A stretch of DNA of 64,000 nt from the NCBI GenBank assembly GCA_018242445.1, contig JAFEBW010000016.1:1-64000 (forward strand), read 5' to 3'. Below are positions 1 through 64,000 of the stretch, one piece after another (within the stretch, counting starts at the first letter, position 1; each line of letters starts with the position of its first letter). This DNA is from Pseudomonadota bacterium (GTDB lineage Bacteria > Pseudomonadota > Gammaproteobacteria > Xanthomonadales > Xanthomonadaceae). The position numbers were made by a program, and so were the translations under genes. Under the pieces are notes generated by a model. That model did not search any database, was not told where the DNA came from, and was given only the letters and a program-made list of their open reading frames with translations.

Positions 1-1950
<1,950 letters not shown>

Positions 1951-1965
1951 GCCATCGCTCCCTGT

Positions 1966-2241
1966 TCAATGCTTGACGCTGGACGGATAGCCGGCGTCTT
2001 CGGTGGCCTTGGTCAGCTTCTGCACGCTGGTCTTGGCATCGTCATAGGTAACGACGGCTTCGCGTTTCTCGAAGCCCACATCGACCATGCTCACGCCCTC
2101 GACCTTTGAGAGCGCCTTCTTGACGGTGATCGGACATGCGGCGCAAGTCATGCCTGGAACTGTCAACGTGACGGTTTGAGTGGCGGCCCATACCGGGGCG
2201 ACGACCGCGGCGAGGGCGAGGGAAGCAAACAGTTTTTTCAT
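1966..2241 (-). CDS. merP: Periplasmic mercury-binding protein MerP
   Basis: A 91-residue Hg(II) scavenger that hands the metal to MerT. It has a signal peptide (cleavage expected after ...APVWA) and one heavy-metal-associated domain with GMTCAAC at about residues 30-36. Length and fold match the family. It begins 12 bp after merT and ends 15 bp before merC, so it belongs to the merTPCA transcript under MerR control. Confidence 0.96.
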   Translation of the reverse strand: MKKLFASLALAAVVAPVWAATQTVTLTVPGMTCAACPITVKKALSKVEGVSMVDVGFEKREAVVTYDDAKTSVQKLTKATEDAGYPSSVKH

Positions 2242-2253
2242 GGTGAACTCCGA

Positions 2254-2604
2254 TCAGTAGAAAAAAGGCAGGACATAGGGAAAGCCGAGCGCGATCAGAA
2301 CCAGCGCGGTCACGATCCAGAAGATGAGCTTGTAGGTCGCGTGCACCTGGGGAATCGCGCAAACCTCGCCCGGTTGACAGGCTTGCGCCGGGCGGTAGAT
2401 GCGCCGCCAAGCGAAGAACAACGCGACCAACGCCGCGCCGAGGAACAGCGGACGGTAGGGTTCCAGCACGGTCAGGTTGCCGATCCATGCCCCGCTGAAT
2501 CCCAAGGCGACCAGCACCAGCGGTCCAAGGCAGCAGGTTGAGGCGAGGATGGCCGCCAGCCCTCCGGCGAAGAGTGCGACGCGCCCGTTTTGTGGTTCAT
2601 TCAT
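2254..2604 (-). CDS. merT: Mercuric transport protein MerT
   Basis: Inner-membrane Hg(II) importer of 116 residues. It has three hydrophobic segments, the first carrying the CC pair (STCCLGP), and a cytoplasmic loop with CxPGxxC (CQPGEVC). The frame extends upstream, but ATG 2604 was chosen because it gives the family N-terminus (MNEPQNGR) and leaves the mer promoter in the intergenic gap. First gene of the operon, divergent from merR. Confidence 0.96.
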
Positions 2605-2639
2605 GCGCTTGTCCTTTCGAATTTGGATCGGATAGCGCA

Positions 2640-2670
2640 ACCTTACTTCCGTACTCATGTACGGAGTCAA
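2640..2670 (-). promoter_or_regulatory. MerR-controlled mer promoter and operator
   Basis: On the minus strand, -35 TTGACT (2665-2670) and -10 TAAGGT (2640-2645) are separated by 19 bp (2646-2664), the overlong spacer typical of MerR-activated promoters. Inside lies a perfect dyad TCCGTAC-N4-GTACGGA (2648-2654 and 2659-2665). This is the canonical Tn21/Tn501-type operator. It sits between merT and merR and should control both. Confidence 0.96.
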
Positions 2671-2675
2671 GCGCT

Positions 2676-3080
2676 ATGGCAAACAATTTGGAGAACCTGA
2701 CTATTGGCCTTTTCGCCGAAGCCGCCGGAGTCAACGTGGAGACGATCCGCTTCTATCAGCGCAAGGGCTTGCTTCCGCAACCGAACAAGCCTTATGGCAG
2801 CATTCGCCGCTATGGCGGTGCGGACGTGGTTCGGGTGAAATTCGTGAAGTCGGCCCAGCGGCTGGGCTTCAGCCTGGATGAAATCGCCGAGTTGTTGTTG
2901 CTCGACGATGGCATGCACTGCGCGGAGGCCAGCAGCCTGGCCGAGCACAAGCTCCAAGACGTGCGCGAGAAAATCGCGGACTTGGCACGCATGGAGGGCG
3001 TACTGTCTGACCTCGTGCGTGCCTGCCATGCACGAAAAGGGAACGTTTCGTGCCCGCTGATTGCGTCGCTGCAGGACTGA
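2676..3080 (+). CDS. merR: Mercury-responsive regulator MerR
   Basis: A 134-residue MerR-family activator/repressor. The N-terminal winged helix-turn-helix includes the [13 protein letters not shown] signature (about residues 23-35), followed by a dimerisation helix. The three Hg-binding cysteines are present, one in MHCAEA (about residue 82) and two in [14 protein letters not shown] 2676 was chosen because it immediately follows the operator. Divergent from merT and convergent with cusA, 34 bp away. Confidence 0.96.
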
Positions 3081-3114
3081 ACAAGTCCGGCGGGCGGCCA
3101 CACCTTCGCGTGGT

Positions 3115-6100
3115 TTATTTTTCGTTTTCTGAGATGAGCCTTATTGCGACCGAATACTCGTCGTTGGAGCGGTGGGCGCGATGCAGTCGGCGCTGTGCCA
3201 TCAGCAGGAAGGCGGCCGGAATGACCAGCATCGACAGCATCGGCGCGGTGAGCATGCCACCGACCATCGGCGCGGCGATGCGCTGCATGACTTCCGAACC
3301 GGCGCCCGCGCCGAGCAGGATCGGCAGCAGACCGGCGAGGATCACCGCGACGGTCATCGCCTTTGGACGCACGCGCTGCACCGCGCCTTCGCGGATCGCC
3401 TCGTGCAGCGCAGCGATGCCGGCCTGTGGATCGTTCGCCAACCGCCGGTCCCAGGCATGGCGCAGATACAGCAGCATCACCACGCCGAACTCCGCGGCCA
3501 CGCCGCCGAGGGCGATGAATCCGATCACGGTCGCGACCGAGACCGCATGGCCCATCGCGAAGATCAGCCACAGCCCGCCGATCAACGCCAGTGGCGCGCT
3601 GGCCATGATCAGCGCGGCTTCGTCGGCGCGGCGGAACACCGCGTAGATCAGGCCGAAGATGATCACCAGCGCGGTCGGCACGACCCACTTGAGACGTTCC
3701 ATCGCCCGTGCGAGGTACTCAAACTGTCCTGACCAAGCGAGCGTGGTGCCCGGCGGCAATACGATTTCGCGCGCGACCGCGCGTTGCAAATCAGCGACGA
3801 CCGCGCCCAGATCGCGGCCGGCGGTATCGACGTAAACGTAGGTCGCCAAGCGACCGTTCTCGCTCTTGAGCATGGCTGGCCCGGCTGCGACGCGCACGTC
3901 GGCGATCTGGCCGAGCGTGAGCTGCGCGCCACCCGGCGCGACGATCGGCAGGTTCGCCAGCGCGTCCGGCGAATCACGGTCGGCCTGCGAATAGCGCACC
4001 ACGATCGGATAGCGCTCCAGCCCTTCGACGGTCTGACCGATCGGATCGCCGCCGACCGCGGTGGCGATCAGTTCCTGCACCTGCTGCTGGGTCAAGCTGT
4101 AGCGTGCGGCCTCGTCGCGACGGATCCGCACGTCGACATAGCGCCCGCTGGCGGCGCGTTCGGCGATCGCCGAGGCCACGCCCGGCACCGTGCGCGCAAC
4201 CGCCTCGATACGGTCGGCGACCTGCTGCAGCGTCGCTGGATCGGCGCCGAGCACCTTGATCCCGATCGGGCTCTTGATGCCGGTCGCGAGCATGTCGATG
4301 CGGTTGCGAATCGGTGGCACGAACAGATTGGAGATGCCCGGCACCTTGACCGCGCGATCGAGTTCGGCCTTGAGCCTCTCCATCGTCATGCCCGGTCGCC
4401 ACTGCGACTTCGGCTTGAACGTGATCGTGGTCTCGAACATCTCCAGCGGTGCCGGATCGGTCGCCGACTCGGCGCGACCGGCCTTGCCAAACACGCGATC
4501 AACCTCCGGCACGATCTTGAGCATGCGGTCGGTCTGTTGCAGCAACTGCGAGGCCTTGCCGGACGACAGTCCGGGCAGCGCGGTCGGCATGTACAGCAGC
4601 GTGCCTTCATCCATCGCCGGCATGAACTCGCTGCCCAGGCGACTGAGCGGAACGATCGCGCTGAGCATGAGCAGCCCGGCGATCACCAGCGTTGTCTTCG
4701 GATACGCGAGCACCCAATCGAGTAGCGGTTGGTAGAGCGCCATCAGCCCGCGATTGAGCGGGTTGTCGCGCTCGGCGCGGATGCGACCGCGGATCAGATA
4801 GCCCATCAACACCGGCACCAGGGTGATGGCGAGGCCTGCGGCCGCGGCCATCGCGTAGGTCTTGGTGTAGGCGAGCGGCTTGAACAGGCGGCCTTCCTGC
4901 GCCTGCAGCGCGAACACCGGCACGAACGAGAGCGCGATGATCAGCAGGCTCACGAACAGCGCTGGCCCGACCTCGCAGGCGGCCTCGGCGATCAGCGTCC
5001 AGCGCGCCGCGCCCTGCGGCTCGGCTCCGGCGTGCGATTCGCGCCAGCGCTCCAAATGCTGGTGCGCGTTCTCGATCATGACCACCGCCGCATCGACCAT
5101 CGCGCCGATCGCGATCGCGATGCCGCCGAGCGACATCAGGTTCGCGGACACGCCTTGTATGCGCATCACGACGAACGCGGCAAGCACCCCCAGCGGCAGG
5201 GTCACCACCGCCACGCCCGCCGAACGCAGATGCCAGAGGAACAGCACGCACACCAGCGCAACCACCGCGAACTCCTCGATCAGCTTGTCGCGCAGGTTCT
5301 CGACCGCCGCATCGATGAGCTGCGAGCGGTCGTAGGTCGGCACGATCTCGACACCCGCCGGCAGGCTGCGCTGCAGCTCGGCCAGACGCGCCTTGACCGC
5401 AGCGATCGCGGCGCGGGCATTCTTGCCGTTGCGTAGCACGACCACGCCGCCGGCGACTTCGCCCTGACCGTCGAGCTCGGCGATGCCGCGGCGGAACACC
5501 GGGCCGCGCTGCACGCGCGCGACATCGCGCAGCAGCACCGGTACGCCCCCTGCGTTGGCCAGAATCGGCACGCCCTCGAAATCGGCCTGGCTGCGCAGAT
5601 AGCCTTCGCTGCGTACCATCAGTTCGGCTTCGCCTTGTTCGATCACCGAGCCGCCATTGGCGCCGTTGGCGGCGCGTACCGCCTCGACCAGTTGTGCCAG
5701 CGTGATTCCGCGGGCAGCGAATGCCTGCGGGTCCGGAACGATCTGCCAGGCGCGCTCCATGCCGCCGATCGCGGCGACTTCGGCGACGTCGGGCACCGTC
5801 TTGAGCTGATAACGGATGAACCAATCCTGCAGGGCTCGGAGTTGACCAAGGTCGTGTCGGCCGCTGCGATCGACCAGCGCGTACTCGTAGATCCAGCCCA
5901 GACCGGTTGCATCGGGTCCGAGCGCGGGCGCCGCCTGCGGCGGCAGCCGGTCGCGTACCTGGCTGAGCGACTCGAGCACGCGCGAGCGCGCCCAGTACAA
6001 ATCGGTGCCTTCGTCGAACAGCACGTAGACGTAGGAGTCGCCGAAGAACGAGTAGCCACGCACGACCTGCGCGCCGGGAACTGACAGCATCGCGGTCGCG

Positions 6101-6306
6101 AGCGGATAGGTGACTTGGTCCTCGACCACCTGCGGCGACTGGCCGGGCCAGGACGTGCGCACGATCACCTGGGTGTCGGACAGGTCGGGCAAGGCATCGA
6201 TCGGCGTGCTGCGCACCGCGAAGATCCCGGCGATCGCGAGCGCGATCGTCGCGAGCAGCACCAGGCCGCGGTGCGCGATCGCCGCGCGGATGATCCGCGC
6301 GATCAT
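3115..6306 (-). CDS. cusA: Cu(I)/Ag(I) efflux RND pump CusA
   Basis: A 1,063-residue heavy-metal RND transporter that pumps monovalent metal from the periplasm or membrane out through CusBC. The three methionines that bind metal in E. coli CusA are found at the same residue numbers: M573 (in LLYMP), M623 (in PLEMFETT) and M672 (in RIDMLATG). This points to Cu(I)/Ag(I) rather than divalent Czc substrates. The start overlaps the cusB stop by 4 bp (ATGA). Terminal gene of cusCBA. Confidence 0.95.
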
Positions 6307-7520
6307 GGCGCGCGCTCCTTCGCATCCGAACCCAGCCGCTCGAGCGCGCCCGAGACACTGGCTTCCGAGTCGATCAGGAACTGGCCGGAGACGACGATGC
6401 GCTCACCGCCGTTCAAGCCGGACAGGATCTGCGTGTAGCCGTCGGCCGAGCGGCCCGTGCCGACGACGACTGGACGAAAGTGTCCGTTGCCGTCATCAAC
6501 GATCACCCGCGTCTGCGTGCCGGTCGTGATCAGCGCCTCGGTCGGCACCAGCGGCAACGCCTCGCCAGCGGTCGAAGCAAAGCGCACATGCGCGAACATC
6601 CCAGGGCTCAAGCTGCCGTCGCGGTTGTCCACGACCAGGCGCACGCGCTGGGTGCGCGTCATCGCATCCACGTCCGGCAGCACGGCTTCGACGCTGGCGT
6701 TGATCGTGCGCCCGGGCAGCGCATCGAGTGTGACCGTCGCCCGCGAGCCGGCGCGCACGCTCGGTGCGAGCGCCTGCGGCAGCGTGGCCTCGACCCAGAC
6801 TTTCGCGGTCCCGTTGATCGTCATCAGGGTCTGACCCGCGTTCACTCGCTGGCTTTCGCGCACGTCCAGCGTCGTGACGACACCGGCTTGCAGTGCGTGC
6901 AGGGTGATTGCGCCGGCGTGCATCGCGTGCCGATCGGCATCGCTCAGGCCCAGCAAACGCAACCGATCGCCTGCGGCGACGTGCAGCGAACGCGCTTCGT
7001 CGGACTGCGCATGGGCGAGCGCGGCCTGCTCGGCGATCGCCTCGCTCCATTGCGGCGCGAGCACGTCCGTGAGCGGCGCGCCGGCCGCAACCGGCGTGAA
7101 CGGCGCCCGCACGTGCAGATGGGTGATCACCGCGTCCACGCGCGCGCTCACCACGCTGGCCTCGTTCAGATCCCAGTTCACCGTCGCCGGGGCGCTGACG
7201 TCCAGCGCGAGCACGCGTTTTTCCACCACGGCGGTGCGCACGCCGAGGTTCTGCGCCGTGCGCGGATCGATGCGCACGCTCGCATTCGTCGCCGCCTCGT
7301 CGGCGTACTTGGGCACCATCTGCATGCCCATCGGTGACAGGCCGGGGTGGTCGAAGTGCTGGTCCGGCACCATCGTGTCGTACCAGTACATCACCTTGCG
7401 CTCGGATGGAGTCGAGCCCTTCGCGGACGTTTGCTGCGCGTGGCCCCACCAGTAGCCACCGGCGAGCAGCGCCGCGGCGATCGCGGCCAGTCCGATGAAA
7501 CGGATCGGGTTCGAGGTCAT
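6303..7520 (-). CDS. cusB: CusB periplasmic adaptor
   Basis: Membrane-fusion protein of about 405 residues. An N-terminal membrane anchor (about residues 5-24) precedes a CusB-type metal-binding segment (MYWYDTMVP ... [12 protein letters not shown]) rich in Met, Asp and His, then barrel-sandwich, beta-barrel and membrane-proximal domains. The segment collects Cu(I)/Ag(I) for CusA. ATG 7520 was chosen because it overlaps the cusC stop as ATGA and begins the anchor; the frame runs further upstream without a better start. Confidence 0.93.
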
Positions 7521-8788
7521 GGCTGTGTCTCCGCAGGAAGCAGGAAAGCCAGTGCCGCCCAGGCGCGGCCGAGTTCGGCAAGGTGTTCGGCGTGACCGAG
7601 ATGCGCATTGAGTTCGTCGCGCATCGCGTCGAGCCACGGCTGCAGCGCGCCGCCGGCGCGGTAGGCGGCGAGCGCGGCGGCGCTGCGATCGTGCGCGAGC
7701 GGCAACAGGTGCTCTTCGTGCAAAGCGACTTGGCGCTGCAGGCCCTCCCACTGCGCGAAATCGGACTGCACTTGCGCGGCCTGCTCACGACGCAAATCTT
7801 CGCGAGTGGCGAGTGCGGCCTGGTAGTCGGCTTCGCGGGCGGCGACGCCGCGGTCCTGGCGATCAGTCGTGAACAGCGGCAGGCCGATGCCGAACTCGAC
7901 CGAGACCATGTCGCTGCGGCCGCCGCTGCGCTGCCCGTAGGCCGCGGCCACGCTCCAATCCGGTTTGCGTTCGGCGCGGGCGGCATCGACCTGCGCCGCA
8001 GCGGTCTCGACCTGCGCGGCGATCGGTTGCAGCGCCGGTAGGCGATCGAGCTGGGAGAGCAGCTGTGCCTGCGTGTACGGCAGCTTCGTGAAGTCGGGCG
8101 CGTCCATCGTCGTCTCGAACTCGCCAGTGCCGATCCAGCGCTGCAACTCGGCGGCGGCCCTGCGCTCGGCGGTCTGCGCCGCGGCGATGTGGTTGTCGAT
8201 CTCGAGCGCCTCGGCATCCGCGGCAAGCGCGTCGGCTGCGGACTGCGTGCCCGCGGCGACCCGCGCATGCGCGAGGCGCGCCGCCAGCGCCGCCTGCTCG
8301 CGCAGCGATTGAAGCGCCATCAGCTCGTGTCGCGCGGCCCACGCATCGATCCACGCGAGCGCAGTGGCGCGGCGTATCGCTTGCTGGGTGCTGTCGACGG
8401 CAGCTTGAGCCTCGTCAATTCGGCGCTGTGCAAGGGTGCGCTGCGCCTCGCGCTTGGCGCGGGCGGGCAGTTCCTGGCGCACGCCGACCGTCTTCATCGT
8501 CATCTCGTCGGCGCGGGTATCGAACGCATCCGCGCCGGTGACCGGCAGGTTGGTCAAGCCGACCGTGAGCATGGGATCGGGCAACGCGCCGGCGCGGTGC
8601 GACTCCTGCCGGGCGGACTCGATCTGGGCACGGCGCGCATCGAGTTGGGGAGCGTGTTCGAGCGCGCGGCGTTGCGCCTCGTCGAACGAAATCGGTGTCG
8701 CGATCGCCGCGAACGGCAACGCGAGCACCAGAACGGATAACCAACGCATGGCCGCAGTTGCGGCCACGCCATGAAAACGAAACGACAT
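7517..8788 (-). CDS. cusC: CusC/TolC-family outer-membrane efflux protein
   Basis: Outer-membrane channel of 423 residues, with two repeated long Ala/Gln/Arg-rich helical regions typical of the OEP/TolC family. A signal peptide begins at an inner Met (MRWLSVLVLALPF). ATG 8788 is favoured because GGAGGT lies about 5 nt upstream; ATG 8749 is possible. First gene of cusCBA, coupled to cusB by a 4-bp overlap. Assignment to copper/silver rests on its partners, since the family itself is broad. Confidence 0.9.
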   Translation of the reverse strand: MSFRFHGVAATAAMRWLSVLVLALPFAAIATPISFDEAQRRALEHAPQLDARRAQIESARQESHRAGALPDPMLTVGLTNLPVTGADAFDTRADEMTMKTVGVRQELPARAKREAQRTLAQRRIDEAQAAVDSTQQAIRRATALAWIDAWAARHELMALQSLREQAALAARLAHARVAAGTQSAADALAADAEALEIDNHIAAAQTAERRAAAELQRWIGTGEFETTMDAPDFTKLPYTQAQLLSQLDRLPALQPIAAQVETAAAQVDAARAERKPDWSVAAAYGQRSGGRSDMVSVEFGIGLPLFTTDRQDRGVAAREADYQAALATREDLRREQAAQVQSDFAQWEGLQRQVALHEEHLLPLAHDRSAAALAAYRAGGALQPWLDAMRDELNAHLGHAEHLAELGRAWAALAFLLPAETQP

Positions 8789-8855
8789 ACGACCTCCGAA
8801 TCGACAGGCGCAAGCGCGCGCCGATCGGCACGTGCAGATCAGGTCGGCTCGGGGT

Positions 8856-9236
8856 CTAGATCAGCAGGCTGCAGTAGCGCAGTCGCGGCGGCGGATCCGA
8901 TCGGTCGATCGGAATCGCGGTTTGGGCGGCAACGTGGGTGATCACCGGAAGCGTGGGCGCCGCGATCGTGATCGATGGCAGCATCGCCGGCGGTACAGTC
9001 AATGAACCATGGCTCGCGGTGGTCGACAGGTCTGGTGCGCAGTGCTTGGCGCACAGTGCCGGATTGCTCTTGTCGACCTGCATGCCCATCGCAGCGCACG
9101 GCGAGGACATTACGGCCAAGTCCGCGGGCTTGGTCTCCATCGCGCAGACATAGGCCGCCATCGCCAGCTGCTGGAACAGCAGGCATACGATCACCGTCAG
9201 GGCGATGCGCAGACGGTGGCGGGCGCGCAGGTGCAT
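8856..9236 (-). CDS. Small secreted Cys/Met protein upstream of cusCBA
   Basis: A 126-residue protein not assigned to a named family. An N-terminal signal peptide (about residues 10-28, ending near QQLAMAA) is followed by YVCAM, PCAAMGM and CAKHCAP, a Cys/Met/His pattern suited to periplasmic copper or silver. The rest is proline- and alanine-rich with a Cys near the end (RYCSLLI). It lies 67 bp upstream of cusC on the same strand, so it probably shares the metal-responsive transcript. Function as a metal chaperone or sensor is inference. Confidence 0.7.
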   Translation of the reverse strand: MHLRARHRLRIALTVIVCLLFQQLAMAAYVCAMETKPADLAVMSSPCAAMGMQVDKSNPALCAKHCAPDLSTTASHGSLTVPPAMLPSITIAAPTLPVITHVAAQTAIPIDRSDPPPRLRYCSLLI

Positions 9237-9283
9237 GGGACTATCCTACGCCCAAACAGGCGGCAGAAGGACGCAGGCCCGAT

Positions 9284-10360
9284 ATGCTCCCGCAAACGCG
9301 TTATGCGCGAAGTGGAAACGTCCACATTGCCTATCAGGTCGTGGGCGATGCGGCCACCGATCTGGTGTTCGCGCACGGCTGGATGTCGCATGCCGAGGCG
9401 CAGTGGTCGTTCCCGGAGATCGCATCGTTTCTGCGCGCGTTGGCGAGCTTCAGTCGCGTGATCGTCTTCGACAAGCGCGGCTGCGGCATGTCCGATCGTG
9501 CGGGCAAGGGTGCGACGATGGTCGAGCGCATGGACGACCTGCGCGCCGTGATGGATGCGGCAGGCTCGGAGCGCGCGGTGATTTTCGGCGTATCCGAAGC
9601 GGCCGCGCTGGCGATGCTGTTCGCGGCCACGAACCCCGATCGCACGGCGGCGCTGATCAGTTATGGCGGCTATGCCCGCCGCATCTGGTCGGCGGATTAC
9701 CCATGGGCGCCGACCGTTGCGCAACGTCAGCAATACCTCGAGATGGTGCGGCGCGATTGGGGTGGGCCCATGGATCTGTCCTCGTTCGCGCCATCGCGCG
9801 CACACGATAAAGATTTCGTCGAACGCTTTGCCGCCTACCTTCGGCAGAGTGCCAGTCCCGGCACGGCGGTCAATCTGGCCCGGTTGAACACCTACGTCGA
9901 CGTACGCGAGTTCCTGCCAAAGATCCGTGTGCCAACACTCGTCCTGCATCGTGTGCACGACACGGATCCGCAGGTGGAAGAAGCGCGTTACATCGCTCGG
10001 CACATTCCCGGCGCGACGTTGAGCGTGCTGCCAGGCCGCGATCACTGGCCGTTCGTCGGCGATCCGCGCCGCCTGATCCGGGCGATGAAGACCTTCGTGC
10101 GCGCCTTGCCGATTGCGCGTTCGGCAAAGCGACCGCGTCGAGCGCGAAAGACCCGATTGGCGGAGCGCATCAAGCTGACCCCTCGGCAACGCGATATTCT
10201 CGAACTGATGGCGCAAGGGCGTTCGAACCGCGAAATCGCCACGCTACTCGCGCGCAGCGAGCACACCGTGCATCGTCACGTCGCGAACATCCTCGCGGTG
10301 CTCGGCGTCAGCTCACGTGCGGCGGCCGTCGCAAAACTCTCCCAAGACGATTCGCTGTAG
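9284..10360 (+). CDS. Alpha/beta hydrolase fused to LuxR-type HTH
   Basis: A 358-residue two-domain protein. Residues about 10-270 form an alpha/beta-hydrolase fold (HG near FAHGWMSHAEAQW, nucleophile region GVSEAAALAML, terminal His in GRDHWPF). Residues about 290-355 are a LuxR/GerE HTH (LTPRQRDILELMAQGRSNREIA). A Ser sits in the elbow (GVSEA). Similar hydrolase folds joined to adenylate cyclase or LuxR domains are known and are thought to sense ligands. ATG 9284 starts close to the fold; the open frame extends much further upstream but crosses the divergent gene. Ligand and targets are unknown. Confidence 0.8.
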   Translation: MLPQTRYARSGNVHIAYQVVGDAATDLVFAHGWMSHAEAQWSFPEIASFLRALASFSRVIVFDKRGCGMSDRAGKGATMVERMDDLRAVMDAAGSERAVIFGVSEAAALAMLFAATNPDRTAALISYGGYARRIWSADYPWAPTVAQRQQYLEMVRRDWGGPMDLSSFAPSRAHDKDFVERFAAYLRQSASPGTAVNLARLNTYVDVREFLPKIRVPTLVLHRVHDTDPQVEEARYIARHIPGATLSVLPGRDHWPFVGDPRRLIRAMKTFVRALPIARSAKRPRRARKTRLAERIKLTPRQRDILELMAQGRSNREIATLLARSEHTVHRHVANILAVLGVSSRAAAVAKLSQDDSL

Positions 10361-10555
10361 CCGCACGAATGGCCCGCACGGGCCATGCGCGGCACGCATA
10401 GCCGGAGCTATCGTGATGCATCGATGAGCGCGGATGGCGATGGAATCTGCGCATCTGCCCGAAACGAATCGACTATCTCGTCGAATTCGCAACGACTTCA
10501 CACACTTCGCCGTACACTCAACGCTCAAGTGCCATGACCGCGGGAGGATTCAGCC

Positions 10556-11290
10556 ATGAAACGCCTTCTTTTCCTGATCTATGGCGTCGTCTGCTACGCC
10601 TTGTTCTTCGTGACCTTTCTTTACGCGATCGGCTTCGTCGGCAATTTCTACGTGCCGTTGAGCATGGATCACGGCAATGCACCCACGAGCCTGACCGAAG
10701 CGCTGATCGTCGACGCGCTGCTGCTGGGCGTGTTCGCGATCCAGCACAGCGTGATGGCGCGCCAGGGATTCAAGCGCGCGTGGACGAAGATCGTTCCCCG
10801 GGAAATCGAACGCAGCACCTACGTGCTTGCCGCAAGTCTTTGCCTTGATCTGCTGTTCTGGCAATGGCGTCCGATCGGCAGCACGGTCTGGAATCTTTCG
10901 GGAACTGCGTTCGCCTCGGTGCTGCTCGGGATCTCGCTGCTCGGCTGGCTCACGGTGTTGCTCAGCACTTTCATGATCAACCATTTCGACCTGTTCGGCC
11001 TGCGCCAGGTGTGGGCGCAATTCCGCGGACAGCCGCTACAGCCGCTCGTGTTCGGTGAGCCAGGCCTGTACAAACTCGTGCGCCATCCGATCTATCTGGG
11101 CTTCATCGTCGCGTTCTGGGCGACGCCGCTGATGTCGGTTGGACACCTGGTGTTCGCCTTCGCGACCACGGCCTACATGGTGATTGCGATCCAGTTCGAG
11201 GAGCGCGACCTGATCACATTCTACGGGCAGACCTATCGCGACTACCGCGCACGCGTGCGGATGCTGCTGCCGTTACCGCGCAATCGCTGA
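10556..11290 (+). CDS. mddA: Methanethiol S-methyltransferase-like membrane protein (MddA/NnrU type)
   Basis: A 244-residue membrane protein with about five hydrophobic helices. It carries the isoprenylcysteine-methyltransferase-like C-terminal signature ([14 protein letters not shown], then FEERDL and YRDYRARV). The N-terminus ([18 protein letters not shown]) and length match MddA, which methylates methanethiol to dimethyl sulfide using SAM. A 195-bp gap separates it from the upstream regulator gene. Inside a metal-resistance region, S-methylation of other thiols is conceivable, but that is speculation. Confidence 0.75.
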
Positions 11291-11384
11291 GCCACGCCTC
11301 CTTTGCCTTCTGCTACCAACCAGAACTCGGTCTTGGGCGGATGTCAGCAGCGGTGTGATCCATCGCCCGAGGGGGGGCAACGAT

Positions 11385-11633
11385 CTATCGATCACCGTGG
11401 GTCGGCACCCCAGCCGTTGAGCAACTGCTACAAGATGCATCTCGCTGGATCGGCGGGCACGGAACGGACCCGAATGAGCAAAACACGCAGCAGTCGCCCG
11501 GATTCGGCTGCAACAGCTTCTTGCACTGCGGGCACTCGTAGAAGTACAGACAGGCGTCCGCCGGCATGGTTTCCAGCGTGGCATTGCCACAGAACGGGCA
11601 CATCAGTACCGATTCGAAAACGATCTCGCTCAT
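11385..11633 (-). CDS. GDCCVxC-domain cysteine-rich protein
   Basis: An 82-residue protein with 11 cysteines. CPFC and CPQC form a likely zinc ribbon (about residues 12-37), followed by the diagnostic GDCCVFCSFGSVPCPP stretch and two further CSSC cysteines. Known as the GDCCVxC (seleno)protein family; this copy uses Cys, with no in-frame TGA. It is 7 bp downstream of merP2 and last in the long leftward cluster, so a cytoplasmic thiol role in metal handling is likely but unproven. Confidence 0.85.
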   Translation of the reverse strand: MSEIVFESVLMCPFCGNATLETMPADACLYFYECPQCKKLLQPNPGDCCVFCSFGSVPCPPIQRDASCSSCSTAGVPTHGDR

Positions 11634-11640
11634 CGTCGAG

Positions 11641-11916
11641 TTACTTGCGGATAGTGGAAGGGTAACCGGCCTCTTTCGTGGCCTTGGTCAGCGCATCGGG
11701 TTGGGTCACCTCGGCGTCGTACATGACTGTCGCGGTTTTTCCTTCGTAGTCCACGCTGACGGAGTTCACGCCGGCAACATGGGTTAGTGCATTCTTGACC
11801 GTGATTGGGCATACCGGACAGGTCATTGTAGGCACTTCGAGGGTAACGATCTTCGGGGTGGCGGCAAGCACCGTCAGTGGCGACAGGGCCAGCAGGGCAA
11901 TCAGCAAATTGCGCAT
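11641..11916 (-). CDS. merP: Second MerP-like periplasmic metal-binding protein
   Basis: A 91-residue exported heavy-metal-associated domain. Signal peptide (about residues 1-19), then TMTCPVC at about residues 30-36 replacing the usual GMTCxxC. It differs from the merP at 1966-2241 in sequence and in its surroundings, since no merR, merC or merA is attached. It is spaced 12 bp after merT2 and 7 bp before the GDCCVxC gene, so the three are almost certainly co-transcribed. It may deliver Hg(II) or another soft metal to MerT2. Confidence 0.9.
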   Translation of the reverse strand: MRNLLIALLALSPLTVLAATPKIVTLEVPTMTCPVCPITVKNALTHVAGVNSVSVDYEGKTATVMYDAEVTQPDALTKATKEAGYPSTIRK

Positions 11917-11928
11917 GGGCTTCTCCTT

Positions 11929-12345
11929 TCAGTAGAACAGCGGGGCGAACCACGGAACGGCTAGCAGAGCCAGCAGCGCGATGGTGACGATCCAGAACAC
12001 CAACCGTTGTCGGCGGCGCGTGCGCGGATCGGCGCAAGGCGTGCCTGGCGCGCAGACTTGCGGAACCAGATACAACCTGCGGAACGCCAATCCGAGAAAT
12101 AGCAGGGTGAGGCCGATGAAGATGGGCCGTACCGGTTCCATCGCGGTCAGGTGGCCGATCCAGCTGCCACCTATGCCGAGCGCGAGCAGCACCAGCGGTC
12201 CGACGCAGCACACCGACGCGCCAATTGCCGACAGCACGCCGGCGATCAGCGAACCCTTGCCGGCGAATCGCACCGTCCGGATCGCACGTCCCAACTGATT
12301 GGATTCACGATTGAGTAGGCTCGAATCATCCACGGTAGCCAGCAA
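11929..12345 (-). CDS. merT: Second MerT-like transporter
   Basis: A 138-residue membrane protein with the MerT arrangement: CC pair in the first helix (ASVCCVGPL), a loop CxPGxxC (CAPGTPC), a third hydrophobic segment and the terminal PLFY. The N-terminus is about 20 residues longer than that of the first MerT, and ATG 12345 lies inside the end of the upstream AhpD-like gene (20-bp overlap). A downstream start is possible, but no other Met precedes helix 1. Function as a soft-metal importer is inferred from family. Confidence 0.9.
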   Translation of the reverse strand: MLATVDDSSLLNRESNQLGRAIRTVRFAGKGSLIAGVLSAIGASVCCVGPLVLLALGIGGSWIGHLTAMEPVRPIFIGLTLLFLGLAFRRLYLVPQVCAPGTPCADPRTRRRQRLVFWIVTIALLALLAVPWFAPLFY

Positions 12346-12889
12346 CCTCCTCCGCGTCGAACGTCACGCCCAAACCCAACGCGACGCGGTTGACGAAATT
12401 GAAATACGCGACGATCAGCGTGATCAGCAGGATGTCGGCATCGTCGAAACCCGCCGTGCGCAGCGCGGCGACGTCCTGCGCCTCCATCCGATCCGGCGAC
12501 CGGGTGAGCTTCACCGCATGCTCGCACAAAGCCCGATCCGCGGCATCGAGCGTGGATGCATCGCAGCCTTGCGCGATCGCATCGAGCAGCTGGGTGTCCG
12601 CGATGTAGCGCGCCAGCGCCTCACGGTGATGGGCAACACAGTAGCCACAAGCATTTTCGCGCGAAACCACGACCGCGAGCAGCTCGCGTTGGCGTCGCGA
12701 CAGCCCGCCGGATGCGAACAGCAGATCCAGATACAGCGTCAGATGCGCCTGCAGCGCGGAAGGCCGCAGGCTGTGTACCTTGAGGATGTTGGCGACCTTG
12801 CCGCGGCTGCGTTCGAGGGCGTCGTAAACGACGCGCAACTTGCCGGTCGCCTCATCTGGTTCTATTTCATGGATGAAACTCATGCGCAT
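12326..12889 (-). CDS. AhpD/carboxymuconolactone decarboxylase-like peroxidase-related protein
   Basis: A 187-residue all-helical protein of the AhpD-like family. The catalytic-type motif is NACGYCVAHH (about residues 79-88), the C-x-x-C...H pattern of alkylhydroperoxidase AhpD. Such proteins reduce peroxides or act as thiol redox partners. It lies between grxC (24 bp upstream) and merT2 (overlapping), so it sits in a thiol/metal operon. ATG 12889 or the Met two codons later may be the start. Confidence 0.85.
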   Translation of the reverse strand: MRMSFIHEIEPDEATGKLRVVYDALERSRGKVANILKVHSLRPSALQAHLTLYLDLLFASGGLSRRQRELLAVVVSRENACGYCVAHHREALARYIADTQLLDAIAQGCDASTLDAADRALCEHAVKLTRSPDRMEAQDVAALRTAGFDDADILLITLIVAYFNFVNRVALGLGVTFDAEEVAGYRG

Positions 12890-12913
12890 CGCTCCGGTTA
12901 CGGCGGTCGGTAC

Positions 12914-13174
12914 TCAGGCAGTGGAGAGCAGCGAATCCAGGAGACCTCGACGATCCAACTCGGCGAGCTCGTCGAACCCGCCGACGTGCACGGATCCGAT
13001 GAAGATCTGCGGCATGCTGCGCCGCCCGCCACTGCGGCGCATCATCTCGTCCCGGTGGCGGGCATCCACGGCGATGTCGATCTTCTCGGGTACGACGCCC
13101 TTGTGTCTGAGCAGATGTTCAGCGCGCAGGCAGAAGGAGCATTTGTCCGAGCCGTAGAGGGTCACTCTGGGCAT
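12914..13174 (-). CDS. grxC: Glutaredoxin (GrxC type)
   Basis: An 86-residue dithiol glutaredoxin. Active site CSFC at about residues 12-15, the cis-proline loop SMPQIFIG, and the GG-E/D motif (GGFDEL). It reduces disulfides and glutathione mixed disulfides. ATG 13174 gives the normal N-terminus MPRVTLYG and overlaps the end of the second AhpD-like gene by 13 bp, suggesting translational coupling. Its place between two AhpD-like genes suggests it may be their reductant. Confidence 0.9.
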   Translation of the reverse strand: MPRVTLYGSDKCSFCLRAEHLLRHKGVVPEKIDIAVDARHRDEMMRRSGGRRSMPQIFIGSVHVGGFDELAELDRRGLLDSLLSTA

Positions 13175-13743
13175 CGCTCGCTCCTGTGCTGCGGTGTCCA
13201 ACGTTCATGCTCAAGAGCCGGATTGAGCGGCGTGTCGAGCAAGTGATTGGCGTAGTTGGACAAGGTCTTCTGGGCGACGCCGAGCACGACCTCCAGCGCC
13301 TGCGCCGGCACATAGCCGGCCTCCAGGAACCGAGTGAAAACCGGATCATCCGCCACCCAACCGCGCTTCTCGACGACGGCCCACGTGAACGCGGCGAGTG
13401 CGGCGAGTCGGGTGTCGGCGGGCTCTTGGTATTCTCTCAGTGCCGCGACCACGTCGGCAGGCGCTCCGACCATGGTCTTGGCGATCATCGAATGCGCGGC
13501 GACGCAGTATCCGCATCCGTTGGCTACGCTGGTCGCCAGCAGCACCACTTGTCGCTCGATCGGAGTCAGACTGCATCGCTCGAAACAGTCCGATACAGTC
13601 AGGTAGCCGTCGAGGGCCGTGGGTGCGTTAGCCAATCCAGCGTACAGATTGGGGACGAAACCGAGCTTGCTCGCGGCTTTCGTCAGCGTCGCGCGAGCGA
13701 CTGCCGGCGCGCTGTCGGGCGTGTGGAATGGAAAGTGGTTCAT
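13162..13743 (-). CDS. Second AhpD-like (carboxymuconolactone decarboxylase family) protein
   Basis: A 193-residue AhpD-fold protein with the thiol motif NGCGYCVAAHS (about residues 74-84) and the expected helical sequence around it. It differs from the copy at 12326-12889 and is not a recent duplicate. ATG 13743 was chosen; ATG 13755 adds four residues. It follows the DoxX gene after 39 bp and overlaps grxC, so the two AhpD proteins flank the glutaredoxin within one run. Substrate unknown. Confidence 0.85.
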   Translation of the reverse strand: MNHFPFHTPDSAPAVARATLTKAASKLGFVPNLYAGLANAPTALDGYLTVSDCFERCSLTPIERQVVLLATSVANGCGYCVAAHSMIAKTMVGAPADVVAALREYQEPADTRLAALAAFTWAVVEKRGWVADDPVFTRFLEAGYVPAQALEVVLGVAQKTLSNYANHLLDTPLNPALEHERWTPQHRSERCPE

Positions 13744-13782
13744 GCGTGTCCTCAAAACGTGGGCGACAAAAGCATTCCTGAA

Positions 13783-14322
13783 TCATTTCGCCGCTTGGGC
13801 CTTCACTGGGTTTCCGACCGAGATGCGATTACGGACATAACGGTTCCAAGCCTGTCGAAGCCCCTCATCCAACGAGAACTTGCCAGGCCCCCAGGCGATC
13901 ACCGCGAGCAACATCAAGGCCCAGCCCTTGTGATCGGCGAAGTCCGAAGTGTTGAACAGACCCGCCCAGAATCCGTTCGGCCACAGATCCGGATAGGAGA
14001 TCACCGCGACCGCGTTGTGCACGAACAGCACCACCGCGGTGATCCGCCCGGCCAGGCCCAGACCGAGCAGCCACGGTGCGATCAGCTCGACCCACATGCC
14101 GAGGAATGCGGCCGTGTCTGGTGGCAACACGGGTACGTGGTAGACCGATACGAACAAATTGTGGGTGCCGAGCGGGTCGTCGAACTTGACCACGCCCGCA
14201 TTCCAGAACGCGATCGCCACCCACAGCCGCATCAGCAACAGCGCGATCGGACCGACCCACGCGGCCAGGCCAGCGGTTCCGGCGTCGTACCAGTCCGCGA
14301 GTCGCTGCAGCCTGATGGTCAT
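13783..14322 (-). CDS. DoxX-family membrane protein of the bufferin cluster (BufD/GigT-like)
   Basis: A 179-residue membrane protein with four hydrophobic helices in the DoxX pattern (WNAGVVKFDDP near helix 1; GMWVELIAPWLLGLGL). DoxX-type proteins are the usual fourth member of DUF2282-MNIO-DUF2063 operons, including the gold-induced gig operon of Cupriavidus. ATG 14322 overlaps the bufC stop by 4 bp (ATGA), so the two are translationally coupled. Its biochemical role in peptide maturation or redox balance is not established. Confidence 0.85.
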   Translation of the reverse strand: MTIRLQRLADWYDAGTAGLAAWVGPIALLLMRLWVAIAFWNAGVVKFDDPLGTHNLFVSVYHVPVLPPDTAAFLGMWVELIAPWLLGLGLAGRITAVVLFVHNAVAVISYPDLWPNGFWAGLFNTSDFADHKGWALMLLAVIAWGPGKFSLDEGLRQAWNRYVRNRISVGNPVKAQAAK

Positions 14323-15110
14323 GTCGTTTTCTCCTGGATGGCGGTGAATTCCGCGATCAATCCATTGTTCGCAAGCCCCGCGATGCACTCGGTCAAATCA
14401 AAGGACGGATCGGTCCGGCGCGCTGCAGCATGCGCGGCCTCCAGCGTCGACCCGTGCGCGAGCGCGTCAATGCAGGCAAAGCTCGCGGCGGCAATCGAAG
14501 TCATCGCGACCTCGCTACCGCTGCGCCACAGCACGACCTGCTCGCCGCCGGTGGGCAGCTGAAGCCGTTCCGACTGCGGCTGCATTGCGTACTGCCAGAT
14601 CGTCAGCACCGGATGCACGCTCGCCAATCCGCGCGTGGACGGATGCAGCGCGATGTGTACATCCACTCCGATCGCGGCGAGCGCGCATTCGATCTCGACC
14701 GCCGTCATCGACCGCGCGTCTGGCGCGAGTGCGGCCTGCTGGCGCGCCCACTCCAGCCGGGCGACATCGCCCAAGTAAGTTAGCCCGTTTGTTTCCGGAA
14801 GCAACTCCAGGAACTCGGCGAAATGCGCGCCGAACGCTTGCAGATTGCCCGATCGCGACGGGTGACACATGCGGTAGCGGTCGGCGCACTGCGCGAAGAA
14901 TCCCTCGCCGACCAGAGCGAGCACCGCCGGGTATGCCGCGCGGAGCGCTTCGGCGTGGATCTGCGCTCCGCTGTTGCGGTAGATGCGCAGGCGCGTGGCA
15001 GGATCGAGGCCGTTGCCCGCGACCGCGGCAGCGGCCTTCGCGCCGTCCTCGTCGTAGACAGCCGCGAGCAAGTCTCGCTGCAGATCAAGCAGCGAGCCGG
15101 CGGTGTGCAT
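14319..15110 (-). CDS. BufC/HvfC-type DUF2063 protein, MNIO partner
   Basis: A 263-residue protein whose N-terminal half is the DUF2063 helical domain (LLDLQRDLLAAVYDE, YRNSGAQIHAEALRAAYPAVLALVG). The C-terminal half is an alpha/beta domain seen in BufC/HvfC partners. These proteins bind the precursor peptide and present it to the MNIO enzyme. The start at ATG 15110 overlaps bufB by 26 bp; an ATG six codons upstream exists. Order bufA-bufB-bufC-doxX is standard. Confidence 0.87.
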   Translation of the reverse strand: MHTAGSLLDLQRDLLAAVYDEDGAKAAAAVAGNGLDPATRLRIYRNSGAQIHAEALRAAYPAVLALVGEGFFAQCADRYRMCHPSRSGNLQAFGAHFAEFLELLPETNGLTYLGDVARLEWARQQAALAPDARSMTAVEIECALAAIGVDVHIALHPSTRGLASVHPVLTIWQYAMQPQSERLQLPTGGEQVVLWRSGSEVAMTSIAAASFACIDALAHGSTLEAAHAAARRTDPSFDLTECIAGLANNGLIAEFTAIQEKTT

Positions 15111-15957
15111 CGAGCACCTCCTCCGCACGCGCTGCTTCGGCCAGCAGCACTTCGAGTTCGGGAATGTCCTGGTCCCATTCGATCAGCGTGGGCACCGATC
15201 CGAACCGCGCGATCGCATCGGCGTACAGATTCCAGACGTCCTCCGCGACCAGACGATCGTGGGTATCGATCAGCAGCGGCACCGGAAGATGTTCTTTGCG
15301 GGTGAACCCTGCAAGGTGGATTTCGCGAACCGCGTCCTTCGGCAGGGCGCGTAGGTAGACATGCGGATCGAAGCCGTGATTGACGCTGTTGACAAAGATG
15401 TTGTTGACGTCGCACAGCAGCCCGCAACCGCTGCGCTGGACGATGGTCGCGACGAAGTCCCATTCGCTGTAGTTGCCGTCGCGAAAGCGCAGGTAACTGG
15501 AGATGTTCTCCACCAGCAGTTCGCGCCCGAGCGCGTCCTGCACTTGTCCGATTCGCGAGACTAGCAGCCGCGCAGCTTCCTCGGTGAACGGCAATGGCAG
15601 CAGGTCGTTGCCGTGGCGGCCGTCCACCGCGCCCCAGCTCAGGTGCTCCGACACCAGCGCTGGCTGGTAGCGATCGACCAGCACCGCCAGGCGTTTCAGG
15701 TGCGCCATGTCCAGGCCATCGGCTGAACCCAGCGACAAGCCGACGCCGTGCAGGCTCAGTGGATAATCCGCACGAATGCGCTCCATCGCGGCGTGGAGGC
15801 CGCCGCCCTCGGCGAACAGGTTCTCGCTGTGCACCTCGAACCACGGCACCCGCGGGCTCTCGCGCAGAACCCGGTCAATATGTGGCGCGCGCAACCCGAT
15901 GCCGGCCGCGGCCGGCATCGGGGGCGCACCCACCACCGGGATCGGAGATTGCCTCAC
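15085..15957 (-). CDS. Multinuclear iron-dependent oxidase (MNIO, DUF692), BufB-like
   Basis: TIM-barrel enzyme of about 290 residues that modifies cysteines of DUF2282 precursors. Visible metal-site motifs include VHSENLF, LHGVGLSLGS, SEHLSW, LVENISSY, CDVNNIFVNSVNHG, EIHLAGF and IEWDQD, covering the His/Glu/Asp/Asn ligands expected for two or three irons. GTG 15957, 11 bp after the bufA stop, was chosen; ATG 15918 is an alternative and would drop 13 residues. Family assignment is firm, the product chemistry is inferred. Confidence 0.9.
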   Translation of the reverse strand: MRQSPIPVVGAPPMPAAAGIGLRAPHIDRVLRESPRVPWFEVHSENLFAEGGGLHAAMERIRADYPLSLHGVGLSLGSADGLDMAHLKRLAVLVDRYQPALVSEHLSWGAVDGRHGNDLLPLPFTEEAARLLVSRIGQVQDALGRELLVENISSYLRFRDGNYSEWDFVATIVQRSGCGLLCDVNNIFVNSVNHGFDPHVYLRALPKDAVREIHLAGFTRKEHLPVPLLIDTHDRLVAEDVWNLYADAIARFGSVPTLIEWDQDIPELEVLLAEAARAEEVLDAHRRLAA

Positions 15958-15967
15958 GACGCCGGCC

Positions 15968-16261
15968 TTACGGCTTCGCGGGCTGCGGCTTGCCGCCGTC
16001 GATCTTTTCGCACAGACCGGAAGGCACCGCCACGAACGCGTTCGGATCGCGCGCAGTCGTGTCCTGGCCCGCGCAGGAGTGACCCGGCGACTTGCAATCG
16101 TTCTTGTGCGCGGCATTGATGCCGTAGCACTTCTGCATGCTGTCCATCTTCGCCTTGTCGGCAGATTGGCCCTGCGGCATGCCGGCCGCGAATACGGCGG
16201 ATGCCGCGCCCAGGGTCAGGGCACAGGCCAGCGAGGCCTTGAGTAATTGCGTGCTGTTCAT
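15968..16261 (-). CDS. Bufferin-type precursor peptide (DUF2282, BufA1-like)
   Basis: A 97-residue exported peptide precursor. Signal peptide (about residues 1-24, ending AVFAA), then a four-cysteine core: KCYGINAAHKNDCKSPGHSC and a final GLCEKI. This is the DUF2282 pattern. Related bufferins are matured by an MNIO enzyme and chelate copper in the periplasm. ATG 16261 has a purine-rich stretch just upstream. First gene of the bufABC-doxX run; the metal bound here (Cu, Hg, Au) is not deducible. Confidence 0.9.
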   Translation of the reverse strand: MNSTQLLKASLACALTLGAASAVFAAGMPQGQSADKAKMDSMQKCYGINAAHKNDCKSPGHSCAGQDTTARDPNAFVAVPSGLCEKIDGGKPQPAKP

Positions 16262-16330
16262 GGGTTCTACCTCCGTGGGAAATGACCGGAATGGTTCCGG
16301 CATGGATAAGAGGCAGCAAGCGGGCAAAAT

Positions 16331-16352
16331 GATTCGCGGCCAATCGCCGTTA
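16331..16352 (-). promoter_or_regulatory. Promoter-like CGCGAATC motif upstream of bufA
   Basis: Reading leftward, the 116-bp gap before bufA holds CGCGAATCATTTT (-10-like CGAATC at 16331-16336). The same CGCGAATC-TTTT motif, with G for A, occurs before the KC-repeat gene at 17,437. A GTAACG box lies only 11 bp further upstream, too close for a normal -35. The shared motif is visible; its role as an ECF-type promoter element is inference. Confidence 0.4.
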
Positions 16353-16377
16353 CCCATCGCGACCGGAGCAATGCAAT

Positions 16378-17076
16378 TCACGTCAGTTGGTTTTGTGGGA
16401 GTTTTCGGTCCAAATCGATCGGGATTTCGGAAAGGACTTCCAGGCTGCGGTCGTCGAGCACCGCCTGCGGCGGGTGACGGCACAAGGCCGCATCTCGCGC
16501 CGCGAGCAGCTCATGAATCTCGTCCCGGCACAGCGCCACCACGCTCTCGATCACGGTATCGATCGGTGGATGGCCGGTCGCGAGGGACAAGTTCGCGAGC
16601 AGCCGCTCGGTTCCATCCGCGCTAAGCATCAGATCGCCGGTGACCCAGCTATTGACCGTGAACAGGCTGGTCGGGACGCCCTTGGCGTCCAGACCGATGC
16701 ACAGCAAATGGCGCGTTCGCGCACGTGTGCGCGTATGGCCGGTCAAGGCCGCGAATTCCCGCTCAGCCTTCGACCGCAGCCGATAGGCCCAGAGTTGGCG
16801 TCGCGCGAACAGATGAATGTGCCCGTGCTCGACCGCGCCCGGCCGGTCCTCGGGCGAATGCGAGTGGTAGAACCACTGAAAGCCACTCTCCGAATCGATC
16901 GCATCGTCGTCCGGGTAATGGCTCCATTGCTGCGGCGCGGTTCCCTTGAGCACCCCGCCGAGCAGGTGCTCGCCATCCTCGGCGAGCACTGCGTAGGTTT
17001 CGAGCAGTCTCCGGCCGGCGGCAGGCAAGTCGTCACGCCGGCGGCCCTGCGGCCGCCGACCGGTGGCTGATTCCAT
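16378..17076 (-). CDS. DUF6969-like protein of the metallopeptide cluster
   Basis: A 232-residue soluble protein with no signal peptide. The middle carries a His/Tyr/Trp-rich run (WSHYPDDDAIDSESGFQWFYHSHSP, shown here in part as HYPDDD and FYHSHSP) and HGHIHLF, resembling DUF6969 from memory. The clustered histidines suggest a metal site. Its ATG overlaps the stop of the KC-repeat peptide gene by one base (TAATG), strong evidence that it serves that peptide. Function unknown; a maturation or binding partner is the best guess. Confidence 0.7.
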   Translation of the reverse strand: MESATGRRPQGRRRDDLPAAGRRLLETYAVLAEDGEHLLGGVLKGTAPQQWSHYPDDDAIDSESGFQWFYHSHSPEDRPGAVEHGHIHLFARRQLWAYRLRSKAEREFAALTGHTRTRARTRHLLCIGLDAKGVPTSLFTVNSWVTGDLMLSADGTERLLANLSLATGHPPIDTVIESVVALCRDEIHELLAARDAALCRHPPQAVLDDRSLEVLSEIPIDLDRKLPQNQLT

Positions 17077-17366
17077 TAATGCTGCGCCGCGCACTTGGCC
17101 CCGCATTTCGCGCCGCATTTGGCCGCGCACTTGCTCGCTCCGTGATGGGCTTTGGCGTGGTGGTGGCGCGGGTGGCACTTGCCGGCGCACTTGGCGCCGC
17201 ACTTCGACGCACATTTTCCAGCGCATTTCGCACCGCACTTGGCCATGGCGGCGGGCTGACACTTGCCTTGGCCGCCGGGCGGGTCGGCCGCGACCGATGC
17301 CAGTGGCAGCGCCAGGGTGGCGGCGGTCAGCGCAGCCAGCGAGGCCAGTTTCAGTTTTGTCTTCAT
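17076..17366 (-). CDS. Exported KC-tetrad repeat peptide (BufA2/metallothionein-like)
   Basis: A 96-residue precursor. Signal peptide (residues 1 to about 27, ending LASVAAD), then about 69 residues with 11 cysteines, mostly in a four-residue period KCGA/KCAG/KCAS. A His-rich HPRHHHAKAHH segment interrupts the repeats. Every cysteine follows a lysine. The pattern recalls low-complexity MNIO substrates (BufA2/HvfA type) or an exported metallothionein. It heads the leftward run and overlaps the DUF6969-like gene. It is a very likely soft-metal binder; modification by the BufB enzyme is inference. Confidence 0.8.
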   Translation of the reverse strand: MKTKLKLASLAALTAATLALPLASVAADPPGGQGKCQPAAMAKCGAKCAGKCASKCGAKCAGKCHPRHHHAKAHHGASKCAAKCGAKCGAKCAAQH

Positions 17367-17436
17367 CGGGTTTCTCCGTCGGGTGGTGGTTGGAGGCAGG
17401 GGCCTCGACGCATGAGAGGGGCAATGCAACCAAAAC

Positions 17437-17478
17437 GATTCGCGCGCTATGAAAAAAAGTTTCCGGGGCGCGCGAATC
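17437..17478. promoter_or_regulatory. Divergent promoter region with 10-bp inverted repeat
   Basis: A perfect inverted repeat, GATTCGCGCG (17437-17446) and CGCGCGAATC (17469-17478), encloses 22 bp containing an A tract. Leftward, GGAAAC (complement of 17459-17464) and CGAATC (complement of 17437-17442) are 16 bp apart, a good ECF-type promoter facing the KC-repeat gene. Rightward, CGAATC at 17473-17478 could serve the DUF2892-sigma genes, but its -35 is poor. Confidence 0.5.
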
Positions 17479-17550
17479 CATTTAGTGCGATGCCGCCTCT
17501 TGGTAGGCGAGGGACTTCCTCGACCACAGGCCAACCAAGGAGACAACCAC

Positions 17551-17760
17551 ATGTTTTACGTGAAGAATGTTCCGAACTGGGAACGCGGCCTGCGCATCCT
17601 GATGGGCGCGGCGGGACTGGGCTACGCCGGCATGAACTGGGGCGTCTCCAATCTCGCCGTGGGCATCGGCGCGATGGGCGCCATACTCGCCATGAGCGGC
17701 TTGATGGGCTGGTGCCCGATGTGTGCGATGGTTGGCCGCAAGCTCGACAAGGGGCATTGA
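17551..17760 (+). CDS. DUF2892 (YgaP transmembrane-like) small membrane protein
   Basis: A 69-residue protein of the DUF2892 family. The N-terminus MFYVKNVPNWERGLRI is followed by two hydrophobic helices and a CPMC motif (WCPMCAMVG) near the end, a pattern often seen beside metal and sulfur genes. ATG 17551 has AAGGAG about 10 nt upstream. It ends one base before the sigma-factor GTG start, so they are co-transcribed. The CPMC pair could sense metal or redox state; that is inference. Confidence 0.85.
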   Translation: MFYVKNVPNWERGLRILMGAAGLGYAGMNWGVSNLAVGIGAMGAILAMSGLMGWCPMCAMVGRKLDKGH

Positions 17761-17761
17761 A

Positions 17762-18286
17762 GTGAACACCGCGATCGACCGGATCGACCTGATCCACGCC
17801 GCCCAGACCGGCGATCCGATCGCGGTGGAGCGGTTGCTGGTCGTCTGCCAGGCCGATGCGCGTCGTTACGCCTTCAAGCATTGCCATGCCAGCGACATTG
17901 ACGACGCCGTGCAGGAATCGCTGCTGGTGATCTCGCGCAAGGTCAAGGGCCTCAAGGCCGCGGCGGCGTTTTCGTCATGGCTGTTCACCGTGATCCGGCG
18001 CGAGTGCCGCCGGCTCGAACGCATGATGTTCCGTCACGAGCCGCTGGAGGACGATCTGGTCGAACAGCAGCTGGCCTGCCGGACCGACGAAGCGCTGCGC
18101 GTGGATCTGGCGAAGGCGCTCGAATCGTTGCCCGCGCACTACCTCGAGGTCGTGCTACTGCGCGATTTCGAGGAACTCACCATCGCCGAGATCGCCGAGC
18201 GCCTGGGCGAGCAGATTCCCGCCGTCAAAAGCCGCCTGCATCGCGCGCGCGAGCTGGTTCGCGAATACCTGCAAGAGAAAGTTTGA
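17762..18286 (+). CDS. ECF-family RNA polymerase sigma factor
   Basis: A 174-residue sigma factor with region 2 (DIDDAVQESLLVISRKV ... SSWLFTVIRREC) and region 4 (LPAHYLEVVLLRDFEELTIAEIAERLG). GTG 17762 directly follows the DUF2892 stop; an ATG at 17723 in the same frame overlaps that gene and is less likely. No anti-sigma gene is next to it. In Caulobacter an ECF factor controls bufferin operons, so this one probably drives the divergent KC-repeat and buf genes. Confidence 0.88.
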   Translation: MNTAIDRIDLIHAAQTGDPIAVERLLVVCQADARRYAFKHCHASDIDDAVQESLLVISRKVKGLKAAAAFSSWLFTVIRRECRRLERMMFRHEPLEDDLVEQQLACRTDEALRVDLAKALESLPAHYLEVVLLRDFEELTIAEIAERLGEQIPAVKSRLHRARELVREYLQEKV

Positions 18287-18293
18287 GGACAAC

Positions 18294-18350
18294 TTAATTT
18301 CCGGAACGAGCCAGTCGCGCAATCACTTCGGCGGGATCCCATTTAGCAAG
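18294..18350 (-). pseudogene. Remnant of a KfrA/TnpT-like gene 3' end
   Basis: On the minus strand 18350-18294 reads LALAKWDPAEVIARLARSGN then a stop. It closely matches the C-terminus of the intact KfrA-like protein at 19282 (FAKWDPAESMARLAGLGS), and about 32 of 42 bases agree across the tail. Upstream of it the frame no longer resembles that protein. It is best read as the leftover tail of a second, related element. Confidence 0.6.
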
Positions 18351-18509
18351 CGCCAGTCGACGTCGTCGCGAACATCGAAGGGGCACCTCGAACAGCCTGA
18401 CGAAGCCAACCCGATTTTCGCGACGGTGTTGACCAAGCTGGTGAATAATCCGTTTTCACGCCACCGCTCAAGCTGATTGGAATTACTTTCGAACGCTGGT
18501 CGATTCACA

Positions 18510-18806
18510 ATGCAAACCGACATGACCTCTTCTGCTGAAGAAAACGACGATTACATCGTTACCTCGTTGGCTCATACAGATGGCGTGGTCGCCGAGTGGT
18601 ACGTCTTTCGCGGCAGAGTGTCGTCGTCGACTTGCTTGGCGATCTGCGGCAACCGCGCCGAAGCGCTCGAGCGTGCAACGGCCATGGCACAATATCAATG
18701 CGCAACGGGACACATCTCTCAAGTGCATTGTCGCGATCCCGTATCGCACATCATGACGACGGTGTGGCGTCCACCCGAATGCGCTCCACGGTTTCCAAGC
18801 GTATGA
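18510..18806 (+). CDS. Hypothetical protein, DUF2188-like pattern
   Basis: A 98-residue protein not recognised with confidence. The middle (EWYVFRGRV ... NRAEALERATAMAQYQ ... ISQVHCRDP) has the alternating strand-helix-strand look of small DUF2188-type proteins. It is less GC-rich than its neighbours and sits between the sigma gene and the transposition module. ATG 18510 was taken; ATG 18477 in the same frame is possible. It may be a passenger of the mobile element. Confidence 0.5.
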   Translation: MQTDMTSSAEENDDYIVTSLAHTDGVVAEWYVFRGRVSSSTCLAICGNRAEALERATAMAQYQCATGHISQVHCRDPVSHIMTTVWRPPECAPRFPSV

Positions 18807-18940
18807 AATTCGTCGTGCGAACCTTTTGCTGCGCACCCATCGAGTAACTTTATCCAGCTCCTATTACTCGGAACTTGGCAATGAGTCGAAAATGTTTCGC
18901 AAATTGCCGGGTTCCTGGGGCTGGCTGCTAGAGTAACCCG

Positions 18941-19237
18941 ATGAACACGACGTCGCGGCCCCTCCTGTTGAGTCAGCTCACCCTCGCGCTGGACGCACTG
19001 AACAGCGCGGGCGGCGATTACGAAGCCTGTTGCCAATACGTCTGGCGTCTGGTCGGCGTGATCGATCCGGCGTTGGCGGCGGCGGTGCGCGCATTGTGGC
19101 CGGACGAAGCACTGGCGGCGCGTTGGATGTGTACCCCGCGCCACCATGGCAAGACGCCGGCGGATTGGGTCGCGGTGGGTTGCAGTGAGGAGGTTATGGC
19201 GATGCTCGTTCGCACCCAACATGGTGTGGGTGCTTGA
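18941..19237 (+). CDS. Small protein resembling an Xre/MbcA/ParS toxin-binding domain
   Basis: A 98-residue protein. The C-terminal half (LWPDEALAARWMCTP ... GKTPADWVAVGCSEEVMAMLVRTQHG) resembles the antitoxin Xre/MbcA/ParS C-terminal domain, but there is no HTH region and no RES-type toxin beside it. It lies between the sigma/hypothetical genes and the KfrA-like gene (convergent, 44 bp). It could be an orphan antitoxin of the transposon, or the counterpart of the small TnpC regulator described for Tn4652. The assignment is tentative. Confidence 0.55.
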   Translation: MNTTSRPLLLSQLTLALDALNSAGGDYEACCQYVWRLVGVIDPALAAAVRALWPDEALAARWMCTPRHHGKTPADWVAVGCSEEVMAMLVRTQHGVGA

Positions 19238-19281
19238 CGCGTGCTGACCGTAGCAAAGGACCGACGTGCTCTTCTTCTCAC

Positions 19282-20340
19282 CTAAGATCCGAGACCAGCA
19301 AGGCGCGCCATTGATTCGGCCGGATCCCATTTGGCGAATAGCGCCTCCAAGGCGGTGAGCCGCGCATTTCCGGCCACTGTTTTTTTTTCCGCGTCCGCCC
19401 TGGCTTGGCGCTCCAGGTGCAATTCGTCCCGCAGCTTGGCCGCTGCACTCCGGGCGTCCTGTAGCGCTTGGAGATCTTGTGACCAACGCGCCCTGAGCAC
19501 TTGCAGTTCGTCGCGAACCGGCGTCAGCGCGTCCAATTCGTCCTTGCGCTGGCGCCCGACGTCGACCGCCGCCTGAAGTTCTTTTTTCAGATTTCCGACC
19601 TGTTCGGTCAACCGCGCCGCCTCACCGTTGAGCTGCACCAGTTCGTGATTCTTGCCGGTCACCGCCTCCTGGGCTGCGCGCAATTCAACCTGCAGGCCCT
19701 GCACCTGGTGCTCGTGCCGGCGATGCTCCTGATCACGCTGTTCCTTGGCCGCGGTCCGAAAGTGTTCCAGCGCCTCGCGTGCCTGCTCGTGTTTCTGCTC
19801 GATCGAGGCGGCGTGGGCTTCCTGCTCGGCCACCCGTGCAATGAGCCCTGCCACGCGCTCTTCGAGTTGTGAGGCCGCGACCCGTGCATCCTGCAGGCTC
19901 GCCAGCGTCGTCGCATGCGCGTCGCGCTCGCCGGCCAACGTGACCTCGGTGCGTTGCAGTTGACCGCTCAGTGCGGCGTTTTCGCGCGTCTGTTGATCGA
20001 GCGCGTCGGTGCGCTCCTTCAATCGGGCTTCGAACCCTGTCTTGGCCTCGGTGATCTGCGCATCGGCTTCGGTATGCAGCCGTTCGGCGAGTCGGCCGAC
20101 CAGGTCCTGCAAGGCGTCACTGATCGCGACCTTGGCGCCGGTGCCGGCACCGTCTTCGTCCTCCAGTTCCTTGAGGTAGCGGTGGATCGTGGTCTTGGAT
20201 CCGGTATTTCCCAAGGCCACACGCACCGCGTCCACCGAAGGCCGCTTGCCCTGGGCGAGAAGGCTCGCTCGTGCCTTCTGGACATCGCTTTTGTACAAGC
20301 CGCCGCGTGCCAAGGACCTTCTCCTACGATTACGTAACAT
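19282..20340 (-). CDS. KfrA/TnpT-like DNA-binding coiled-coil protein
   Basis: A 352-residue protein. The N-terminal KfrA-type DNA-binding region (SDVQKARASLLAQGKRPSV ... KTTIHRYLKELED, about residues 17-60) is followed by roughly 250 residues of Gln/Glu/Ala/Arg-rich coiled coil and a short conserved tail WDPAE. ATG 20340 was chosen because it precedes the DNA-binding region and faces the AT-rich intergenic site. Divergent from the tyrosine recombinase, the arrangement of TnpT and TnpS in Tn4651, where TnpT assists cointegrate resolution. Confidence 0.8.
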   Translation of the reverse strand: MLRNRRRRSLARGGLYKSDVQKARASLLAQGKRPSVDAVRVALGNTGSKTTIHRYLKELEDEDGAGTGAKVAISDALQDLVGRLAERLHTEADAQITEAKTGFEARLKERTDALDQQTRENAALSGQLQRTEVTLAGERDAHATTLASLQDARVAASQLEERVAGLIARVAEQEAHAASIEQKHEQAREALEHFRTAAKEQRDQEHRRHEHQVQGLQVELRAAQEAVTGKNHELVQLNGEAARLTEQVGNLKKELQAAVDVGRQRKDELDALTPVRDELQVLRARWSQDLQALQDARSAAAKLRDELHLERQARADAEKKTVAGNARLTALEALFAKWDPAESMARLAGLGS

Positions 20341-20364
20341 ATTACATACCATGTATTTACGTAA
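20330..20364. promoter_or_regulatory. Paired TTACGTAA palindromes, candidate KfrA/TnpT operator
   Basis: Two identical TTACGTAA palindromes (20330-20337 and 20357-20364), centres 27 bp apart, flank a TACAT-ACC-ATGTA dyad (20343-20355) in a markedly AT-rich stretch overlapping the start of the KfrA-like gene. KfrA-type proteins bind their own promoter, so this is a likely autoregulatory operator or a helper-protein arm of the resolution site. Confidence 0.55.
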
Positions 20365-20406
20365 TATACAACATGAACTCGGTTCCGGCCTTGCACGTAA
20401 ACCTAT

Positions 20407-20433
20407 GGCGTGATAATAGTGCGATATCACGCC
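20407..20433. other. Candidate recombination core site (rst-like)
   Basis: A perfect 9-bp inverted repeat, GGCGTGATA (20407-20415) and TATCACGCC (20425-20433), with a 9-bp asymmetric centre, lies 22 bp before the tyrosine recombinase start. Inverted arms around a short asymmetric spacer is the layout of tyrosine-recombinase core sites, including the rst site between tnpS and tnpT of Tn4651. An operator for the recombinase gene is the alternative. Confidence 0.5.
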
Positions 20434-20455
20434 TAGACTGCTGGAAGAGAAACCG

Positions 20456-21814
20456 ATGGCGACACCGACCGTACATTCCCGCCCGCGCATCGACGCCAGC
20501 CCAGAACTGTTGGTGTCATCAATCCCGCCGGCGGAAGGTTCGATGCGCACCTTGGACGAGTACCTCGAGGCCGCGGCCCGAGAGAACACGCGCCGCAGCT
20601 ATGCGAATGCCGTGCGACATTTCGAGGATGCCGGCGGATTGCTGCCCGCAACCGGGGAGGCGGTGGCCCGCTACCTGGCTCAGCAGGGCGGCGTACTGTC
20701 GAACAACACGTTGCGCCAGCGTGTGGCCGCGCTGGGCCGTTGGCATGCCGACCACGGGTTTGTCGATCCCACGCGCGATGCTTTGGTGCGTCAGACGCTC
20801 AAGGGCATCCGCGCCGTCCACGGCACGAAGGAGAAGCAGGCCGCGCCGTTGCTGCTCCAGCAGATCGAGCAGGTGGTCGATTCCCTGTGCGAACGGGCCG
20901 CCGCCGCCCAGGCATGCGGCGACGCCGGCGCGCAGCGTCGCCTCGCGCGCGATCGCGCGCTGTTGTTGCTCGGCTTCTGGCGCGCCTTCCGCGGCGACGA
21001 GCTGGTCCGGCTCGAGGCGCAACACGTCAAGCTCGCTCCCGGCGAGGGCATGGAGCTGCACTTGCCTCGCACCAAGGCTGACCGCCAGAACACCGGCACC
21101 ACCTGGAAGGTGCCGGCACTTTCGCGCCTGTGTCCGGTCGAGGCCATGCAGGCCTGGCTGCACGTGTCGGGAGTGAGCAGCGGACCGGTCTTTCGGCAGG
21201 TCGGTCGCTGGGGTGACATCGGTAGGCGCGGCTTGCACCCAAACAGCATTCCGAAGCTGCTGCGCTCAATCCTTGCCGCTGGCGGACTTGCCGAGACGAA
21301 ACAGTTCAGCGGCCATTCGCTGCGGCGCGGCCTGGCCGGATGGGCCCACGCCAACGGCTGGGACGTGAAGAACCTCATGGCGTACGTTGGTTGGCGCGAT
21401 CTGCGCTCGGCGATGCGCTACATCGACGTCGATCCGTTTGCGCGCGAGCGGCTGGAAGCCGGGCTCGCTTCCGCCGCCCCGATTGTGGTGCGCCCGACGT
21501 TCGGCCCCAATGCGCCACCGCCGCGGCGCGCGCTTGAGCTGCGGCTGTTGCTGTCCCCCTTTGTGGGTAAGGCAGGTCTGAAAGGCGCGCGTCGCCACAT
21601 TGAGGAAATCTGCCTGGCTCGCCACGGCGGCCGACCGCTCGGGGAGGATGGAACCCGCTACGCGCTCTGGCTCGACGAGGGCGATATCGAAGGCACGGGA
21701 TTCGAGGAAAGGATCGCCGAGTTACTCGACGAGTTGCACCGGATTGCCGACAACCACAGCTGCTACCTCGAAGCAACGCTGTCGGACCCGCAATCGCGTG
21801 AACGATGGGATTGA
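20456..21814 (+). CDS. Tyrosine recombinase, TnpS-like cointegrate resolvase
   Basis: A 452-residue site-specific recombinase. A SAM-like N-terminal domain (about residues 25-105, with NTRRSYANAVRHF) precedes the catalytic domain with Arg in FWRAFRGDEL, HSLRRG, a second GW segment and the Tyr in RSAMRYID. About 100 residues of arginine-rich extension follow the catalytic domain. Position upstream of tnpA and divergent from a KfrA-like gene matches TnpS of Tn4651/Tn5041-type elements. Resolution of cointegrates is the inferred role. Confidence 0.85.
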   Translation: MATPTVHSRPRIDASPELLVSSIPPAEGSMRTLDEYLEAAARENTRRSYANAVRHFEDAGGLLPATGEAVARYLAQQGGVLSNNTLRQRVAALGRWHADHGFVDPTRDALVRQTLKGIRAVHGTKEKQAAPLLLQQIEQVVDSLCERAAAAQACGDAGAQRRLARDRALLLLGFWRAFRGDELVRLEAQHVKLAPGEGMELHLPRTKADRQNTGTTWKVPALSRLCPVEAMQAWLHVSGVSSGPVFRQVGRWGDIGRRGLHPNSIPKLLRSILAAGGLAETKQFSGHSLRRGLAGWAHANGWDVKNLMAYVGWRDLRSAMRYIDVDPFARERLEAGLASAAPIVVRPTFGPNAPPPRRALELRLLLSPFVGKAGLKGARRHIEEICLARHGGRPLGEDGTRYALWLDEGDIEGTGFEERIAELLDELHRIADNHSCYLEATLSDPQSRERWD

Positions 21815-21862
21815 CCGCCCGCACCGGCATCGCCGCTTCGTCCACCATCGATCGACGCCTAC

Positions 21863-24800
21863 ATGACCGCTCAGCCAGAGACCGCGTACCCGCGGCTTAA
21901 GCCTGACCCTACGCCCGCTGAACTTGAGCGCGTCTACGCGCCCACGGCCATCGAAATGGCTTTCGTGAACAACTGCGCGAGTCGCCCGGTCGCCCGGCTG
22001 GCGGTGCTGCTTCATCTGAAGACCTTCCAGCGGCTGGGTTATTTCATCCTCATCAAGGACATCCCCGAACGAATCCAGCGTTACGTCGCACAACGCGCCG
22101 GATGGACACGCCACCAGCAATCCGGTCGGTTGGAAGGCTACGACGCCTCGGGTTCCAAACGAATCCACCTAGCCAAGATCCGGGTCTTTCTCAACGTCAA
22201 ACCGATGACCCCGCTGGGACGCACTTGGCTGCGCGGCCAGGCTGTTGAGCTGTGCCAGACCTTCCATATCGTGCCCGACCTGATCAACGCGATGCTCGAC
22301 CGGCTCGTACACGACCGCTGGGAACTACCGGGGCTTTCAACGCTGGAGGCGATCGCGATCGGCGTGCGCGAAGAAGTGCACAACGGCTATTTGTCGCAGA
22401 TCACCGACGCGCTGAGCCCGGAGGCCCGTAAGCGCATCGATGCGCTGCTACTCGCGAGCGCTGCCGGACTTTCGGGATGGAACCAGCTCAAGCGTGAATC
22501 ACGCCGTCCGACCCACAAGCAAGTGCGCGCTTTCCTGCACCACGTGGCCGAGTTGCAGCAGGTCGCCGACCTGATGCCGCCGATCGATCTGCCGGCGGCC
22601 AAGCAGCGCTATTTCCACAGCTACGCACGATCGCTCGACGTCTCGGATATCCGTGAGTTGCAGCCGGTGAAGCGGTATGCGCTCGCGGCGATCCATGTCC
22701 AGGCCCAGCGTGCGCGAGCCCAAGACGATGTCGCCGAGATATTCATTAAGCTCATGCGCGCTCTGGAAAACACAGCCAGCCAACGCCTGCTCGCGCATCA
22801 GCTCGAACACACCCAGCGGGCCGACCAGCTGATCTCCCAACTACGCGACATCATCGATGCGTACGCGATCGATGGCACCGATACCGAACGCATGGACGCG
22901 ATCGCCGGGACGCTGACCGCCGAGCCGGAGGTTTTGCGCGATGCCTGTGACGCTCATCTGGCGTTTGCGGGCAAGAATTTCATACCGTTCCTGCTCAAGC
23001 CCTATGCTGTCCAGCGCGCGCTTTTGTACAGCGCTATCGACTTGATGATGTTGCAGTCGAGCACCAGCGACAAGCAGGTGGTCCGGCTGATTGGCATCCT
23101 GCAGGCAAACCGTCAGGTACGCAGCGAATACATCAATCCCGCTGCGTGGGGCATCGACACCGAAAGGGACCTGGATTGGCTCACGGATCTGTGGCGTCGA
23201 CATGTCATCCCGAAAAAGGGTTCGCCGCAGGCGGGGCTACTGCACCGAAAGTACCTGGAACTGGCGGTGTTGTTCCTGGTGCAGAAGGAAATCAAGTCGG
23301 GCGACCTGTACGTGCGCGATGCCGACACCTTCATCGACCCACGCGAACAGCTGGTCGATGATGAAACCCTCGACCGTGAATTGCCGATTTACGAGGAAGT
23401 CAGCGGCGTGCCGACTGACGGCAAGCAAGCTGTGGCGCTGTTGCGTAAGCAACTCACGCGGCTGGCCCGCCAGGTTGACAAGCGTTTTCGCAAGAATCCC
23501 GGGGCGCGCATGGTCGATGGCAAGCTGGTGATCAGCCGCCTGACGTCTCCGAAGCCGTCCGAAGAACTAAAGCTGCTGGATCAGAAGCTCAACGAGCGCA
23601 TGCCCACAGCGAGCATCGTGGACGTGTTGATCGACACCGTGCGCTGGTTGAAGCTGCACAAGAAGTTCCGTCCGCTCTCGGGGACCGAGAGTCAAATCAG
23701 CGATTTGCTCGAGCGGGTCGTGACGCTGCTACTGTGCTACGGCTGCAACCTCGGTCCCACGCAAACCGCACGGTCGGTGAGGGGGCTTAGCCGCAAGCAG
23801 ATCGCTTGGCTCAATCTGAAGTATGTCGACGAACGGATCCTCGATGAGGCCAACCGCATCGTCATCAACGCCTACAACAAATACGCACTGCCAAACTTCT
23901 GGGGCGACGGCTCATCAGCTTCGGCCGATGGCACGCAATGGTCGGTCTACCCCAACAACCTGCAAACCGAATATCACATCCGCTACGGATCATGGGGCGG
24001 CATCGGCTACTACCATGTATCGGACAAGATGATCGCGCTGCATGCACGATTCACCACGTGCGGCAGCCACGAGTCGAACTACATTCTCGATGCGCTCCTG
24101 GAAAACGAATCGGACATCCAGCCCGACACCCTCCATGGGGATACGCACGCACAGGCGCTGCCGGTCTTCGCGCTGAGCTGGACGCTCGCCATCAAGCTCA
24201 TGCCGCGCATCCGCAACGTGGGCCGCCTGGCGTTCGCAAGGCCGGATAAGAAGGTCAAGTATCGGAACATCGATGCGCTCTTCACCGAGGTCATCGACTG
24301 GGACCTCATCGAAAAGCACTACCGCGACATCATGCGGGTCGTTGTCTCCGTCAAACTGGGCCTGATCAGCTCGTCCACTATCCTGCGCCGGCTCGGCACT
24401 CCCAGCCGTAAGAACAAGGTGTACTACGCGTTCCGCGAGCTGGGCAAGGCCGTCCGTACCTTGTTCCTGCTGCGCTATATTGACGATGAGGACCTGCGTC
24501 GGACCATCCATGCGGCGACCAACAACTCCGAGCAGCTTAACGGCTTCCTGCAGTGGGCCTTCTTTGGCGGCGATGCGATCATCGCGGAGAACCTGCGCGA
24601 TGATCAACGCAGGGTCGTGAAATACAATCAGCTGGTCGCCAACCTGGTGATCTTGTTCAACTGCGAACACATGACGAGGATCCTTGCAGACATGATCGAG
24701 AACGGAGAACTCATCACCCCCGAGCTGCTCGCCAAGCTGTCGCCGTTCCGGACCCAGCACATCAATCGTTTCGGCGACTACCAGCTTGACCTGGACCGCA

Positions 24801-24925
24801 AGCTGCTGCGGCTCGACTTCTCGCGCGTATTGAACCTGCAGCCGATCGTCGTTCCGGTGCCAGAAAAGGTGGCCACGCCCTTACGCAAAATGCCCAGGAA
24901 ACCTTCCCGGGAATCCGACTCTTGA
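21863..24925 (+). CDS. tnpA: Tn3-family transposase TnpA
   Basis: A 1,020-residue DDE transposase of normal family length, intact. The N-terminal DUF4158 region (about residues 10-170) starts with VYAPTAIEMAFVNN. The catalytic residues can be placed as D689 (in SADGTQW), D760 (in HGDTHAQ) and E890 (in NNSEQLNG), close to the Tn3 numbering. It catalyses replicative transposition at the terminal inverted repeats. It starts 48 bp after the recombinase and is probably co-transcribed with it. Confidence 0.95.
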   Translation: MTAQPETAYPRLKPDPTPAELERVYAPTAIEMAFVNNCASRPVARLAVLLHLKTFQRLGYFILIKDIPERIQRYVAQRAGWTRHQQSGRLEGYDASGSKRIHLAKIRVFLNVKPMTPLGRTWLRGQAVELCQTFHIVPDLINAMLDRLVHDRWELPGLSTLEAIAIGVREEVHNGYLSQITDALSPEARKRIDALLLASAAGLSGWNQLKRESRRPTHKQVRAFLHHVAELQQVADLMPPIDLPAAKQRYFHSYARSLDVSDIRELQPVKRYALAAIHVQAQRARAQDDVAEIFIKLMRALENTASQRLLAHQLEHTQRADQLISQLRDIIDAYAIDGTDTERMDAIAGTLTAEPEVLRDACDAHLAFAGKNFIPFLLKPYAVQRALLYSAIDLMMLQSSTSDKQVVRLIGILQANRQVRSEYINPAAWGIDTERDLDWLTDLWRRHVIPKKGSPQAGLLHRKYLELAVLFLVQKEIKSGDLYVRDADTFIDPREQLVDDETLDRELPIYEEVSGVPTDGKQAVALLRKQLTRLARQVDKRFRKNPGARMVDGKLVISRLTSPKPSEELKLLDQKLNERMPTASIVDVLIDTVRWLKLHKKFRPLSGTESQISDLLERVVTLLLCYGCNLGPTQTARSVRGLSRKQIAWLNLKYVDERILDEANRIVINAYNKYALPNFWGDGSSASADGTQWSVYPNNLQTEYHIRYGSWGGIGYYHVSDKMIALHARFTTCGSHESNYILDALLENESDIQPDTLHGDTHAQALPVFALSWTLAIKLMPRIRNVGRLAFARPDKKVKYRNIDALFTEVIDWDLIEKHYRDIMRVVVSVKLGLISSSTILRRLGTPSRKNKVYYAFRELGKAVRTLFLLRYIDDEDLRRTIHAATNNSEQLNGFLQWAFFGGDAIIAENLRDDQRRVVKYNQLVANLVILFNCEHMTRILADMIENGELITPELLAKLSPFRTQHINRFGDYQLDLDRKLLRLDFSRVLNLQPIVVPVPEKVATPLRKMPRKPSRESDS

Positions 24926-24974
24926 GCTTGACGGAAGCCAAGCTTTCGGACATCTGCTGGTGCCCACGGAGCAG

Positions 24975-25014
24975 CAAAGCGTAAGGAATGCGTTTCCGAG
25001 AAAAGTTCAGCAGG
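24975..25014. repeat. Candidate right terminal inverted repeat of the Tn3-family element
   Basis: About 50 bp after tnpA the minus strand reads TCGGAAAC then TTACGCTTTG, resembling the inner half of Tn3-family repeats (TTCGGAAAA ... TACGCTAAG). The outer half does not show the usual GGGG end and no second copy was found in the window, so the exact terminus is uncertain. Confidence 0.35.
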
Positions 25015-25122
25015 GCAGAGGGTTAGAAGGGAAACGGCTGTTTTTCAGACGATTCCCTGCCGACCCTCGTGTCGGTGCAGGCCAGATGACCAGATCGGCG
25101 GCTTGCGGGATCAGGAGTTGGA

Positions 25123-25434
25123 TCAATGGATCGACGGGTCGAGCCTGCGCAAGGCATCGGCCGTGTTGATCGCGCCGGTGCGATCGATGTCCTCGCGGGT
25201 ATAGGTGCGGCCGGGCGAACCCGCGCATTCCACGGCGCGGTCGTTGTGCGGTTTGGGCGTGACCGAACGCACATGGGTTCCGGTCTCGCGCAGGCAGAAT
25301 GCATCGGCCTCCTTCTGGTCGGCCGCGGAGACCGTGGCGGCGGTTTTGCCTACGCTCACGGTGACACTTCCGGTCTGGGCGAAGGCGCTGCCGACGCACA
25401 GGACGAACAGTGCGGGAATCAGGATCTTGTTCAT
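25123..25434 (-). CDS. Small secreted hypothetical protein
   Basis: A 103-residue protein with a signal peptide (MNKILIPALFVLCVGSAFA). The mature part has two cysteines (AFCLRET, VECAGS) and a C-terminal PGRTYTREDIDRTGA...LDPSI segment. Not recognised beyond a general resemblance to small periplasmic proteins of xanthomonads. It is the first gene right of the transposon module and leads away from hutF by 107 bp on the same strand. Function unknown. Confidence 0.7.
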   Translation of the reverse strand: MNKILIPALFVLCVGSAFAQTGSVTVSVGKTAATVSAADQKEADAFCLRETGTHVRSVTPKPHNDRAVECAGSPGRTYTREDIDRTGAINTADALRRLDPSIH

Positions 25435-25541
25435 GGTCGTCTCCGGATGGGGTGGCGATCTTGGAAAAACCGCCCTCGCCTGACTTATACGCTGCCCCGC
25501 AGGATCCGGTAGATCCATCGGGCGATGCGTTCATGCGTCCG

Positions 25542-26936
25542 TCAGACGCCTGAACGCCCGTTCGCGTCGTCCCGCATGGCCCCTGCCAGACGTTGCACAC
25601 AGGCGCGGTAACGCGACGCGATGCGGTCTTCGTCGATGTGATGTCCGTTCTCCACCACGCGACGACCGGCGGCGACCACCTCACGCACCAGCGGGCGGTT
25701 GCCGCTGAAGATCCAGCTGTCGAGTACGTCGCCCTGCCCGCGCGCGGCCAGCTCGGGCGCGTTTTCATCGAGCACGATCCAGTCGGCCCGTCGACCGCAT
25801 TCGAGAGATCCGATCGGCACGCCGGTGGCGTCCGCTGCGCTGGATGCCACGGCGCGCAGCAAGGTTTCACCTACCGAAGGCGTGGACGCATCGGCAGCCA
25901 CGTTGCGGCTGCGGGTGCGCAGGCGCTGTCCGTATTCGAGCCAGCGCAGTTCCTCCACCGGCGACACGGAGATGTGCGAATCCGAACCGACGCCCCACGC
26001 GCCGCCCGCATCCAGGTAGTCGCGCAACGGGAACAAGCCATCGCCGAGGTTGGCCTCGGTGGTCGGGCAGATCGCCACGGTCGCGCCGCTGCGGGCGATG
26101 CCCTGCACTTCCGCGTCGTCCAGATGGGTGGCGTGCACCAGCGTCCAGTGCGCATCGACGTTCGCGTGATCGAGCAGCCAGCGCACCGGCCGCGCGCCGC
26201 GCACGGCCATGCAGTCATCCACCTCGGCGGTCTGCTCGGCGATGTGGACATGACGCGGGGTGTCGTCGGGCAAGGCCGCCAGCGTCGCCGCCATCGCCTC
26301 GGGCAGCACCGCGCGCAGGCTGTGGAAGGCCATGCCCACGCGCAGGCTGGCATCTTCCTCGCGCCGCAGGTCATCGAGCAGGCGCAGGAAGGCATCGACG
26401 TCGTGACCGAAGCGCGTTTGTCGCGACGACAGCGCACGCCCGTCGAAGCCTCCGCGCATGTACAGCACCGGCAGCAAGGTCAAGCCGATGCCGGCCTCGC
26501 GCGCGGCGGCGATGATGGCCCGCGACATCGCCGCCGGATCGGCATACGGCCGGCCATCGGGCGCGTGATGAAGGTAGTGGAATTCGCACACGTGCGTGTA
26601 GCCGGCACGCAGCATCTCGACATACAACTGCGCGGCGATGGCCTGCAGATCGTCGGGCGTGATGCGTTCGGCGAAGGCATACATCGTTTCGCGCCAACTC
26701 CAGAAGCTGTCCGCTGCGCCGCTGCGCCGCTCGGCCAGTCCCGCCATCGCGCGCTGGAAGGCATGCGAATGCAGGTTCGCCATGCCCGGCAGCACCCAGT
26801 GAGCGGTTGCCGGATCTGAATCGGTGTCAGCAGGCGCGGCCAGGCGCCCATCCGCGCCGCAGTCCAGAACCAGCGATCGCCAGCCATCCGGGCTCCACGC
26901 ATGCGCAGCGCGCAGATTCGTTTGCTTCATTGCCAT
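25542..26936 (-). CDS. hutF: Formimidoylglutamate deiminase HutF
   Basis: Amidohydrolase of 464 residues that hydrolyses N-formimidoyl-L-glutamate to N-formyl-L-glutamate and ammonia in histidine catabolism. The metal site is visible as NLHSHAF (about residues 54-60), HVCEFHYLHH, HIAEQTAEV, LVHATHL and GSDSHISVSPVEELR. The full family length is present. Divergent from hutI with 80 bp between them. The Met at codon 3 (MKQTN) may be the true start. Confidence 0.95.
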   Translation of the reverse strand: MAMKQTNLRAAHAWSPDGWRSLVLDCGADGRLAAPADTDSDPATAHWVLPGMANLHSHAFQRAMAGLAERRSGAADSFWSWRETMYAFAERITPDDLQAIAAQLYVEMLRAGYTHVCEFHYLHHAPDGRPYADPAAMSRAIIAAAREAGIGLTLLPVLYMRGGFDGRALSSRQTRFGHDVDAFLRLLDDLRREEDASLRVGMAFHSLRAVLPEAMAATLAALPDDTPRHVHIAEQTAEVDDCMAVRGARPVRWLLDHANVDAHWTLVHATHLDDAEVQGIARSGATVAICPTTEANLGDGLFPLRDYLDAGGAWGVGSDSHISVSPVEELRWLEYGQRLRTRSRNVAADASTPSVGETLLRAVASSAADATGVPIGSLECGRRADWIVLDENAPELAARGQGDVLDSWIFSGNRPLVREVVAAGRRVVENGHHIDEDRIASRYRACVQRLAGAMRDDANGRSGV

Positions 26937-27016
26937 GTGCGCAAGGGTAACGGCTGCGCGGGCGGGTCGCCAGCGCGGCTATCATGTCGGGATCCTGTCC
27001 AACGGAAGCCGGCACG

Positions 27017-28234
27017 ATGTCGAACCTCTGGGACGGCCTGCTGATCGATGCCCGCATCGCCACGCTCGCCGATGCGAGCGGCCATGGCCTGATCGAGCGC
27101 GGCGCCGTCGGCTGGCAGGACGGGCGTATCGTCTTCGTCGGCCCGATGGATGCGTTGCCGGGCGCGCCGGGCGCTTTGTCGCGCCACATCGAAGCCGTGG
27201 ATGGCGCGCTCGTCACGCCCGGCCTGATCGACTGCCACACCCACCTCGTGTTCGCCGGCGACCGCGCGCGCGAGTTCGAGATGCGCCTGCAGGGGGCCAG
27301 CTACGAGGCCATCGCCAAGGCCGGCGGCGGCATCGTCTCCAGCGTGCGCGCGGTACGCGAAGCCAGCGAGGAAGCACTGCTCGCGCAATCGCTGCCGCGC
27401 GCGCGCGCCTTGCTGCGCGATGGCGTGACCACGCTGGAGATCAAGTCCGGCTACGGGCTGGATCTGGACAGCGAGGCGAAGATGCTGCGCGTGGCGCGAC
27501 GCATCGGCACCGAGCTGGGCATCGGCGTGCGCACCACCTTCCTCGGCGCGCACGCCCTGCCGCCCGCATACGCCGGGCGCGCCGACGCATACATCGACCT
27601 CGTCTGCGAGCACATGCTGCCGGCCATCGCGCACGAAGGCCTGGCCGATGCCGTGGATGCGTTCTGCGAAGGGATCGGCTTCTCGCTCGCACAAACCCGC
27701 CGCGTGTTCGAGGCCGCGCATCGCCACGGATTGCCGGTGAAATTGCATGCCGAACAACTCAGCCACCTCGGCGGAGCAGCGCTGGCGGCCAGCTTCCATG
27801 CGTTGTCCGCCGACCATCTGGAATGGATCGACGAGGACGATGCCCGCGCGATGGGCGCGGCCGGCACGGTCGCGGTGCTGCTGCCGGGCGCGTTCGTGTG
27901 CCTGCGGGAAACGAAATTGCCGCCGATCGATGCCTTGCGCACGCACGGCGTGCCGATGGCCGTGGCCACCGACTGCAATCCCGGCACCTCGCCGCTGCTG
28001 TCGCTGCGGCTGGCGATGGCGCTGGCTTGCGCGCAGTTCCGTCTGACTCCCGAAGAAGCCCTGCGCGGGGCGACGGCGAACGCGGCCCGGGCCTTGGGAT
28101 TGCAAGATCGCGGCCGGCTAGCCGTTGGCCTGCGCGCCGATCTGCTCGTATGGGAAGCGCACGACCCGGCGCAACTGAGCTACTGGCTCGGCGGCGATCC
28201 GCCGCGGCGGGTGATCGTGGGCGGGGCTGGCTGA
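27017..28234 (+). CDS. hutI: Imidazolonepropionase HutI
   Basis: Amidohydrolase of 405 residues that opens imidazolonepropionate to formimidoylglutamate, the substrate of HutF encoded beside it. Metal and substrate motifs: [10 protein letters not shown] (about residues 74-83), [34 protein letters not shown] 27017 was chosen over the in-frame ATG 26984 because it gives the family N-terminus. The strong hairpin just downstream ends transcription. hutH, hutU and hutG are not in the window. Confidence 0.96.
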
Positions 28235-28251
28235 GCGCCCTGCCCTGCGGG

Positions 28252-28288
28252 GCAAGAAAAACCCCGCACGCGGCGGGGTTTTTCTTGC
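28252..28288. terminator. Strong bidirectional terminator between hutI and bTHX gene
   Basis: A perfect 16-bp stem, GCAAGAAAAACCCCGC (28252-28267) with its complement at 28273-28288, closes a 5-nt loop. The stem contains an A tract on one side and a T tract on the other, so it can terminate both converging genes. Confidence 0.93.
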
Positions 28289-28305
28289 ACGCAATCCGGG
28301 CGGAA

Positions 28306-28500
28306 TTATTTCGCGGCCGGCGCGGCTTTCTTGATGATGGTCTTGGCCGGGGCCTTGGCAGCCGGCTTGGCTGCCGGCTTGGCTGGCTTGGCCGCCTTGG
28401 GTGCGGCGACCTTCTTCGCGGTGGCCTTGTGCGGACGCGCGTTGCCGTAGCTGCCGGCGAAACGCTTGCCCTTCGGAGTCTTCTTGTCGCCCTTGCCCAT
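28306..28500 (-). CDS. Ribosomal protein bTHX with Lys/Ala tail
   Basis: A 64-residue protein. The first 26 residues (MGKGDKKTPKGKRFAGSYG...) match the small 30S protein THX, which sits at the head of the small subunit. The remainder is an Ala/Lys/Pro repeat tail (KPAKPAAKPAAK type), longer than in Thermus and typical of xanthomonads. Monocistronic, convergent with hutI across the shared terminator. Confidence 0.9.
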   Translation of the reverse strand: MGKGDKKTPKGKRFAGSYGNARPHKATAKKVAAPKAAKPAKPAAKPAAKAPAKTIIKKAAPAAK

Positions 28501-28606
28501 GATCGATCCTGTGGTGCGGTGAAAGTGGCGCGTAGCCTAGCAAAGACGAGGGGCGAGGAACAGGGAACGATGGCTGCCGAAACTCATCCCTGCGTGGCAA
28601 GCGACA

Positions 28607-29062
28607 TCACGCCACCGCCCCTGTCGTCGAAACTACGACGTGATGCGTCTGGCAGCCGGCATGGCGTGCATGGCGCAAATTGACGACGTGCGCACATGCG
28701 AGCACGGTGCCGCCGCCGGCCATGGCGATGGCATGCAGGTAGCCGCCGACGTGCAGGGTGTCCAGGGCGACCCCGATCCACAACAAACCGCATCCGGGGA
28801 GCAGCAAGGCCAGGGCGCTGGCGCGGTGATGGTGGCGGTAGCCCATGAGCAAGCTGGTCAAGGCCAGCACGCTGGCGAATGCGACGAACCCCACTTCGAA
28901 GGCGTGGTTGGCGAGGCTGGCGCCCAGCGCCGGGGCCAGTACCAGAACGATCGGCAAGGCCGCGCAATGTACCGCGCACAGCAGCGAACCGGTGGCACCC
29001 AACCGATCGAGCCATCCGCGCTTGGCCAGCAATTCCTGCGGTGAGCTGAATGCTTCGAGCAT
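28607..29062 (-). CDS. MerC-domain membrane protein
   Basis: A 151-residue membrane protein with about four hydrophobic segments and the MerC-domain Cys pair CAVHCAALP (about residues 28-36). The C-terminus is His-rich (HARHAGCQTHHVV). ATG 29062 starts MLEAFSSPQ. It is unlinked to the mer operon and differs from MerC at 1543. Chromosomal MerC-domain proteins are often near zinc or iron regulators; the metal here is unknown. An inverted repeat lies 38 bp upstream. Confidence 0.8.
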   Translation of the reverse strand: MLEAFSSPQELLAKRGWLDRLGATGSLLCAVHCAALPIVLVLAPALGASLANHAFEVGFVAFASVLALTSLLMGYRHHHRASALALLLPGCGLLWIGVALDTLHVGGYLHAIAMAGGGTVLACAHVVNLRHARHAGCQTHHVVVSTTGAVA

Positions 29063-29099
29063 CACTCGACTTCCGGCATCCGTCTTCGCGACAGCGCCA

Positions 29100-29122
29100 T
29101 TATTGCACGATTCATGCAATAA
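29100..29122. promoter_or_regulatory. Palindromic operator candidate upstream of MerC-domain gene
   Basis: A perfect 8-bp inverted repeat, TTATTGCA (29100-29107) and TGCAATAA (29115-29122), with a 7-bp centre, occurs in a locally AT-rich stretch 38-60 bp upstream of the start codon. It fits a dimeric repressor site such as Fur/Zur-type, though it does not match a remembered consensus. Confidence 0.55.
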
Positions 29123-29326
29123 CATAACATCATGGGCATCGCCCGCAGCAACGCCGACACCCGCGCCCACGCGATGCCTGGATCGAGCGATGATCGATGG
29201 CCGGCAGGCTGTCGCGAAACAAGCCTCGGCACCGTCGTGCGACGGGCCGCGCGCCTCAGCCCTGCAAACCCTTCCATGACGAAGGGGGTGAGTACAATGA
29301 AAAGCAACGCAAGTCGTTGTTTTCAT

Positions 29327-29401
29327 TGGTGGGCGGTACAGGGTTCGAACCTGTGACCCCTACCATGTCAAGGTAGTGCTCTACCGCTGAGCTAACCGCC
29401 C
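29327..29401 (-). tRNA. tRNA-Val (GAC anticodon)
   Basis: The minus strand from 29401 folds into a complete cloverleaf: acceptor GGGCGGT pairs with ACCGCCC, D arm GCTC/GAGC, anticodon loop TTGACAT reading GAC, T arm with GGTTCGAACC. The 3' CCA is encoded (29327-29329). Confidence 0.96.
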
Positions 29402-29578
29402 ACGTCGCGCGCAATCGCGGCGAGGGCGCGAAGCGTAGCACGCGAGGCGATGCCGATCCAAGCCAAGCCCTTGCCTGGGACCGATGCCTGCGTCCGTCTG
29501 GCGACCACCGCCGATGAAATTTCTGCGACACTGGCCTCGTCGCATCGCCCGATGGCGTGCCAATCCCGACTCGTCGCC

Positions 29579-30061
29579 ATGCTCCGCTTGATCGCCTTCC
29601 TCATCGTCATCGGCGCCTTGGCATTGCTCGTGCGCCTGCAATACAAGGCGCAGTACCTGACCTTGCAGGAGCATCAGGAACGACAGCACGTCGCCGCCAG
29701 TTCCGCGGCGGAGCAGCCGCAATTGCAATGCGCGCAAGCAGCACTGGGCCGCTTCCATCAACTCGGGCTGGATGACAAGCCCGGTTCGAGCCACACGGCT
29801 CACTTCAACGCCCGGCTCAACCAGTGCTATCAATTGATGGAAACGCAGCGCTCCGATACCGGCACCAACTGGCGCACGGCCACCCTCTACGACGCGCAAG
29901 GCCGCGTGTTCGCCAGCTACGGCTGGCGCGGCGATACGGGCAGACCCGCCAGTTCGATCTCGCCCTACACCTGCACCGTCACCCTGCCCTCGGGCGAGCA
30001 CCGCGACTGCGGCTCGCAAACCGAATTCAGGCGCCTGATCGACACGTACATGGCGAACTGA
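29579..30061 (+). CDS. Hypothetical membrane-anchored protein
   Basis: A 160-residue protein with one N-terminal hydrophobic segment (LIAFLIVIGALALLV, about residues 3-18) and a soluble remainder predicted to lie in the periplasm. Four cysteines (QLQCAQ, NQCYQ, YTCTV, RDCGS) could form two disulfides. Not assigned to a family. ATG 29579 was chosen; an in-frame Met nine codons upstream is possible. It lies between tRNA-Val and the msr genes on the plus strand. Confidence 0.65.
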   Translation: MLRLIAFLIVIGALALLVRLQYKAQYLTLQEHQERQHVAASSAAEQPQLQCAQAALGRFHQLGLDDKPGSSHTAHFNARLNQCYQLMETQRSDTGTNWRTATLYDAQGRVFASYGWRGDTGRPASSISPYTCTVTLPSGEHRDCGSQTEFRRLIDTYMAN

Positions 30062-30241
30062 ACGGGCGCGTCGGCATGCGCCACGGCGACCTTGCCGCGG
30101 AAGCTCCGCGTGCCGCGCGCGGCCACGTGTAAGGAATCGGATGCCGATACGTCCATCGTGGTGCGGACGATCTTCACGTCCGCACAACACCGACGGGCGG
30201 ATACTCGCTGTCGGGCTTTCCCACCTCCTTCGGAGGACGTC

Positions 30242-30760
30242 ATGCAACGCCGTACCCTCATCCGATCGATGGCCGCCCTGGCGGCCCTGCCGCTGGGCGC
30301 TTCCATCGCCAGCGCCGCCGGGCAACTGGTCAGCGTGGTCATCCCGCCCCTGCACAAACCCGCCGATGCGTGGCGAAAATTACTTTCGCCGATGGCCTTT
30401 GCGGTGCTGTTCGAGGAAGCCACCGAGCGCGCCTTCACCAGCCCGCTGTTGAACGAGCACCGCGCCGGCACCTTCGTCTGCGCGGCGTGCCTGCTGCCCT
30501 TGTTCGATGCGCGCACCAAGTTCGAGAGCGGCACCGGCTGGCCCAGTTTCACCCAGTGCCTGCCGGGGCATTGCGGTTTCAAGGTCGATCACCGGCTCGC
30601 CTTCGAGACGCGCACCGAATACCACTGCGTCCGCTGCGGCGGCCATCAGGGCCATGTGTTCGACGACGGCCCGCCGCCGCTGGGCAAGCGCTGGTGCAAC
30701 AACGGCGTCGCCCTGCAATTCGTGCCGCAGGGTCAAGCGCTGCCGGCGTGGAGGACGTGA
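30242..30760 (+). CDS. msrB: Exported methionine-R-sulfoxide reductase MsrB
   Basis: A 172-residue enzyme that reduces Met-R-sulfoxide in proteins. An N-terminal twin-Arg-like/Sec leader (MQRRTLIRSMAALAALPLGASIASA) precedes the MsrB fold with zinc cysteines CAAC and CVRC, the GTGWPSF motif, and the catalytic RWCNNG. The leader indicates action outside the cytoplasm. A Shine-Dalgarno-like GGAGG lies just upstream of ATG 30242. Two bases separate its stop from msrA. Confidence 0.93.
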   Translation: MQRRTLIRSMAALAALPLGASIASAAGQLVSVVIPPLHKPADAWRKLLSPMAFAVLFEEATERAFTSPLLNEHRAGTFVCAACLLPLFDARTKFESGTGWPSFTQCLPGHCGFKVDHRLAFETRTEYHCVRCGGHQGHVFDDGPPPLGKRWCNNGVALQFVPQGQALPAWRT

Positions 30761-30762
30761 CC

Positions 30763-31422
30763 ATGCGCATCACGATTCGACGCACGCTGCTTGCCATCGC
30801 AGCCATGGCCACCCTCGCGGGAGCCGGATTGGCGCTGGCCGGCACCGGCACCGGCGTGGTCATGATCCACACGGTGGACGACGCCAGACTGGCGGTCGCC
30901 ACCTTTGCCGGTGGTTGCTTCTGGACGATGGAGCACGCCTTCGACGACGTGCCCGGCGTGGTCAGCGCCACCTCGGGCTACAGCGGCGGCCATGTCGCCG
31001 ACCCGAGCTACGATCAGGTTTCCACCGGCGCTACCGGGCACGTCGAATCGGTGCAGATCCGCTTCGATCCTGCCAAGGTCAGCTACGCACACCTGCTCGA
31101 CATCTACTTCCACCGCATCGACCCCACCCAGGTCGGCGGGCAGGCCTGCGACCACGGCGACGAATACCGCAGCGTGATCTTCGCGCAGGATCCGGTGCAG
31201 TTGCGGCAGGCGCGGGCGTACCTGGACGTGCTGAAAAAATCCGGACTGTTCCACGCGCCGCTGGCGGTGCAGTTGCGCGCCGCCGACACCTTCTACCCGG
31301 CCGAAGCCTTCCATCAGCAGTTCGCGAAGAAGAACCCCGCGTACTACGAACGCTACCGCGTCGGCTGCGGTCGCGACCGGCGCTTGCAGCAGGTGTGGGG
31401 AAAGGCCTTCAAGGCGTATTGA
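30763..31422 (+). CDS. msrA: Exported methionine-S-sulfoxide reductase MsrA
   Basis: A 219-residue enzyme reducing Met-S-sulfoxide. The leader (RRTLLAIAAMATLAGAGLALA) precedes the catalytic GGCFWTME (about residues 46-53), GYSGGHVADPSY, HVESVQI, and GDEYRSVIF. Paired with msrB at 2 bp, the two would repair both stereoisomers of oxidised methionine in envelope proteins. The C-terminal Cys in RVGCGRD may act as the resolving cysteine. Confidence 0.94.
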   Translation: MRITIRRTLLAIAAMATLAGAGLALAGTGTGVVMIHTVDDARLAVATFAGGCFWTMEHAFDDVPGVVSATSGYSGGHVADPSYDQVSTGATGHVESVQIRFDPAKVSYAHLLDIYFHRIDPTQVGGQACDHGDEYRSVIFAQDPVQLRQARAYLDVLKKSGLFHAPLAVQLRAADTFYPAEAFHQQFAKKNPAYYERYRVGCGRDRRLQQVWGKAFKAY

Positions 31423-31507
31423 GGGCCGCCCGGAATCGCACGAAAAACAGCCGTTCGGCAGTAACCCTGGCCATGTGCGCGCAGCCGATGGCTGCGTGCG
31501 CTGGCCC

Positions 31508-31855
31508 CTATCCGCCAAACCCGCCGCGCAGCGGGCCACCGCCGAGCAGATGCAGGTGGATGTGGAACACCGTCTGCCCACCGTCGTGGTTGCAGTTGAA
31601 CACCGTGCGGTAACCGGCTTGCGCAAAGCCTTCGCGCTTGGCGTAGGCCGCCGCGGCCAATACCAATTTGCCGACCAGTCGCGCATCCTCGGCGGTCAGG
31701 TCGTTGAGCGTGGCGATGGGTTTGCGCGGCACGAACAACACGTGCACGGGCGCCTGCGGATGCAGGTCGCGGAAGGCGACCAGATCGGCATCCTCGTACA
31801 CGAAATCGGCGGGGACTTCGCGGCGGATGATGCGGTCGAAGATCGTGTCGGTCAT
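31508..31855 (-). CDS. hinT: HIT-family purine nucleoside phosphoramidase HinT
   Basis: A 115-residue cytosolic protein with the HIT signature HIHLHLLGG near residue 98 and the typical N-terminus TIFDRIIRREVPA. Hydrolyses AMP-lysine-type phosphoramidates. Length and motifs match HinT. It lies 11 bp downstream of a small KOW-like gene on the same strand and convergent with msrA. Confidence 0.95.
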   Translation of the reverse strand: MTDTIFDRIIRREVPADFVYEDADLVAFRDLHPQAPVHVLFVPRKPIATLNDLTAEDARLVGKLVLAAAAYAKREGFAQAGYRTVFNCNHDGGQTVFHIHLHLLGGGPLRGGFGG

Positions 31856-31866
31856 CGTCGCGCCCG

Positions 31867-32097
31867 TCAGTCCGCCAATTCGATCTGCGCCTGCCCGGCC
31901 GGCACGATGAAATTGGTGTCGATCTCGACGTCGTAGACCACTTCGGGCTCGACCTGCGCCAGCGCCACCAGCGAACCGACGTTGCCGGTGTGCTCACCGG
32001 CCATGATGGTGACCAGGTCGTCGTGGGCGAATGTCACGCCCGCGACGGGACGACCGGCGCGCCACGCGGCGGCGATTTCGGGTGAAGGTGCGGCCAT
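31867..32097 (-). CDS. Small KOW-like hypothetical protein
   Basis: A 76-residue protein without signal peptide. The core (DDLVTIMAGEHTGNVGSLVAL) resembles a KOW motif as in NusG or ribosomal L24, followed by an acidic VEPEVVYDVEID segment. It is 2 bp downstream of recR and 11 bp upstream of hinT. Binding to RNA or ribosome is possible from the motif only. Confidence 0.7.
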   Translation of the reverse strand: MAAPSPEIAAAWRAGRPVAGVTFAHDDLVTIMAGEHTGNVGSLVALAQVEPEVVYDVEIDTNFIVPAGQAQIELAD

Positions 32098-32099
32098 GA

Positions 32100-32702
32100 T
32101 CAGTCGGGAACCTCGCTGCGGCTGCCGAAGGCGTGCGATAGCGTACCCCGGTCAATGTATTCCAGTTCGCCGCCCAAGGGAACGCCATGCGCGATCCGGC
32201 TGGGCCGGACCTTGTGCTGGCGGGCGATCTGGGCAAGGTAATGCGCCGTGGCCTCGCCTTCCACGGTGGGGTTGGTGGCGATGATCAGTTCCTGCACCCT
32301 GCCCTCGGCCAGCCGCGCAACCAGCCGATCCAGCCCCAGTTCGCGCGGGCCGATCCCGTCCAGCGGCGACAGCCGCCCTTGCAGGACGAAGTACAAGCCG
32401 CGATACCCGGTTGCCTGTTCGATCGCGAGGCGGTCGGCGGGCGATTCCACCACGCACAGCAGGTGGCCATCGCGGGCGCTGCTGGCGCAGATCGGGCACA
32501 TCCCGGCCTCGCTGAAATCGCGGCAACGGCTGCAATGGCCGATCGCCTCCATCGCCAGGCCCAACCGCTGGCCAAGCGTGCGCCCGCCGTCGCGATCGCG
32601 TTCGAGCAGGTGATAGGCCATGCGCTGCGCCGACTTCTGGCCGACACCGGGCAGGCAACGCAGCGCCTCGATCAATTGCTCCAGTAGCGGCGACTGACTC
32701 AG
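32100..32702 (-). CDS. recR: Recombination protein RecR with probable CTG start
   Basis: A 200-residue RecFOR-pathway protein that helps load RecA at gaps. It has the HhH region [17 protein letters not shown], the four-Cys zinc site CSRC...CPIC, and a Toprim domain (LCVVESPAD ... [10 protein letters not shown]). No ATG, GTG or TTG occurs before the conserved N-terminus. A CTG at 32702, overlapping the ybaB stop as CTGA, gives the normal length (E. coli RecR is 201 aa). Follows ybaB and dnaX as in many bacteria. Confidence 0.93.
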
Positions 32703-33013
32703 AAACCCAGCCCCGGCGGCAGCGGCATGCCGGCGGTCGCGGCCGACGTGCGCCGTGCGGCCTCGGCGTGGACGCCGTTGGCGGCATCGTTGATGGCCGC
32801 AGCGATCAGATCCTCCAGCATGTCGGCATCGTCCATCACGGAAGGATCGATGCGCACGCGTCGGCAGGCGAATTTGCCGGTCAGGGTGACGGCGACCTTG
32901 CCGCCACCGGAGTGTCCATCGATTTCCAGCGCGGCCAGTTCTTCCTGCACGCGCTTGAGATTGTCCTGCACGCGCTGGGCCTGCTGCATGAGTTGGGCGA
33001 TGTTGCCGCGCAT
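32699..33013 (-). CDS. ybaB: YbaB/EbfC nucleoid-associated protein
   Basis: A 104-residue DNA-binding protein. The start [19 protein letters not shown] and the central [13 protein letters not shown] are typical of the YbaB family. ATG 33013 was chosen; the longer frame upstream runs through a REP element. It sits between dnaX and recR, the usual dnaX-ybaB-recR order, and overlaps recR by 4 bp. Confidence 0.95.
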
Positions 33014-33068
33014 GGTGGTGAAATCCTCTGAAGTTTCGTGGAGTTTCGTCTTGCAACGATTCAGGTTG

Positions 33069-33114
33069 CCCTTCTCCCTTCGGGAGAAGGTGGCGCGAAG
33101 CGCCGGATGAGGGG
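33069..33114. repeat. REP element with two hairpins
   Basis: Between ybaB and dnaX a 46-bp block holds CTTCTCCC-TTC-GGGAGAAG (33071-33089) followed by GGCGC-GAA-GCGCC (33092-33104) and GGATGAGGGG. This is a common xanthomonad-type REP unit. The remaining gap to dnaX shows no gene. Confidence 0.8.
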
Positions 33115-33216
33115 CGATCAGGCAACGCAATCATTGCACCGCAGATGGGTCGCGCACTCACGGTACAAGAGGGTATCGCCTGATTGGAAAAATCATTCTG
33201 GATACGCTGTGCTTGC

Positions 33217-34938
33217 TCACTCCGGATCGGCGGGGCGGATCGAATCGGGCACGAGTTTCGCGCCGAACTGCTGCATGTAGCGCCGCACCGTGGGGTTGTC
33301 GTTGAAATCGCGCTCGGCCCGGGCCTGGCGCTCATCGCGCGCACGCGCATGGCGCGCATGCATGGTGTCGGCACCTTCGGCGACCGTGTCGAACACGATC
33401 TTCGGCGGCGCGCCCAGCGAGCCGGCGAACGCATCGGCGAGCTTGCCCAGCATGGCCGGGTTGCGCAGGTGTTCCAGGCCCGTTGGCAAGGCCAGCGTGA
33501 GCACGCCATCGGCGTAGCCGACGAAGCTGGCGCGCGCGGCCAGATCCTGCGCCGGGCCTTTCAGGCCGGAGGCGGCGATCAGCGCCATCCAGTCGTCGGC
33601 ATCGCGCAGCGTGCGCGGCGATCCTGCTGGAGCCGGCGGAACCGCGGCCATCGCCGGGGGCGCCACGATCGGCGCGGCCATCGTCGGTTCGCGCACGGCC
33701 GTGGCGAGGGCGGGCGCGCTGGGCACCTCGGCAGCGCGGCGTGGGGCTGCGGGGCTCGCGGGTTCTGCCGACGCGGCTTGCGGTGGTGCGGCGAATGCGC
33801 GCACGGGCGATTTGGTTTTTTGCTGCTGCAAGGGCACGGCACCCTCGCCGGCTGCGGTTGGCCGAAACGCCAGCATGCGCAGCAGGCTCATCTCGAAACC
33901 GGTGCGCGGGCTGGGTGCCAGCGGCAGGTCGCGGCGACCTGAAATCGCCATCTGGTACCACAGTTGCGCCAGTTCCGGCGCGACCTGCGCGGCCAGCCCG
34001 GCGACATCGACCGCAGCGTCGTCGGCATCGCCGCCGATGCCCGGCACGAGTTGGCGCAACTGGATGCGGTGCAGGCTGTCCGCCAGCGCATCGAGCACCT
34101 GCCCGTAATCCGGCGAAAACGCGGCGAGCTCTTCGACCTCGCGCATCAATGCCGCGCCATCGGCAGCGGCCAACGCCGCCAGCAGCGCGCCCACGCGCGC
34201 GCGATCGACGGTGCCGAGCATCGCGCGCACGCCGGCTTCGTCCAGCGTGCCCGCGGTGTAGGCGATGGCTTGATCGAGCAGGGACAGGCCATCGCGCAGG
34301 CTGCCGTCGGCACCGTGGGCGAGCAGGCCGAGCGCGCCGACCTCGAACGGCAGCCCCTCGGCGTGCATGATCTTTTCCATCTGCCCGCGGATCTGCGCCT
34401 CGTCCAGGCGCTTGAGATTGAACTGCAGGCAGCGCGAAAGCACGGTCACCGGCAGCTTCTGCGGGTCGGTCGTCGCCAGCAGGAATTTCACGTGCGGCGG
34501 CGGCTCTTCCAGCGTCTTGAGCAAGGCGTTGAAGGCGGGTTTGGACAGCATGTGCACCTCGTCGATGAGGTACACCTTGGTGCGCCCGCGCGAGGGCATG
34601 TACTGCGCGTTTTCGATCACCTCGCGCACGTCGTCCACGCCGGTGTTGGACGCAGCGTCGATCTCCAGCAGATCCACGAAGCGGCCGGCATCGATATCCA
34701 GGCAGGTCGCGCATTCGCCGCAGGGCTCGGCGCCCTGCCCGCGCTCGCAGTTCAGGCTCTTGGCGAAGATCCGCGCGATGGTGGTCTTGCCCACCCCGCG
34801 GGTGCCGGTGAACAGGAAGGCGTGATGCACGCGGCCGGTCGCCAGCGCATTGGTGAGCGCGCGCACGACGTGCTCTTGCCCGACGAGTTCGGCAAAGCGC
34901 CGCGGGCGCCATTTGCGGGCGAGGACGAGGTAGGACAT
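33217..34938 (-). CDS. dnaX: DNA polymerase III gamma/tau subunit DnaX
   Basis: A 573-residue clamp-loader ATPase. ATG 34938 gives [15 protein letters not shown]; then Walker [12 protein letters not shown], a zinc site CGECATC, Walker B LIDEVHML, the SRC motif LSRCLQF, and domain III. The tail after about residue 380 is Ala/Pro-rich and ends in a tau-like domain. Whether a shorter gamma form is made by slippage at the A run in QQQKTK cannot be told. 120 bp from tRNA-Ser. Confidence 0.96.
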
Positions 34939-35058
34939 GCGGGATCCGGTGCAGGCTTGCCATTGTGCCAACTCGCGTATCGGCAGCCAAGCATCGTGTC
35001 GCAATGGCAGTGGTACGCGCCCGGATTGCCGGGTAGAATGCGCGGCTGCGGCACGTCC

Positions 35059-35151
35059 GGAGAGATGTCCGAGTGGTTGAAGGAGCACGCCTGGAAAGTG
35101 TGTAAGCGGCTTATACCCGCTTCGCGGGTTCGAATCCCGCTCTCTCCGCCA
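35059..35151 (+). tRNA. tRNA-Ser (GGA anticodon), integration target
   Basis: A 93-nt class II tRNA with acceptor GGAGAGA/TCTCTCC, an anticodon loop CTGGAAA reading GGA, a long variable arm, and T arm GGGTTCGAATCCC, ending in encoded CCA. Its 3' end is the left copy of the island's attachment repeat, so the tRNA stays intact. Confidence 0.96.
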
Positions 35152-35153
35152 AA
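35138..35153. repeat. attL, left attachment repeat
   Basis: CGCTCTCTCCGCCAAA at the 3' end of tRNA-Ser, identical over 16 bp to 40896-40911. The bases just outside each copy differ. Confidence 0.9.
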
Positions 35154-35204
35154 ATGGCAAACTAAGTGCCTGATTTATTTGAACGCCGACTTGCATCGCC
35201 CAAC

Positions 35205-35227
35205 TTGTTCCCTACTTCGTTCCCTAC
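35205..35227 (+). repeat. Integrase arm-type repeat, left copy
   Basis: Two GTTCCCTAC boxes in tandem (TTGTTCCCTACTT, then CGTTCCCTAC), matching 40742-40764 except for one base. Same orientation at both ends. Probably arm-binding sites for the island integrase, since each copy lies inside the att repeat on the island side. Confidence 0.6.
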
Positions 35228-35246
35228 TGAAGGGGCCTGCTGGACG

Positions 35247-35346
35247 GTGGATTGCCCCACTCCCAATAGCGGGACGTGCGCGATTCACCGTTGCATTTTC
35301 CCGTGTTCGCAGTGGATTGCCCGCTCCCAATAGCGGGACGTGCGCG
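35247..35346 (+). repeat. Two 35-36-bp direct repeats, iteron-like
   Basis: GTGGATTGCCC followed by CTCCCAATAGCGGGACGTGCGCG occurs at 35247-35282 and 35312-35346, with one base indel and one substitution. The second copy contains the perfect dyad CCCGCT...AGCGGG. They fill the 304-bp gap between tRNA-Ser and the ATPase gene, where no gene is seen. They could be origin iterons or regulator sites. Confidence 0.7.
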
Positions 35347-35455
35347 CGTACTGCTGCGCCGCAGATCACACGCTGCCCCGGACTCAGCCTGGGTCGGCTA
35401 GGTAGGGCGGTCGATGCCTGCCCGCGCGGCGATCTGGTGCAGTCGTTGGCGGCGG

Positions 35456-37129
35456 TCATATCTCGCCCTCGAAAACGCGTTCGGTGCCGTTGTGCAATGC
35501 TCGGTTTGTACCGTCCGAACCGTCCGAGCCGTCCGAAGCTGCGGACGATGTGGACGATGCGGACGGTTCATTCCGCGTGCTGCACAAACGGATGATCCGG
35601 CTTCGCTCGCGGCTCGAGTCCCGTTCGGTTTGTACCTGAACCCCTGCAAGCCGCAGTGACGGGGCGAGCCGTCGCAGTGCTCCCGCCAACCCGCGCGGAG
35701 ACTTCGGCCAGTGTTGCGAGCGGGTTTCGGAGTCATCCACGATCCGCGCCAGTTCGATCAGTAGCTCGGTAGCGGTACCGCGCCACGAATGTCGTTGACG
35801 GACAAAGTCGATGGCCGCGCGCCCGATGGCAGAAGACTCGATCCCTGCGGTTAGCCCAACTGACAGATTCTCTCTGTAACAAGCCATGAAGCCGTCGGCG
35901 GTGAACCCCAACGGTTCCATGCCAGCAGCAGCCCATTGCGCGAAATCGGCCATGCGCGGCAAGCGCCCGACGTTGACCTGAGCAAGATTCCGAACCGATG
36001 CCGACAACCCTTGTAGAAGCGCGCCAAAGATCGCAGGTGCATCGGCATCGAAGGCGGCCCACAACTCGGCTTCACTGCGCCGATCCTCGATCACTTCAAG
36101 CTCAACATGGAGTGCTCGTTCAGCCAGATCGGGACGTGTCGCCACGTCCTCGATGCCGTTGACGATGACCGGACGCTGCACCTCGACGAGAACCTCGTCG
36201 GTGTTCGTGTACAGCGCGCGCTCGGAAATTGCGCCGCCGGTTGCCAGCCTGCACAGCGCATCGGACAACTGCGGCGTGAGATAGCTCAGGTTATCCAGTG
36301 CCAGCAGCCACCCATTCAACGCGCCCACCAGCAGATCACGCACGTCCCCAGGCGGTGCCCGCAGCGGCGCAGTGCTCGGGTCAATCAAACGCCGCAGGAT
36401 GCGCGTGGCGGTGGATTTTCCGGAACCTTGTTCGCCTTCGAGAATCAGCAGCGGGTACGGGCCGCACGGCCTGAGTGCAGCGAGCATGAAGCCGGCCACC
36501 AGCGGGCGATGATCGACGCGGACGTTCAGAAAGTTCCACAGTCGCGCGAAGTCGGGATTGCCCACCTGCGGCAGCTCCAACATACCCGACGTGCGACGAA
36601 ACCGAACGGGGGAATCCTGCGCTTCCTGTACGCCAGCTGCCGATACGATCAGGACACGATCATCACCAGCGAACAGCACCACGTTGTCGCCATCCGCGCC
36701 GGTACGCAACGCAACCGGATGACGCGCCCCCGAAAATTTTGCCTGAGACGCCAGCGTGGCGATGGCGTCGCCAACCGCGTTGCGGTTCGTGCCCTTGCCC
36801 GTGAGTGCATAAAACTCGCCGACTAGCACCTCGCGATAGTCGCGCCCATCGACGGCATACACCCGACGGCCAACCCCCGCATAAGCCTTGCGATCAGGAT
36901 CGTGAAACAGATAGTGCCGACGGCCAATGTCCACGAGAACATCGGACTGCTTGCGTTGCTTGCCTTCGGAATCGACGATGGCGACCGACACCTGCTCGAC
37001 AGATTCCACGCGCGGCGAGTCGATGGCGCGCAGACCGCGCCCAGCAGCACGTTCGAGCCGTTCCAGATTGCGCCCGGCCTGCGCTTCGAGCCGCGAGACA
37101 TAGACGTTCGGTTCAGTGAAGGCGCTCAT
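35456..37129 (-). CDS. P-loop ATPase/helicase-like protein of the island
   Basis: A 557-residue protein. The central ATPase has Walker A LEGEQGSGKSTATR (about residues 222-235) and a Walker B-like LLALDNLSYL, with a following sensor region QRPVIVNGIEDVATRPDLAERAL, resembling superfamily 3 or P4-alpha-type helicase domains. The N-terminal 200 residues are unassigned; the tail is Ser/Asp-rich (SSAASDGSDGSDG). ATG 37129 overlaps the upstream stop by 4 bp. With the primase-type protein it may act in DNA replication of the excised island. Confidence 0.8.
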   Translation of the reverse strand: MSAFTEPNVYVSRLEAQAGRNLERLERAAGRGLRAIDSPRVESVEQVSVAIVDSEGKQRKQSDVLVDIGRRHYLFHDPDRKAYAGVGRRVYAVDGRDYREVLVGEFYALTGKGTNRNAVGDAIATLASQAKFSGARHPVALRTGADGDNVVLFAGDDRVLIVSAAGVQEAQDSPVRFRRTSGMLELPQVGNPDFARLWNFLNVRVDHRPLVAGFMLAALRPCGPYPLLILEGEQGSGKSTATRILRRLIDPSTAPLRAPPGDVRDLLVGALNGWLLALDNLSYLTPQLSDALCRLATGGAISERALYTNTDEVLVEVQRPVIVNGIEDVATRPDLAERALHVELEVIEDRRSEAELWAAFDADAPAIFGALLQGLSASVRNLAQVNVGRLPRMADFAQWAAAGMEPLGFTADGFMACYRENLSVGLTAGIESSAIGRAAIDFVRQRHSWRGTATELLIELARIVDDSETRSQHWPKSPRGLAGALRRLAPSLRLAGVQVQTERDSSRERSRIIRLCSTRNEPSASSTSSAASDGSDGSDGTNRALHNGTERVFEGEI

Positions 37130-37650
37130 CGCAACACCTCCTGCGCGCCGTGGATCCGATGCACGGCCAGCGCCAGTCGCATGTCGTCGTCGGCGGCGAG
37201 AACCTGGCCTTGCCGGATCATTCCAGCAGCGCACAGAACCACACCAACCTCGACCACGAGCACACCCAGCGCCGCGCTCCACGATGCCCGCCTGAAAGCT
37301 TCCTGCGCGTTCCTGCGGGCTTCCGGAGATGGATCACGAATCCGCTCAGGAAACAGGTCGGCGAGCTCCAATCCGACGGTGCGAACGATGGATGATGCGT
37401 CGCACCCGACGAAACAATGCAGCAGCACGCGTCCATCGGCGGCTTCGGTAATGGCGACGGATTGCGTCGCGTGACGATGCCCATTCGGGCAATCCGCGCG
37501 CCAGCCCTCGCCTGAACGCCGCACGTTGTGCAGCATCTGCAGCAGGCGATCCACCGGGCGCATGCCTGCGGTATGATAGGCGCGTCCGCCAAGACGCTTG
37601 ACCTCGAAGCCCGCCCCGTGCGGGTTTCGTCGTTCTAGGATAGAGCTCAT
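37126..37650 (-). CDS. Primase-type zinc-finger protein
   Basis: A 174-residue protein. Residues about 50-100 (ADCPNGHRHATQSVAITEA...VLLHCFVGCDASSIVRTVGL) resemble the CHC2-type zinc finger of phage and plasmid primases, with C/H/C/C ligands. The C-terminal half is Ala/Val-rich. No Toprim or catalytic primase domain is visible, so synthesis would need a partner. Overlaps both neighbours by 4 bp. Confidence 0.75.
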   Translation of the reverse strand: MSSILERRNPHGAGFEVKRLGGRAYHTAGMRPVDRLLQMLHNVRRSGEGWRADCPNGHRHATQSVAITEAADGRVLLHCFVGCDASSIVRTVGLELADLFPERIRDPSPEARRNAQEAFRRASWSAALGVLVVEVGVVLCAAGMIRQGQVLAADDDMRLALAVHRIHGAQEVLR

Positions 37651-37844
37651 CGCGAGCCCTCCAGCATGGCCAGCGCGCGACGTACTCGCGCGATGCGGCG
37701 ATGGATGTTCGGTCGGCGCGCGTCGTCGGCGCAGCGCGCAACCTCGTGCAGGTCGGCGAGTCGGAGGCGTACAACCTGCACGGCATCATCGCCATAGCGT
37801 CGACGTGCGGATGCGGCCATGTGGGCAGCAGGGCGGCGGTTCAT
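37647..37844 (-). CDS. Small basic hypothetical protein of the island
   Basis: A 65-residue Arg/Ala-rich protein (MNRRPAAHMAASARRRYGDD...). No family recognised. It is kept as a gene because ATG 37844 overlaps the upstream stop and its own stop overlaps the next start, both by 4 bp, in the coupled manner of the rest of the island. Confidence 0.6.
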   Translation of the reverse strand: MNRRPAAHMAASARRRYGDDAVQVVRLRLADLHEVARCADDARRPNIHRRIARVRRALAMLEGSR

Positions 37845-38044
37845 GCGGCCACCTTCGCGCGTTCGCGTTCGGCGAGCTTGACCGGCAGACGATTCAGCGA
37901 CTCGACGTAAACGAACGTCGCCCGTCCGAGTTTGAAGGTTTCCAACAGGCCGGACTTCGCCAACGAGAAGGCTACGGTTCGTCCGATACCGCGCTCGGCG
38001 CAGGCGGGCACCAGCCGCCGGAAGGTGCATCCAGGTTCGTTCAT
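37841..38044 (-). CDS. Small HTH protein, AlpA/excisionase-like
   Basis: A 67-residue protein with a probable winged-helix or AlpA-type fold: RRLVPACAERGIGRTVAFSLAKSGLLETFKLG then a strand FVYVESLNRLP. Such proteins regulate integrase expression or assist excision. ATG 38044 was chosen; the frame extends to 38089. Position in the middle of the island operon fits a control role. Confidence 0.7.
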   Translation of the reverse strand: MNEPGCTFRRLVPACAERGIGRTVAFSLAKSGLLETFKLGRATFVYVESLNRLPVKLAERERAKVAA

Positions 38045-38110
38045 CGTGTTTCTCCGAATGCTCGCGAACGATTCGCGGCTTCGGTGCAATTTGCGGGTCG
38101 GAAACGCGAC

Positions 38111-38632
38111 TCAGTGAGGGTCAGTCTTGTTTTTTTCGAGCTTCCGAACGTAATCGGCCGTCACCTTGAATTGACGCGCGATTAGGCTCGCGCGGTTGCG
38201 CGTTTTAGGCGCTGCGGCCAGTGCTTCGCGTATCTTTGCCCCCTTGCCCTTGGGTGTTTCTTTGGCCCTATCAGAACCCTTTTTTCCACCTCGCCGAACA
38301 CCCAACCCGGTGCCGGCAAGTCGATCTTTCACCTCGCCGACAGCGTCGTGCACGATGATCTTGCGAAGCAATGTGCCGGCGCTTGCCATGTCGCCATTGC
38401 ATGCACGGCGGATGGCCTTTTCCAGCGCGGCAACTTCAACGCTATCGCTATCCATGGCAGCGGTGGCGCGTACCAGTTCCTCGGCCCATTGTTCGGGCAC
38501 GGCATCGCGTGGGATGCCGGCCTTGTCAGCTTGAAAGCCGATCCATGCTGATACCAGCCACCAGCCGAGACTTTCATCGGTACGTGTCTGCCAATTGTCG
38601 GGCAGCGGCAACCATGAGTTCAGCGGTTCCAT
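38111..38632 (-). CDS. Hypothetical protein with C-terminal HTH
   Basis: A 173-residue protein. The N-terminal part is Trp-rich (LPLPDNWQTRTDESLGWWLVSAW), the middle is helical, and the C-terminus after a Lys/Gly linker holds ALAAAPKTRNRASLIARQFKVTADYVRKLEKNK, a helix-turn-helix-like stretch. No family recognised. 66 bp upstream of the small HTH gene. Confidence 0.65.
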   Translation of the reverse strand: MEPLNSWLPLPDNWQTRTDESLGWWLVSAWIGFQADKAGIPRDAVPEQWAEELVRATAAMDSDSVEVAALEKAIRRACNGDMASAGTLLRKIIVHDAVGEVKDRLAGTGLGVRRGGKKGSDRAKETPKGKGAKIREALAAAPKTRNRASLIARQFKVTADYVRKLEKNKTDPH

Positions 38633-38721
38633 CGGCGCATCCTCCCGCGCCCTTCGAGAACACCACGGCAACGGGCGAAGGAATCCCGCGTTCGGCTGGC
38701 CGGCCTAGCCGTGGTGAGGGC

Positions 38722-39120
38722 TTACGCTGCCGCCTCGCGCACGATGCGCGGGTGCTTGGCGGCGATGCGCAGCAAGGTGCGGGCCGCGCCGGATGGCTCG
38801 CGGCGGCCCTGTTCCCAATCTTGCAAGGTGCGAATGGACACGCCCAGCAACGCAGCGAACTGCGCCTGCGATAGCCCGGTGCCAGCACGCGCAGCGGCGA
38901 TGGCGATGCGTCCAGCGGGAATCACCTCGTCGCGTTCGACGGTGCCGTCGTTGCGGGTGACACGGCGGCGGATACGGCCATCGGGCATCGGCATGAACTC
39001 GGTCTTGCGCGCCCAACGCCCCGCCTTTGCGTCGGCGATGGCTTCGCGCAGTTCGGCGTTGAGATCACGCCCCCTTTCCCATTCGGCAAGCTGTTTGGTG
39101 GTCATCTTCTGGGTCGTCAT
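38722..39120 (-). CDS. HigA-type antitoxin, XRE HTH
   Basis: A 132-residue protein. The N-terminal half has a DGRIRRRVTRNDG segment; the C-terminal half is an XRE helix-turn-helix (GLSQAQFAALLGVSIRTLQDWEQGRREPSG). ATG 39120 overlaps the toxin stop by 4 bp, with toxin first, as in higBA. It would neutralise the toxin and repress the promoter. Confidence 0.87.
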   Translation of the reverse strand: MTTQKMTTKQLAEWERGRDLNAELREAIADAKAGRWARKTEFMPMPDGRIRRRVTRNDGTVERDEVIPAGRIAIAAARAGTGLSQAQFAALLGVSIRTLQDWEQGRREPSGAARTLLRIAAKHPRIVREAAA

Positions 39121-39449
39121 GGGTCGTAGGTCGCCTTGAGATTTCGCAGCAGCGCAGGGTCTACGTTTTCCTGTGTGTTCTTGGCGTACAGCAGTACCAG
39201 CACGATTACGCCAGCGGTAGTGCGCAGGAAGTAGATGACGCGATAGCCTCCGCGCTTGCCACGCCCGGGTGCGCGCCATCGCAATTTGCGGCACCCACCA
39301 CTGGCCGGAATCACGTCGCCCGCCTGCGGTTCCTCGATCAATGCCGCCTGCAAGTCGGCCAGCTCCGCGTCGTCCATGGCGCAGGCTTCACGCGCCCGTA
39401 CAAACGTGGTCATTTCGATGAAACTCCACAGCGGTTTATTATACGGCAT
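39117..39449 (-). CDS. HigB/RelE-superfamily toxin
   Basis: A 110-residue protein with the RelE/HigB core: ALIEEPQAGDVIPASGGCRKLRW then GKRGGYRVIYFL and VLLYAKN. Family members cleave mRNA on the ribosome. ATG 39449 keeps the conserved N-terminal helix (WSFIEMTTFV). It begins 12 bp after the integrase stop, so the module may stabilise the island. Confidence 0.88.
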   Translation of the reverse strand: MPYNKPLWSFIEMTTFVRAREACAMDDAELADLQAALIEEPQAGDVIPASGGCRKLRWRAPGRGKRGGYRVIYFLRTTAGVIVLVLLYAKNTQENVDPALLRNLKATYDP

Positions 39450-39461
39450 AGCGTTGTATCT

Positions 39462-40736
39462 TCAAGTCTTGGGGCGCGACGCTGCAACGCGTCGAATCGG
39501 TGTCACCTTGTCGGCAGATTTGATCGGAGTGCAACAGAACCGGCCCCAATCGGCCATCATGCGAGCACGTTTTTCCAGTAGATCGGTGCGGTTGTACGCG
39601 GCTTCGGTTTGATCCTTGATCGCATGCGCCAGCGCCGCCTCCGCAACCTCGCGCGCGTAGCTGGTGCGCTCGGCACACCAGTCGCGGAACGATGATCGGA
39701 ACCCGTGCGCAGTCAGTCCGGAGTAGGCGTCCTTCACCACCTTCAACGTGGCGGCGATGGTGATGGGCCGGTTCGGTTTGCCGCCGGGGAATACATACCC
39801 TGTATGCGCGCCGGGCATGGATTGCAGCAGCTTGACGGCCTCGTGCGACAGCGGAACCCGATGATCGCGCCCAGCCTTCATGCGCTCAGCGGGTGTCGTC
39901 CACACCTTGCGTTGCAGATCAATCTCCGCCCAGTGCGTTCCTGCCGCCTCGCGCGATCTACTGGCCGTGAGAATCTGAAACCGCAGCGCCCGGCTGGCGA
40001 TGGAGTCCTTCGACGCCAGCATCGCCATGAAATCGGGCACCTCGGCATACGGCATCGCAGCGTGGTGTTTCACCCGCTTCACCTTCATCGGCTTGGCCAG
40101 CAGCTTGTCCAGATGGCCACGCCAGCGGGCAGGGTTTTCGCCTTGCCGGTATTTGCGAGCCGTCGCCCAATCCAGCACGGCCTCGAGGCGTTGCCGCACG
40201 CGCGTAGCGGTTTCGGTTTTGTCCTTCCAGATGTCGTCCAGCACGTCCACCACCAGATCGGTGTCGATGTCCTGCACGGGCAGCGGCAGCAGCTTGGCCG
40301 CATAGGTGTTGAGCGTGTTGCGCCATTGATCGCGGTGCTTGGCGTTGCGCCAGCCGGCCTCGTGGGCGCTGATATAGGACGCGCAGCAGTCGCCAAAGGT
40401 TCTTGCGCGCGCGCGCTCCAGTGCTTCCTGCGCGCGCTTGCGCGCATTCTCCTCGCGATCCTCGCGTGGCTTGTCGATGGGATCGCCACCTTGCCGGAGT
40501 AGATCGCGTTGCTTCCCTGCTTCCGTGCGCGCGGAGTCCAGCGTCACCTCGGGGAACGCGCCCAGTCCCTTGTCGCGCAGCTTGCCGGTGATACGATCGC
40601 GGTAGCGGAAAACCCACGTCCTGCGGCCATCGGTCTTTACCAGCAGATACAGGCCGCGCTCATCGGCATACCGGCCAGCCGGTTTTGCTTTGACTTCAAC
40701 GACTGTCAATTGGTTGCTCTTGACTTTCACCGCCAA
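39462..40736 (-). CDS. int: Island tyrosine integrase (P4/CP4-57 type)
   Basis: A 424-residue integrase. The N-terminal DUF4102 arm-binding domain (YADERGLYLLVKTDGRRTWVFRYR), core-binding SAM-like domain, and a catalytic domain with Arg (TASRSREAAG), H-x-x-R (HGFRSSFRDW) and Tyr near EAAYNRTDLL. It recombines the 3' end of tRNA-Ser with the island attP. First gene of the leftward island transcript, 160 bp from attR. Confidence 0.95.
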   Translation of the reverse strand: MAVKVKSNQLTVVEVKAKPAGRYADERGLYLLVKTDGRRTWVFRYRDRITGKLRDKGLGAFPEVTLDSARTEAGKQRDLLRQGGDPIDKPREDREENARKRAQEALERARARTFGDCCASYISAHEAGWRNAKHRDQWRNTLNTYAAKLLPLPVQDIDTDLVVDVLDDIWKDKTETATRVRQRLEAVLDWATARKYRQGENPARWRGHLDKLLAKPMKVKRVKHHAAMPYAEVPDFMAMLASKDSIASRALRFQILTASRSREAAGTHWAEIDLQRKVWTTPAERMKAGRDHRVPLSHEAVKLLQSMPGAHTGYVFPGGKPNRPITIAATLKVVKDAYSGLTAHGFRSSFRDWCAERTSYAREVAEAALAHAIKDQTEAAYNRTDLLEKRARMMADWGRFCCTPIKSADKVTPIRRVAASRPKT

Positions 40737-40741
40737 ACCCC

Positions 40742-40764
40742 TTGTTCCCTACTTTGTTCCCTAC
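40742..40764 (+). repeat. Integrase arm-type repeat, right copy
   Basis: TTGTTCCCTACTT followed by TGTTCCCTAC, one base different from the copy at 35205-35227. It lies just upstream of the integrase gene start and inside the right att repeat. Confidence 0.6.
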
Positions 40765-40895
40765 ACAATAGGCCGGCTGGCGGCGAACGTCAACGAACGG
40801 GCTTGGACGGATGAATGGCTGAAACCCGCATTGCATCTAGGTTTCCAAGGATTGACCGAACATGCGCGAACCGCGGCGAACCACGAACCGGCGGA

Positions 40896-40911
40896 CGCTC
40901 TCTCCGCCAAA
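40896..40911. repeat. attR, right attachment repeat
   Basis: CGCTCTCTCCGCCAAA, identical to the end of tRNA-Ser at 35138-35153. It lies 14 bp from the stop of the PCuAC gene. Confidence 0.9.
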
Positions 40912-40924
40912 CATGCCGCATGCG

Positions 40925-41554
40925 TCATTGCAATGGTTGAATGGCAGCGCCCACGCAACCGGTGCTCCCGTTGATCATGCCGCTTCGATGGCCAGGGCAA
41001 ACCTGGTTCGAGGTGCCGGTTGACGCCGGAGCCTGCTGCGCCACCCTGGCAACCGCACGGGCCACGCTGCCGTCGGCAAAATGCAGGGTGAAAGCGACGG
41101 CATCGCCGACCTTCAGATCGTGGCGCGGTTCCATCAGCATCCAGTGCAGCCCGCCGGCGTGAATCTGCAGGGAACCGCCTGCGGGGATGTCCTGCGCGCC
41201 CGCAGGCCGCATGCTGCTCATGCCTCCCGACATCAGGCTGCGGTGCAGCTCGACCAGGCCGAAGGCATCGCTGTCGGCGGCGACCAGGCGCAGCGCGCGA
41301 TTGCCGACGTTGCGTACATCCATGTAGCCCGCCAACATGTCCGTGCCCGGCGGCGCGGCGCGCACCCAGGCGTTCTCGATGCGAACCGGCGCGGCGCGCG
41401 CTGCCTTCGCAGCAGCCTTCGAAGACGACGCCGATGGCGTCGCAGATGGCATCGACATGGCCTTGGGCGCAGGCGTGGCCCGCAACCCACCCGTACCGCC
41501 CGACAAGGCCACCGCGGCGCAAAGCGCGAACAGATGACGGCGATGGTTTTGCAT
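40925..41554 (-). CDS. Periplasmic copper chaperone PCu(A)C
   Basis: A 209-residue exported protein. A signal peptide, a low-complexity Ala/Ser/Lys linker (about residues 27-55), then the PCuAC domain with the H(M)X10MX21HXM-type ligands visible as HRSLMSGGMSSM and HAGGLHWMLM. It delivers Cu(I) to cytochrome oxidase CuA. The C-terminus after about residue 170 is an extra Cys/Gly segment whose stop lies 14 bp from attR. Confidence 0.85.
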   Translation of the reverse strand: MQNHRRHLFALCAAVALSGGTGGLRATPAPKAMSMPSATPSASSSKAAAKAARAAPVRIENAWVRAAPPGTDMLAGYMDVRNVGNRALRLVAADSDAFGLVELHRSLMSGGMSSMRPAGAQDIPAGGSLQIHAGGLHWMLMEPRHDLKVGDAVAFTLHFADGSVARAVARVAQQAPASTGTSNQVCPGHRSGMINGSTGCVGAAIQPLQ

Positions 41555-41631
41555 CCCCTGATTCTAACCTCGGCAACGTTGCGGTATCGTCGCGCGGTTC
41601 CCTGCCAACTCCATCCAGACGGATCGACGAC

Positions 41632-42390
41632 ATGATCGAACTTCACACGCACGGCTCCATCCACGAAATCCGCCTGGCGCGCCCCCCGGTGAACGCGCTC
41701 GTGCCGGAATTGCTGCAGGCCCTGCGTGCGGCGGTGGAAGACGCGCCTGGCAAGGGCGCGCGCGGAATCGTCCTGGCTGGTGGACAGGGAGTGTTCTCCG
41801 GCGGCATGGATGTGCCGCACCTGATGGGTGTGGACGTGGTCGGGTTGCGCAGGGCCTGGGACGATTTCTTCGCTGCCTGCCACGCGCTGGCGAAGTCGCC
41901 GGTGCCGGTGGTCGCGGCGGTCGGCGGTCACGCGCCGGCCGGTGGTTGCGTGCTCGCCCTGTGCTGCGATTACCGCGTGATGGCGCGCGCGCCCGACCCC
42001 GCCAAACCGTTCCGCATCGGCTTGAACGAGGTGCAGGTGGGCTTGGCTGTGCCTGAAGGCGTCCAGCGGCTGTTGCGCCGCCTGGTTGGCCCGCGCCGCG
42101 CCGAGCGGCTCATGGTCGCGGGGGCGCTGGTGCCGGCGCGCCGTGCGTTCGCCATCGGCATGGTGGATGAACTGGCCGACCTGCCCGAGGTCACGCCGCG
42201 CGCGATCGGCTGGTTGAACGAACTGCTGGCCCTGCCCTCCAGCCCGATGCTGCGCACCCGTGCGCTGGCCCGCGCCGACGTGATCGACGCACTAGAAAAC
42301 CACGTCCACCTCGAGCGCTTCCTCGACGCATGGAACGAGCCGGATACGCAGGAGACCCTCAAGTCGCTGGTGGCGAAATTGAAGAAGTAG
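41632..42390 (+). CDS. Enoyl-CoA hydratase/isomerase family protein
   Basis: A 252-residue crotonase-fold protein. The oxyanion-hole motif GGMDVPHLM and GGHAPAGGCVLALCCDYRVM are visible, with an acidic residue in NEVQVGLAVPEG. Converts trans-enoyl-CoA or shifts a double bond. ATG 41632 follows a weak purine stretch. Convergent with phaC; enoyl-CoA turnover could feed PHA precursors, which is inference. Confidence 0.85.
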   Translation: MIELHTHGSIHEIRLARPPVNALVPELLQALRAAVEDAPGKGARGIVLAGGQGVFSGGMDVPHLMGVDVVGLRRAWDDFFAACHALAKSPVPVVAAVGGHAPAGGCVLALCCDYRVMARAPDPAKPFRIGLNEVQVGLAVPEGVQRLLRRLVGPRRAERLMVAGALVPARRAFAIGMVDELADLPEVTPRAIGWLNELLALPSSPMLRTRALARADVIDALENHVHLERFLDAWNEPDTQETLKSLVAKLKK

Positions 42391-42417
42391 CTGTCAGGTT
42401 CCAACAAGCGCGCTGCA

Positions 42418-43491
42418 TCACGCGCGCTTGGCCAGCCAGCCGTGGATGGCGCTGGGCACTTCGCGCTGGGCGCGGCCGGAGACGTAGATGCCGATGTGGC
42501 CGCCCTTGAACGACAGCTCGCTGTAGTCCTTCGTGCCGGCCAGTTGCTTCAACGGGCGCGAGGCACTGGGCGGCACGAGGTGGTCCTGCTCGGCGAACAC
42601 GTTGAGCACCGGCATGGTCACGCCCTTCAGCGACACCTCGCGGCCGCCGATCACGATGCCGCCATCGACGAAGCCGTTGCCCTGATAGAACTGCTTGATG
42701 AACTGGCGGAACGCCTCGCCGGCCTGATCGGGCGAATCGAAGATCCACTTCTCCATGCGCAGGAAGTCCTCGAGCGCGTGCTTGTCGTCGAGGATGTCGG
42801 TCAGGCCGACGTACTTCTGCACGTTCAGGCGGAACGGTTTCAGCGTGAGGTAGCAGTAGTTCATCAAGTCGGCCGGCACATTGCCCAGGCCATCGACGAA
42901 GGCGTCCACGTCCATCCCGCGCGTCCAGTGCGAGAGCATGTTGTCGGCGGTGTGGAAGTCCACCGGCGTTACCATGGTGACGAGATTGCGGATCTTGTCC
43001 GCGTGCAGGGCCGCGTAGCACAGCGAGAACGCGCCGCCCTGGCAGATGCCGAGCAGGTTGATCGCATCGAGGCCGTGCTTCTCGCGCAGGAAGTCCACGC
43101 AGCCGCCGAGGAAACGCTCGATGTAATCGGTGAGGTCGAGGTAGCGATCCGACAGGTCGGGATAGCCCCAGTCGATGATGTACACGTCCTCGCCCATCGA
43201 CAGCAATTGCTTGACGATCGAACGGTCGGCCTGCAAGTCCACCATGTACGGGCGGTTGACCAGCGCGTAGCAGATCAGCAGCGGCACCTTCGCGGTCGGC
43301 GCGCGCTCGCCCTTGAAGCGGTACAGCACCAGCTTGCCGTCGCTGTAGACGGCTTCCCTGGCGGTGGCGCCGTAGTGCACATCGTCGAGTTCGCGCAGAG
43401 TGGACGCGCCGGACACCAGCTTGCGCTGCATGGACTGCGCTTCGTGCGCGAGACGGTCGGGAGACAGGTTCAGCGGTCCGTACATGGACAT
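42418..43491 (-). CDS. phaC: Class III PHA synthase subunit PhaC
   Basis: A 357-residue polymerase subunit that joins 3-hydroxyacyl-CoA into poly(3-hydroxyalkanoate). The lipase-like box GICQGG holds the catalytic Cys (about residue 151); the Asp in FAEQDHLVPP and the His in KGGHIGIYVSG complete the triad. The length of about 355 residues is class III, needing PhaE, which is encoded 12 bp upstream. Confidence 0.95.
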   Translation of the reverse strand: MSMYGPLNLSPDRLAHEAQSMQRKLVSGASTLRELDDVHYGATAREAVYSDGKLVLYRFKGERAPTAKVPLLICYALVNRPYMVDLQADRSIVKQLLSMGEDVYIIDWGYPDLSDRYLDLTDYIERFLGGCVDFLREKHGLDAINLLGICQGGAFSLCYAALHADKIRNLVTMVTPVDFHTADNMLSHWTRGMDVDAFVDGLGNVPADLMNYCYLTLKPFRLNVQKYVGLTDILDDKHALEDFLRMEKWIFDSPDQAGEAFRQFIKQFYQGNGFVDGGIVIGGREVSLKGVTMPVLNVFAEQDHLVPPSASRPLKQLAGTKDYSELSFKGGHIGIYVSGRAQREVPSAIHGWLAKRA

Positions 43492-43503
43492 CGGGATGGC
43501 TCC

Positions 43504-44568
43504 TTACTTGACGCGACGCGCGGCCGGTGCGGCGCGCTGGGTGGTGGGCTTGGATGCAGGCTTTTTTGCGGCAACGGGCTTGCTCGCAGCGGCAGCAGGC
43601 TTGACCGTCGTCTCGGCGCGCGCTTCCTCGGCATGTTTCGTGGCAGCAGGCATCGTGGTCGCGGACTTCGCCGCGCCCTGTTCCACCGCCGCCAGACGCG
43701 CCCGGATCTCGCGCAGCTCGCGCTCCAGACGGGTGACCTTGAGATGACTGGAATTGACCTCGGTGCGGGTGGGCATGCCCAACTGCGCGCTGGCGCGCTC
43801 CACTTCGCCGTTCACGCCGCAGCGCAGACGGCTTTGCGCGTTGACCAGCTCGCCGTAGGCCTTGCGGAACTCGGCGGTCATCGCCACCTCGCCCCAAGCC
43901 TCCTCGGCCGCGTCGATCCACAGGTCGAACAAGGCGCGCGCCGAGTCGACCTGCCGGCCCGGCTCGCTGCGCTCGGCCAGCTTGTCCTCGAACCTCGCGA
44001 ATGCGCGCTGCCCGCATTCCATCAACTGCGCGTTGTAACCGTTCATCGCCTGTTGGTATTCGACCTGCGCCTTGCCCAGCGCCTGCCAGCGTTCCTGATG
44101 CTCGCGCGCCAAGCCGAACGCAGGCAGATTGAACAGGCCGCTCCAGTTGCCGCGCAGCGCGTCCAGCCACGGGCCGGACTGCTGGAAGAAGTGCTCCATG
44201 CCATGCGCATCGGGGCCGGACATGTTCTGGAACATGCCGGCGAAGGGGTTGTTCTCGATGCCCAGCGCGCGCTTCCATTCCGCCGCGATCTCGGAAGGGT
44301 TGACCGGCTTGCCGGCCAGCGTCTTGGCCAGATCCTGCATCTTGCCGAACCACTCGCCGGTGAGCTGGTTCATCCGCGATACCGTTTCATCGGTCTGCGC
44401 GCGGCCGTCCTTCGCCCACGGCGACCACAGATCCACCGCTTCCTTCCAGCCGGGGATCGCGTTGTCATGGCCGTTGCCGGCCTGCCGCGCCATCTCGCTC
44501 CACGCATTCCAGTACTGGCGCGAAAGCGCCTCGAAATCCCTGCCCCAACCTTCGGTCGAATGGCTCAT
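43504..44568 (-). CDS. phaE: Class III PHA synthase subunit PhaE
   Basis: A 354-residue PhaE partner. The N-terminal helical region (WGRDFEALSRQYWNAWSEM) and long helices through about residue 275 match PhaE, then a Lys/Ala/Pro-rich tail (AAASKPVAAKKPASKP) that may contact granules or nucleic acid. ATG 44568 (MSHSTEGW) was chosen over an ATG six codons upstream. Coupled to phaC. Confidence 0.9.
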   Translation of the reverse strand: MSHSTEGWGRDFEALSRQYWNAWSEMARQAGNGHDNAIPGWKEAVDLWSPWAKDGRAQTDETVSRMNQLTGEWFGKMQDLAKTLAGKPVNPSEIAAEWKRALGIENNPFAGMFQNMSGPDAHGMEHFFQQSGPWLDALRGNWSGLFNLPAFGLAREHQERWQALGKAQVEYQQAMNGYNAQLMECGQRAFARFEDKLAERSEPGRQVDSARALFDLWIDAAEEAWGEVAMTAEFRKAYGELVNAQSRLRCGVNGEVERASAQLGMPTRTEVNSSHLKVTRLERELREIRARLAAVEQGAAKSATTMPAATKHAEEARAETTVKPAAAASKPVAAKKPASKPTTQRAAPAARRVK

Positions 44569-44749
44569 CGCGGTCTCCTGCCACACGGTCGTGGCGATCG
44601 GCGCATGCTAGCACCGCGCCATGCTGCATCGCAACATTTCGCTGCGCCGCGTGCGCGGCGAAAGGCCGCGCGGCGATCGCCGGCGACTGCGCAGAAAGTG
44701 CCGCATCGCCTTCACTAGCGCCAGCTGCAGCGCCACCGAACCTGACGGC

Positions 44750-45091
44750 TCAGGCGGCGCGATCGGCGTCCGTGGTGAAGCTCTCGCCGCAGCCGCAGCC
44801 GTCGGTGGCGTTCGGGTTGTCGAACGTGAACTGCGAATTCAAGCCGCTGCGCACGAAGTCGATGCGCGTGCCGCGCACCAGCGGCAGGCTGTGCGCGTCG
44901 ACCACCACGCGCACGCCATCGATGTCGAGGACGGTATCGGCATCGCCGATGCTGTCCGCGAAATCCACCACATAGCCCCAGCCCGAACAACCGCGACGGC
45001 GCACGCCGAAGCGCAACCCGGCCTTGTCCGGCTGACCGGCAAGGAAGTTGCGGATGCGTTCGAGCGCGGTGGGCGTGAAGGAAAGTTCCAT
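44750..45091 (-). CDS. A-type iron-sulfur carrier (IscA/ErpA family)
   Basis: A 113-residue protein with the three conserved cysteines, RRRGCSGWGY (about residue 35) and GCGCGESF (about residues 99-101), typical of IscA/ErpA/SufA. Receives and passes Fe-S clusters. ATG 45091 (MELSFTPTA) was chosen. No isc genes adjoin; the exact subtype is not resolved. Confidence 0.9.
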   Translation of the reverse strand: MELSFTPTALERIRNFLAGQPDKAGLRFGVRRRGCSGWGYVVDFADSIGDADTVLDIDGVRVVVDAHSLPLVRGTRIDFVRSGLNSQFTFDNPNATDGCGCGESFTTDADRAA

Positions 45092-45242
45092 CGGCTGATT
45101 ATAGCTGCATGCTGCACGCCGCATGCGCGAACACGGCCGTGCTCGTCGTGCTCACATTCATGACCATGGCGCAGGGTCAAACAGCCACCTGCGTCTCCGT
45201 TATCATGGCGGGCTTGAAAGCACATCGGTGGAGATGCACGGC

Positions 45243-46664
45243 ATGACGACGGCAAGCGGCACCGCACAATCCATCAGCGTCGCGCAGGCGCTCGAAAACA
45301 AGGCATTGGAAGGCAGCACGGTCAGCGTGCGCGGCTGGGTGCGCACGCGCCGCGACTCGAAGGCCGGGTTGTCCTTCGTCAACGTGAGCGACGGCTCGTG
45401 CTTCCATCCGGTCCAGGTGGTCGCGCCGGTGTCGCTGCCCAACTACGAATCCGAGATCAAGCGCCTCACGCCCGGCTGCGCGGTGATCGCCACCGGCACG
45501 CTGGTCGCCTCGCAAGGGCAAGGCCAGTCGCTGGAAATGCAGGCCGGCGCCATCGAAGTCGTCGGCTGGGTCGAAGACCCGCTGACCTACCCGATCCAGC
45601 CCAAGCCGATGTCGCCGGAGTTCCTGCGCGAGATCGCCCACCTGCGCCCGCGCACCAACCTGTTCGGCGCGGTGGCGCGCATCCGCGATTGCCTGTCCAA
45701 GGCGATCCATCGCTTCTTCCACGAGAACGGCTATTTCTGGATCAACACGCCGATCATCACCACCTCCGACGCCGAAGGCGCCGGGCAAATGTTCCGCGTG
45801 TCCACGCTCGACCTGATGCACCTGCCACGCAACGACAAGGGCGCGGTGGATTTTTCGCAGGATTTCTTCGGCAAGGAAACCTTCCTTACCGTCTCCGGCC
45901 AGCTCAACGTGGAGGCGTATTGCCTCGCGCTGAGCAAGGTCTATACCTTCGGCCCGACTTTCCGCGCGGAGAACTCCAACACCTCGCGACACCTCGCCGA
46001 GTTCTGGATGATCGAGCCGGAGATCGCCTTCGCGGGGTTGAAGGAAGACGCCGATCTGGCCGAGGCCTTCCTCAAGTACGTGTTCAAGGCGGTACTCGAC
46101 GAGCGCGCCGACGACATGGCCTTCATCGCCGAGCGTGTCGAAAAGACAGCGGTATCGCGCCTGCAAGCCTTCATCGCCCAGCCCTTCGAGCGCATCGACT
46201 ACACCGACGCGGTGGCGCTGCTGCAAAAATCCGGGCAGAAGTTCGACTTCCCGGTCGAATGGGGGCTGGATTTGCAGACCGAGCACGAACGCTGGCTCAC
46301 CGAGCAGCACGTCGGCCGGCCGGTGGTGGTGATGAACTACCCCGAGCAGATCAAGGCCTTCTACATGCGTCTGAACGACGACGGACGCACCGTCGCCGCG
46401 ATGGACGTGCTGGCGCCGGGCATCGGCGAGATCATCGGCGGATCGCAGCGCGAGGAGCGCCTCGACGTTCTGGATGCGCGCATGGCGCAGTTCGGCCTGG
46501 ATGCGGCGCATTACCAGTGGTACCGCGACTTCCGCCGCTACGGCACGGTGCCGCATGCCGGCTTCGGGCTGGGCTTCGAGCGGTTGGTGGTGTACGTGTG
46601 CGGGCTGACCAACATCCGCGACGCCATCCCCTACCCGCGCGCGCCGGGACTGGCGACGTTCTGA
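45243..46664 (+). CDS. asnS: Asparaginyl-tRNA synthetase
   Basis: A 473-residue class II synthetase. OB-fold anticodon domain ([22 protein letters not shown]), then motif 2 ([22 protein letters not shown]) and motif 3 ([10 protein letters not shown]). Charges tRNA-Asn. ATG 45243 was preferred because GGTGGAG lies 9-10 nt upstream; an ATG three codons earlier is too close to it. Confidence 0.95.
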
Positions 46665-46677
46665 CCGGGCCGCCACG

Positions 46678-46998
46678 ATGAATTATTCGATGGCACTCAC
46701 TTTTTCGCTGGTCGGCGTGGCGGTCGTCATCAGCGGGCTGGTGGCCTTCGTGTTTTTCTGGCCGATGTCGGTGGTGCACCTGCGCGACCGCCATCCCGAC
46801 GTGCATGCGCGCCTCGGCGGTGTCGGCATGATCGCGCCATCCACGCTGCTGTGGCTGCTCGCCGGCCGTTACCATGCCTTGCGCGATCCGGGCATGAACG
46901 GCTTGGCGACGCCGGCACGCATCGCGCTGGTGTGCACCTTGTTCGGCGCGGCCAGTGCGCTGGTTTTCGGTTTCGTGGCGTGGATGCTCAAACCCTGA
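46678..46998 (+). CDS. Small two-helix membrane protein, hypothetical
   Basis: A 106-residue protein with hydrophobic segments near residues 6-28 and 80-104, a PMSVVHLRDRHPDVHARLG loop and an Ala/Leu-rich middle. The outline recalls UspB-like proteins, but no firm family match. It follows asnS by 13 bp. Confidence 0.65.
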   Translation: MNYSMALTFSLVGVAVVISGLVAFVFFWPMSVVHLRDRHPDVHARLGGVGMIAPSTLLWLLAGRYHALRDPGMNGLATPARIALVCTLFGAASALVFGFVAWMLKP

Positions 46999-47143
46999 AA
47001 TCGACACGAGCCGACGGCTTTCGTTCATGCTGGGGCAGGCACGATTTCACGAAGGGCGCTGGTTGTCGTACCGATGCGACAAGCATGACGAACACGCGCT
47101 TGCGGCGAATCCATCGAACCCCGGAAGCACACGGAGACATCCC

Positions 47144-47476
47144 ATGTATTCCGAAGACGAACACAGCCAATCCTCCGAGCAATGGTGGCTCGCCACCGTC
47201 GGCAACCAGCTCGTGTGGGCGCGCCTGCGCGTGCGCGACAGCGGCATCGCCGAGATCATGGATTGCGACGGCCGCACCGATGTGTACGACAGCGACGATT
47301 CCGCGCAGGCCGCGCTGCTCGACGCCGATTTCCGCGCCTGGGACGGGCTCGACGCGGACGATGCCGACGCGATGGGTTTCGACCTCGACGACATCGCTCC
47401 GCCGGACGGCGTGGAGGGCGCGGACGCCGATGAATTGCGCGCACTCATGACCCAGCGGCTGCCGCCACGGCATTGA
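47144..47476 (+). CDS. Acidic hypothetical protein
   Basis: A 110-residue, strongly acidic protein (many Asp/Glu in DADDADAMGFDLDDIAPPDG). The start has SEQWWLATVGNQLVWARLRV, a beta-strand-like region. No family recognised; low pI and composition suggest a soluble partner protein. It is 37 bp upstream of the SDR gene. Confidence 0.6.
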   Translation: MYSEDEHSQSSEQWWLATVGNQLVWARLRVRDSGIAEIMDCDGRTDVYDSDDSAQAALLDADFRAWDGLDADDADAMGFDLDDIAPPDGVEGADADELRALMTQRLPPRH

Positions 47477-47513
47477 TCTTTTCCGGCACGCGACCCTTTA
47501 CAGTACCCACACC

Positions 47514-48302
47514 ATGGATCTGAACCTCACCGGCAAGCACGCCCTCGTCTGCGGCGCATCGCAGGGCATCGGCCTGGCCTGCGCGATCGAACTGGCCAGG
47601 CTCGGCGCGGACATCACCCTGCTCGCCCGCCGCGTCGATCTGCTGACGGTCTTGTCCGGGCAATTGCCGCGCACGCACGCCCGGCAGCGCCACGACTGGC
47701 TGGCGGCCGATACCAGCGATACCCACGGCCTGCGGGAAGCGGTCGCCGCATCGATCGCCGACCACCCCGTGCATGTGCTGGTCAACAACTCCGGCGGGCC
47801 GCCGCCGGGTACGGTGCGCGATGCCAGCGAGGACGCCTTTCTCGCCGCGTTCCGCAGCCATCTGCTGGCCAATCAGGCGCTGGCCGATGCGGTCGTGCCG
47901 GGCATGCTTGCCGCCGGTTACGGCCGCATCGTCAACGTGATCTCGACCTCGGTGAAGGAACCCATCCCCGGCATCGGCGTTTCCAACGTCACCCGCGGCG
48001 CGGTCGCGAGCTGGGCCAAGACGCTGGCGCGCGAACTGGCCCCGCACGGCATCACCGTCAACAACGTGCTGCCCGGATCCACACATACCCCGCGCATCGA
48101 GCAGATCATCGCCGCACGCGCGAACAAAACCGGCAACAGCCAGGGCGAGGTGCTGGCCGACATGCAGGCCGAGGTGCCGATGGGCCGCTTCGCCGATCCA
48201 TCGGAAATCGCCGCCGCGGTCGCCTTCCTCGCCTCGCCGGCGGCGTCCTACATCACCGGCATCAATCTGCCGGTGGATGGCGGGCGCACGCGCTCGCTGT
48301 GA
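47514..48302 (+). CDS. SDR-fold protein lacking the Tyr/Lys catalytic pair
   Basis: A 262-residue short-chain dehydrogenase-like protein. The NAD(P) motif GASQGIGLA and LVNNSGGPPPG are normal, and Ser lies in ISTSVKEPIPG, but where YxxxK should follow there is NVTRG. Known subfamilies have this replacement, so it may bind cofactor and substrate without standard hydride chemistry. Ends in a GG repeat-like PVDGGR tail as in FabG relatives. Confidence 0.85.
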   Translation: MDLNLTGKHALVCGASQGIGLACAIELARLGADITLLARRVDLLTVLSGQLPRTHARQRHDWLAADTSDTHGLREAVAASIADHPVHVLVNNSGGPPPGTVRDASEDAFLAAFRSHLLANQALADAVVPGMLAAGYGRIVNVISTSVKEPIPGIGVSNVTRGAVASWAKTLARELAPHGITVNNVLPGSTHTPRIEQIIAARANKTGNSQGEVLADMQAEVPMGRFADPSEIAAAVAFLASPAASYITGINLPVDGGRTRSL

Positions 48303-48387
48303 CGCGCGTGACGCGCGTGACGCGACATCGGCTATCGAAGACGCCAGCGACAATGGGAGCTGCCAATCCCCAAAGTACAACAAATGC

Positions 48388-48550
48388 GCTCCCTGCCCCG
48401 CCTGCGGGGAGGGTGGGGGTGGGGGCAGTCGGCACCCAAAGCTCCCCCCATCCCAGCCTTCCTGCCCTGCCGGGCGTTCTTCGGCGCGCGAACTGCCACA
48501 GGCAGTTCGCATGCGCGCCTCATCACCCCCCGCAAGCGGGGGAAGGGGTA
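48388..48550. repeat. BIME-type repeat with inner hairpin
   Basis: Two outward blocks (GGGGAGGGTGGGGGTGGGGGC and its inverse CCCCCATCCCAGCCTTCC) flank inner hairpins, among them GCGAACTGCC-ACA-GGCAGTTCGC (48488-48510). The element fills most of the 305-bp gap between the SDR and dehydrogenase genes; no gene is seen there. Confidence 0.75.
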
Positions 48551-48607
48551 AAAGCGGTTTTGGTCGAACGATCAGAGAATAGTGTTCATTCGCGCTAAGC
48601 TTTCCCG

Positions 48608-50074
48608 ATGACTGCGCTCCTGCATTTGACCCACCTGATCGGCGGCGAAGCCCGCGCCGGCGATGCGGCCAGCGCACCGCCCGTCCACGATCCAGCGACC
48701 GGCACAGCCTTCGCCACTTGTCCGGCTGGCAGTGCGAGCGATGTCGATGCCGCCGTGCGTGCCGCGCAGGCTGCGTTCCCGGCGTGGTCGAGCCTGCCCA
48801 ACGAAACCCGCGCGCGCTGGCTGAACCAACTCGCCGACGCGCTGGAAGCACGCATCGACGATTTCGCGCAGGCCGAGTCGCGCGATGGCGGCAAGCCGCT
48901 GAAGCTGGCGCGCGAAATCGAAATCCCGCGCGCGGCGCAGAACTTGCGCTTCTTCGCCGCGGCCGCGACGCAATTCGCCAGCGAATCGCATCATGGACAG
49001 GCCGGGTTGAATTACACCCTGCGCGCACCGCTGGGCGTGGTTGGCTGCATCAGCCCGTGGAACCTGCCGCTGTACCTGTTCACATGGAAGATCGCCCCGG
49101 CGCTGGCGACCGGCAATTGCGTGGTCGCCAAGCCATCCGAAATCACCCCGGTCACGGCCTGGATGCTCGGCGAACTGACGCGTGACATCGGATTCCCCCC
49201 CGGCGTACTCAATATCGTGCATGGACTCGGCCCCGTCGTCGGCAAGGCGCTGGTCGAACATCCCGGCATCAAGGCGGTGAGCTTCACCGGCAGCACGGCG
49301 GTCGGCCGCCAGATCGCCGCGCACTGCGGCCCGGCGTTGAAGAAGACCTCGCTGGAACTGGGCGGCAAGAACGCCACTGTCGTGTTTGCCGATGCCTTTG
49401 CCGATCCATCGCGCCGCGAGCGGCTGCTCGACACGGTGGTGCGCGCGGCGTTCCAGAACAGCGGGCAGATCTGCCTGTGCGGTTCGCGCATCCTGATCGA
49501 ACGCAGTGTGTATGCAGATTTCCGCGATGCCTTCCTCGCCCGCGTGCATGCATTGCGCGCCGGCGATCCGTTCGATCCGGCCACCCGCCTCGGCCCGCTG
49601 GTGTCGCGCGCGCATTTCGACAAGGTGCTCGCCTGCATCGCCCTTGCCCGCAGCGAGGGCGGCCATGTGCTGTGCGGTGGAGATGCGCTGCAACCGGAGG
49701 GTCGCTGCGCGGACGGCTGGTTCATCGCTCCGACCGTGATCGAGGGATTGGGCCCGGAGTGCCGCAGCAACACCGAGGAAATCTTCGGCCCGGTGGTCAC
49801 CCTGCAAGCCTTCGACGACGACGCACACGCGCTGGCGCTGGCCAATGCCACGCCTTACGGCCTGTCGGCCAGCGTGTGGACGCAGCGGCTTGATCGCGCG
49901 CACCGCATCGCCGCCGGCCTGCACTGCGGCATCGTGTGGATCAACACCTGGCTGCTGCGCGACCTGCGCACGCCATTCGGCGGCGTCGGCCAGTCGGGCA
50001 TGGGTCGCGAAGGCGGCATGGAAGCCATGCGTTTTTTCACCGAACCGAAAAACATCTGCATCCAACTGGACTGA
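48608..50074 (+). CDS. Aldehyde dehydrogenase, probable 2-aminomuconate semialdehyde dehydrogenase
   Basis: A 488-residue NAD-dependent aldehyde dehydrogenase. Glu in LELGGKN, catalytic Cys in FQNSGQICLCGS, and the Rossmann motif FTGSTAVGR are visible. The pathway is suggested by linked genes for a RidA-type deaminase (50,795) and 3-hydroxyanthranilate dioxygenase (51,385), all on the plus strand. Oxidises 2-aminomuconate semialdehyde in tryptophan catabolism; the specificity is inferred from context. Confidence 0.87.
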   Translation: MTALLHLTHLIGGEARAGDAASAPPVHDPATGTAFATCPAGSASDVDAAVRAAQAAFPAWSSLPNETRARWLNQLADALEARIDDFAQAESRDGGKPLKLAREIEIPRAAQNLRFFAAAATQFASESHHGQAGLNYTLRAPLGVVGCISPWNLPLYLFTWKIAPALATGNCVVAKPSEITPVTAWMLGELTRDIGFPPGVLNIVHGLGPVVGKALVEHPGIKAVSFTGSTAVGRQIAAHCGPALKKTSLELGGKNATVVFADAFADPSRRERLLDTVVRAAFQNSGQICLCGSRILIERSVYADFRDAFLARVHALRAGDPFDPATRLGPLVSRAHFDKVLACIALARSEGGHVLCGGDALQPEGRCADGWFIAPTVIEGLGPECRSNTEEIFGPVVTLQAFDDDAHALALANATPYGLSASVWTQRLDRAHRIAAGLHCGIVWINTWLLRDLRTPFGGVGQSGMGREGGMEAMRFFTEPKNICIQLD

Positions 50075-50080
50075 GAGACC

Positions 50081-50746
50081 ATGCAACGAGCCTTGCAACA
50101 AGTGCTGGAACGCAACCGCGAGTGGGCCGATGGCGTGCGCGCCGAGGATCCGCAATTCTTCGAGCGCCTCGCGCAACAGCAAGCGCCCAAGTACCTGTGG
50201 ATCGGCTGCTCGGATTCGCGCGTGCCGGCCAACCAGATCATGGGCGTGATGCCAGGCGAGGTGTTCGTCCATCGAAACATCGCCAACGTGGTGGTGCATG
50301 CCGACCTGAACTGCCTGAGCGTGATCCAGTTCGCCATCGACCAACTCAAGGTCGAACACATCCTCGTGGTCGGCCACTACGGCTGCGGTGGCGTGCACGC
50401 CGCCATCACCGGCACGCGCATCGGTCTGGCCGACAACTGGCTGCGGCATGTGGATGACGTCGCCAGGAAGCACGCCGGCCTGCTCGACGCACTGCCCGAC
50501 GAAGAAACTCGCCATGCTGCCCTGTGCGAGCTCAACGTGATCGAACAGGCTGCCAACGTGTGCGACAGTACCGTGGTCGGCGACGCCTGGGCGCGCGGGC
50601 AGAAACTGGCCGTGCACGGGCTCGTGTACGACCTGCACGATGGCCGCCTGCGCGACCTGGACATGCTGGTGGGCGCGCACGCAGGCTTGCGCGACGTGCA
50701 TGCGGCGGCGATCGAAGGCGTGCGCCGGCGCGGCGGCCAGCACTGA
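50081..50746 (+). CDS. can: Beta-class carbonic anhydrase
   Basis: A 221-residue zinc enzyme interconverting CO2 and bicarbonate. Zinc ligands CSDSR (about residue 43) and HYGCGG (about residues 99-104) are present. Length and motifs fit Can/CynT. It is 6 bp after the dehydrogenase and probably co-transcribed with the kynurenine genes, possibly to handle CO2 released by the pathway. Confidence 0.94.
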   Translation: MQRALQQVLERNREWADGVRAEDPQFFERLAQQQAPKYLWIGCSDSRVPANQIMGVMPGEVFVHRNIANVVVHADLNCLSVIQFAIDQLKVEHILVVGHYGCGGVHAAITGTRIGLADNWLRHVDDVARKHAGLLDALPDEETRHAALCELNVIEQAANVCDSTVVGDAWARGQKLAVHGLVYDLHDGRLRDLDMLVGAHAGLRDVHAAAIEGVRRRGGQH

Positions 50747-50794
50747 GGCGGTGCTTTTCATGACGTTCGATCAAGCGATGCACGGAGGCTGGCG

Positions 50795-51268
50795 ATGAGC
50801 GGGTCGATCCATGCCGGCGGCGCACCGAAAGCGGTCGGAAGCTATCCGCACGCGCGCCGCGTCGGCGAGTTGCTGTTCCTGTCCGGCATCGGTCCGCGCG
50901 ATGCCAGGGACGATTCCATCCCCGGCAACGCCTACTTCGCGGACGGACGCCTGCGCGACTACGACATCGTCGCCCAGTGCCACCGTGTCTTCGCCAACGT
51001 GCGCGCGGTGCTGGAAGCCGCCGGCGCGCGCTGGGAAGACCTCGTGGACGTGACCGTCTTCCTCACCGACATGGCGCGCGACTTCAAGGCCTACAACGCG
51101 GTGTGGGCGCACTATTTCCCCGATCCCGCGAGCGCCCCGTGCCGCACCACCCTGGGCATCACCGCCCTGCCCACGCCGATCGCGATCGAGCTCAAGTGCG
51201 TGGCGGTCGTGATGGCATCAGGCAACCATTCCCGAAACCAGATCATGCATCAAGCATCGAATCGATGA
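50795..51268 (+). CDS. RidA-family protein, probable 2-aminomuconate deaminase
   Basis: A 157-residue YjgF/YER057c/RidA protein. It has the core motifs [13 protein letters not shown] and [12 protein letters not shown], and [11 protein letters not shown], close to RidA's PARTTVGV region. 2-Aminomuconate deaminases belong to this superfamily, and the flanking genes fit that step. A general RidA imine deaminase is the alternative. Confidence 0.85.
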
Positions 51269-51280
51269 TTTTCCAGACAG

Positions 51281-51378
51281 GCCCCTCCCCCGCTAGCGGG
51301 GGAGGGTCAGGGTGGGGGCATGCCGTTCGCAACCCCGCCTCACCCCAGCCCTCTCCCGCAAGCGGGAGAGGGGGAGAA
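51281..51378. repeat. BIME-type repeat before the dioxygenase gene
   Basis: Two GC-rich hairpins, CCTCCCCCGCTAGCGGGGGAGG on the left and CTCTCCCGCAAGCGGGAGAG on the right, with GGGTGGGGGCATGCC-like inverse sequence between. It lies 6 bp before the start of the dioxygenase and so may affect its translation or mRNA stability. Confidence 0.75.
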
Positions 51379-51384
51379 GCCGCC

Positions 51385-51924
51385 ATGCTCACCCCCGCCT
51401 TCAATTTTCAACGATGGATCGACGAGCACCGCCACCTGCTCAAACCGCCGGTGGGCAACAAGTGCATCGTCGATGGCGATTTCATCGTGATGGTGGTCGG
51501 CGGCCCGAATGCGCGCACCGACTTCCACGTCGACGAAGGCCCGGAGTTCTTCCACCAGATCGAAGGCGAGATGATCCTGCGCGTGCAGGACGAGGGCCGC
51601 TTGCGCGACATCCCGATCAAGGCCGGCGAGATCTTCTACCTGCCCGCGCGGGTGCCGCACTCGCCGCAACGCAGCGCCGGCGGCGTGGGTCTGGTGATCG
51701 AGCGCAAGCGCCTGCCGCACGAGCTCGATGGCCTGCAATGGTATTGCGAGCGCTGCAACCACAAGCTGTACGAGGAGTTCTTCACGCTGGGCAGCATCGA
51801 AGCCGACTTCCCGCCGGTGTTCGAGCGCTTCTATCGCGATACGGCGCGCCGCACGTGCGCGGTTTGCGGACACCGCAATCCCTGCCCGGCGCGCTACGAA
51901 AACCCACCTGCCGCGGCTGGTTGA
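51385..51924 (+). CDS. nbaC: 3-Hydroxyanthranilate 3,4-dioxygenase
   Basis: A 179-residue cupin dioxygenase that opens 3-hydroxyanthranilate. Iron ligands are visible in [19 protein letters not shown] and RVPHSPQ, and a C-terminal rubredoxin-like site [10 protein letters not shown] ... [11 protein letters not shown] is present, as in bacterial enzymes. ATG 51385 was chosen as the first in the fold. Last of the kynurenine group. The equivalent gene is also called haaO. Confidence 0.93.
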
Positions 51925-51964
51925 TTCGGCAAGACATCCTCCTCTCCCCCAACCCACAACCCGG

Positions 51965-52015
51965 CCTTCGCGCACAGCGCGAAGGCGCTCATCGTCGCGC
52001 GAACCAATGGTTCGC
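51965..52015. repeat. Hairpin pair between dioxygenase and DAHP synthase genes
   Basis: CCTTCGCGC-ACA-GCGCGAAGG (51965-51985) and GCGAACC-AAT-GGTTCGC (51999-52015) lie in the 161-bp convergent gap. They resemble parts of the other BIMEs and may terminate either gene. Confidence 0.6.
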
Positions 52016-52085
52016 AAACGCTCCGCAAGGGGAGATGGTTTTCGACCCGGGGCAGAGGTGGAATAAACCTGCGCAGGACTCGATC

Positions 52086-53483
52086 TCAACGCCCCAACCG
52101 GTGCCGCTTGCGCACGATCAACATCGCGATCTCCAGCGATTGCTCGTAATTCAGGCGCGGATCGACGGTGGAGTGGTAGGCGCGTTCGAGGTCGGCTTCG
52201 GTCAGCGCACGCGCGCCGCCGGTGCACTCGGTGACATTCTCGCCGGTCAACTCCAGATGCACGCCGCCCAGCCGCGAGCCGTGCGCGGCGTGGATGTCGA
52301 AAGCCTGCTCCAGCTCGCTGCGGATGGCCGCGAACGGGCGCGTCTTGTAGCCGTTGGACGTGCTCTGGGTGTTGCCGTGCATCGGGTCGGCGATCCACAG
52401 CACGCGCCGGCCGGCGCGGCGCACCGCCTCGACCAGCGCCGGCAGCAACTCGGCGATGCGGGTGGCGCCGAAGCGGTGGATCAGGGTGATGCGGCCGGGC
52501 TCGTTGTGCGGGTCGAGCGCATCCAGCAGGCGCAGCAACTCGTCGGAGTGCATCGTTGCGCCGACCTTGACTCCAACCGGATTGCGCAATCCGCGCAGGT
52601 ACTGCACATGCGCGCCGTCGATCGCGGTGGTGCGCATGCCGATCCACGGGAAATGCGTGGACAGGTTGAACCAGCCGCTCTGCCGCGGCACCTGGCGCGT
52701 CTGCGCTTCCTCGTAGGGCAGCAACAGGGCTTCGTGGGAGGTGTAGAACTCGGCGCGGTTGAGGTTGTGCAGCGGCTCGCCGGAGAGCGTCTCGGTGAAG
52801 CGCACCGCATCGGCCACCGCATCGACCATGCGCCGGTATTCGTCGGACAGCGGCGAATGGCCCACCCAGTCCAGCGACCAGTATTCGGGGTGATGCAGGT
52901 CGGCGAAACCGCCGTCGATCAGCGCGCGCACGAAGTTGATCGTCATCGCCGAACGCGCGTGCGCCTTCAGCAGGCGGCGCGGGTCGGGCGTGCGCGAGGC
53001 CAGGTCGAAGGCCGCGCCGTTGACGATGTCGCCGCGGTAACTCGGCAGGGTCGCGCCATCGCGGGTTTCCATGTCGGCCGAGCGCGGTTTGGCGTACTGG
53101 CCGGCGAAGCGTCCGACCCGGATCACCGGCTGGCGCAGGCCGTGCACCAGCACCAGGCTCATCTGCAGCAGCACCTTCAGTCGGTTGGAGATCACCGCCG
53201 AGGTGCAGTCGGCAAAACTCTCCGCGCAGTCGCCGCCCTGCAAAAGGAAGCTGCGGCCTTCCTGCGCCTGCGCCAGTTGCTGCTTGAGCGAGAGGATCTC
53301 CCACGAGGTGACCAGCGGCGGCAGCCGGCGCACTTCCTCCAGCGCATCCGCCAGCGCCTGCGGATCGGGATACGCGGGGATTTGCGTGGCCGGATGCGCA
53401 CGCCACGACGATGGGCTCCAGTCGGGAGCCGGAGTCGAAACATCGTGGGCGATGGGCTGGGACACGGTGCGTAGCCGGTGCAT
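52086..53483 (-). CDS. Class II DAHP synthase
   Basis: A 465-residue enzyme condensing phosphoenolpyruvate and erythrose 4-phosphate at the start of the shikimate pathway. Plant/actinobacterial class II motifs are visible: LQGGDCAESF (about residues 83-92), RVGRFAGQYAKPRS, IWIADPMHGNT, GGVHLELTGENVTEC. ATG 53483 was chosen; ATG 53516 (MVLHRIIDV) is possible. Allosteric control cannot be told from sequence alone. Confidence 0.94.
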   Translation of the reverse strand: MHRLRTVSQPIAHDVSTPAPDWSPSSWRAHPATQIPAYPDPQALADALEEVRRLPPLVTSWEILSLKQQLAQAQEGRSFLLQGGDCAESFADCTSAVISNRLKVLLQMSLVLVHGLRQPVIRVGRFAGQYAKPRSADMETRDGATLPSYRGDIVNGAAFDLASRTPDPRRLLKAHARSAMTINFVRALIDGGFADLHHPEYWSLDWVGHSPLSDEYRRMVDAVADAVRFTETLSGEPLHNLNRAEFYTSHEALLLPYEEAQTRQVPRQSGWFNLSTHFPWIGMRTTAIDGAHVQYLRGLRNPVGVKVGATMHSDELLRLLDALDPHNEPGRITLIHRFGATRIAELLPALVEAVRRAGRRVLWIADPMHGNTQSTSNGYKTRPFAAIRSELEQAFDIHAAHGSRLGGVHLELTGENVTECTGGARALTEADLERAYHSTVDPRLNYEQSLEIAMLIVRKRHRLGR

Positions 53484-53598
53484 GGGATTCACGTCGATGA
53501 TGCGGTGCAGCACCATCATGCCACAGCATGATCTCTCCGCAAGCGCAAGCCGTCGGTGGTCAAGAATGGATCGGTTATCAGCCCATACCCAGCGGGCA

Positions 53599-54120
53599 TC
53601 AGGCGCGGCGACGGAACCCGGCAACAGCCGCCCACAAGGCCAGCGCGATGAAGCAGATCAGCACCCAGCCTGGCATCGACAGGCCGAACAGCGTCCAGGT
53701 GATCTTCGCGCATTCGCCCGAGCCGGCGAACACCTTCATGATGACCTTGCCGTAAGTCGTCGCACCCATGTGCGCCATCTGCAGCATGTCCTTCAGCGGC
53801 GCGCCGCAGGAGGGCACCTGATCGGGCGGCAGCGACTGGATCCACAGGTGCTTGCCCGACACCAACATGCCCACCGCCGCCGCCAGTACCGCGAGCACAC
53901 CCCAGATCGCCCGAGCCCAGCGCGCCTTCGGCCCGGCCAGCCCGCCCAGCAAAAACACCAGACCCAACGCAATCATCGCCACGCGCTGGAAGATGCACAG
54001 GTTGCACGGCTCCAGCCCCAGTCCGTATTGCGCGTACAGGGCATAGCCCATCAACCCTGCGCAGGCGACGAAGCCGAGGAGAAAGAGCAGGCGAAAGGAC
54101 AGGAACCGCGAATCGTTCAT
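53599..54120 (-). CDS. dsbB: Disulfide-bond oxidoreductase DsbB
   Basis: A 173-residue inner-membrane protein with four hydrophobic helices. The first periplasmic CxxC (CNLC, about residues 35-38) and the second cysteine pair (SCGAPLKD and SGECAKI) are present. Reoxidises DsbA and passes electrons to quinone. ATG 54120 was chosen. Next to the c-di-GMP gene pair; no dsbA nearby. Confidence 0.94.
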   Translation of the reverse strand: MNDSRFLSFRLLFLLGFVACAGLMGYALYAQYGLGLEPCNLCIFQRVAMIALGLVFLLGGLAGPKARWARAIWGVLAVLAAAVGMLVSGKHLWIQSLPPDQVPSCGAPLKDMLQMAHMGATTYGKVIMKVFAGSGECAKITWTLFGLSMPGWVLICFIALALWAAVAGFRRRA

Positions 54121-54232
54121 GGGTGCGACCCGAGCAGGATGTTGGATTCCGACAGTATCGCAGGCGGTTGGTTCATCCGTCGCGAGTCTGGATCGTCGGC
54201 GACCGTCACCCGCGATTCGCAGCGCCTCAACA

Positions 54233-55540
54233 TCACGCCGCCGTTGGCTTCGTCTCGACTCGGCCAAACGCCTGCAACCATTGCTCGCAGGCATCGGCCG
54301 GCATGGGTTTGGCGAAAAAATACCCCTGCACCACGTCGCAGCCGCTGCTGGCGAGCTTCTCGCAGGTCGCCTCGTCCTCCACGCCTTCGGCCACCACGTC
54401 CAGATCGAAGCGATGGGCGAGATCGATGATCAGCATCGCGATATCGGCGCTGGCGGTGTCGGTGAGCAGGCGCGAGACGAAGGTCTTGTCGATCTTCAGC
54501 TCGCTGGCAGGCACCTTGTGGAAATACGCCAGACACGAATAACCGGTGCCGAAGTCGTCGATCGACACCCGCACGCCCATCTCGCGGATGCGGTGCAACT
54601 GCTGCAAGGCGCGGTCGCCGACCATCAAGGAGCGCTCGGTGATCTCGATCATCGGCCGGATCGCATCGCTGCCGAACAATTGCAGCGCGTTGCGCAGCAT
54701 GTCGGGCAGGTCGGAATGGGCGACCAGCTCGCTGGGCACGTTCACCGACACCGACAGCGCGCCCCAATCATGCCGCCATTGCGAGGTCTGCCGCAGCACG
54801 GTGTTCATCGCCCACAAGGTCATCTTGCGGATGTGTCCGGTGCGCTCGGCCAGCGGAATGAACACATCCGGCGGCACCATGCCGCGGTTGCGATTGTTCC
54901 AGCGCATCAGCGCTTCCACGCCGACGACGCGTCGATCGCCGAGCGCGACCTGCGGCTGGTAGAACATGCTCAGCTCGCCGCGATCGATGGCATTGGCCAG
55001 TTCCAGTTCCAGATCCCATTGGTACGACAAGGAGCCGATATCGGAGCCATCGGGGGCGAAGCCGTAGCGCCGATCCTCGTGCCGCGCCAGCGCCAGGGCG
55101 AACTCCGCGCGCGCGAGCAGATCCTGCGCGCCGGACGCATGATGCGGGTACAGGGCCACGCCGATCGTCGCTTGCAGGCGCAGGCGCGCATCGTCGTGTT
55201 CGAACGGCACCTCCAGCAGGCGCAGCAGCTTTTGTGCGGCCAACTCGGCGTGCCCGCGATTCATCAGGCCCGGCAGGATCATCGCGAAGCGGTTGTCGCC
55301 GACCCGAGCGACGATGTCGCGCGCGCGCCCCACCGCCGCCAGTTGCCGGGCGAGATGCCGCAACACGCGGTCGCCGCAGGCAAAACCGTAGGTGACATTG
55401 ATCTGGGTGAAGCGGTCGATGTCCGCCAGCAGCAGGCCGACCGTGCCGCCCTGCCCTTCGGCTTCGTGGATTCGCTCGTCGAGGAGCCGGAGAAAAATGC
55501 GCCTGCCGGGCAGGTCGGTGAGCTCGTCGCGGTCGTCCAT
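54233..55540 (-). CDS. c-di-GMP phosphodiesterase, EAL with degenerate GGDEF
   Basis: A 435-residue protein. The N-terminal GGDEF domain has RVGDNRFAMI instead of GG[DE]EF, so no cyclase activity is expected. The EAL domain keeps EALMRW, DDFGTGYSCLAYF and EGVED, so hydrolysis is likely. No sensor or membrane segment. It starts 8 bp after the HD-GYP gene, so both may be transcribed together. Confidence 0.88.
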   Translation of the reverse strand: MDDRDELTDLPGRRIFLRLLDERIHEAEGQGGTVGLLLADIDRFTQINVTYGFACGDRVLRHLARQLAAVGRARDIVARVGDNRFAMILPGLMNRGHAELAAQKLLRLLEVPFEHDDARLRLQATIGVALYPHHASGAQDLLARAEFALALARHEDRRYGFAPDGSDIGSLSYQWDLELELANAIDRGELSMFYQPQVALGDRRVVGVEALMRWNNRNRGMVPPDVFIPLAERTGHIRKMTLWAMNTVLRQTSQWRHDWGALSVSVNVPSELVAHSDLPDMLRNALQLFGSDAIRPMIEITERSLMVGDRALQQLHRIREMGVRVSIDDFGTGYSCLAYFHKVPASELKIDKTFVSRLLTDTASADIAMLIIDLAHRFDLDVVAEGVEDEATCEKLASSGCDVVQGYFFAKPMPADACEQWLQAFGRVETKPTAA

Positions 55541-55548
55541 GCGCGGCG

Positions 55549-56799
55549 TCAGTCCAGGAACAGTTCGGATGGGTCGATGCCGTGCGCGCCTTCCGGCAGT
55601 CCGCGGCGGATCGTCAGCAAGCGGCCGTGCTCGTCGTTTTCCACCGTGCTCAGGTCGAGCGCGACGAAATCCGGCAGGCGTTTCTTGTCGGCATCCAGCA
55701 GCAGCATCACGCTCGGCCGCAGGCGTTTCAGGTCGTGCACGGCGGTGACCACGCCGACCCGGCCATCGGACAGTTCCACCAGCGAGCCGGTCGGATACAC
55801 CCCGCAGGTCTGGATGAACTGCTCGACGAGATCGGCCTGGAACAGCGTGTCGCGGGCGTTGTACAGCTCCATCACCACCTGATGCGGCGAGCGGCCGTGG
55901 GCATGCGGGCGGTTGGTGGTCATCGCGTCGTAGCTGTCGATCAAGCCGATCAGACGCCCGAAGATGGGAATGTTGGCGCCGCGCATGCCGCGCGGATAGC
56001 CCGAGCCGTCATGGCGTTCGTGGTGGGTCGCGACCGCCTCGACGGTGCGCTTGGAAACTCCCGGGGTGCGTTCGAGGATCTCCACGCCAGCCTGCACATG
56101 GCCACGCATCGCGTCGTGATCGGATGCATCGAAAGCACACGTTTTTTCCAGCAGTTCGTTCGGCAGGGTGGTCTTGCCCACGTCGAACAACAGCCCGGCG
56201 AAGGTGAGGTCGTCGATCTCCTCGCGGTTCATGCCCAGATGCCGGCCGAAGCTGGCGGCCCAGATCGAACTGCCCAGCGCGTGCTGGTAGGCGTAGCCGC
56301 TCTTCTTGCGGATCGCCTTGAGCCAGACGAAAGCCGACGGATTGCGGGTCACCGAGTCGATCATCGCGCCCACGCCTTCGCGCAGCCGGCTCATGTCCAG
56401 CTCGCGGCCGTCGCGCAGGTCGCTCATCATCTGCTCGATGCCGTGTTCGAGGTGCTGGTGCGCCTGCTCGGCCTCCGGCAGTTCGGCTTCCACCGTGGCG
56501 GTGGTCTGCCAACTCGTGGTGTTGAGCCGGGCGAACTCGGACACGAAGACCTGCCGCTCGGCGGCGCGCGCGGCCGCCTCGTTCTGCACATAGCGCGCAT
56601 CCGGGGTCAGGCCGCGATTGATGTCCACGTAAACGTACCGGCACAGCGCGCGCAAACGGGCAAGCTGTTCGGCGTTTTCGACGAACAGGCCTTCGAACAC
56701 GAAAGGCGTCTCGATCCACGGCCGATCCAGTCGCGTGACGTACATCCGCAACTGCAGGCCGTTGATGGCGATCTTCACTTCGTTGGGCTTGGCGTCCAT
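55549..56799 (-). CDS. DUF3391/HD-GYP protein with altered HD motif
   Basis: A 416-residue protein. The N-terminal DUF3391-like region (MDAKPNEVKIAINGLQLRMYV) precedes an HD-GYP domain with YQHALGSS and HHERHDGSGYPRG. The HD dyad itself reads LLFDVGK, with Phe for the metal-binding His, so activity as a c-di-GMP phosphodiesterase is doubtful. ATG 56799 was chosen. Could bind c-di-GMP or act as scaffold. Confidence 0.85.
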   Translation of the reverse strand: MDAKPNEVKIAINGLQLRMYVTRLDRPWIETPFVFEGLFVENAEQLARLRALCRYVYVDINRGLTPDARYVQNEAAARAAERQVFVSEFARLNTTSWQTTATVEAELPEAEQAHQHLEHGIEQMMSDLRDGRELDMSRLREGVGAMIDSVTRNPSAFVWLKAIRKKSGYAYQHALGSSIWAASFGRHLGMNREEIDDLTFAGLLFDVGKTTLPNELLEKTCAFDASDHDAMRGHVQAGVEILERTPGVSKRTVEAVATHHERHDGSGYPRGMRGANIPIFGRLIGLIDSYDAMTTNRPHAHGRSPHQVVMELYNARDTLFQADLVEQFIQTCGVYPTGSLVELSDGRVGVVTAVHDLKRLRPSVMLLLDADKKRLPDFVALDLSTVENDEHGRLLTIRRGLPEGAHGIDPSELFLD

Positions 56800-56966
56800 G
56801 TCGTCTGGGCGGGATCGGCCGCGTGGTGGAAGCCTAACCCAAACCGGGGTCCGGCGGTTCAATCCCCACCCGCGCGAGCCCACGAGAGGGCATGGAACGT
56901 CACGACGGCACCCGGCAGCATCTACTGGCCGCTGCAATCGCCTATCCTGATACGCCTTCCGCAACC

Positions 56967-57671
56967 ATGGACAGCCCACGCATGCCCTTGCCGCGCACCC
57001 GCCCGATCGCCATCGCCGCGCTCGCGCTGACCGGCCTGCTCGCGGGCACGTCGAGCCGGGGCGACGGCAAGGCGAACCTCCAGCAGGCGCTGGCGCAGTT
57101 CGACCACGGCGACTACGCCCATGCGCTCGCCACCCTCAAGCCGCTTGCCGCGCACGGCGACGTTTCCGCGCAATACGCGATGGGCCTGATCGATTACACG
57201 CCGCTCGGAGTCCAACGCAACCTGCCCGACGCCCTGCACTGGTTCCGCCTCGCCGCCGCGCAAGGGCTGCCGCAAGCGCAGTATTGCCTCGGCGTGATGC
57301 ATGCCCGCGGCGAAGGCGTCCGCGCCAATCCGGGCGCCGCGGTGCAATGGTTCAAGGCGGCCGCCAGTCGCGGCTACGCGCCTGCGTACTACAATCTCGG
57401 CGTGCACTACGCGCAAGGCGATGGCGTCTACCCCGACCTGAATGCCGCCTTGTCCTACATGATGGTAGCCGCCGATTTGGGTCAGGCCGAAGCGGCGGAA
57501 AAACGCGATGAACTGGCGCAGTACGTCGGTGCCACCCGCACCGCCGCATCGCGCCGGGCCGCCGACACGATGAAGGCCGCGATCGTGCATGTCGCGGAGC
57601 CGCCCCTGCCGGGGACTAGTGCGCCGCCAACCGCTTCGCCCGCAAGCTCCAACATCCGGATTCGGAACTGA
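56967..57671 (+). CDS. Sel1-repeat protein
   Basis: Protein of about 234 residues with a hydrophobic N-terminus (IAIAALALTGLLAG) suggesting export, then three Sel1-type repeats (ALHWFRLAAAQGLPQAQYCLGVM, VQWFKAAASRGYAPAYYNLG). Such repeats bind proteins or peptidoglycan enzymes. ATG 56967 (MDSPRMPL) chosen; MPLPRTR five codons later is possible. 10 bp before the GcvT-like gene. Confidence 0.8.
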   Translation: MDSPRMPLPRTRPIAIAALALTGLLAGTSSRGDGKANLQQALAQFDHGDYAHALATLKPLAAHGDVSAQYAMGLIDYTPLGVQRNLPDALHWFRLAAAQGLPQAQYCLGVMHARGEGVRANPGAAVQWFKAAASRGYAPAYYNLGVHYAQGDGVYPDLNAALSYMMVAADLGQAEAAEKRDELAQYVGATRTAASRRAADTMKAAIVHVAEPPLPGTSAPPTASPASSNIRIRN

Positions 57672-57681
57672 GTCTTTCCGC

Positions 57682-58881
57682 ATGACGCTCCAGCTCAAAC
57701 GAACGCCCTTCCACGAACGTACCGCCGCGCTGTGCCTGCCGCAGAACTGGCGGCGCTGGGCCGGCTGCATCGTGGTCGGTTCCTACGATTTGACGCTCGA
57801 TCGCGAATACTGGGCGATCCGCGACGCCGCCGCGCTGATCGACGTCTCGCCGCTGATGAAATACCTCATCGACGGCCCCGACGCCGCCTTGCTGCTGCAC
57901 CGGGTGACCACCCGCGACGTGCTCGGGATGAAGGTCGGCCAGGTGTTCTACACCGGCTGGTGCGACGAGGAAGGCAAACTGCTCGACGATGGCACGGTCA
58001 CGCGATTGGGTGAATCCAGTTTCCGCATGACCAGCGCCGAGCCCTCGCTGCGCTGGCTGGCGATGAACGCCGTCGGCATGGACGTGTCCATCCGCGAAGT
58101 CACCGACCAGATGGGCGCGCTGAGCCTGCAGGGGCCGAAGGCGCGCAGCATCCTCAATGCCTGCTGCAAGAAGCCGCTGGACAAGCTCAAGTATTTCCGC
58201 GCGATGGGCAACACGCTCGCCGGCGTGAGCGTGTCGATCTCGCGCACCGGCTACACCGGCGACTTGGGCTACGAGATCTGGATGGAAGCCGACAAGGGCT
58301 TGCAGGTGTGGGATGCGCTGATGGCCGCCGGCCACGACTACTCCATCACGCCCTGCGGCATCCTGCCGATGGATATGGCGCGCGTGGAAGCCGGCCTGTT
58401 CATGGTGGACGTGGACTACACGCCCGCCAACCACGCATGGATCGAGTCGCAGAAATCCACGCCGCTGGAAATGGGCCTGGGCTGGGCGGTGGCGCTGGAC
58501 AAGGAAGGCTATTTCGTCGGCCGTCGCGCACTTGAAAAAGAGAAAAGAGACGGCTCGGCGTGGCAACTGGTGGGGCTGGACATCCAGTGGGAAGGGCTGG
58601 AAAAACTCTACGCGCAGGTCGGTCTGCCGCCGCAGATCCCCGGCATGGCCGTGCGCGGCAGTCTGCCGGTGCTGCGCCACGGACGGCAGGTCGGCTACGC
58701 CTCGACGAGCTCATGGTCGCCGGTGCTGAAGAAATACATCGCACTGGCGCACGTGCAGCGCCCGCATTTTGCCATCGGCACGGACTTGATGATCGAGGTG
58801 ACGGTCGAGCACCAGCGCCGGCACGCGCCCTGCCAGGTGGTGAAGCTGCCGTTCTACGAGCCGGAATGGAAGAAGGCATGA
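57682..58881 (+). CDS. GcvT-like aminomethyltransferase-family protein
   Basis: A 399-residue folate-binding protein of the GcvT fold (MKYLIDGPDAALLLHRVTTRDV; YTGDLGYEIWM; PMDMARVEAGL). Close to the T-protein but longer, as in dimethylsulfoniopropionate demethylase or related demethylases. No gcvH or gcvP nearby, so glycine cleavage is unlikely to be its role. The substrate is unknown. Confidence 0.8.
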   Translation: MTLQLKRTPFHERTAALCLPQNWRRWAGCIVVGSYDLTLDREYWAIRDAAALIDVSPLMKYLIDGPDAALLLHRVTTRDVLGMKVGQVFYTGWCDEEGKLLDDGTVTRLGESSFRMTSAEPSLRWLAMNAVGMDVSIREVTDQMGALSLQGPKARSILNACCKKPLDKLKYFRAMGNTLAGVSVSISRTGYTGDLGYEIWMEADKGLQVWDALMAAGHDYSITPCGILPMDMARVEAGLFMVDVDYTPANHAWIESQKSTPLEMGLGWAVALDKEGYFVGRRALEKEKRDGSAWQLVGLDIQWEGLEKLYAQVGLPPQIPGMAVRGSLPVLRHGRQVGYASTSSWSPVLKKYIALAHVQRPHFAIGTDLMIEVTVEHQRRHAPCQVVKLPFYEPEWKKA

Positions 58882-58904
58882 CGGCATGACCGGCTCCGTG
58901 GGAG

Positions 58905-59098
58905 CGCAAGCCCCCATGCCGTCATTTCCGGGCTGCCCGACGCAAGCCCCGTGGCAGCACAAGCCCCCATGCCGTCATTCCGGGGCTGTCCGCGCTGGTT
59001 GCGGACAGAACCCGGAATCCAGCGCCTTTTCCCTCCGAAGCAGAATGACCGGCGTCGCACGCCGACGCTCGGCCCTGCCCCGACGCTCGGCCCTGCCC
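58905..59098. repeat. Complex repeat region with hairpins and an 18-bp tandem repeat
   Basis: The 318-bp gap between the GcvT-like and SDR genes holds a duplicated unit AAGCCCCCATGCCGTCATT, a CTGTCCGC...GCGGACAG stem (58986-59008) with outer ATTCCGGG/CCCGGAAT arms, and two perfect 18-bp copies CGACGCTCGGCCCTGCCC (59063-59080, 59081-59098). No gene is seen in it. Confidence 0.75.
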
Positions 59099-59199
59099 CG
59101 ACGACGGATCCCGCCACCAACGAGTGACGCCAACTCCAACGCCGGCGCAGGCGGCCGATCCGGTAAAATGACGGATTTCATCGCAGCGGAATCTTTCCC

Positions 59200-59970
59200 A
59201 TGCACCTGAACTCCACCCGCGCCATCATCACCGGCGGCGTCTCCGGGCTCGGCTTCGCGGTCGCCCAGCACCTCGTACAGCACGGCGGCAAGGTCGCGCT
59301 TTTCGACGTAAACGACGACAAGGGCGCCGCCGCCGTCGCGCAGCTCGGCGAGGCCAACGCGCGCTACTTCCGCACCGACGTGACCGACGAGGCAGCGGTG
59401 CAGGCCAACGTCGCCGCGGCGAAGGCGTTTCTCGGCGGCCTCAACGCCGCGATCAACTGCGCCGGCATCCTCGGTGCGGGCCGCGTGCTCGGCCGCGAGG
59501 CGGCGATGCCGCTGAAGAATTTCTCGATGACGGTCGGCGTGAACCTGATCGGCAGCTTCAACGTCGCCAAGGCCGCCGCCGCGCTGATGCAGCACAACGA
59601 GGCGGGCGAGGACGGCGAGCGCGGGGTGATCGTCAACACCGCCAGCGTGGCCGCTTACGAGGGTCAGATCGGGCAAGCCGCGTACTCTGCGTCGAAAGGC
59701 GGCGTGGTCGGCATGACCCTGCCGATGGCGCGCGAACTGGCGCGTTTCGGCATCCGCGTGATGACCGTGGCTCCGGGCATCTTCTGGACGCCGATGGTGG
59801 ACGGCATGCCCGACGACGTGCAGAAGTCGCTGAGCGCGTCGATCCCCTTCCCTTCACGGCTGGGCCGGCCCGAGGAATACGCCGACCTCGTCGCCTTCAT
59901 CCTGCGCAGCCGATACCTCAACGGCGAGACGATTCGCCTCGATGGCGCGGTGCGGCTGGCACCGAAATAG
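59200..59970 (+). CDS. SDR oxidoreductase, 3-hydroxyacyl-CoA dehydrogenase type II-like
   Basis: A 256-residue SDR. Complete motifs: [10 protein letters not shown] for NAD, NCAGI, Ser in [14 protein letters not shown], and catalytic YSASK. The pattern ([28 protein letters not shown]) matches 3-hydroxyacyl-CoA dehydrogenase type II/HSD17B10-like enzymes. Probably acts in fatty-acid or branched-chain oxidation. Confidence 0.88.
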
Positions 59971-60046
59971 CCGGGAATGGGGAATCGTTGAAAGACCGGC
60001 GACGAGCAAGCCATTCTCGGCAACTTCCAACCGACAACTGCTGAAT

Positions 60047-60138
60047 CCCCCCCCCCGCGGGGGAGGGTCGGGGTGGGGGGGATGCATCGCGACGAGCCGC
60101 CCCCATCCCATCCTTCCCCCGCAAGCGGGGGAAGGAGT
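60047..60138. repeat. BIME-type repeat upstream of yeiP
   Basis: CCCCCCGCGGGGGAGGG and TTCCCCCGCAAGCGGGGGAAGG hairpins (60049-60067 and 60113-60135) around GGGGTGGGGGGGAT...CCCCCATCCCATCC. It resembles those at 48.4 and 51.3 kb. Confidence 0.75.
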
Positions 60139-60223
60139 CAAGCAACGCTCACCGCTGCTCCCAGCATCTCGCTCCCCGCTTCCCACCCACAGCCCACAAC
60201 TTCACCATCCACGACAACCCACC

Positions 60224-60787
60224 ATGCGCGCTTCCGAAACCAAGAAAGGCAACGTCATCGAACACAACGGCACCATCTATCAGGTGCGCGACATCGAGCG
60301 CAGCACGCCGCAGGGCCGTGGCGGCAACCTGAAGATCCGGCTGACGCTGTACAGCGTGCCCGGCGGCATCAAGCTCGATCTCAATCTCGGCGGCGACGAC
60401 GAGGTGAAGGAAGTCGAACTCACCCGCCGCATGGCCACCTATTCCTACAAGGACGGCGAGGCCTTCGTGTTCCTCGATGCCGAGGACTACACGCCCTACC
60501 AGCTCGATGCCGATGTCGTCGGCGACAGCGCCAGCTACCTCGTCGATGGCCTGGAGGAATGCTACGTGCAGATCATCGACGAAGCGCCGGTCGGGCTGCT
60601 GATCCCAAGTTCCGTGGCGCTGACCGTCGTCGAAACCGCACCCGAGCTCAAGGGCGGCACCGCGACCAAGCGGCCCAAGCCTGCGCGCCTGAACACCGGC
60701 ATCGAGATCCAGGTGCCCGAGTACATCGCCAGCGGCGAGCGGGTGTGGGTGAACACGACCACGGGCGAGTTCGCCGGACGCGCGTGA
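60224..60787 (+). CDS. yeiP: Elongation factor P-like protein YeiP
   Basis: A 187-residue EF-P paralogue. Three OB/KOW-type domains with the N-terminal [15 protein letters not shown] and the end [13 protein letters not shown]. The usual lysine loop of EF-P appears as STPQGRGGN, fitting YeiP rather than true EF-P. Its role on the ribosome is less clear than EF-P. ATG 60224 chosen. Convergent with lysS. Confidence 0.9.
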
Positions 60788-60915
60788 TGCGGTGCATGCC
60801 GATCGGATCCGGATAAGCATCCAATCGGCGCAATGCGCAAATCGCATCCACAGGCCGCGCAGCAGCGCCGAGGTCGTCGCGCAGCGTGTTCGTGCACACC
60901 GCGCGGAGGGTTGTG

Positions 60916-62427
<1,512 letters not shown>

Positions 62428-62499
62428 GGCAGTCGTGTCGGCTTGTCGAAGGAAAGTTGTTTCAGACACGCGGATCGCGCGATCGCGCAACGCGATCAC

Positions 62500-63628
62500 T
62501 CACACCGCGTCCGCGCGTTTGGCCCCGGCCTCCAGCCCCGCTTTCAGGCTGGCCTCGATGAACTCGTCGAGGTCGCCGTCGAGCACCTTCTGCGTGTCCG
62601 AACGTTCCACGCCGGTGCGCAGATCCTTGATCCGCGACTGGTCGAGCACGTAGTTGCGGATCTGGCTGCCCCAGCCGATGTCGGACTTGGTGGCCTCCAC
62701 CTTGTCCTTCTCGGCGTTGCGCTTCTGGATCTCGATTTCGTACAGCTTGGCCTTGAGCATCTTCATCGCGCGATCGCGGTTGGCGTGCTGGCTGCGCTCG
62801 GTCTGGCAGGCCACGACCACGCCGCTGGGCACGTGGGTGATGCGCACCGCCGATTCGGTCTTGTTGACGTGCTGGCCGCCGGCGCCGGAGGAACGGTACA
62901 CGTCGGTCTTCAGATCGGCCGGGTTGATCTCGATGTCGATGTCGTCGTCCACTTCAGGGGCGACGAACACCGAGGTGAAGCTGGTGTGGCGGCGGTTGTC
63001 GGAGTCGAAGGGCGACTTGCGCACCAGCCGGTGCACGCCGATTTCGGTCTTCAGCCAACCGTAGGCGTAGTCGCCCTGCACCGCGAAGCTCGCCGACTTC
63101 AGGCCCGCCACTTCGCCGGCGCTGGCTTCCAGCAGTTCGGTCTTCCAGCCGCGCGATTCGCACCAGCGCAGGTACATGCGCAGCAGCATCTCGGCCCAGT
63201 CCTGCGCCTCGGTGCCGCCGGCGCCGGACTGGATGTCCACGAAGGCGTTGGCGCTGTCCATCCGGCCGGAAAACATGCGCCGGAATTCGAGCTGCTCGAC
63301 GTGCCGGGCCTGCGCCTCGACATCCGCGGCGACCGCCTGCGCGGTGGCGTCGTCGCGCTCGGACTCGGCCAGTTCCAGCAGTTCGGCGGCGCTGTCGAGC
63401 CCTGCGGTGATGCTGCGCACGCCACCCACGACCTTGTCCAGCGCCGCGCGTTCCTTGCCCAGCGCCTGCGCCTTGTCGGGGGTGTTCCAGATGGCGGGAT
63501 CCTCGAGCTCCCGGTTCACTTCCTCGAGGCGTTCGACCTTGTGGTCGAAGTCAAAGATACCCCCGGAGCGACGTGAGTCGGGCTCGGAGGTCGTCGATGC
63601 GGAAACGGATCGGGTTGGTCTCGATCAT
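62500..63628 (-). CDS. prfB: Peptide chain release factor 2 with programmed +1 frameshift
   Basis: The protein is made from two frames. ATG 63628 reads [13 protein letters not shown]... for 25 codons to CTT-TGA at 63556-63551; a +1 shift (skipping T 63553) continues in the frame ending at 62500, giving about 375 residues. The slip site CGGGGGTATCTTTGAC is the classical RF2 sequence. The GGQ motif (GAGGQHVNK) and the SPF tripeptide (RKSPFDS) are present. Low RF2 levels raise frameshifting. Confidence 0.96.
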
Positions 63629-63744
63629 GATGAAGGGGCGTTGGTGTGTAGCGGCCGGCTATTGTAGCGGCCGGCCCGGGCGGCGTCATCGCGTGACACA
63701 CTTGACTCGATGTCTGGCGACCACGAAATCGCGGAGGGCATGTC

Positions 63745-63966
63745 ATGACGAAGCAACCTGTCTTCAGGATCGGCGACCATGTGCGCTGGGACTCCGAGGC
63801 CGGCTTCGTCAGCGGTCGCATCGTGCGCATCCACAGCGCCGATTTCGACTACAAAGGTCATACGCATCGCGCCAGCCCGCAGCGGCCGCAGTACGAGATC
63901 CGCAGCGACAAGACCGAGCACGTCGCCGCGCACTACGGCGAGGTGCTCACGAGGATCGAGGATTGA
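63745..63966 (+). CDS. DUF2945/HVA1-family protein
   Basis: A 73-residue protein of the DUF2945 family (FRIGDHVRWDSEAGFVSGRIVRIH...), with the usual QYEIRSDKTEHVAAHYGEVL ending. Found in many bacteria and fungi; function not established. Divergent from prfB by 116 bp. The window ends 34 bp after its stop. Confidence 0.85.
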   Translation: MTKQPVFRIGDHVRWDSEAGFVSGRIVRIHSADFDYKGHTHRASPQRPQYEIRSDKTEHVAAHYGEVLTRIED

Positions 63967-64000
63967 TGTGCTGGCGATGGCACGGCTGCGATGCGCTGGC

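Follow-up and report, generated by a model that had tools for sequence, protein, structure and literature searches.

A bufferin operon joined to mercury transport genes and to a Cys-repeat peptide and DUF6969 gene pair in a metal(loid) resistance island

Bufferins are copper chelators, and their function has been demonstrated for copper only. One known genetic setting is the Buf1/gig operon, in which four core genes stand in a canonical order (PMC12452194, PMC3511200, PMC5413113). The initial annotation of the locus described here took known operons to contain only DUF2282-MNIO-DUF2063-DoxX, which is too strict, since bufferin operons with sigma and anti-sigma genes and MerC|bufferin fusions have been published (PMC12452194). 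Tandem precursors for one MNIO are known too (PMC12452194). Captophorins or oxazolins have EGKCG- or AKCGA-repeat precursors encoded together with an MNIO (PMC13097082). MerT-MerP-GDCCVxC is also an already known module; on plasmid pRA2 it occurs as MerR-MerT-MerP-GDCCVxC next to a Tn3-family transposase. A literature search on GDCCVxC found no paper, and similar searches found neither a function nor a paper for DUF6969, and no paper for the string NPCAAKNPC.

In the window, the whole 64,000-nucleotide stretch of DNA that was analysed, twelve leftward genes (minus strand) occupy positions 17366-11385. Families were assigned by matches above the curated cut-offs of Pfam and NCBIfam profiles, and genome-wide work was done by pattern and family searches. 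The run opens with a KC-repeat peptide of 96 aa (17076-17366), a reading frame with a Sec-type signal and then AKCGAKCAGKC repeats. Its gene overlaps by 1 nt (TAATG) that of a DUF6969 protein with a His-rich conserved core (16378-17076; PF22308, 2.2e-56). After 116 bp comes the DUF2282 bufferin precursor BufA (16261-15968; 97 aa, with a Sec-type signal followed by four Cys; PF10048, 4.8e-20), placed 10 bp directly before the MNIO BufB (15085-15957; PF05114, 1e-105), which is of the bufferin maturase type (NF050167, 379 bits, cut-off 310). The genes of its DUF2063 partner BufC (14319-15110; PF09836, 5.2e-19) and of a DoxX membrane protein (13783-14322; PF07681, 4.9e-14) follow, each overlapping the one before. 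Then, 39 bp on, stands the AhpD-like CMD1 (13162-13743; CGYCVAAH, a CxxCxxxH motif; PF02627, 3.5e-10), overlapped by a dithiol glutaredoxin gene (12914-13173; CSFC; TIGR02181, 102.8 bits, cut-off 90), and after 24 bp a second AhpD-like gene, CMD2 (12326-12889; CGYCVAHH, again CxxCxxxH; PF02627; TIGR01926, 149.8 bits, cut-off 81.8). CMD2 overlaps the gene of a MerT-type transporter (11929-12345; PF02411, 6.9e-37), 72% identical to MerT of pRA2. The periplasmic Hg-binding protein MerP (11641-11916; TIGR02052, 103 bits, cut-off 92.6) and the small Cys protein GDCCVxC (11385-11633; NF041374, 6.8e-28) complete the run after gaps of 12 and 7 bp; these last three genes are adjacent, on one strand and in the order of the known module. 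Neighbours thus overlap or lie within 39 bp of each other throughout, with the sole exception of the 116 bp ahead of bufA. The initial annotation had counted eleven genes instead of twelve; its gene content, positions, strand and single gap of about 116 bp were all confirmed from the reading frames. MerT and MerP are present in the run, and MerR and MerA are not.

The run is part of an island of resistance genes against mercury, copper and arsenic. Divergent from it are genes for a small YgaP-type membrane protein (17551-17760, plus strand; PF11127, 2.9e-13) and for an ECF sigma factor (17723-18286, plus strand, with its start at 17723 or 17762; TIGR02937, 9e-20; PF08281). On the other side cusCBA (8788-3115) adjoins the run, and a complete-looking mer operon lies separate from it at 1-3080. 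Another contig of the same genome (G000:C63) carries a second, plain bufferin operon. None of these five elements had been listed in the initial annotation.

One ECF-type motif, GAATCnTTT-N14-CTCT, precedes both Cys-rich peptide genes. It stands before the KC gene at 17415-17442 (minus strand; CGAATCGTTTTG-N13-TCT) and before bufA at 16309-16336 (minus strand; CGAATCATTTTG-N13-TCT), and both sites are exact matches here and in a second genome, L005. Across four whole genomes the motif has 16 matches, every one ahead of related gene kinds, namely KC-DUF6969, bufA, ECF sigma, TVP38-FAD reductase, AhpD-like (CMD1) and two envelope-lipid genes, and reversed controls give 0 matches. The motif is thus common to the member genes and absent elsewhere in these four genomes. 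It is also found ahead of bufA in most Rhodanobacter-like MNIO loci, and a CMD1 relative in locus L012 carries its own copy. Sites with two mismatches at C3:584 and C23:81903 were not counted, since no related gene was seen behind them, and a site with three mismatches before the YgaP-type gene (17473-17500, plus strand) is at chance level. Because the KC gene and bufA share a motif found only before related gene kinds, the run appears to be served by two promoters that belong to one regulon, and a single dedicated sigma factor apparently activates both Cys-rich peptide genes. From the position of the divergent ECF sigma gene, and from the motif sites that precede this gene in relatives, we infer that its product drives the motif promoters. 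No ECF motif was found before the AhpD-Grx-MerTP genes, which trail DoxX at no more than 39 bp; this, together with the shared motif before KC and bufA, supports the earlier proposal of one co-regulated unit. A search of the run for sigma-70 promoters and terminators gave none above shuffles.

The linkage recurs in other genomes to different degrees. L005 keeps the same gene order minus CMD1 and the glutaredoxin gene, with every protein 59-91% identical; its ECF sigma factor is 84% identical and again has the YgaP-type gene beside it. CMD2 is kept in both L005 and L012. Partial linkage is seen in L012, L021, L023 and L173, and in L012 the modules are separate and in shuffled order. These cases support the linkage proposed in the initial annotation; no second case of the glutaredoxin gene or of the exact twelve-gene order appeared among the loci found. 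Counting against a metal(loid)-defence operon are the rarity of MerT near MNIO (within the order, at least 2 genomes out of 250), the absence of the glutaredoxin from every other MNIO locus found and of CMD1 from L005, the lack of MerR and MerA in the run, and the restriction of published bufferin function to copper. The joining of buf and mer genes is repeated, for example on the Rhodanobacter plasmid NZ_CP088981 (R. denitrificans FW104-R5; L173), where bufABC lies inside a mer operon, and in L021, where it does likewise. This position of the buf genes speaks for mercury as one target. The metal had been proposed to be Cu, Hg or Au, a list to which arsenic is to be added.

The DUF6969 protein matches PF22308 with 191 bits against a gathering score of 27 (residues 19-220), and YHxH...EHGHxHxF is invariant in 37 aligned sequences. 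The KC peptide has no family match in Pfam or NCBIfam at E 0.01. In a sample of 39 loci, an automatic filter placed DUF6969 genes beside predicted exported Cys-repeat peptides in 20 (against an expectation of about 0.04 per locus), and inspection raised the count to about 35; a second sample gave 12 of 19 loci. The repeats are of the types KCGAK, NPCAAK, SPCGL, GGNPCAPS and GCC. The KC peptide has an MNIO gene two genes on; related KC-DUF6969 pairs occur without MNIO, which is present in only 1 of 56 loci collected through DUF6969. Judging from this distribution, the KC peptide and DUF6969 are probably an independent pair, mostly without MNIO, rather than accessories of an extended bufferin cluster as had been assumed. 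A distant relationship of DUF6969 to DUF2063 or MNIO was rejected (hhalign probability 0.4 and 0.2%). No sequence relative was found in the PDB, a structural model built from only six sequences gave no convincing match to a known fold (best Foldseek E of 0.9, VIA-align Z of 4.2), and no occurrence on viral contigs was confirmed. It is conceivable, and proposed here with some reserve, that DUF6969 is a metal-dependent, MNIO-independent maturation or metallation protein for a wide class of exported Cys-repeat peptides, which would make a second peptide-buffer route, ECF-wired to bufferins in this genome.

For the run as a whole, the reading we judge probable is an ECF-controlled operon for buffering of and defence against thiophilic metal(loid)s, in which bufferin, a Cys-repeat peptide with its partner DUF6969, and MerT-MerP-GDCCVxC act as parts of a four-module system within a mer/cus/arsenical island. 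Two near-identical promoters, one for KC-DUF6969 and the other for bufABC-doxX plus all genes behind, would be read by the divergent sigma factor. In the cytoplasm, BufB and BufC would turn Cys residues of the DUF2282 precursor into ligands presumably of the thiooxazole type, and DUF6969 may be a partner specific to the KC-repeat peptide, whose cysteines it would hold, metallate or modify ahead of Sec export. Both exported peptides would then buffer soft metals in the periplasm. Hg(II) would be passed inwards by MerP and MerT to MerA, which would come from this genome's two mer operons, and the glutaredoxin and AhpD-like proteins would tend thiols and glutathione adducts; DoxX and GDCCVxC presumably have roles in the same system.

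The KC peptide might instead be a second MNIO substrate of the Lys-Cys captophorin type, with AKCGA repeats, matured by BufB-BufC; DUF6969 would then play a small supporting part or be there by accident. Putative precursors in MNIO clusters commonly carry the AKCGA repeat, FonBC modified an AKCGA substrate once in vitro (PMC13097082), and the tandem precursors mentioned above provide a precedent (PMC12452194). However, KC-DUF6969 and other Cys-repeat/DUF6969 pairs are almost always without MNIO, and the KC-DUF6969 pair of B. glumae is part of a cluster annotated for arsenosugar biosynthesis, together with an ECF sigma factor and a TVP38 reductase and with no MNIO in the stretch examined, so that this explanation appears unlikely. 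The same B. glumae cluster speaks for an operon that mainly answers arsenic, or arsenic and sulfur stress, in which the sigma regulon would link an arsenosugar-type pathway with Cys peptides and MerT-MerP would be a passenger module. A third motif site in the genome opens a TVP38-FAD reductase gene clustered with genes for a TIGR04282-like protein and a DUF3641 radical SAM protein resembling ArsS, and the arsenosugar-associated CMD model TIGR04169 matches CMD2 weakly. However, the ArsS and TIGR04282 assignments on that contig (C5) come from resemblance and PF12345/PF04055, with no dedicated model; mercury is indicated by MerT-MerP and by the buf genes inside mer operons, bufferins chelate copper, and cusCBA adjoins. 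A mainly arsenic-directed operon is likewise rather improbable. Least probable of all is that independent resistance modules accumulated by chance on a mobile island and do not function as a unit. MerT-MerP-GDCCVxC is transposon-borne, the modules are also found separate and shuffled (L012), and the full order is rare. However, L005 keeps the order though all genes have diverged, the buf-mer joining is repeated in other genomes, and overlaps, tiny gaps and a common dedicated promoter motif disfavour chance.

Bufferins, so far tied to copper, are now joined to operons with mercury transport genes, in a regulon whose sharp promoter motif is open to testing. DUF6969 obtains its first functional handle, since most of the DUF6969-carrying bacteria examined have its gene next to one for an exported Cys-repeat peptide, and a way is opened to test whether such pairs, found across Pseudomonadota, form a so far undescribed system that modifies or metallates peptides.

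Among known systems, the Buf1/gig operon shares with the gene run its four core genes in canonical order, a Sec-type four-Cys precursor and an adjoining ECF sigma factor, and BufB here scores over the equivalog cut-off. Unlike that operon, the run has KC-DUF6969 ahead and AhpD-like, Grx, AhpD-like, MerT, MerP and GDCCVxC behind, and no NrsF-type gene was seen next to the sigma gene. Its promoter, GAATCnTTT-N14-CTCT, also differs from the Caulobacter sigma-F motif GTAACC-N16-CGAA of the Buf1/gig system (PMC3511200), which was set aside as a match. The pRA2 module has MerT, MerP and GDCCVxC in the order seen here, whereas MerR and the transposase are missing here and the module follows AhpD-like genes within a bufferin operon. 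In the mer operon of NZ_CP088981, bufABC is directly joined to merT-merP, the same buf-mer linkage; that operon is MerR-controlled in arrangement and has merC, merA, merD and merE, whereas the run described here has an ECF promoter, keeps DoxX and contains no reductase. Like the captophorin/oxazolin precursors (PMC13097082), the KC peptide has AKCGA-type Lys-Cys repeats and a Sec-type signal, but it pairs with DUF6969, mostly without MNIO. The DUF6969 protein itself belongs to PF22308 far above the family cut-off, and the partnership of this family with Cys-repeat peptides is first described here.

Twelve genes run leftward from 17366 to 11385 in the order KC (an exported Lys-Cys-repeat peptide), DUF6969, DUF2282 (the bufferin precursor, bufA), MNIO (its maturase, BufB), DUF2063 (the partner, BufC), DoxX, CMD1 (AhpD-like), glutaredoxin (Grx), CMD2 (AhpD-like), MerT, MerP and GDCCVxC. 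This confirms, at these positions, the bufferin cluster extended by MerTP, glutaredoxin and AhpD genes that the initial annotation had claimed. Eleven of the 12 proteins match a Pfam or NCBIfam family over the curated cut-off, the KC peptide being the one without such a match, and NCBIfam classes the MNIO protein as a bufferin maturase (NF050167, 379 bits vs. a cut-off of 310). The KC and DUF6969 genes overlap as TAATG, DUF6969 and DUF2282 are 116 bp apart, and downstream of DUF2282 the genes overlap or are separated by 39 bp at most. Divergent from KC, the stretch 17551-18286 (plus strand) encodes an ECF sigma factor and a small membrane protein of the YgaP type. Another contig (C63) of the same genome has a further bufferin operon, a plain one, with a sigma factor gene diverging from it.

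Conservation of this order was examined by comparing the window proteins with 80 MNIO loci from GTDB genomes. Locus L005, from a different genome, carries sigma, YgaP, KC, DUF6969, DUF2282, MNIO, DUF2063, DoxX, CMD2, MerT, MerP and GDCCVxC in the same order, with proteins 59-91% identical to their counterparts; it has neither CMD1 nor Grx, and a TVP38-reductase gene follows the run. L012, in the same genome as L005, combines buf genes, CMD2, KC, DUF6969 and CMD1, and KC-DUF6969 lies upstream of the buf genes at L011 and L017. The linkage has lasted long enough for all its genes to diverge, but its full form is rare. MerT occurs within 5 kb of MNIO in at least two of 250 genomes of the order (the window's own and G105).

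Alignment of the regions upstream of KC and of bufA between the window and L005 gave a single shared motif, CGAATCRTTTTG-N13-TCT, which precedes both genes in both genomes. Searches of five whole genomes with a relaxed form, GAATCnTTT-N14-CTCT, gave 3, 6, 4 and 3 matches in four of them and 0 in the fifth, G245, the other genome of the genus; the reversed control gave 0 matches. The 16 sites precede KC-DUF6969 (4), bufA (5), ECF sigma (2), TVP38-FAD reductase (2), CMD1 (1), patatin-type (1) and PagL-like (1) genes. In most Rhodanobacter-like MNIO loci, too, the motif lies upstream of bufA. Such a distribution is typical of a single sigma factor with its own regulon. The initial reading of one co-regulated thiol and metal unit is strengthened. 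The divergent sigma factor would read the motif, to judge by its position and by motif sites upstream of sigma genes in relatives.

All three sites in the window genome appear within a single mer/cus/arsenical island. Left of the run come cusCBA-like genes (8788-3115), followed by a mer operon (merR, merT, merP, merC, merA), whose merA is cut by the contig end. An exact 125-bp overlap inside merA is common to this end, both ends of contig C5 and the end of contig C19, so that C5 very probably connects the window with the second mer operon, on C19. C5, which bears an arsenosugar-type cluster, would then probably sit between two mer operons, adjoining the window, in either orientation. Its products include a TVP38-FAD reductase, a TIGR04282-like protein and an ArsS-like DUF3641 radical SAM protein. 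A gene for the methanethiol S-methyltransferase MddA (10556-11290, plus strand; 347.6 bits vs. a cut-off of 270) is convergent with the cluster, and an ORF at 8975-10360 (plus strand) combines a DNA-binding domain of the LuxR type with an alpha/beta hydrolase domain. To the right, an int-alpA RNA match (38650-38715, minus strand), a KfrA-type protein and a tyrosine recombinase-like ORF, the latter judged by eye (both within 19282-21814), hint at integrated elements.

DUF6969 is sparse: among genomes sampled from the order it occurs in 6 of 250, from the class in 30 of 369 and from the phylum in 20 of 398, and all three samples include the window's genome. Of 39 DUF6969 loci, 20 have a Sec-type Cys-rich ORF within 1.5 kb in the same orientation according to an automatic filter, where background predicts about 0.04 per locus (9 per 308 kb, both strands, same stretches), and inspection of the remaining upstream regions brought the total to about 35 of 39 (4 weak). 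In a second, phylum-wide sample a peptide was seen by inspection at 12 of 19 loci (1 weak), so the pairing is common, not universal; at the Azospirillum locus L181 no Cys-repeat peptide was seen beside DUF6969. MNIO was present in the examined stretch only at L139 among 56 DUF6969 loci, MNIO-collected loci excluded and many stretches being short. Several repeat types can be told apart among the peptides: KCGAK (in the window group, in Pseudogulbenkiania and in Burkholderia glumae), NPCAAK, GGNPCAPS, membrane-anchored DHTRH...SPCGL, which adjoins YeeE/YedE genes, and GCC or CAAC. At L136, L137, L145, L186, L188 and L191, SoxA/TsdA-like c-type cytochromes beside DUF6969 bear tails of NPCAAK repeats at one end or at both; the small peptides adjoining DUF6969 have these repeats too. 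At L103, L104, L151-L163, L180, L193 and L200, DUF6969 adjoins genes for YeeE/YedE sulfur transporters, and the peptides there are membrane-anchored, with repeats of the SPCGL/SPCSL type or of PCAAG/PCAAK; the function may involve sulfur or persulfide.

Alignment of 37 DUF6969 proteins shows complete or near-complete conservation of YHxH, EHGHxHxF, a G and NxWV (the B. glumae protein has ENGHFH), and this conserved histidine set suggests metal binding. No signal peptide was found in the DUF6969 protein, which would therefore act before export, like the MNIO-DUF2063 pair. Kinship with DUF2063 or MNIO was considered and rejected, as there is no similarity to either, and no convincing structural relative turned up for a model built from six sequences (pLDDT 75.6).

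From the gene content, order, motif and partnerships observed, we infer the chemistry, metal and signal of a probable mechanism. Thiophilic metal stress would lead the sigma factor to switch on two peptide buffers together. BufB-BufC would mature the DUF2282 precursor and DUF6969 would serve the KC peptide, both products being exported to bind soft metals; MerP-MerT would supply Hg(II) to MerA of the adjoining mer operons, and Grx, the AhpD-like proteins and DoxX would protect thiols. The alternative that the KC peptide is one more MNIO substrate is supported to some extent, as FonBC modified an AKCGA substrate once in vitro (PMC13097082). As for the target, arsenic has to be considered seriously in view of the C5 cluster and of a B. 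glumae arsenosugar cluster that contains KC-DUF6969. On B. glumae plasmid pWSGX3 (L174), genes for an ECF sigma factor, a zf-HC2 protein, an MFS transporter, the KC peptide and DUF6969 (3276-6714) are placed within an annotated arsenosugar biosynthesis cluster.

Novelty is now claimed for the pair of DUF6969 and Cys-repeat peptide, together with the putative sigma regulon linking this pair to bufferins, instead of for the gene list of the initial annotation. On Rhodanobacter denitrificans FW104-R5 plasmid NZ_CP088981, a divergent merR is followed by a hypothetical gene, a (2Fe-2S) protein gene, DUF2282, MNIO, DUF2063, merT, merP, merC, merA, merD and merE; bufABC is here a member of a mer operon. 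The same joining is found at L021 (FW104-R8), and its beginning at L023. A survey of MNIO clusters recorded MerC|bufferin fusion proteins and suggested a role with other metals (PMC12452194). On plasmid pRA2, a module beside a Tn3-family transposase matches the window's MerT-MerP-GDCCVxC trio, which was thus already known as a module by itself.
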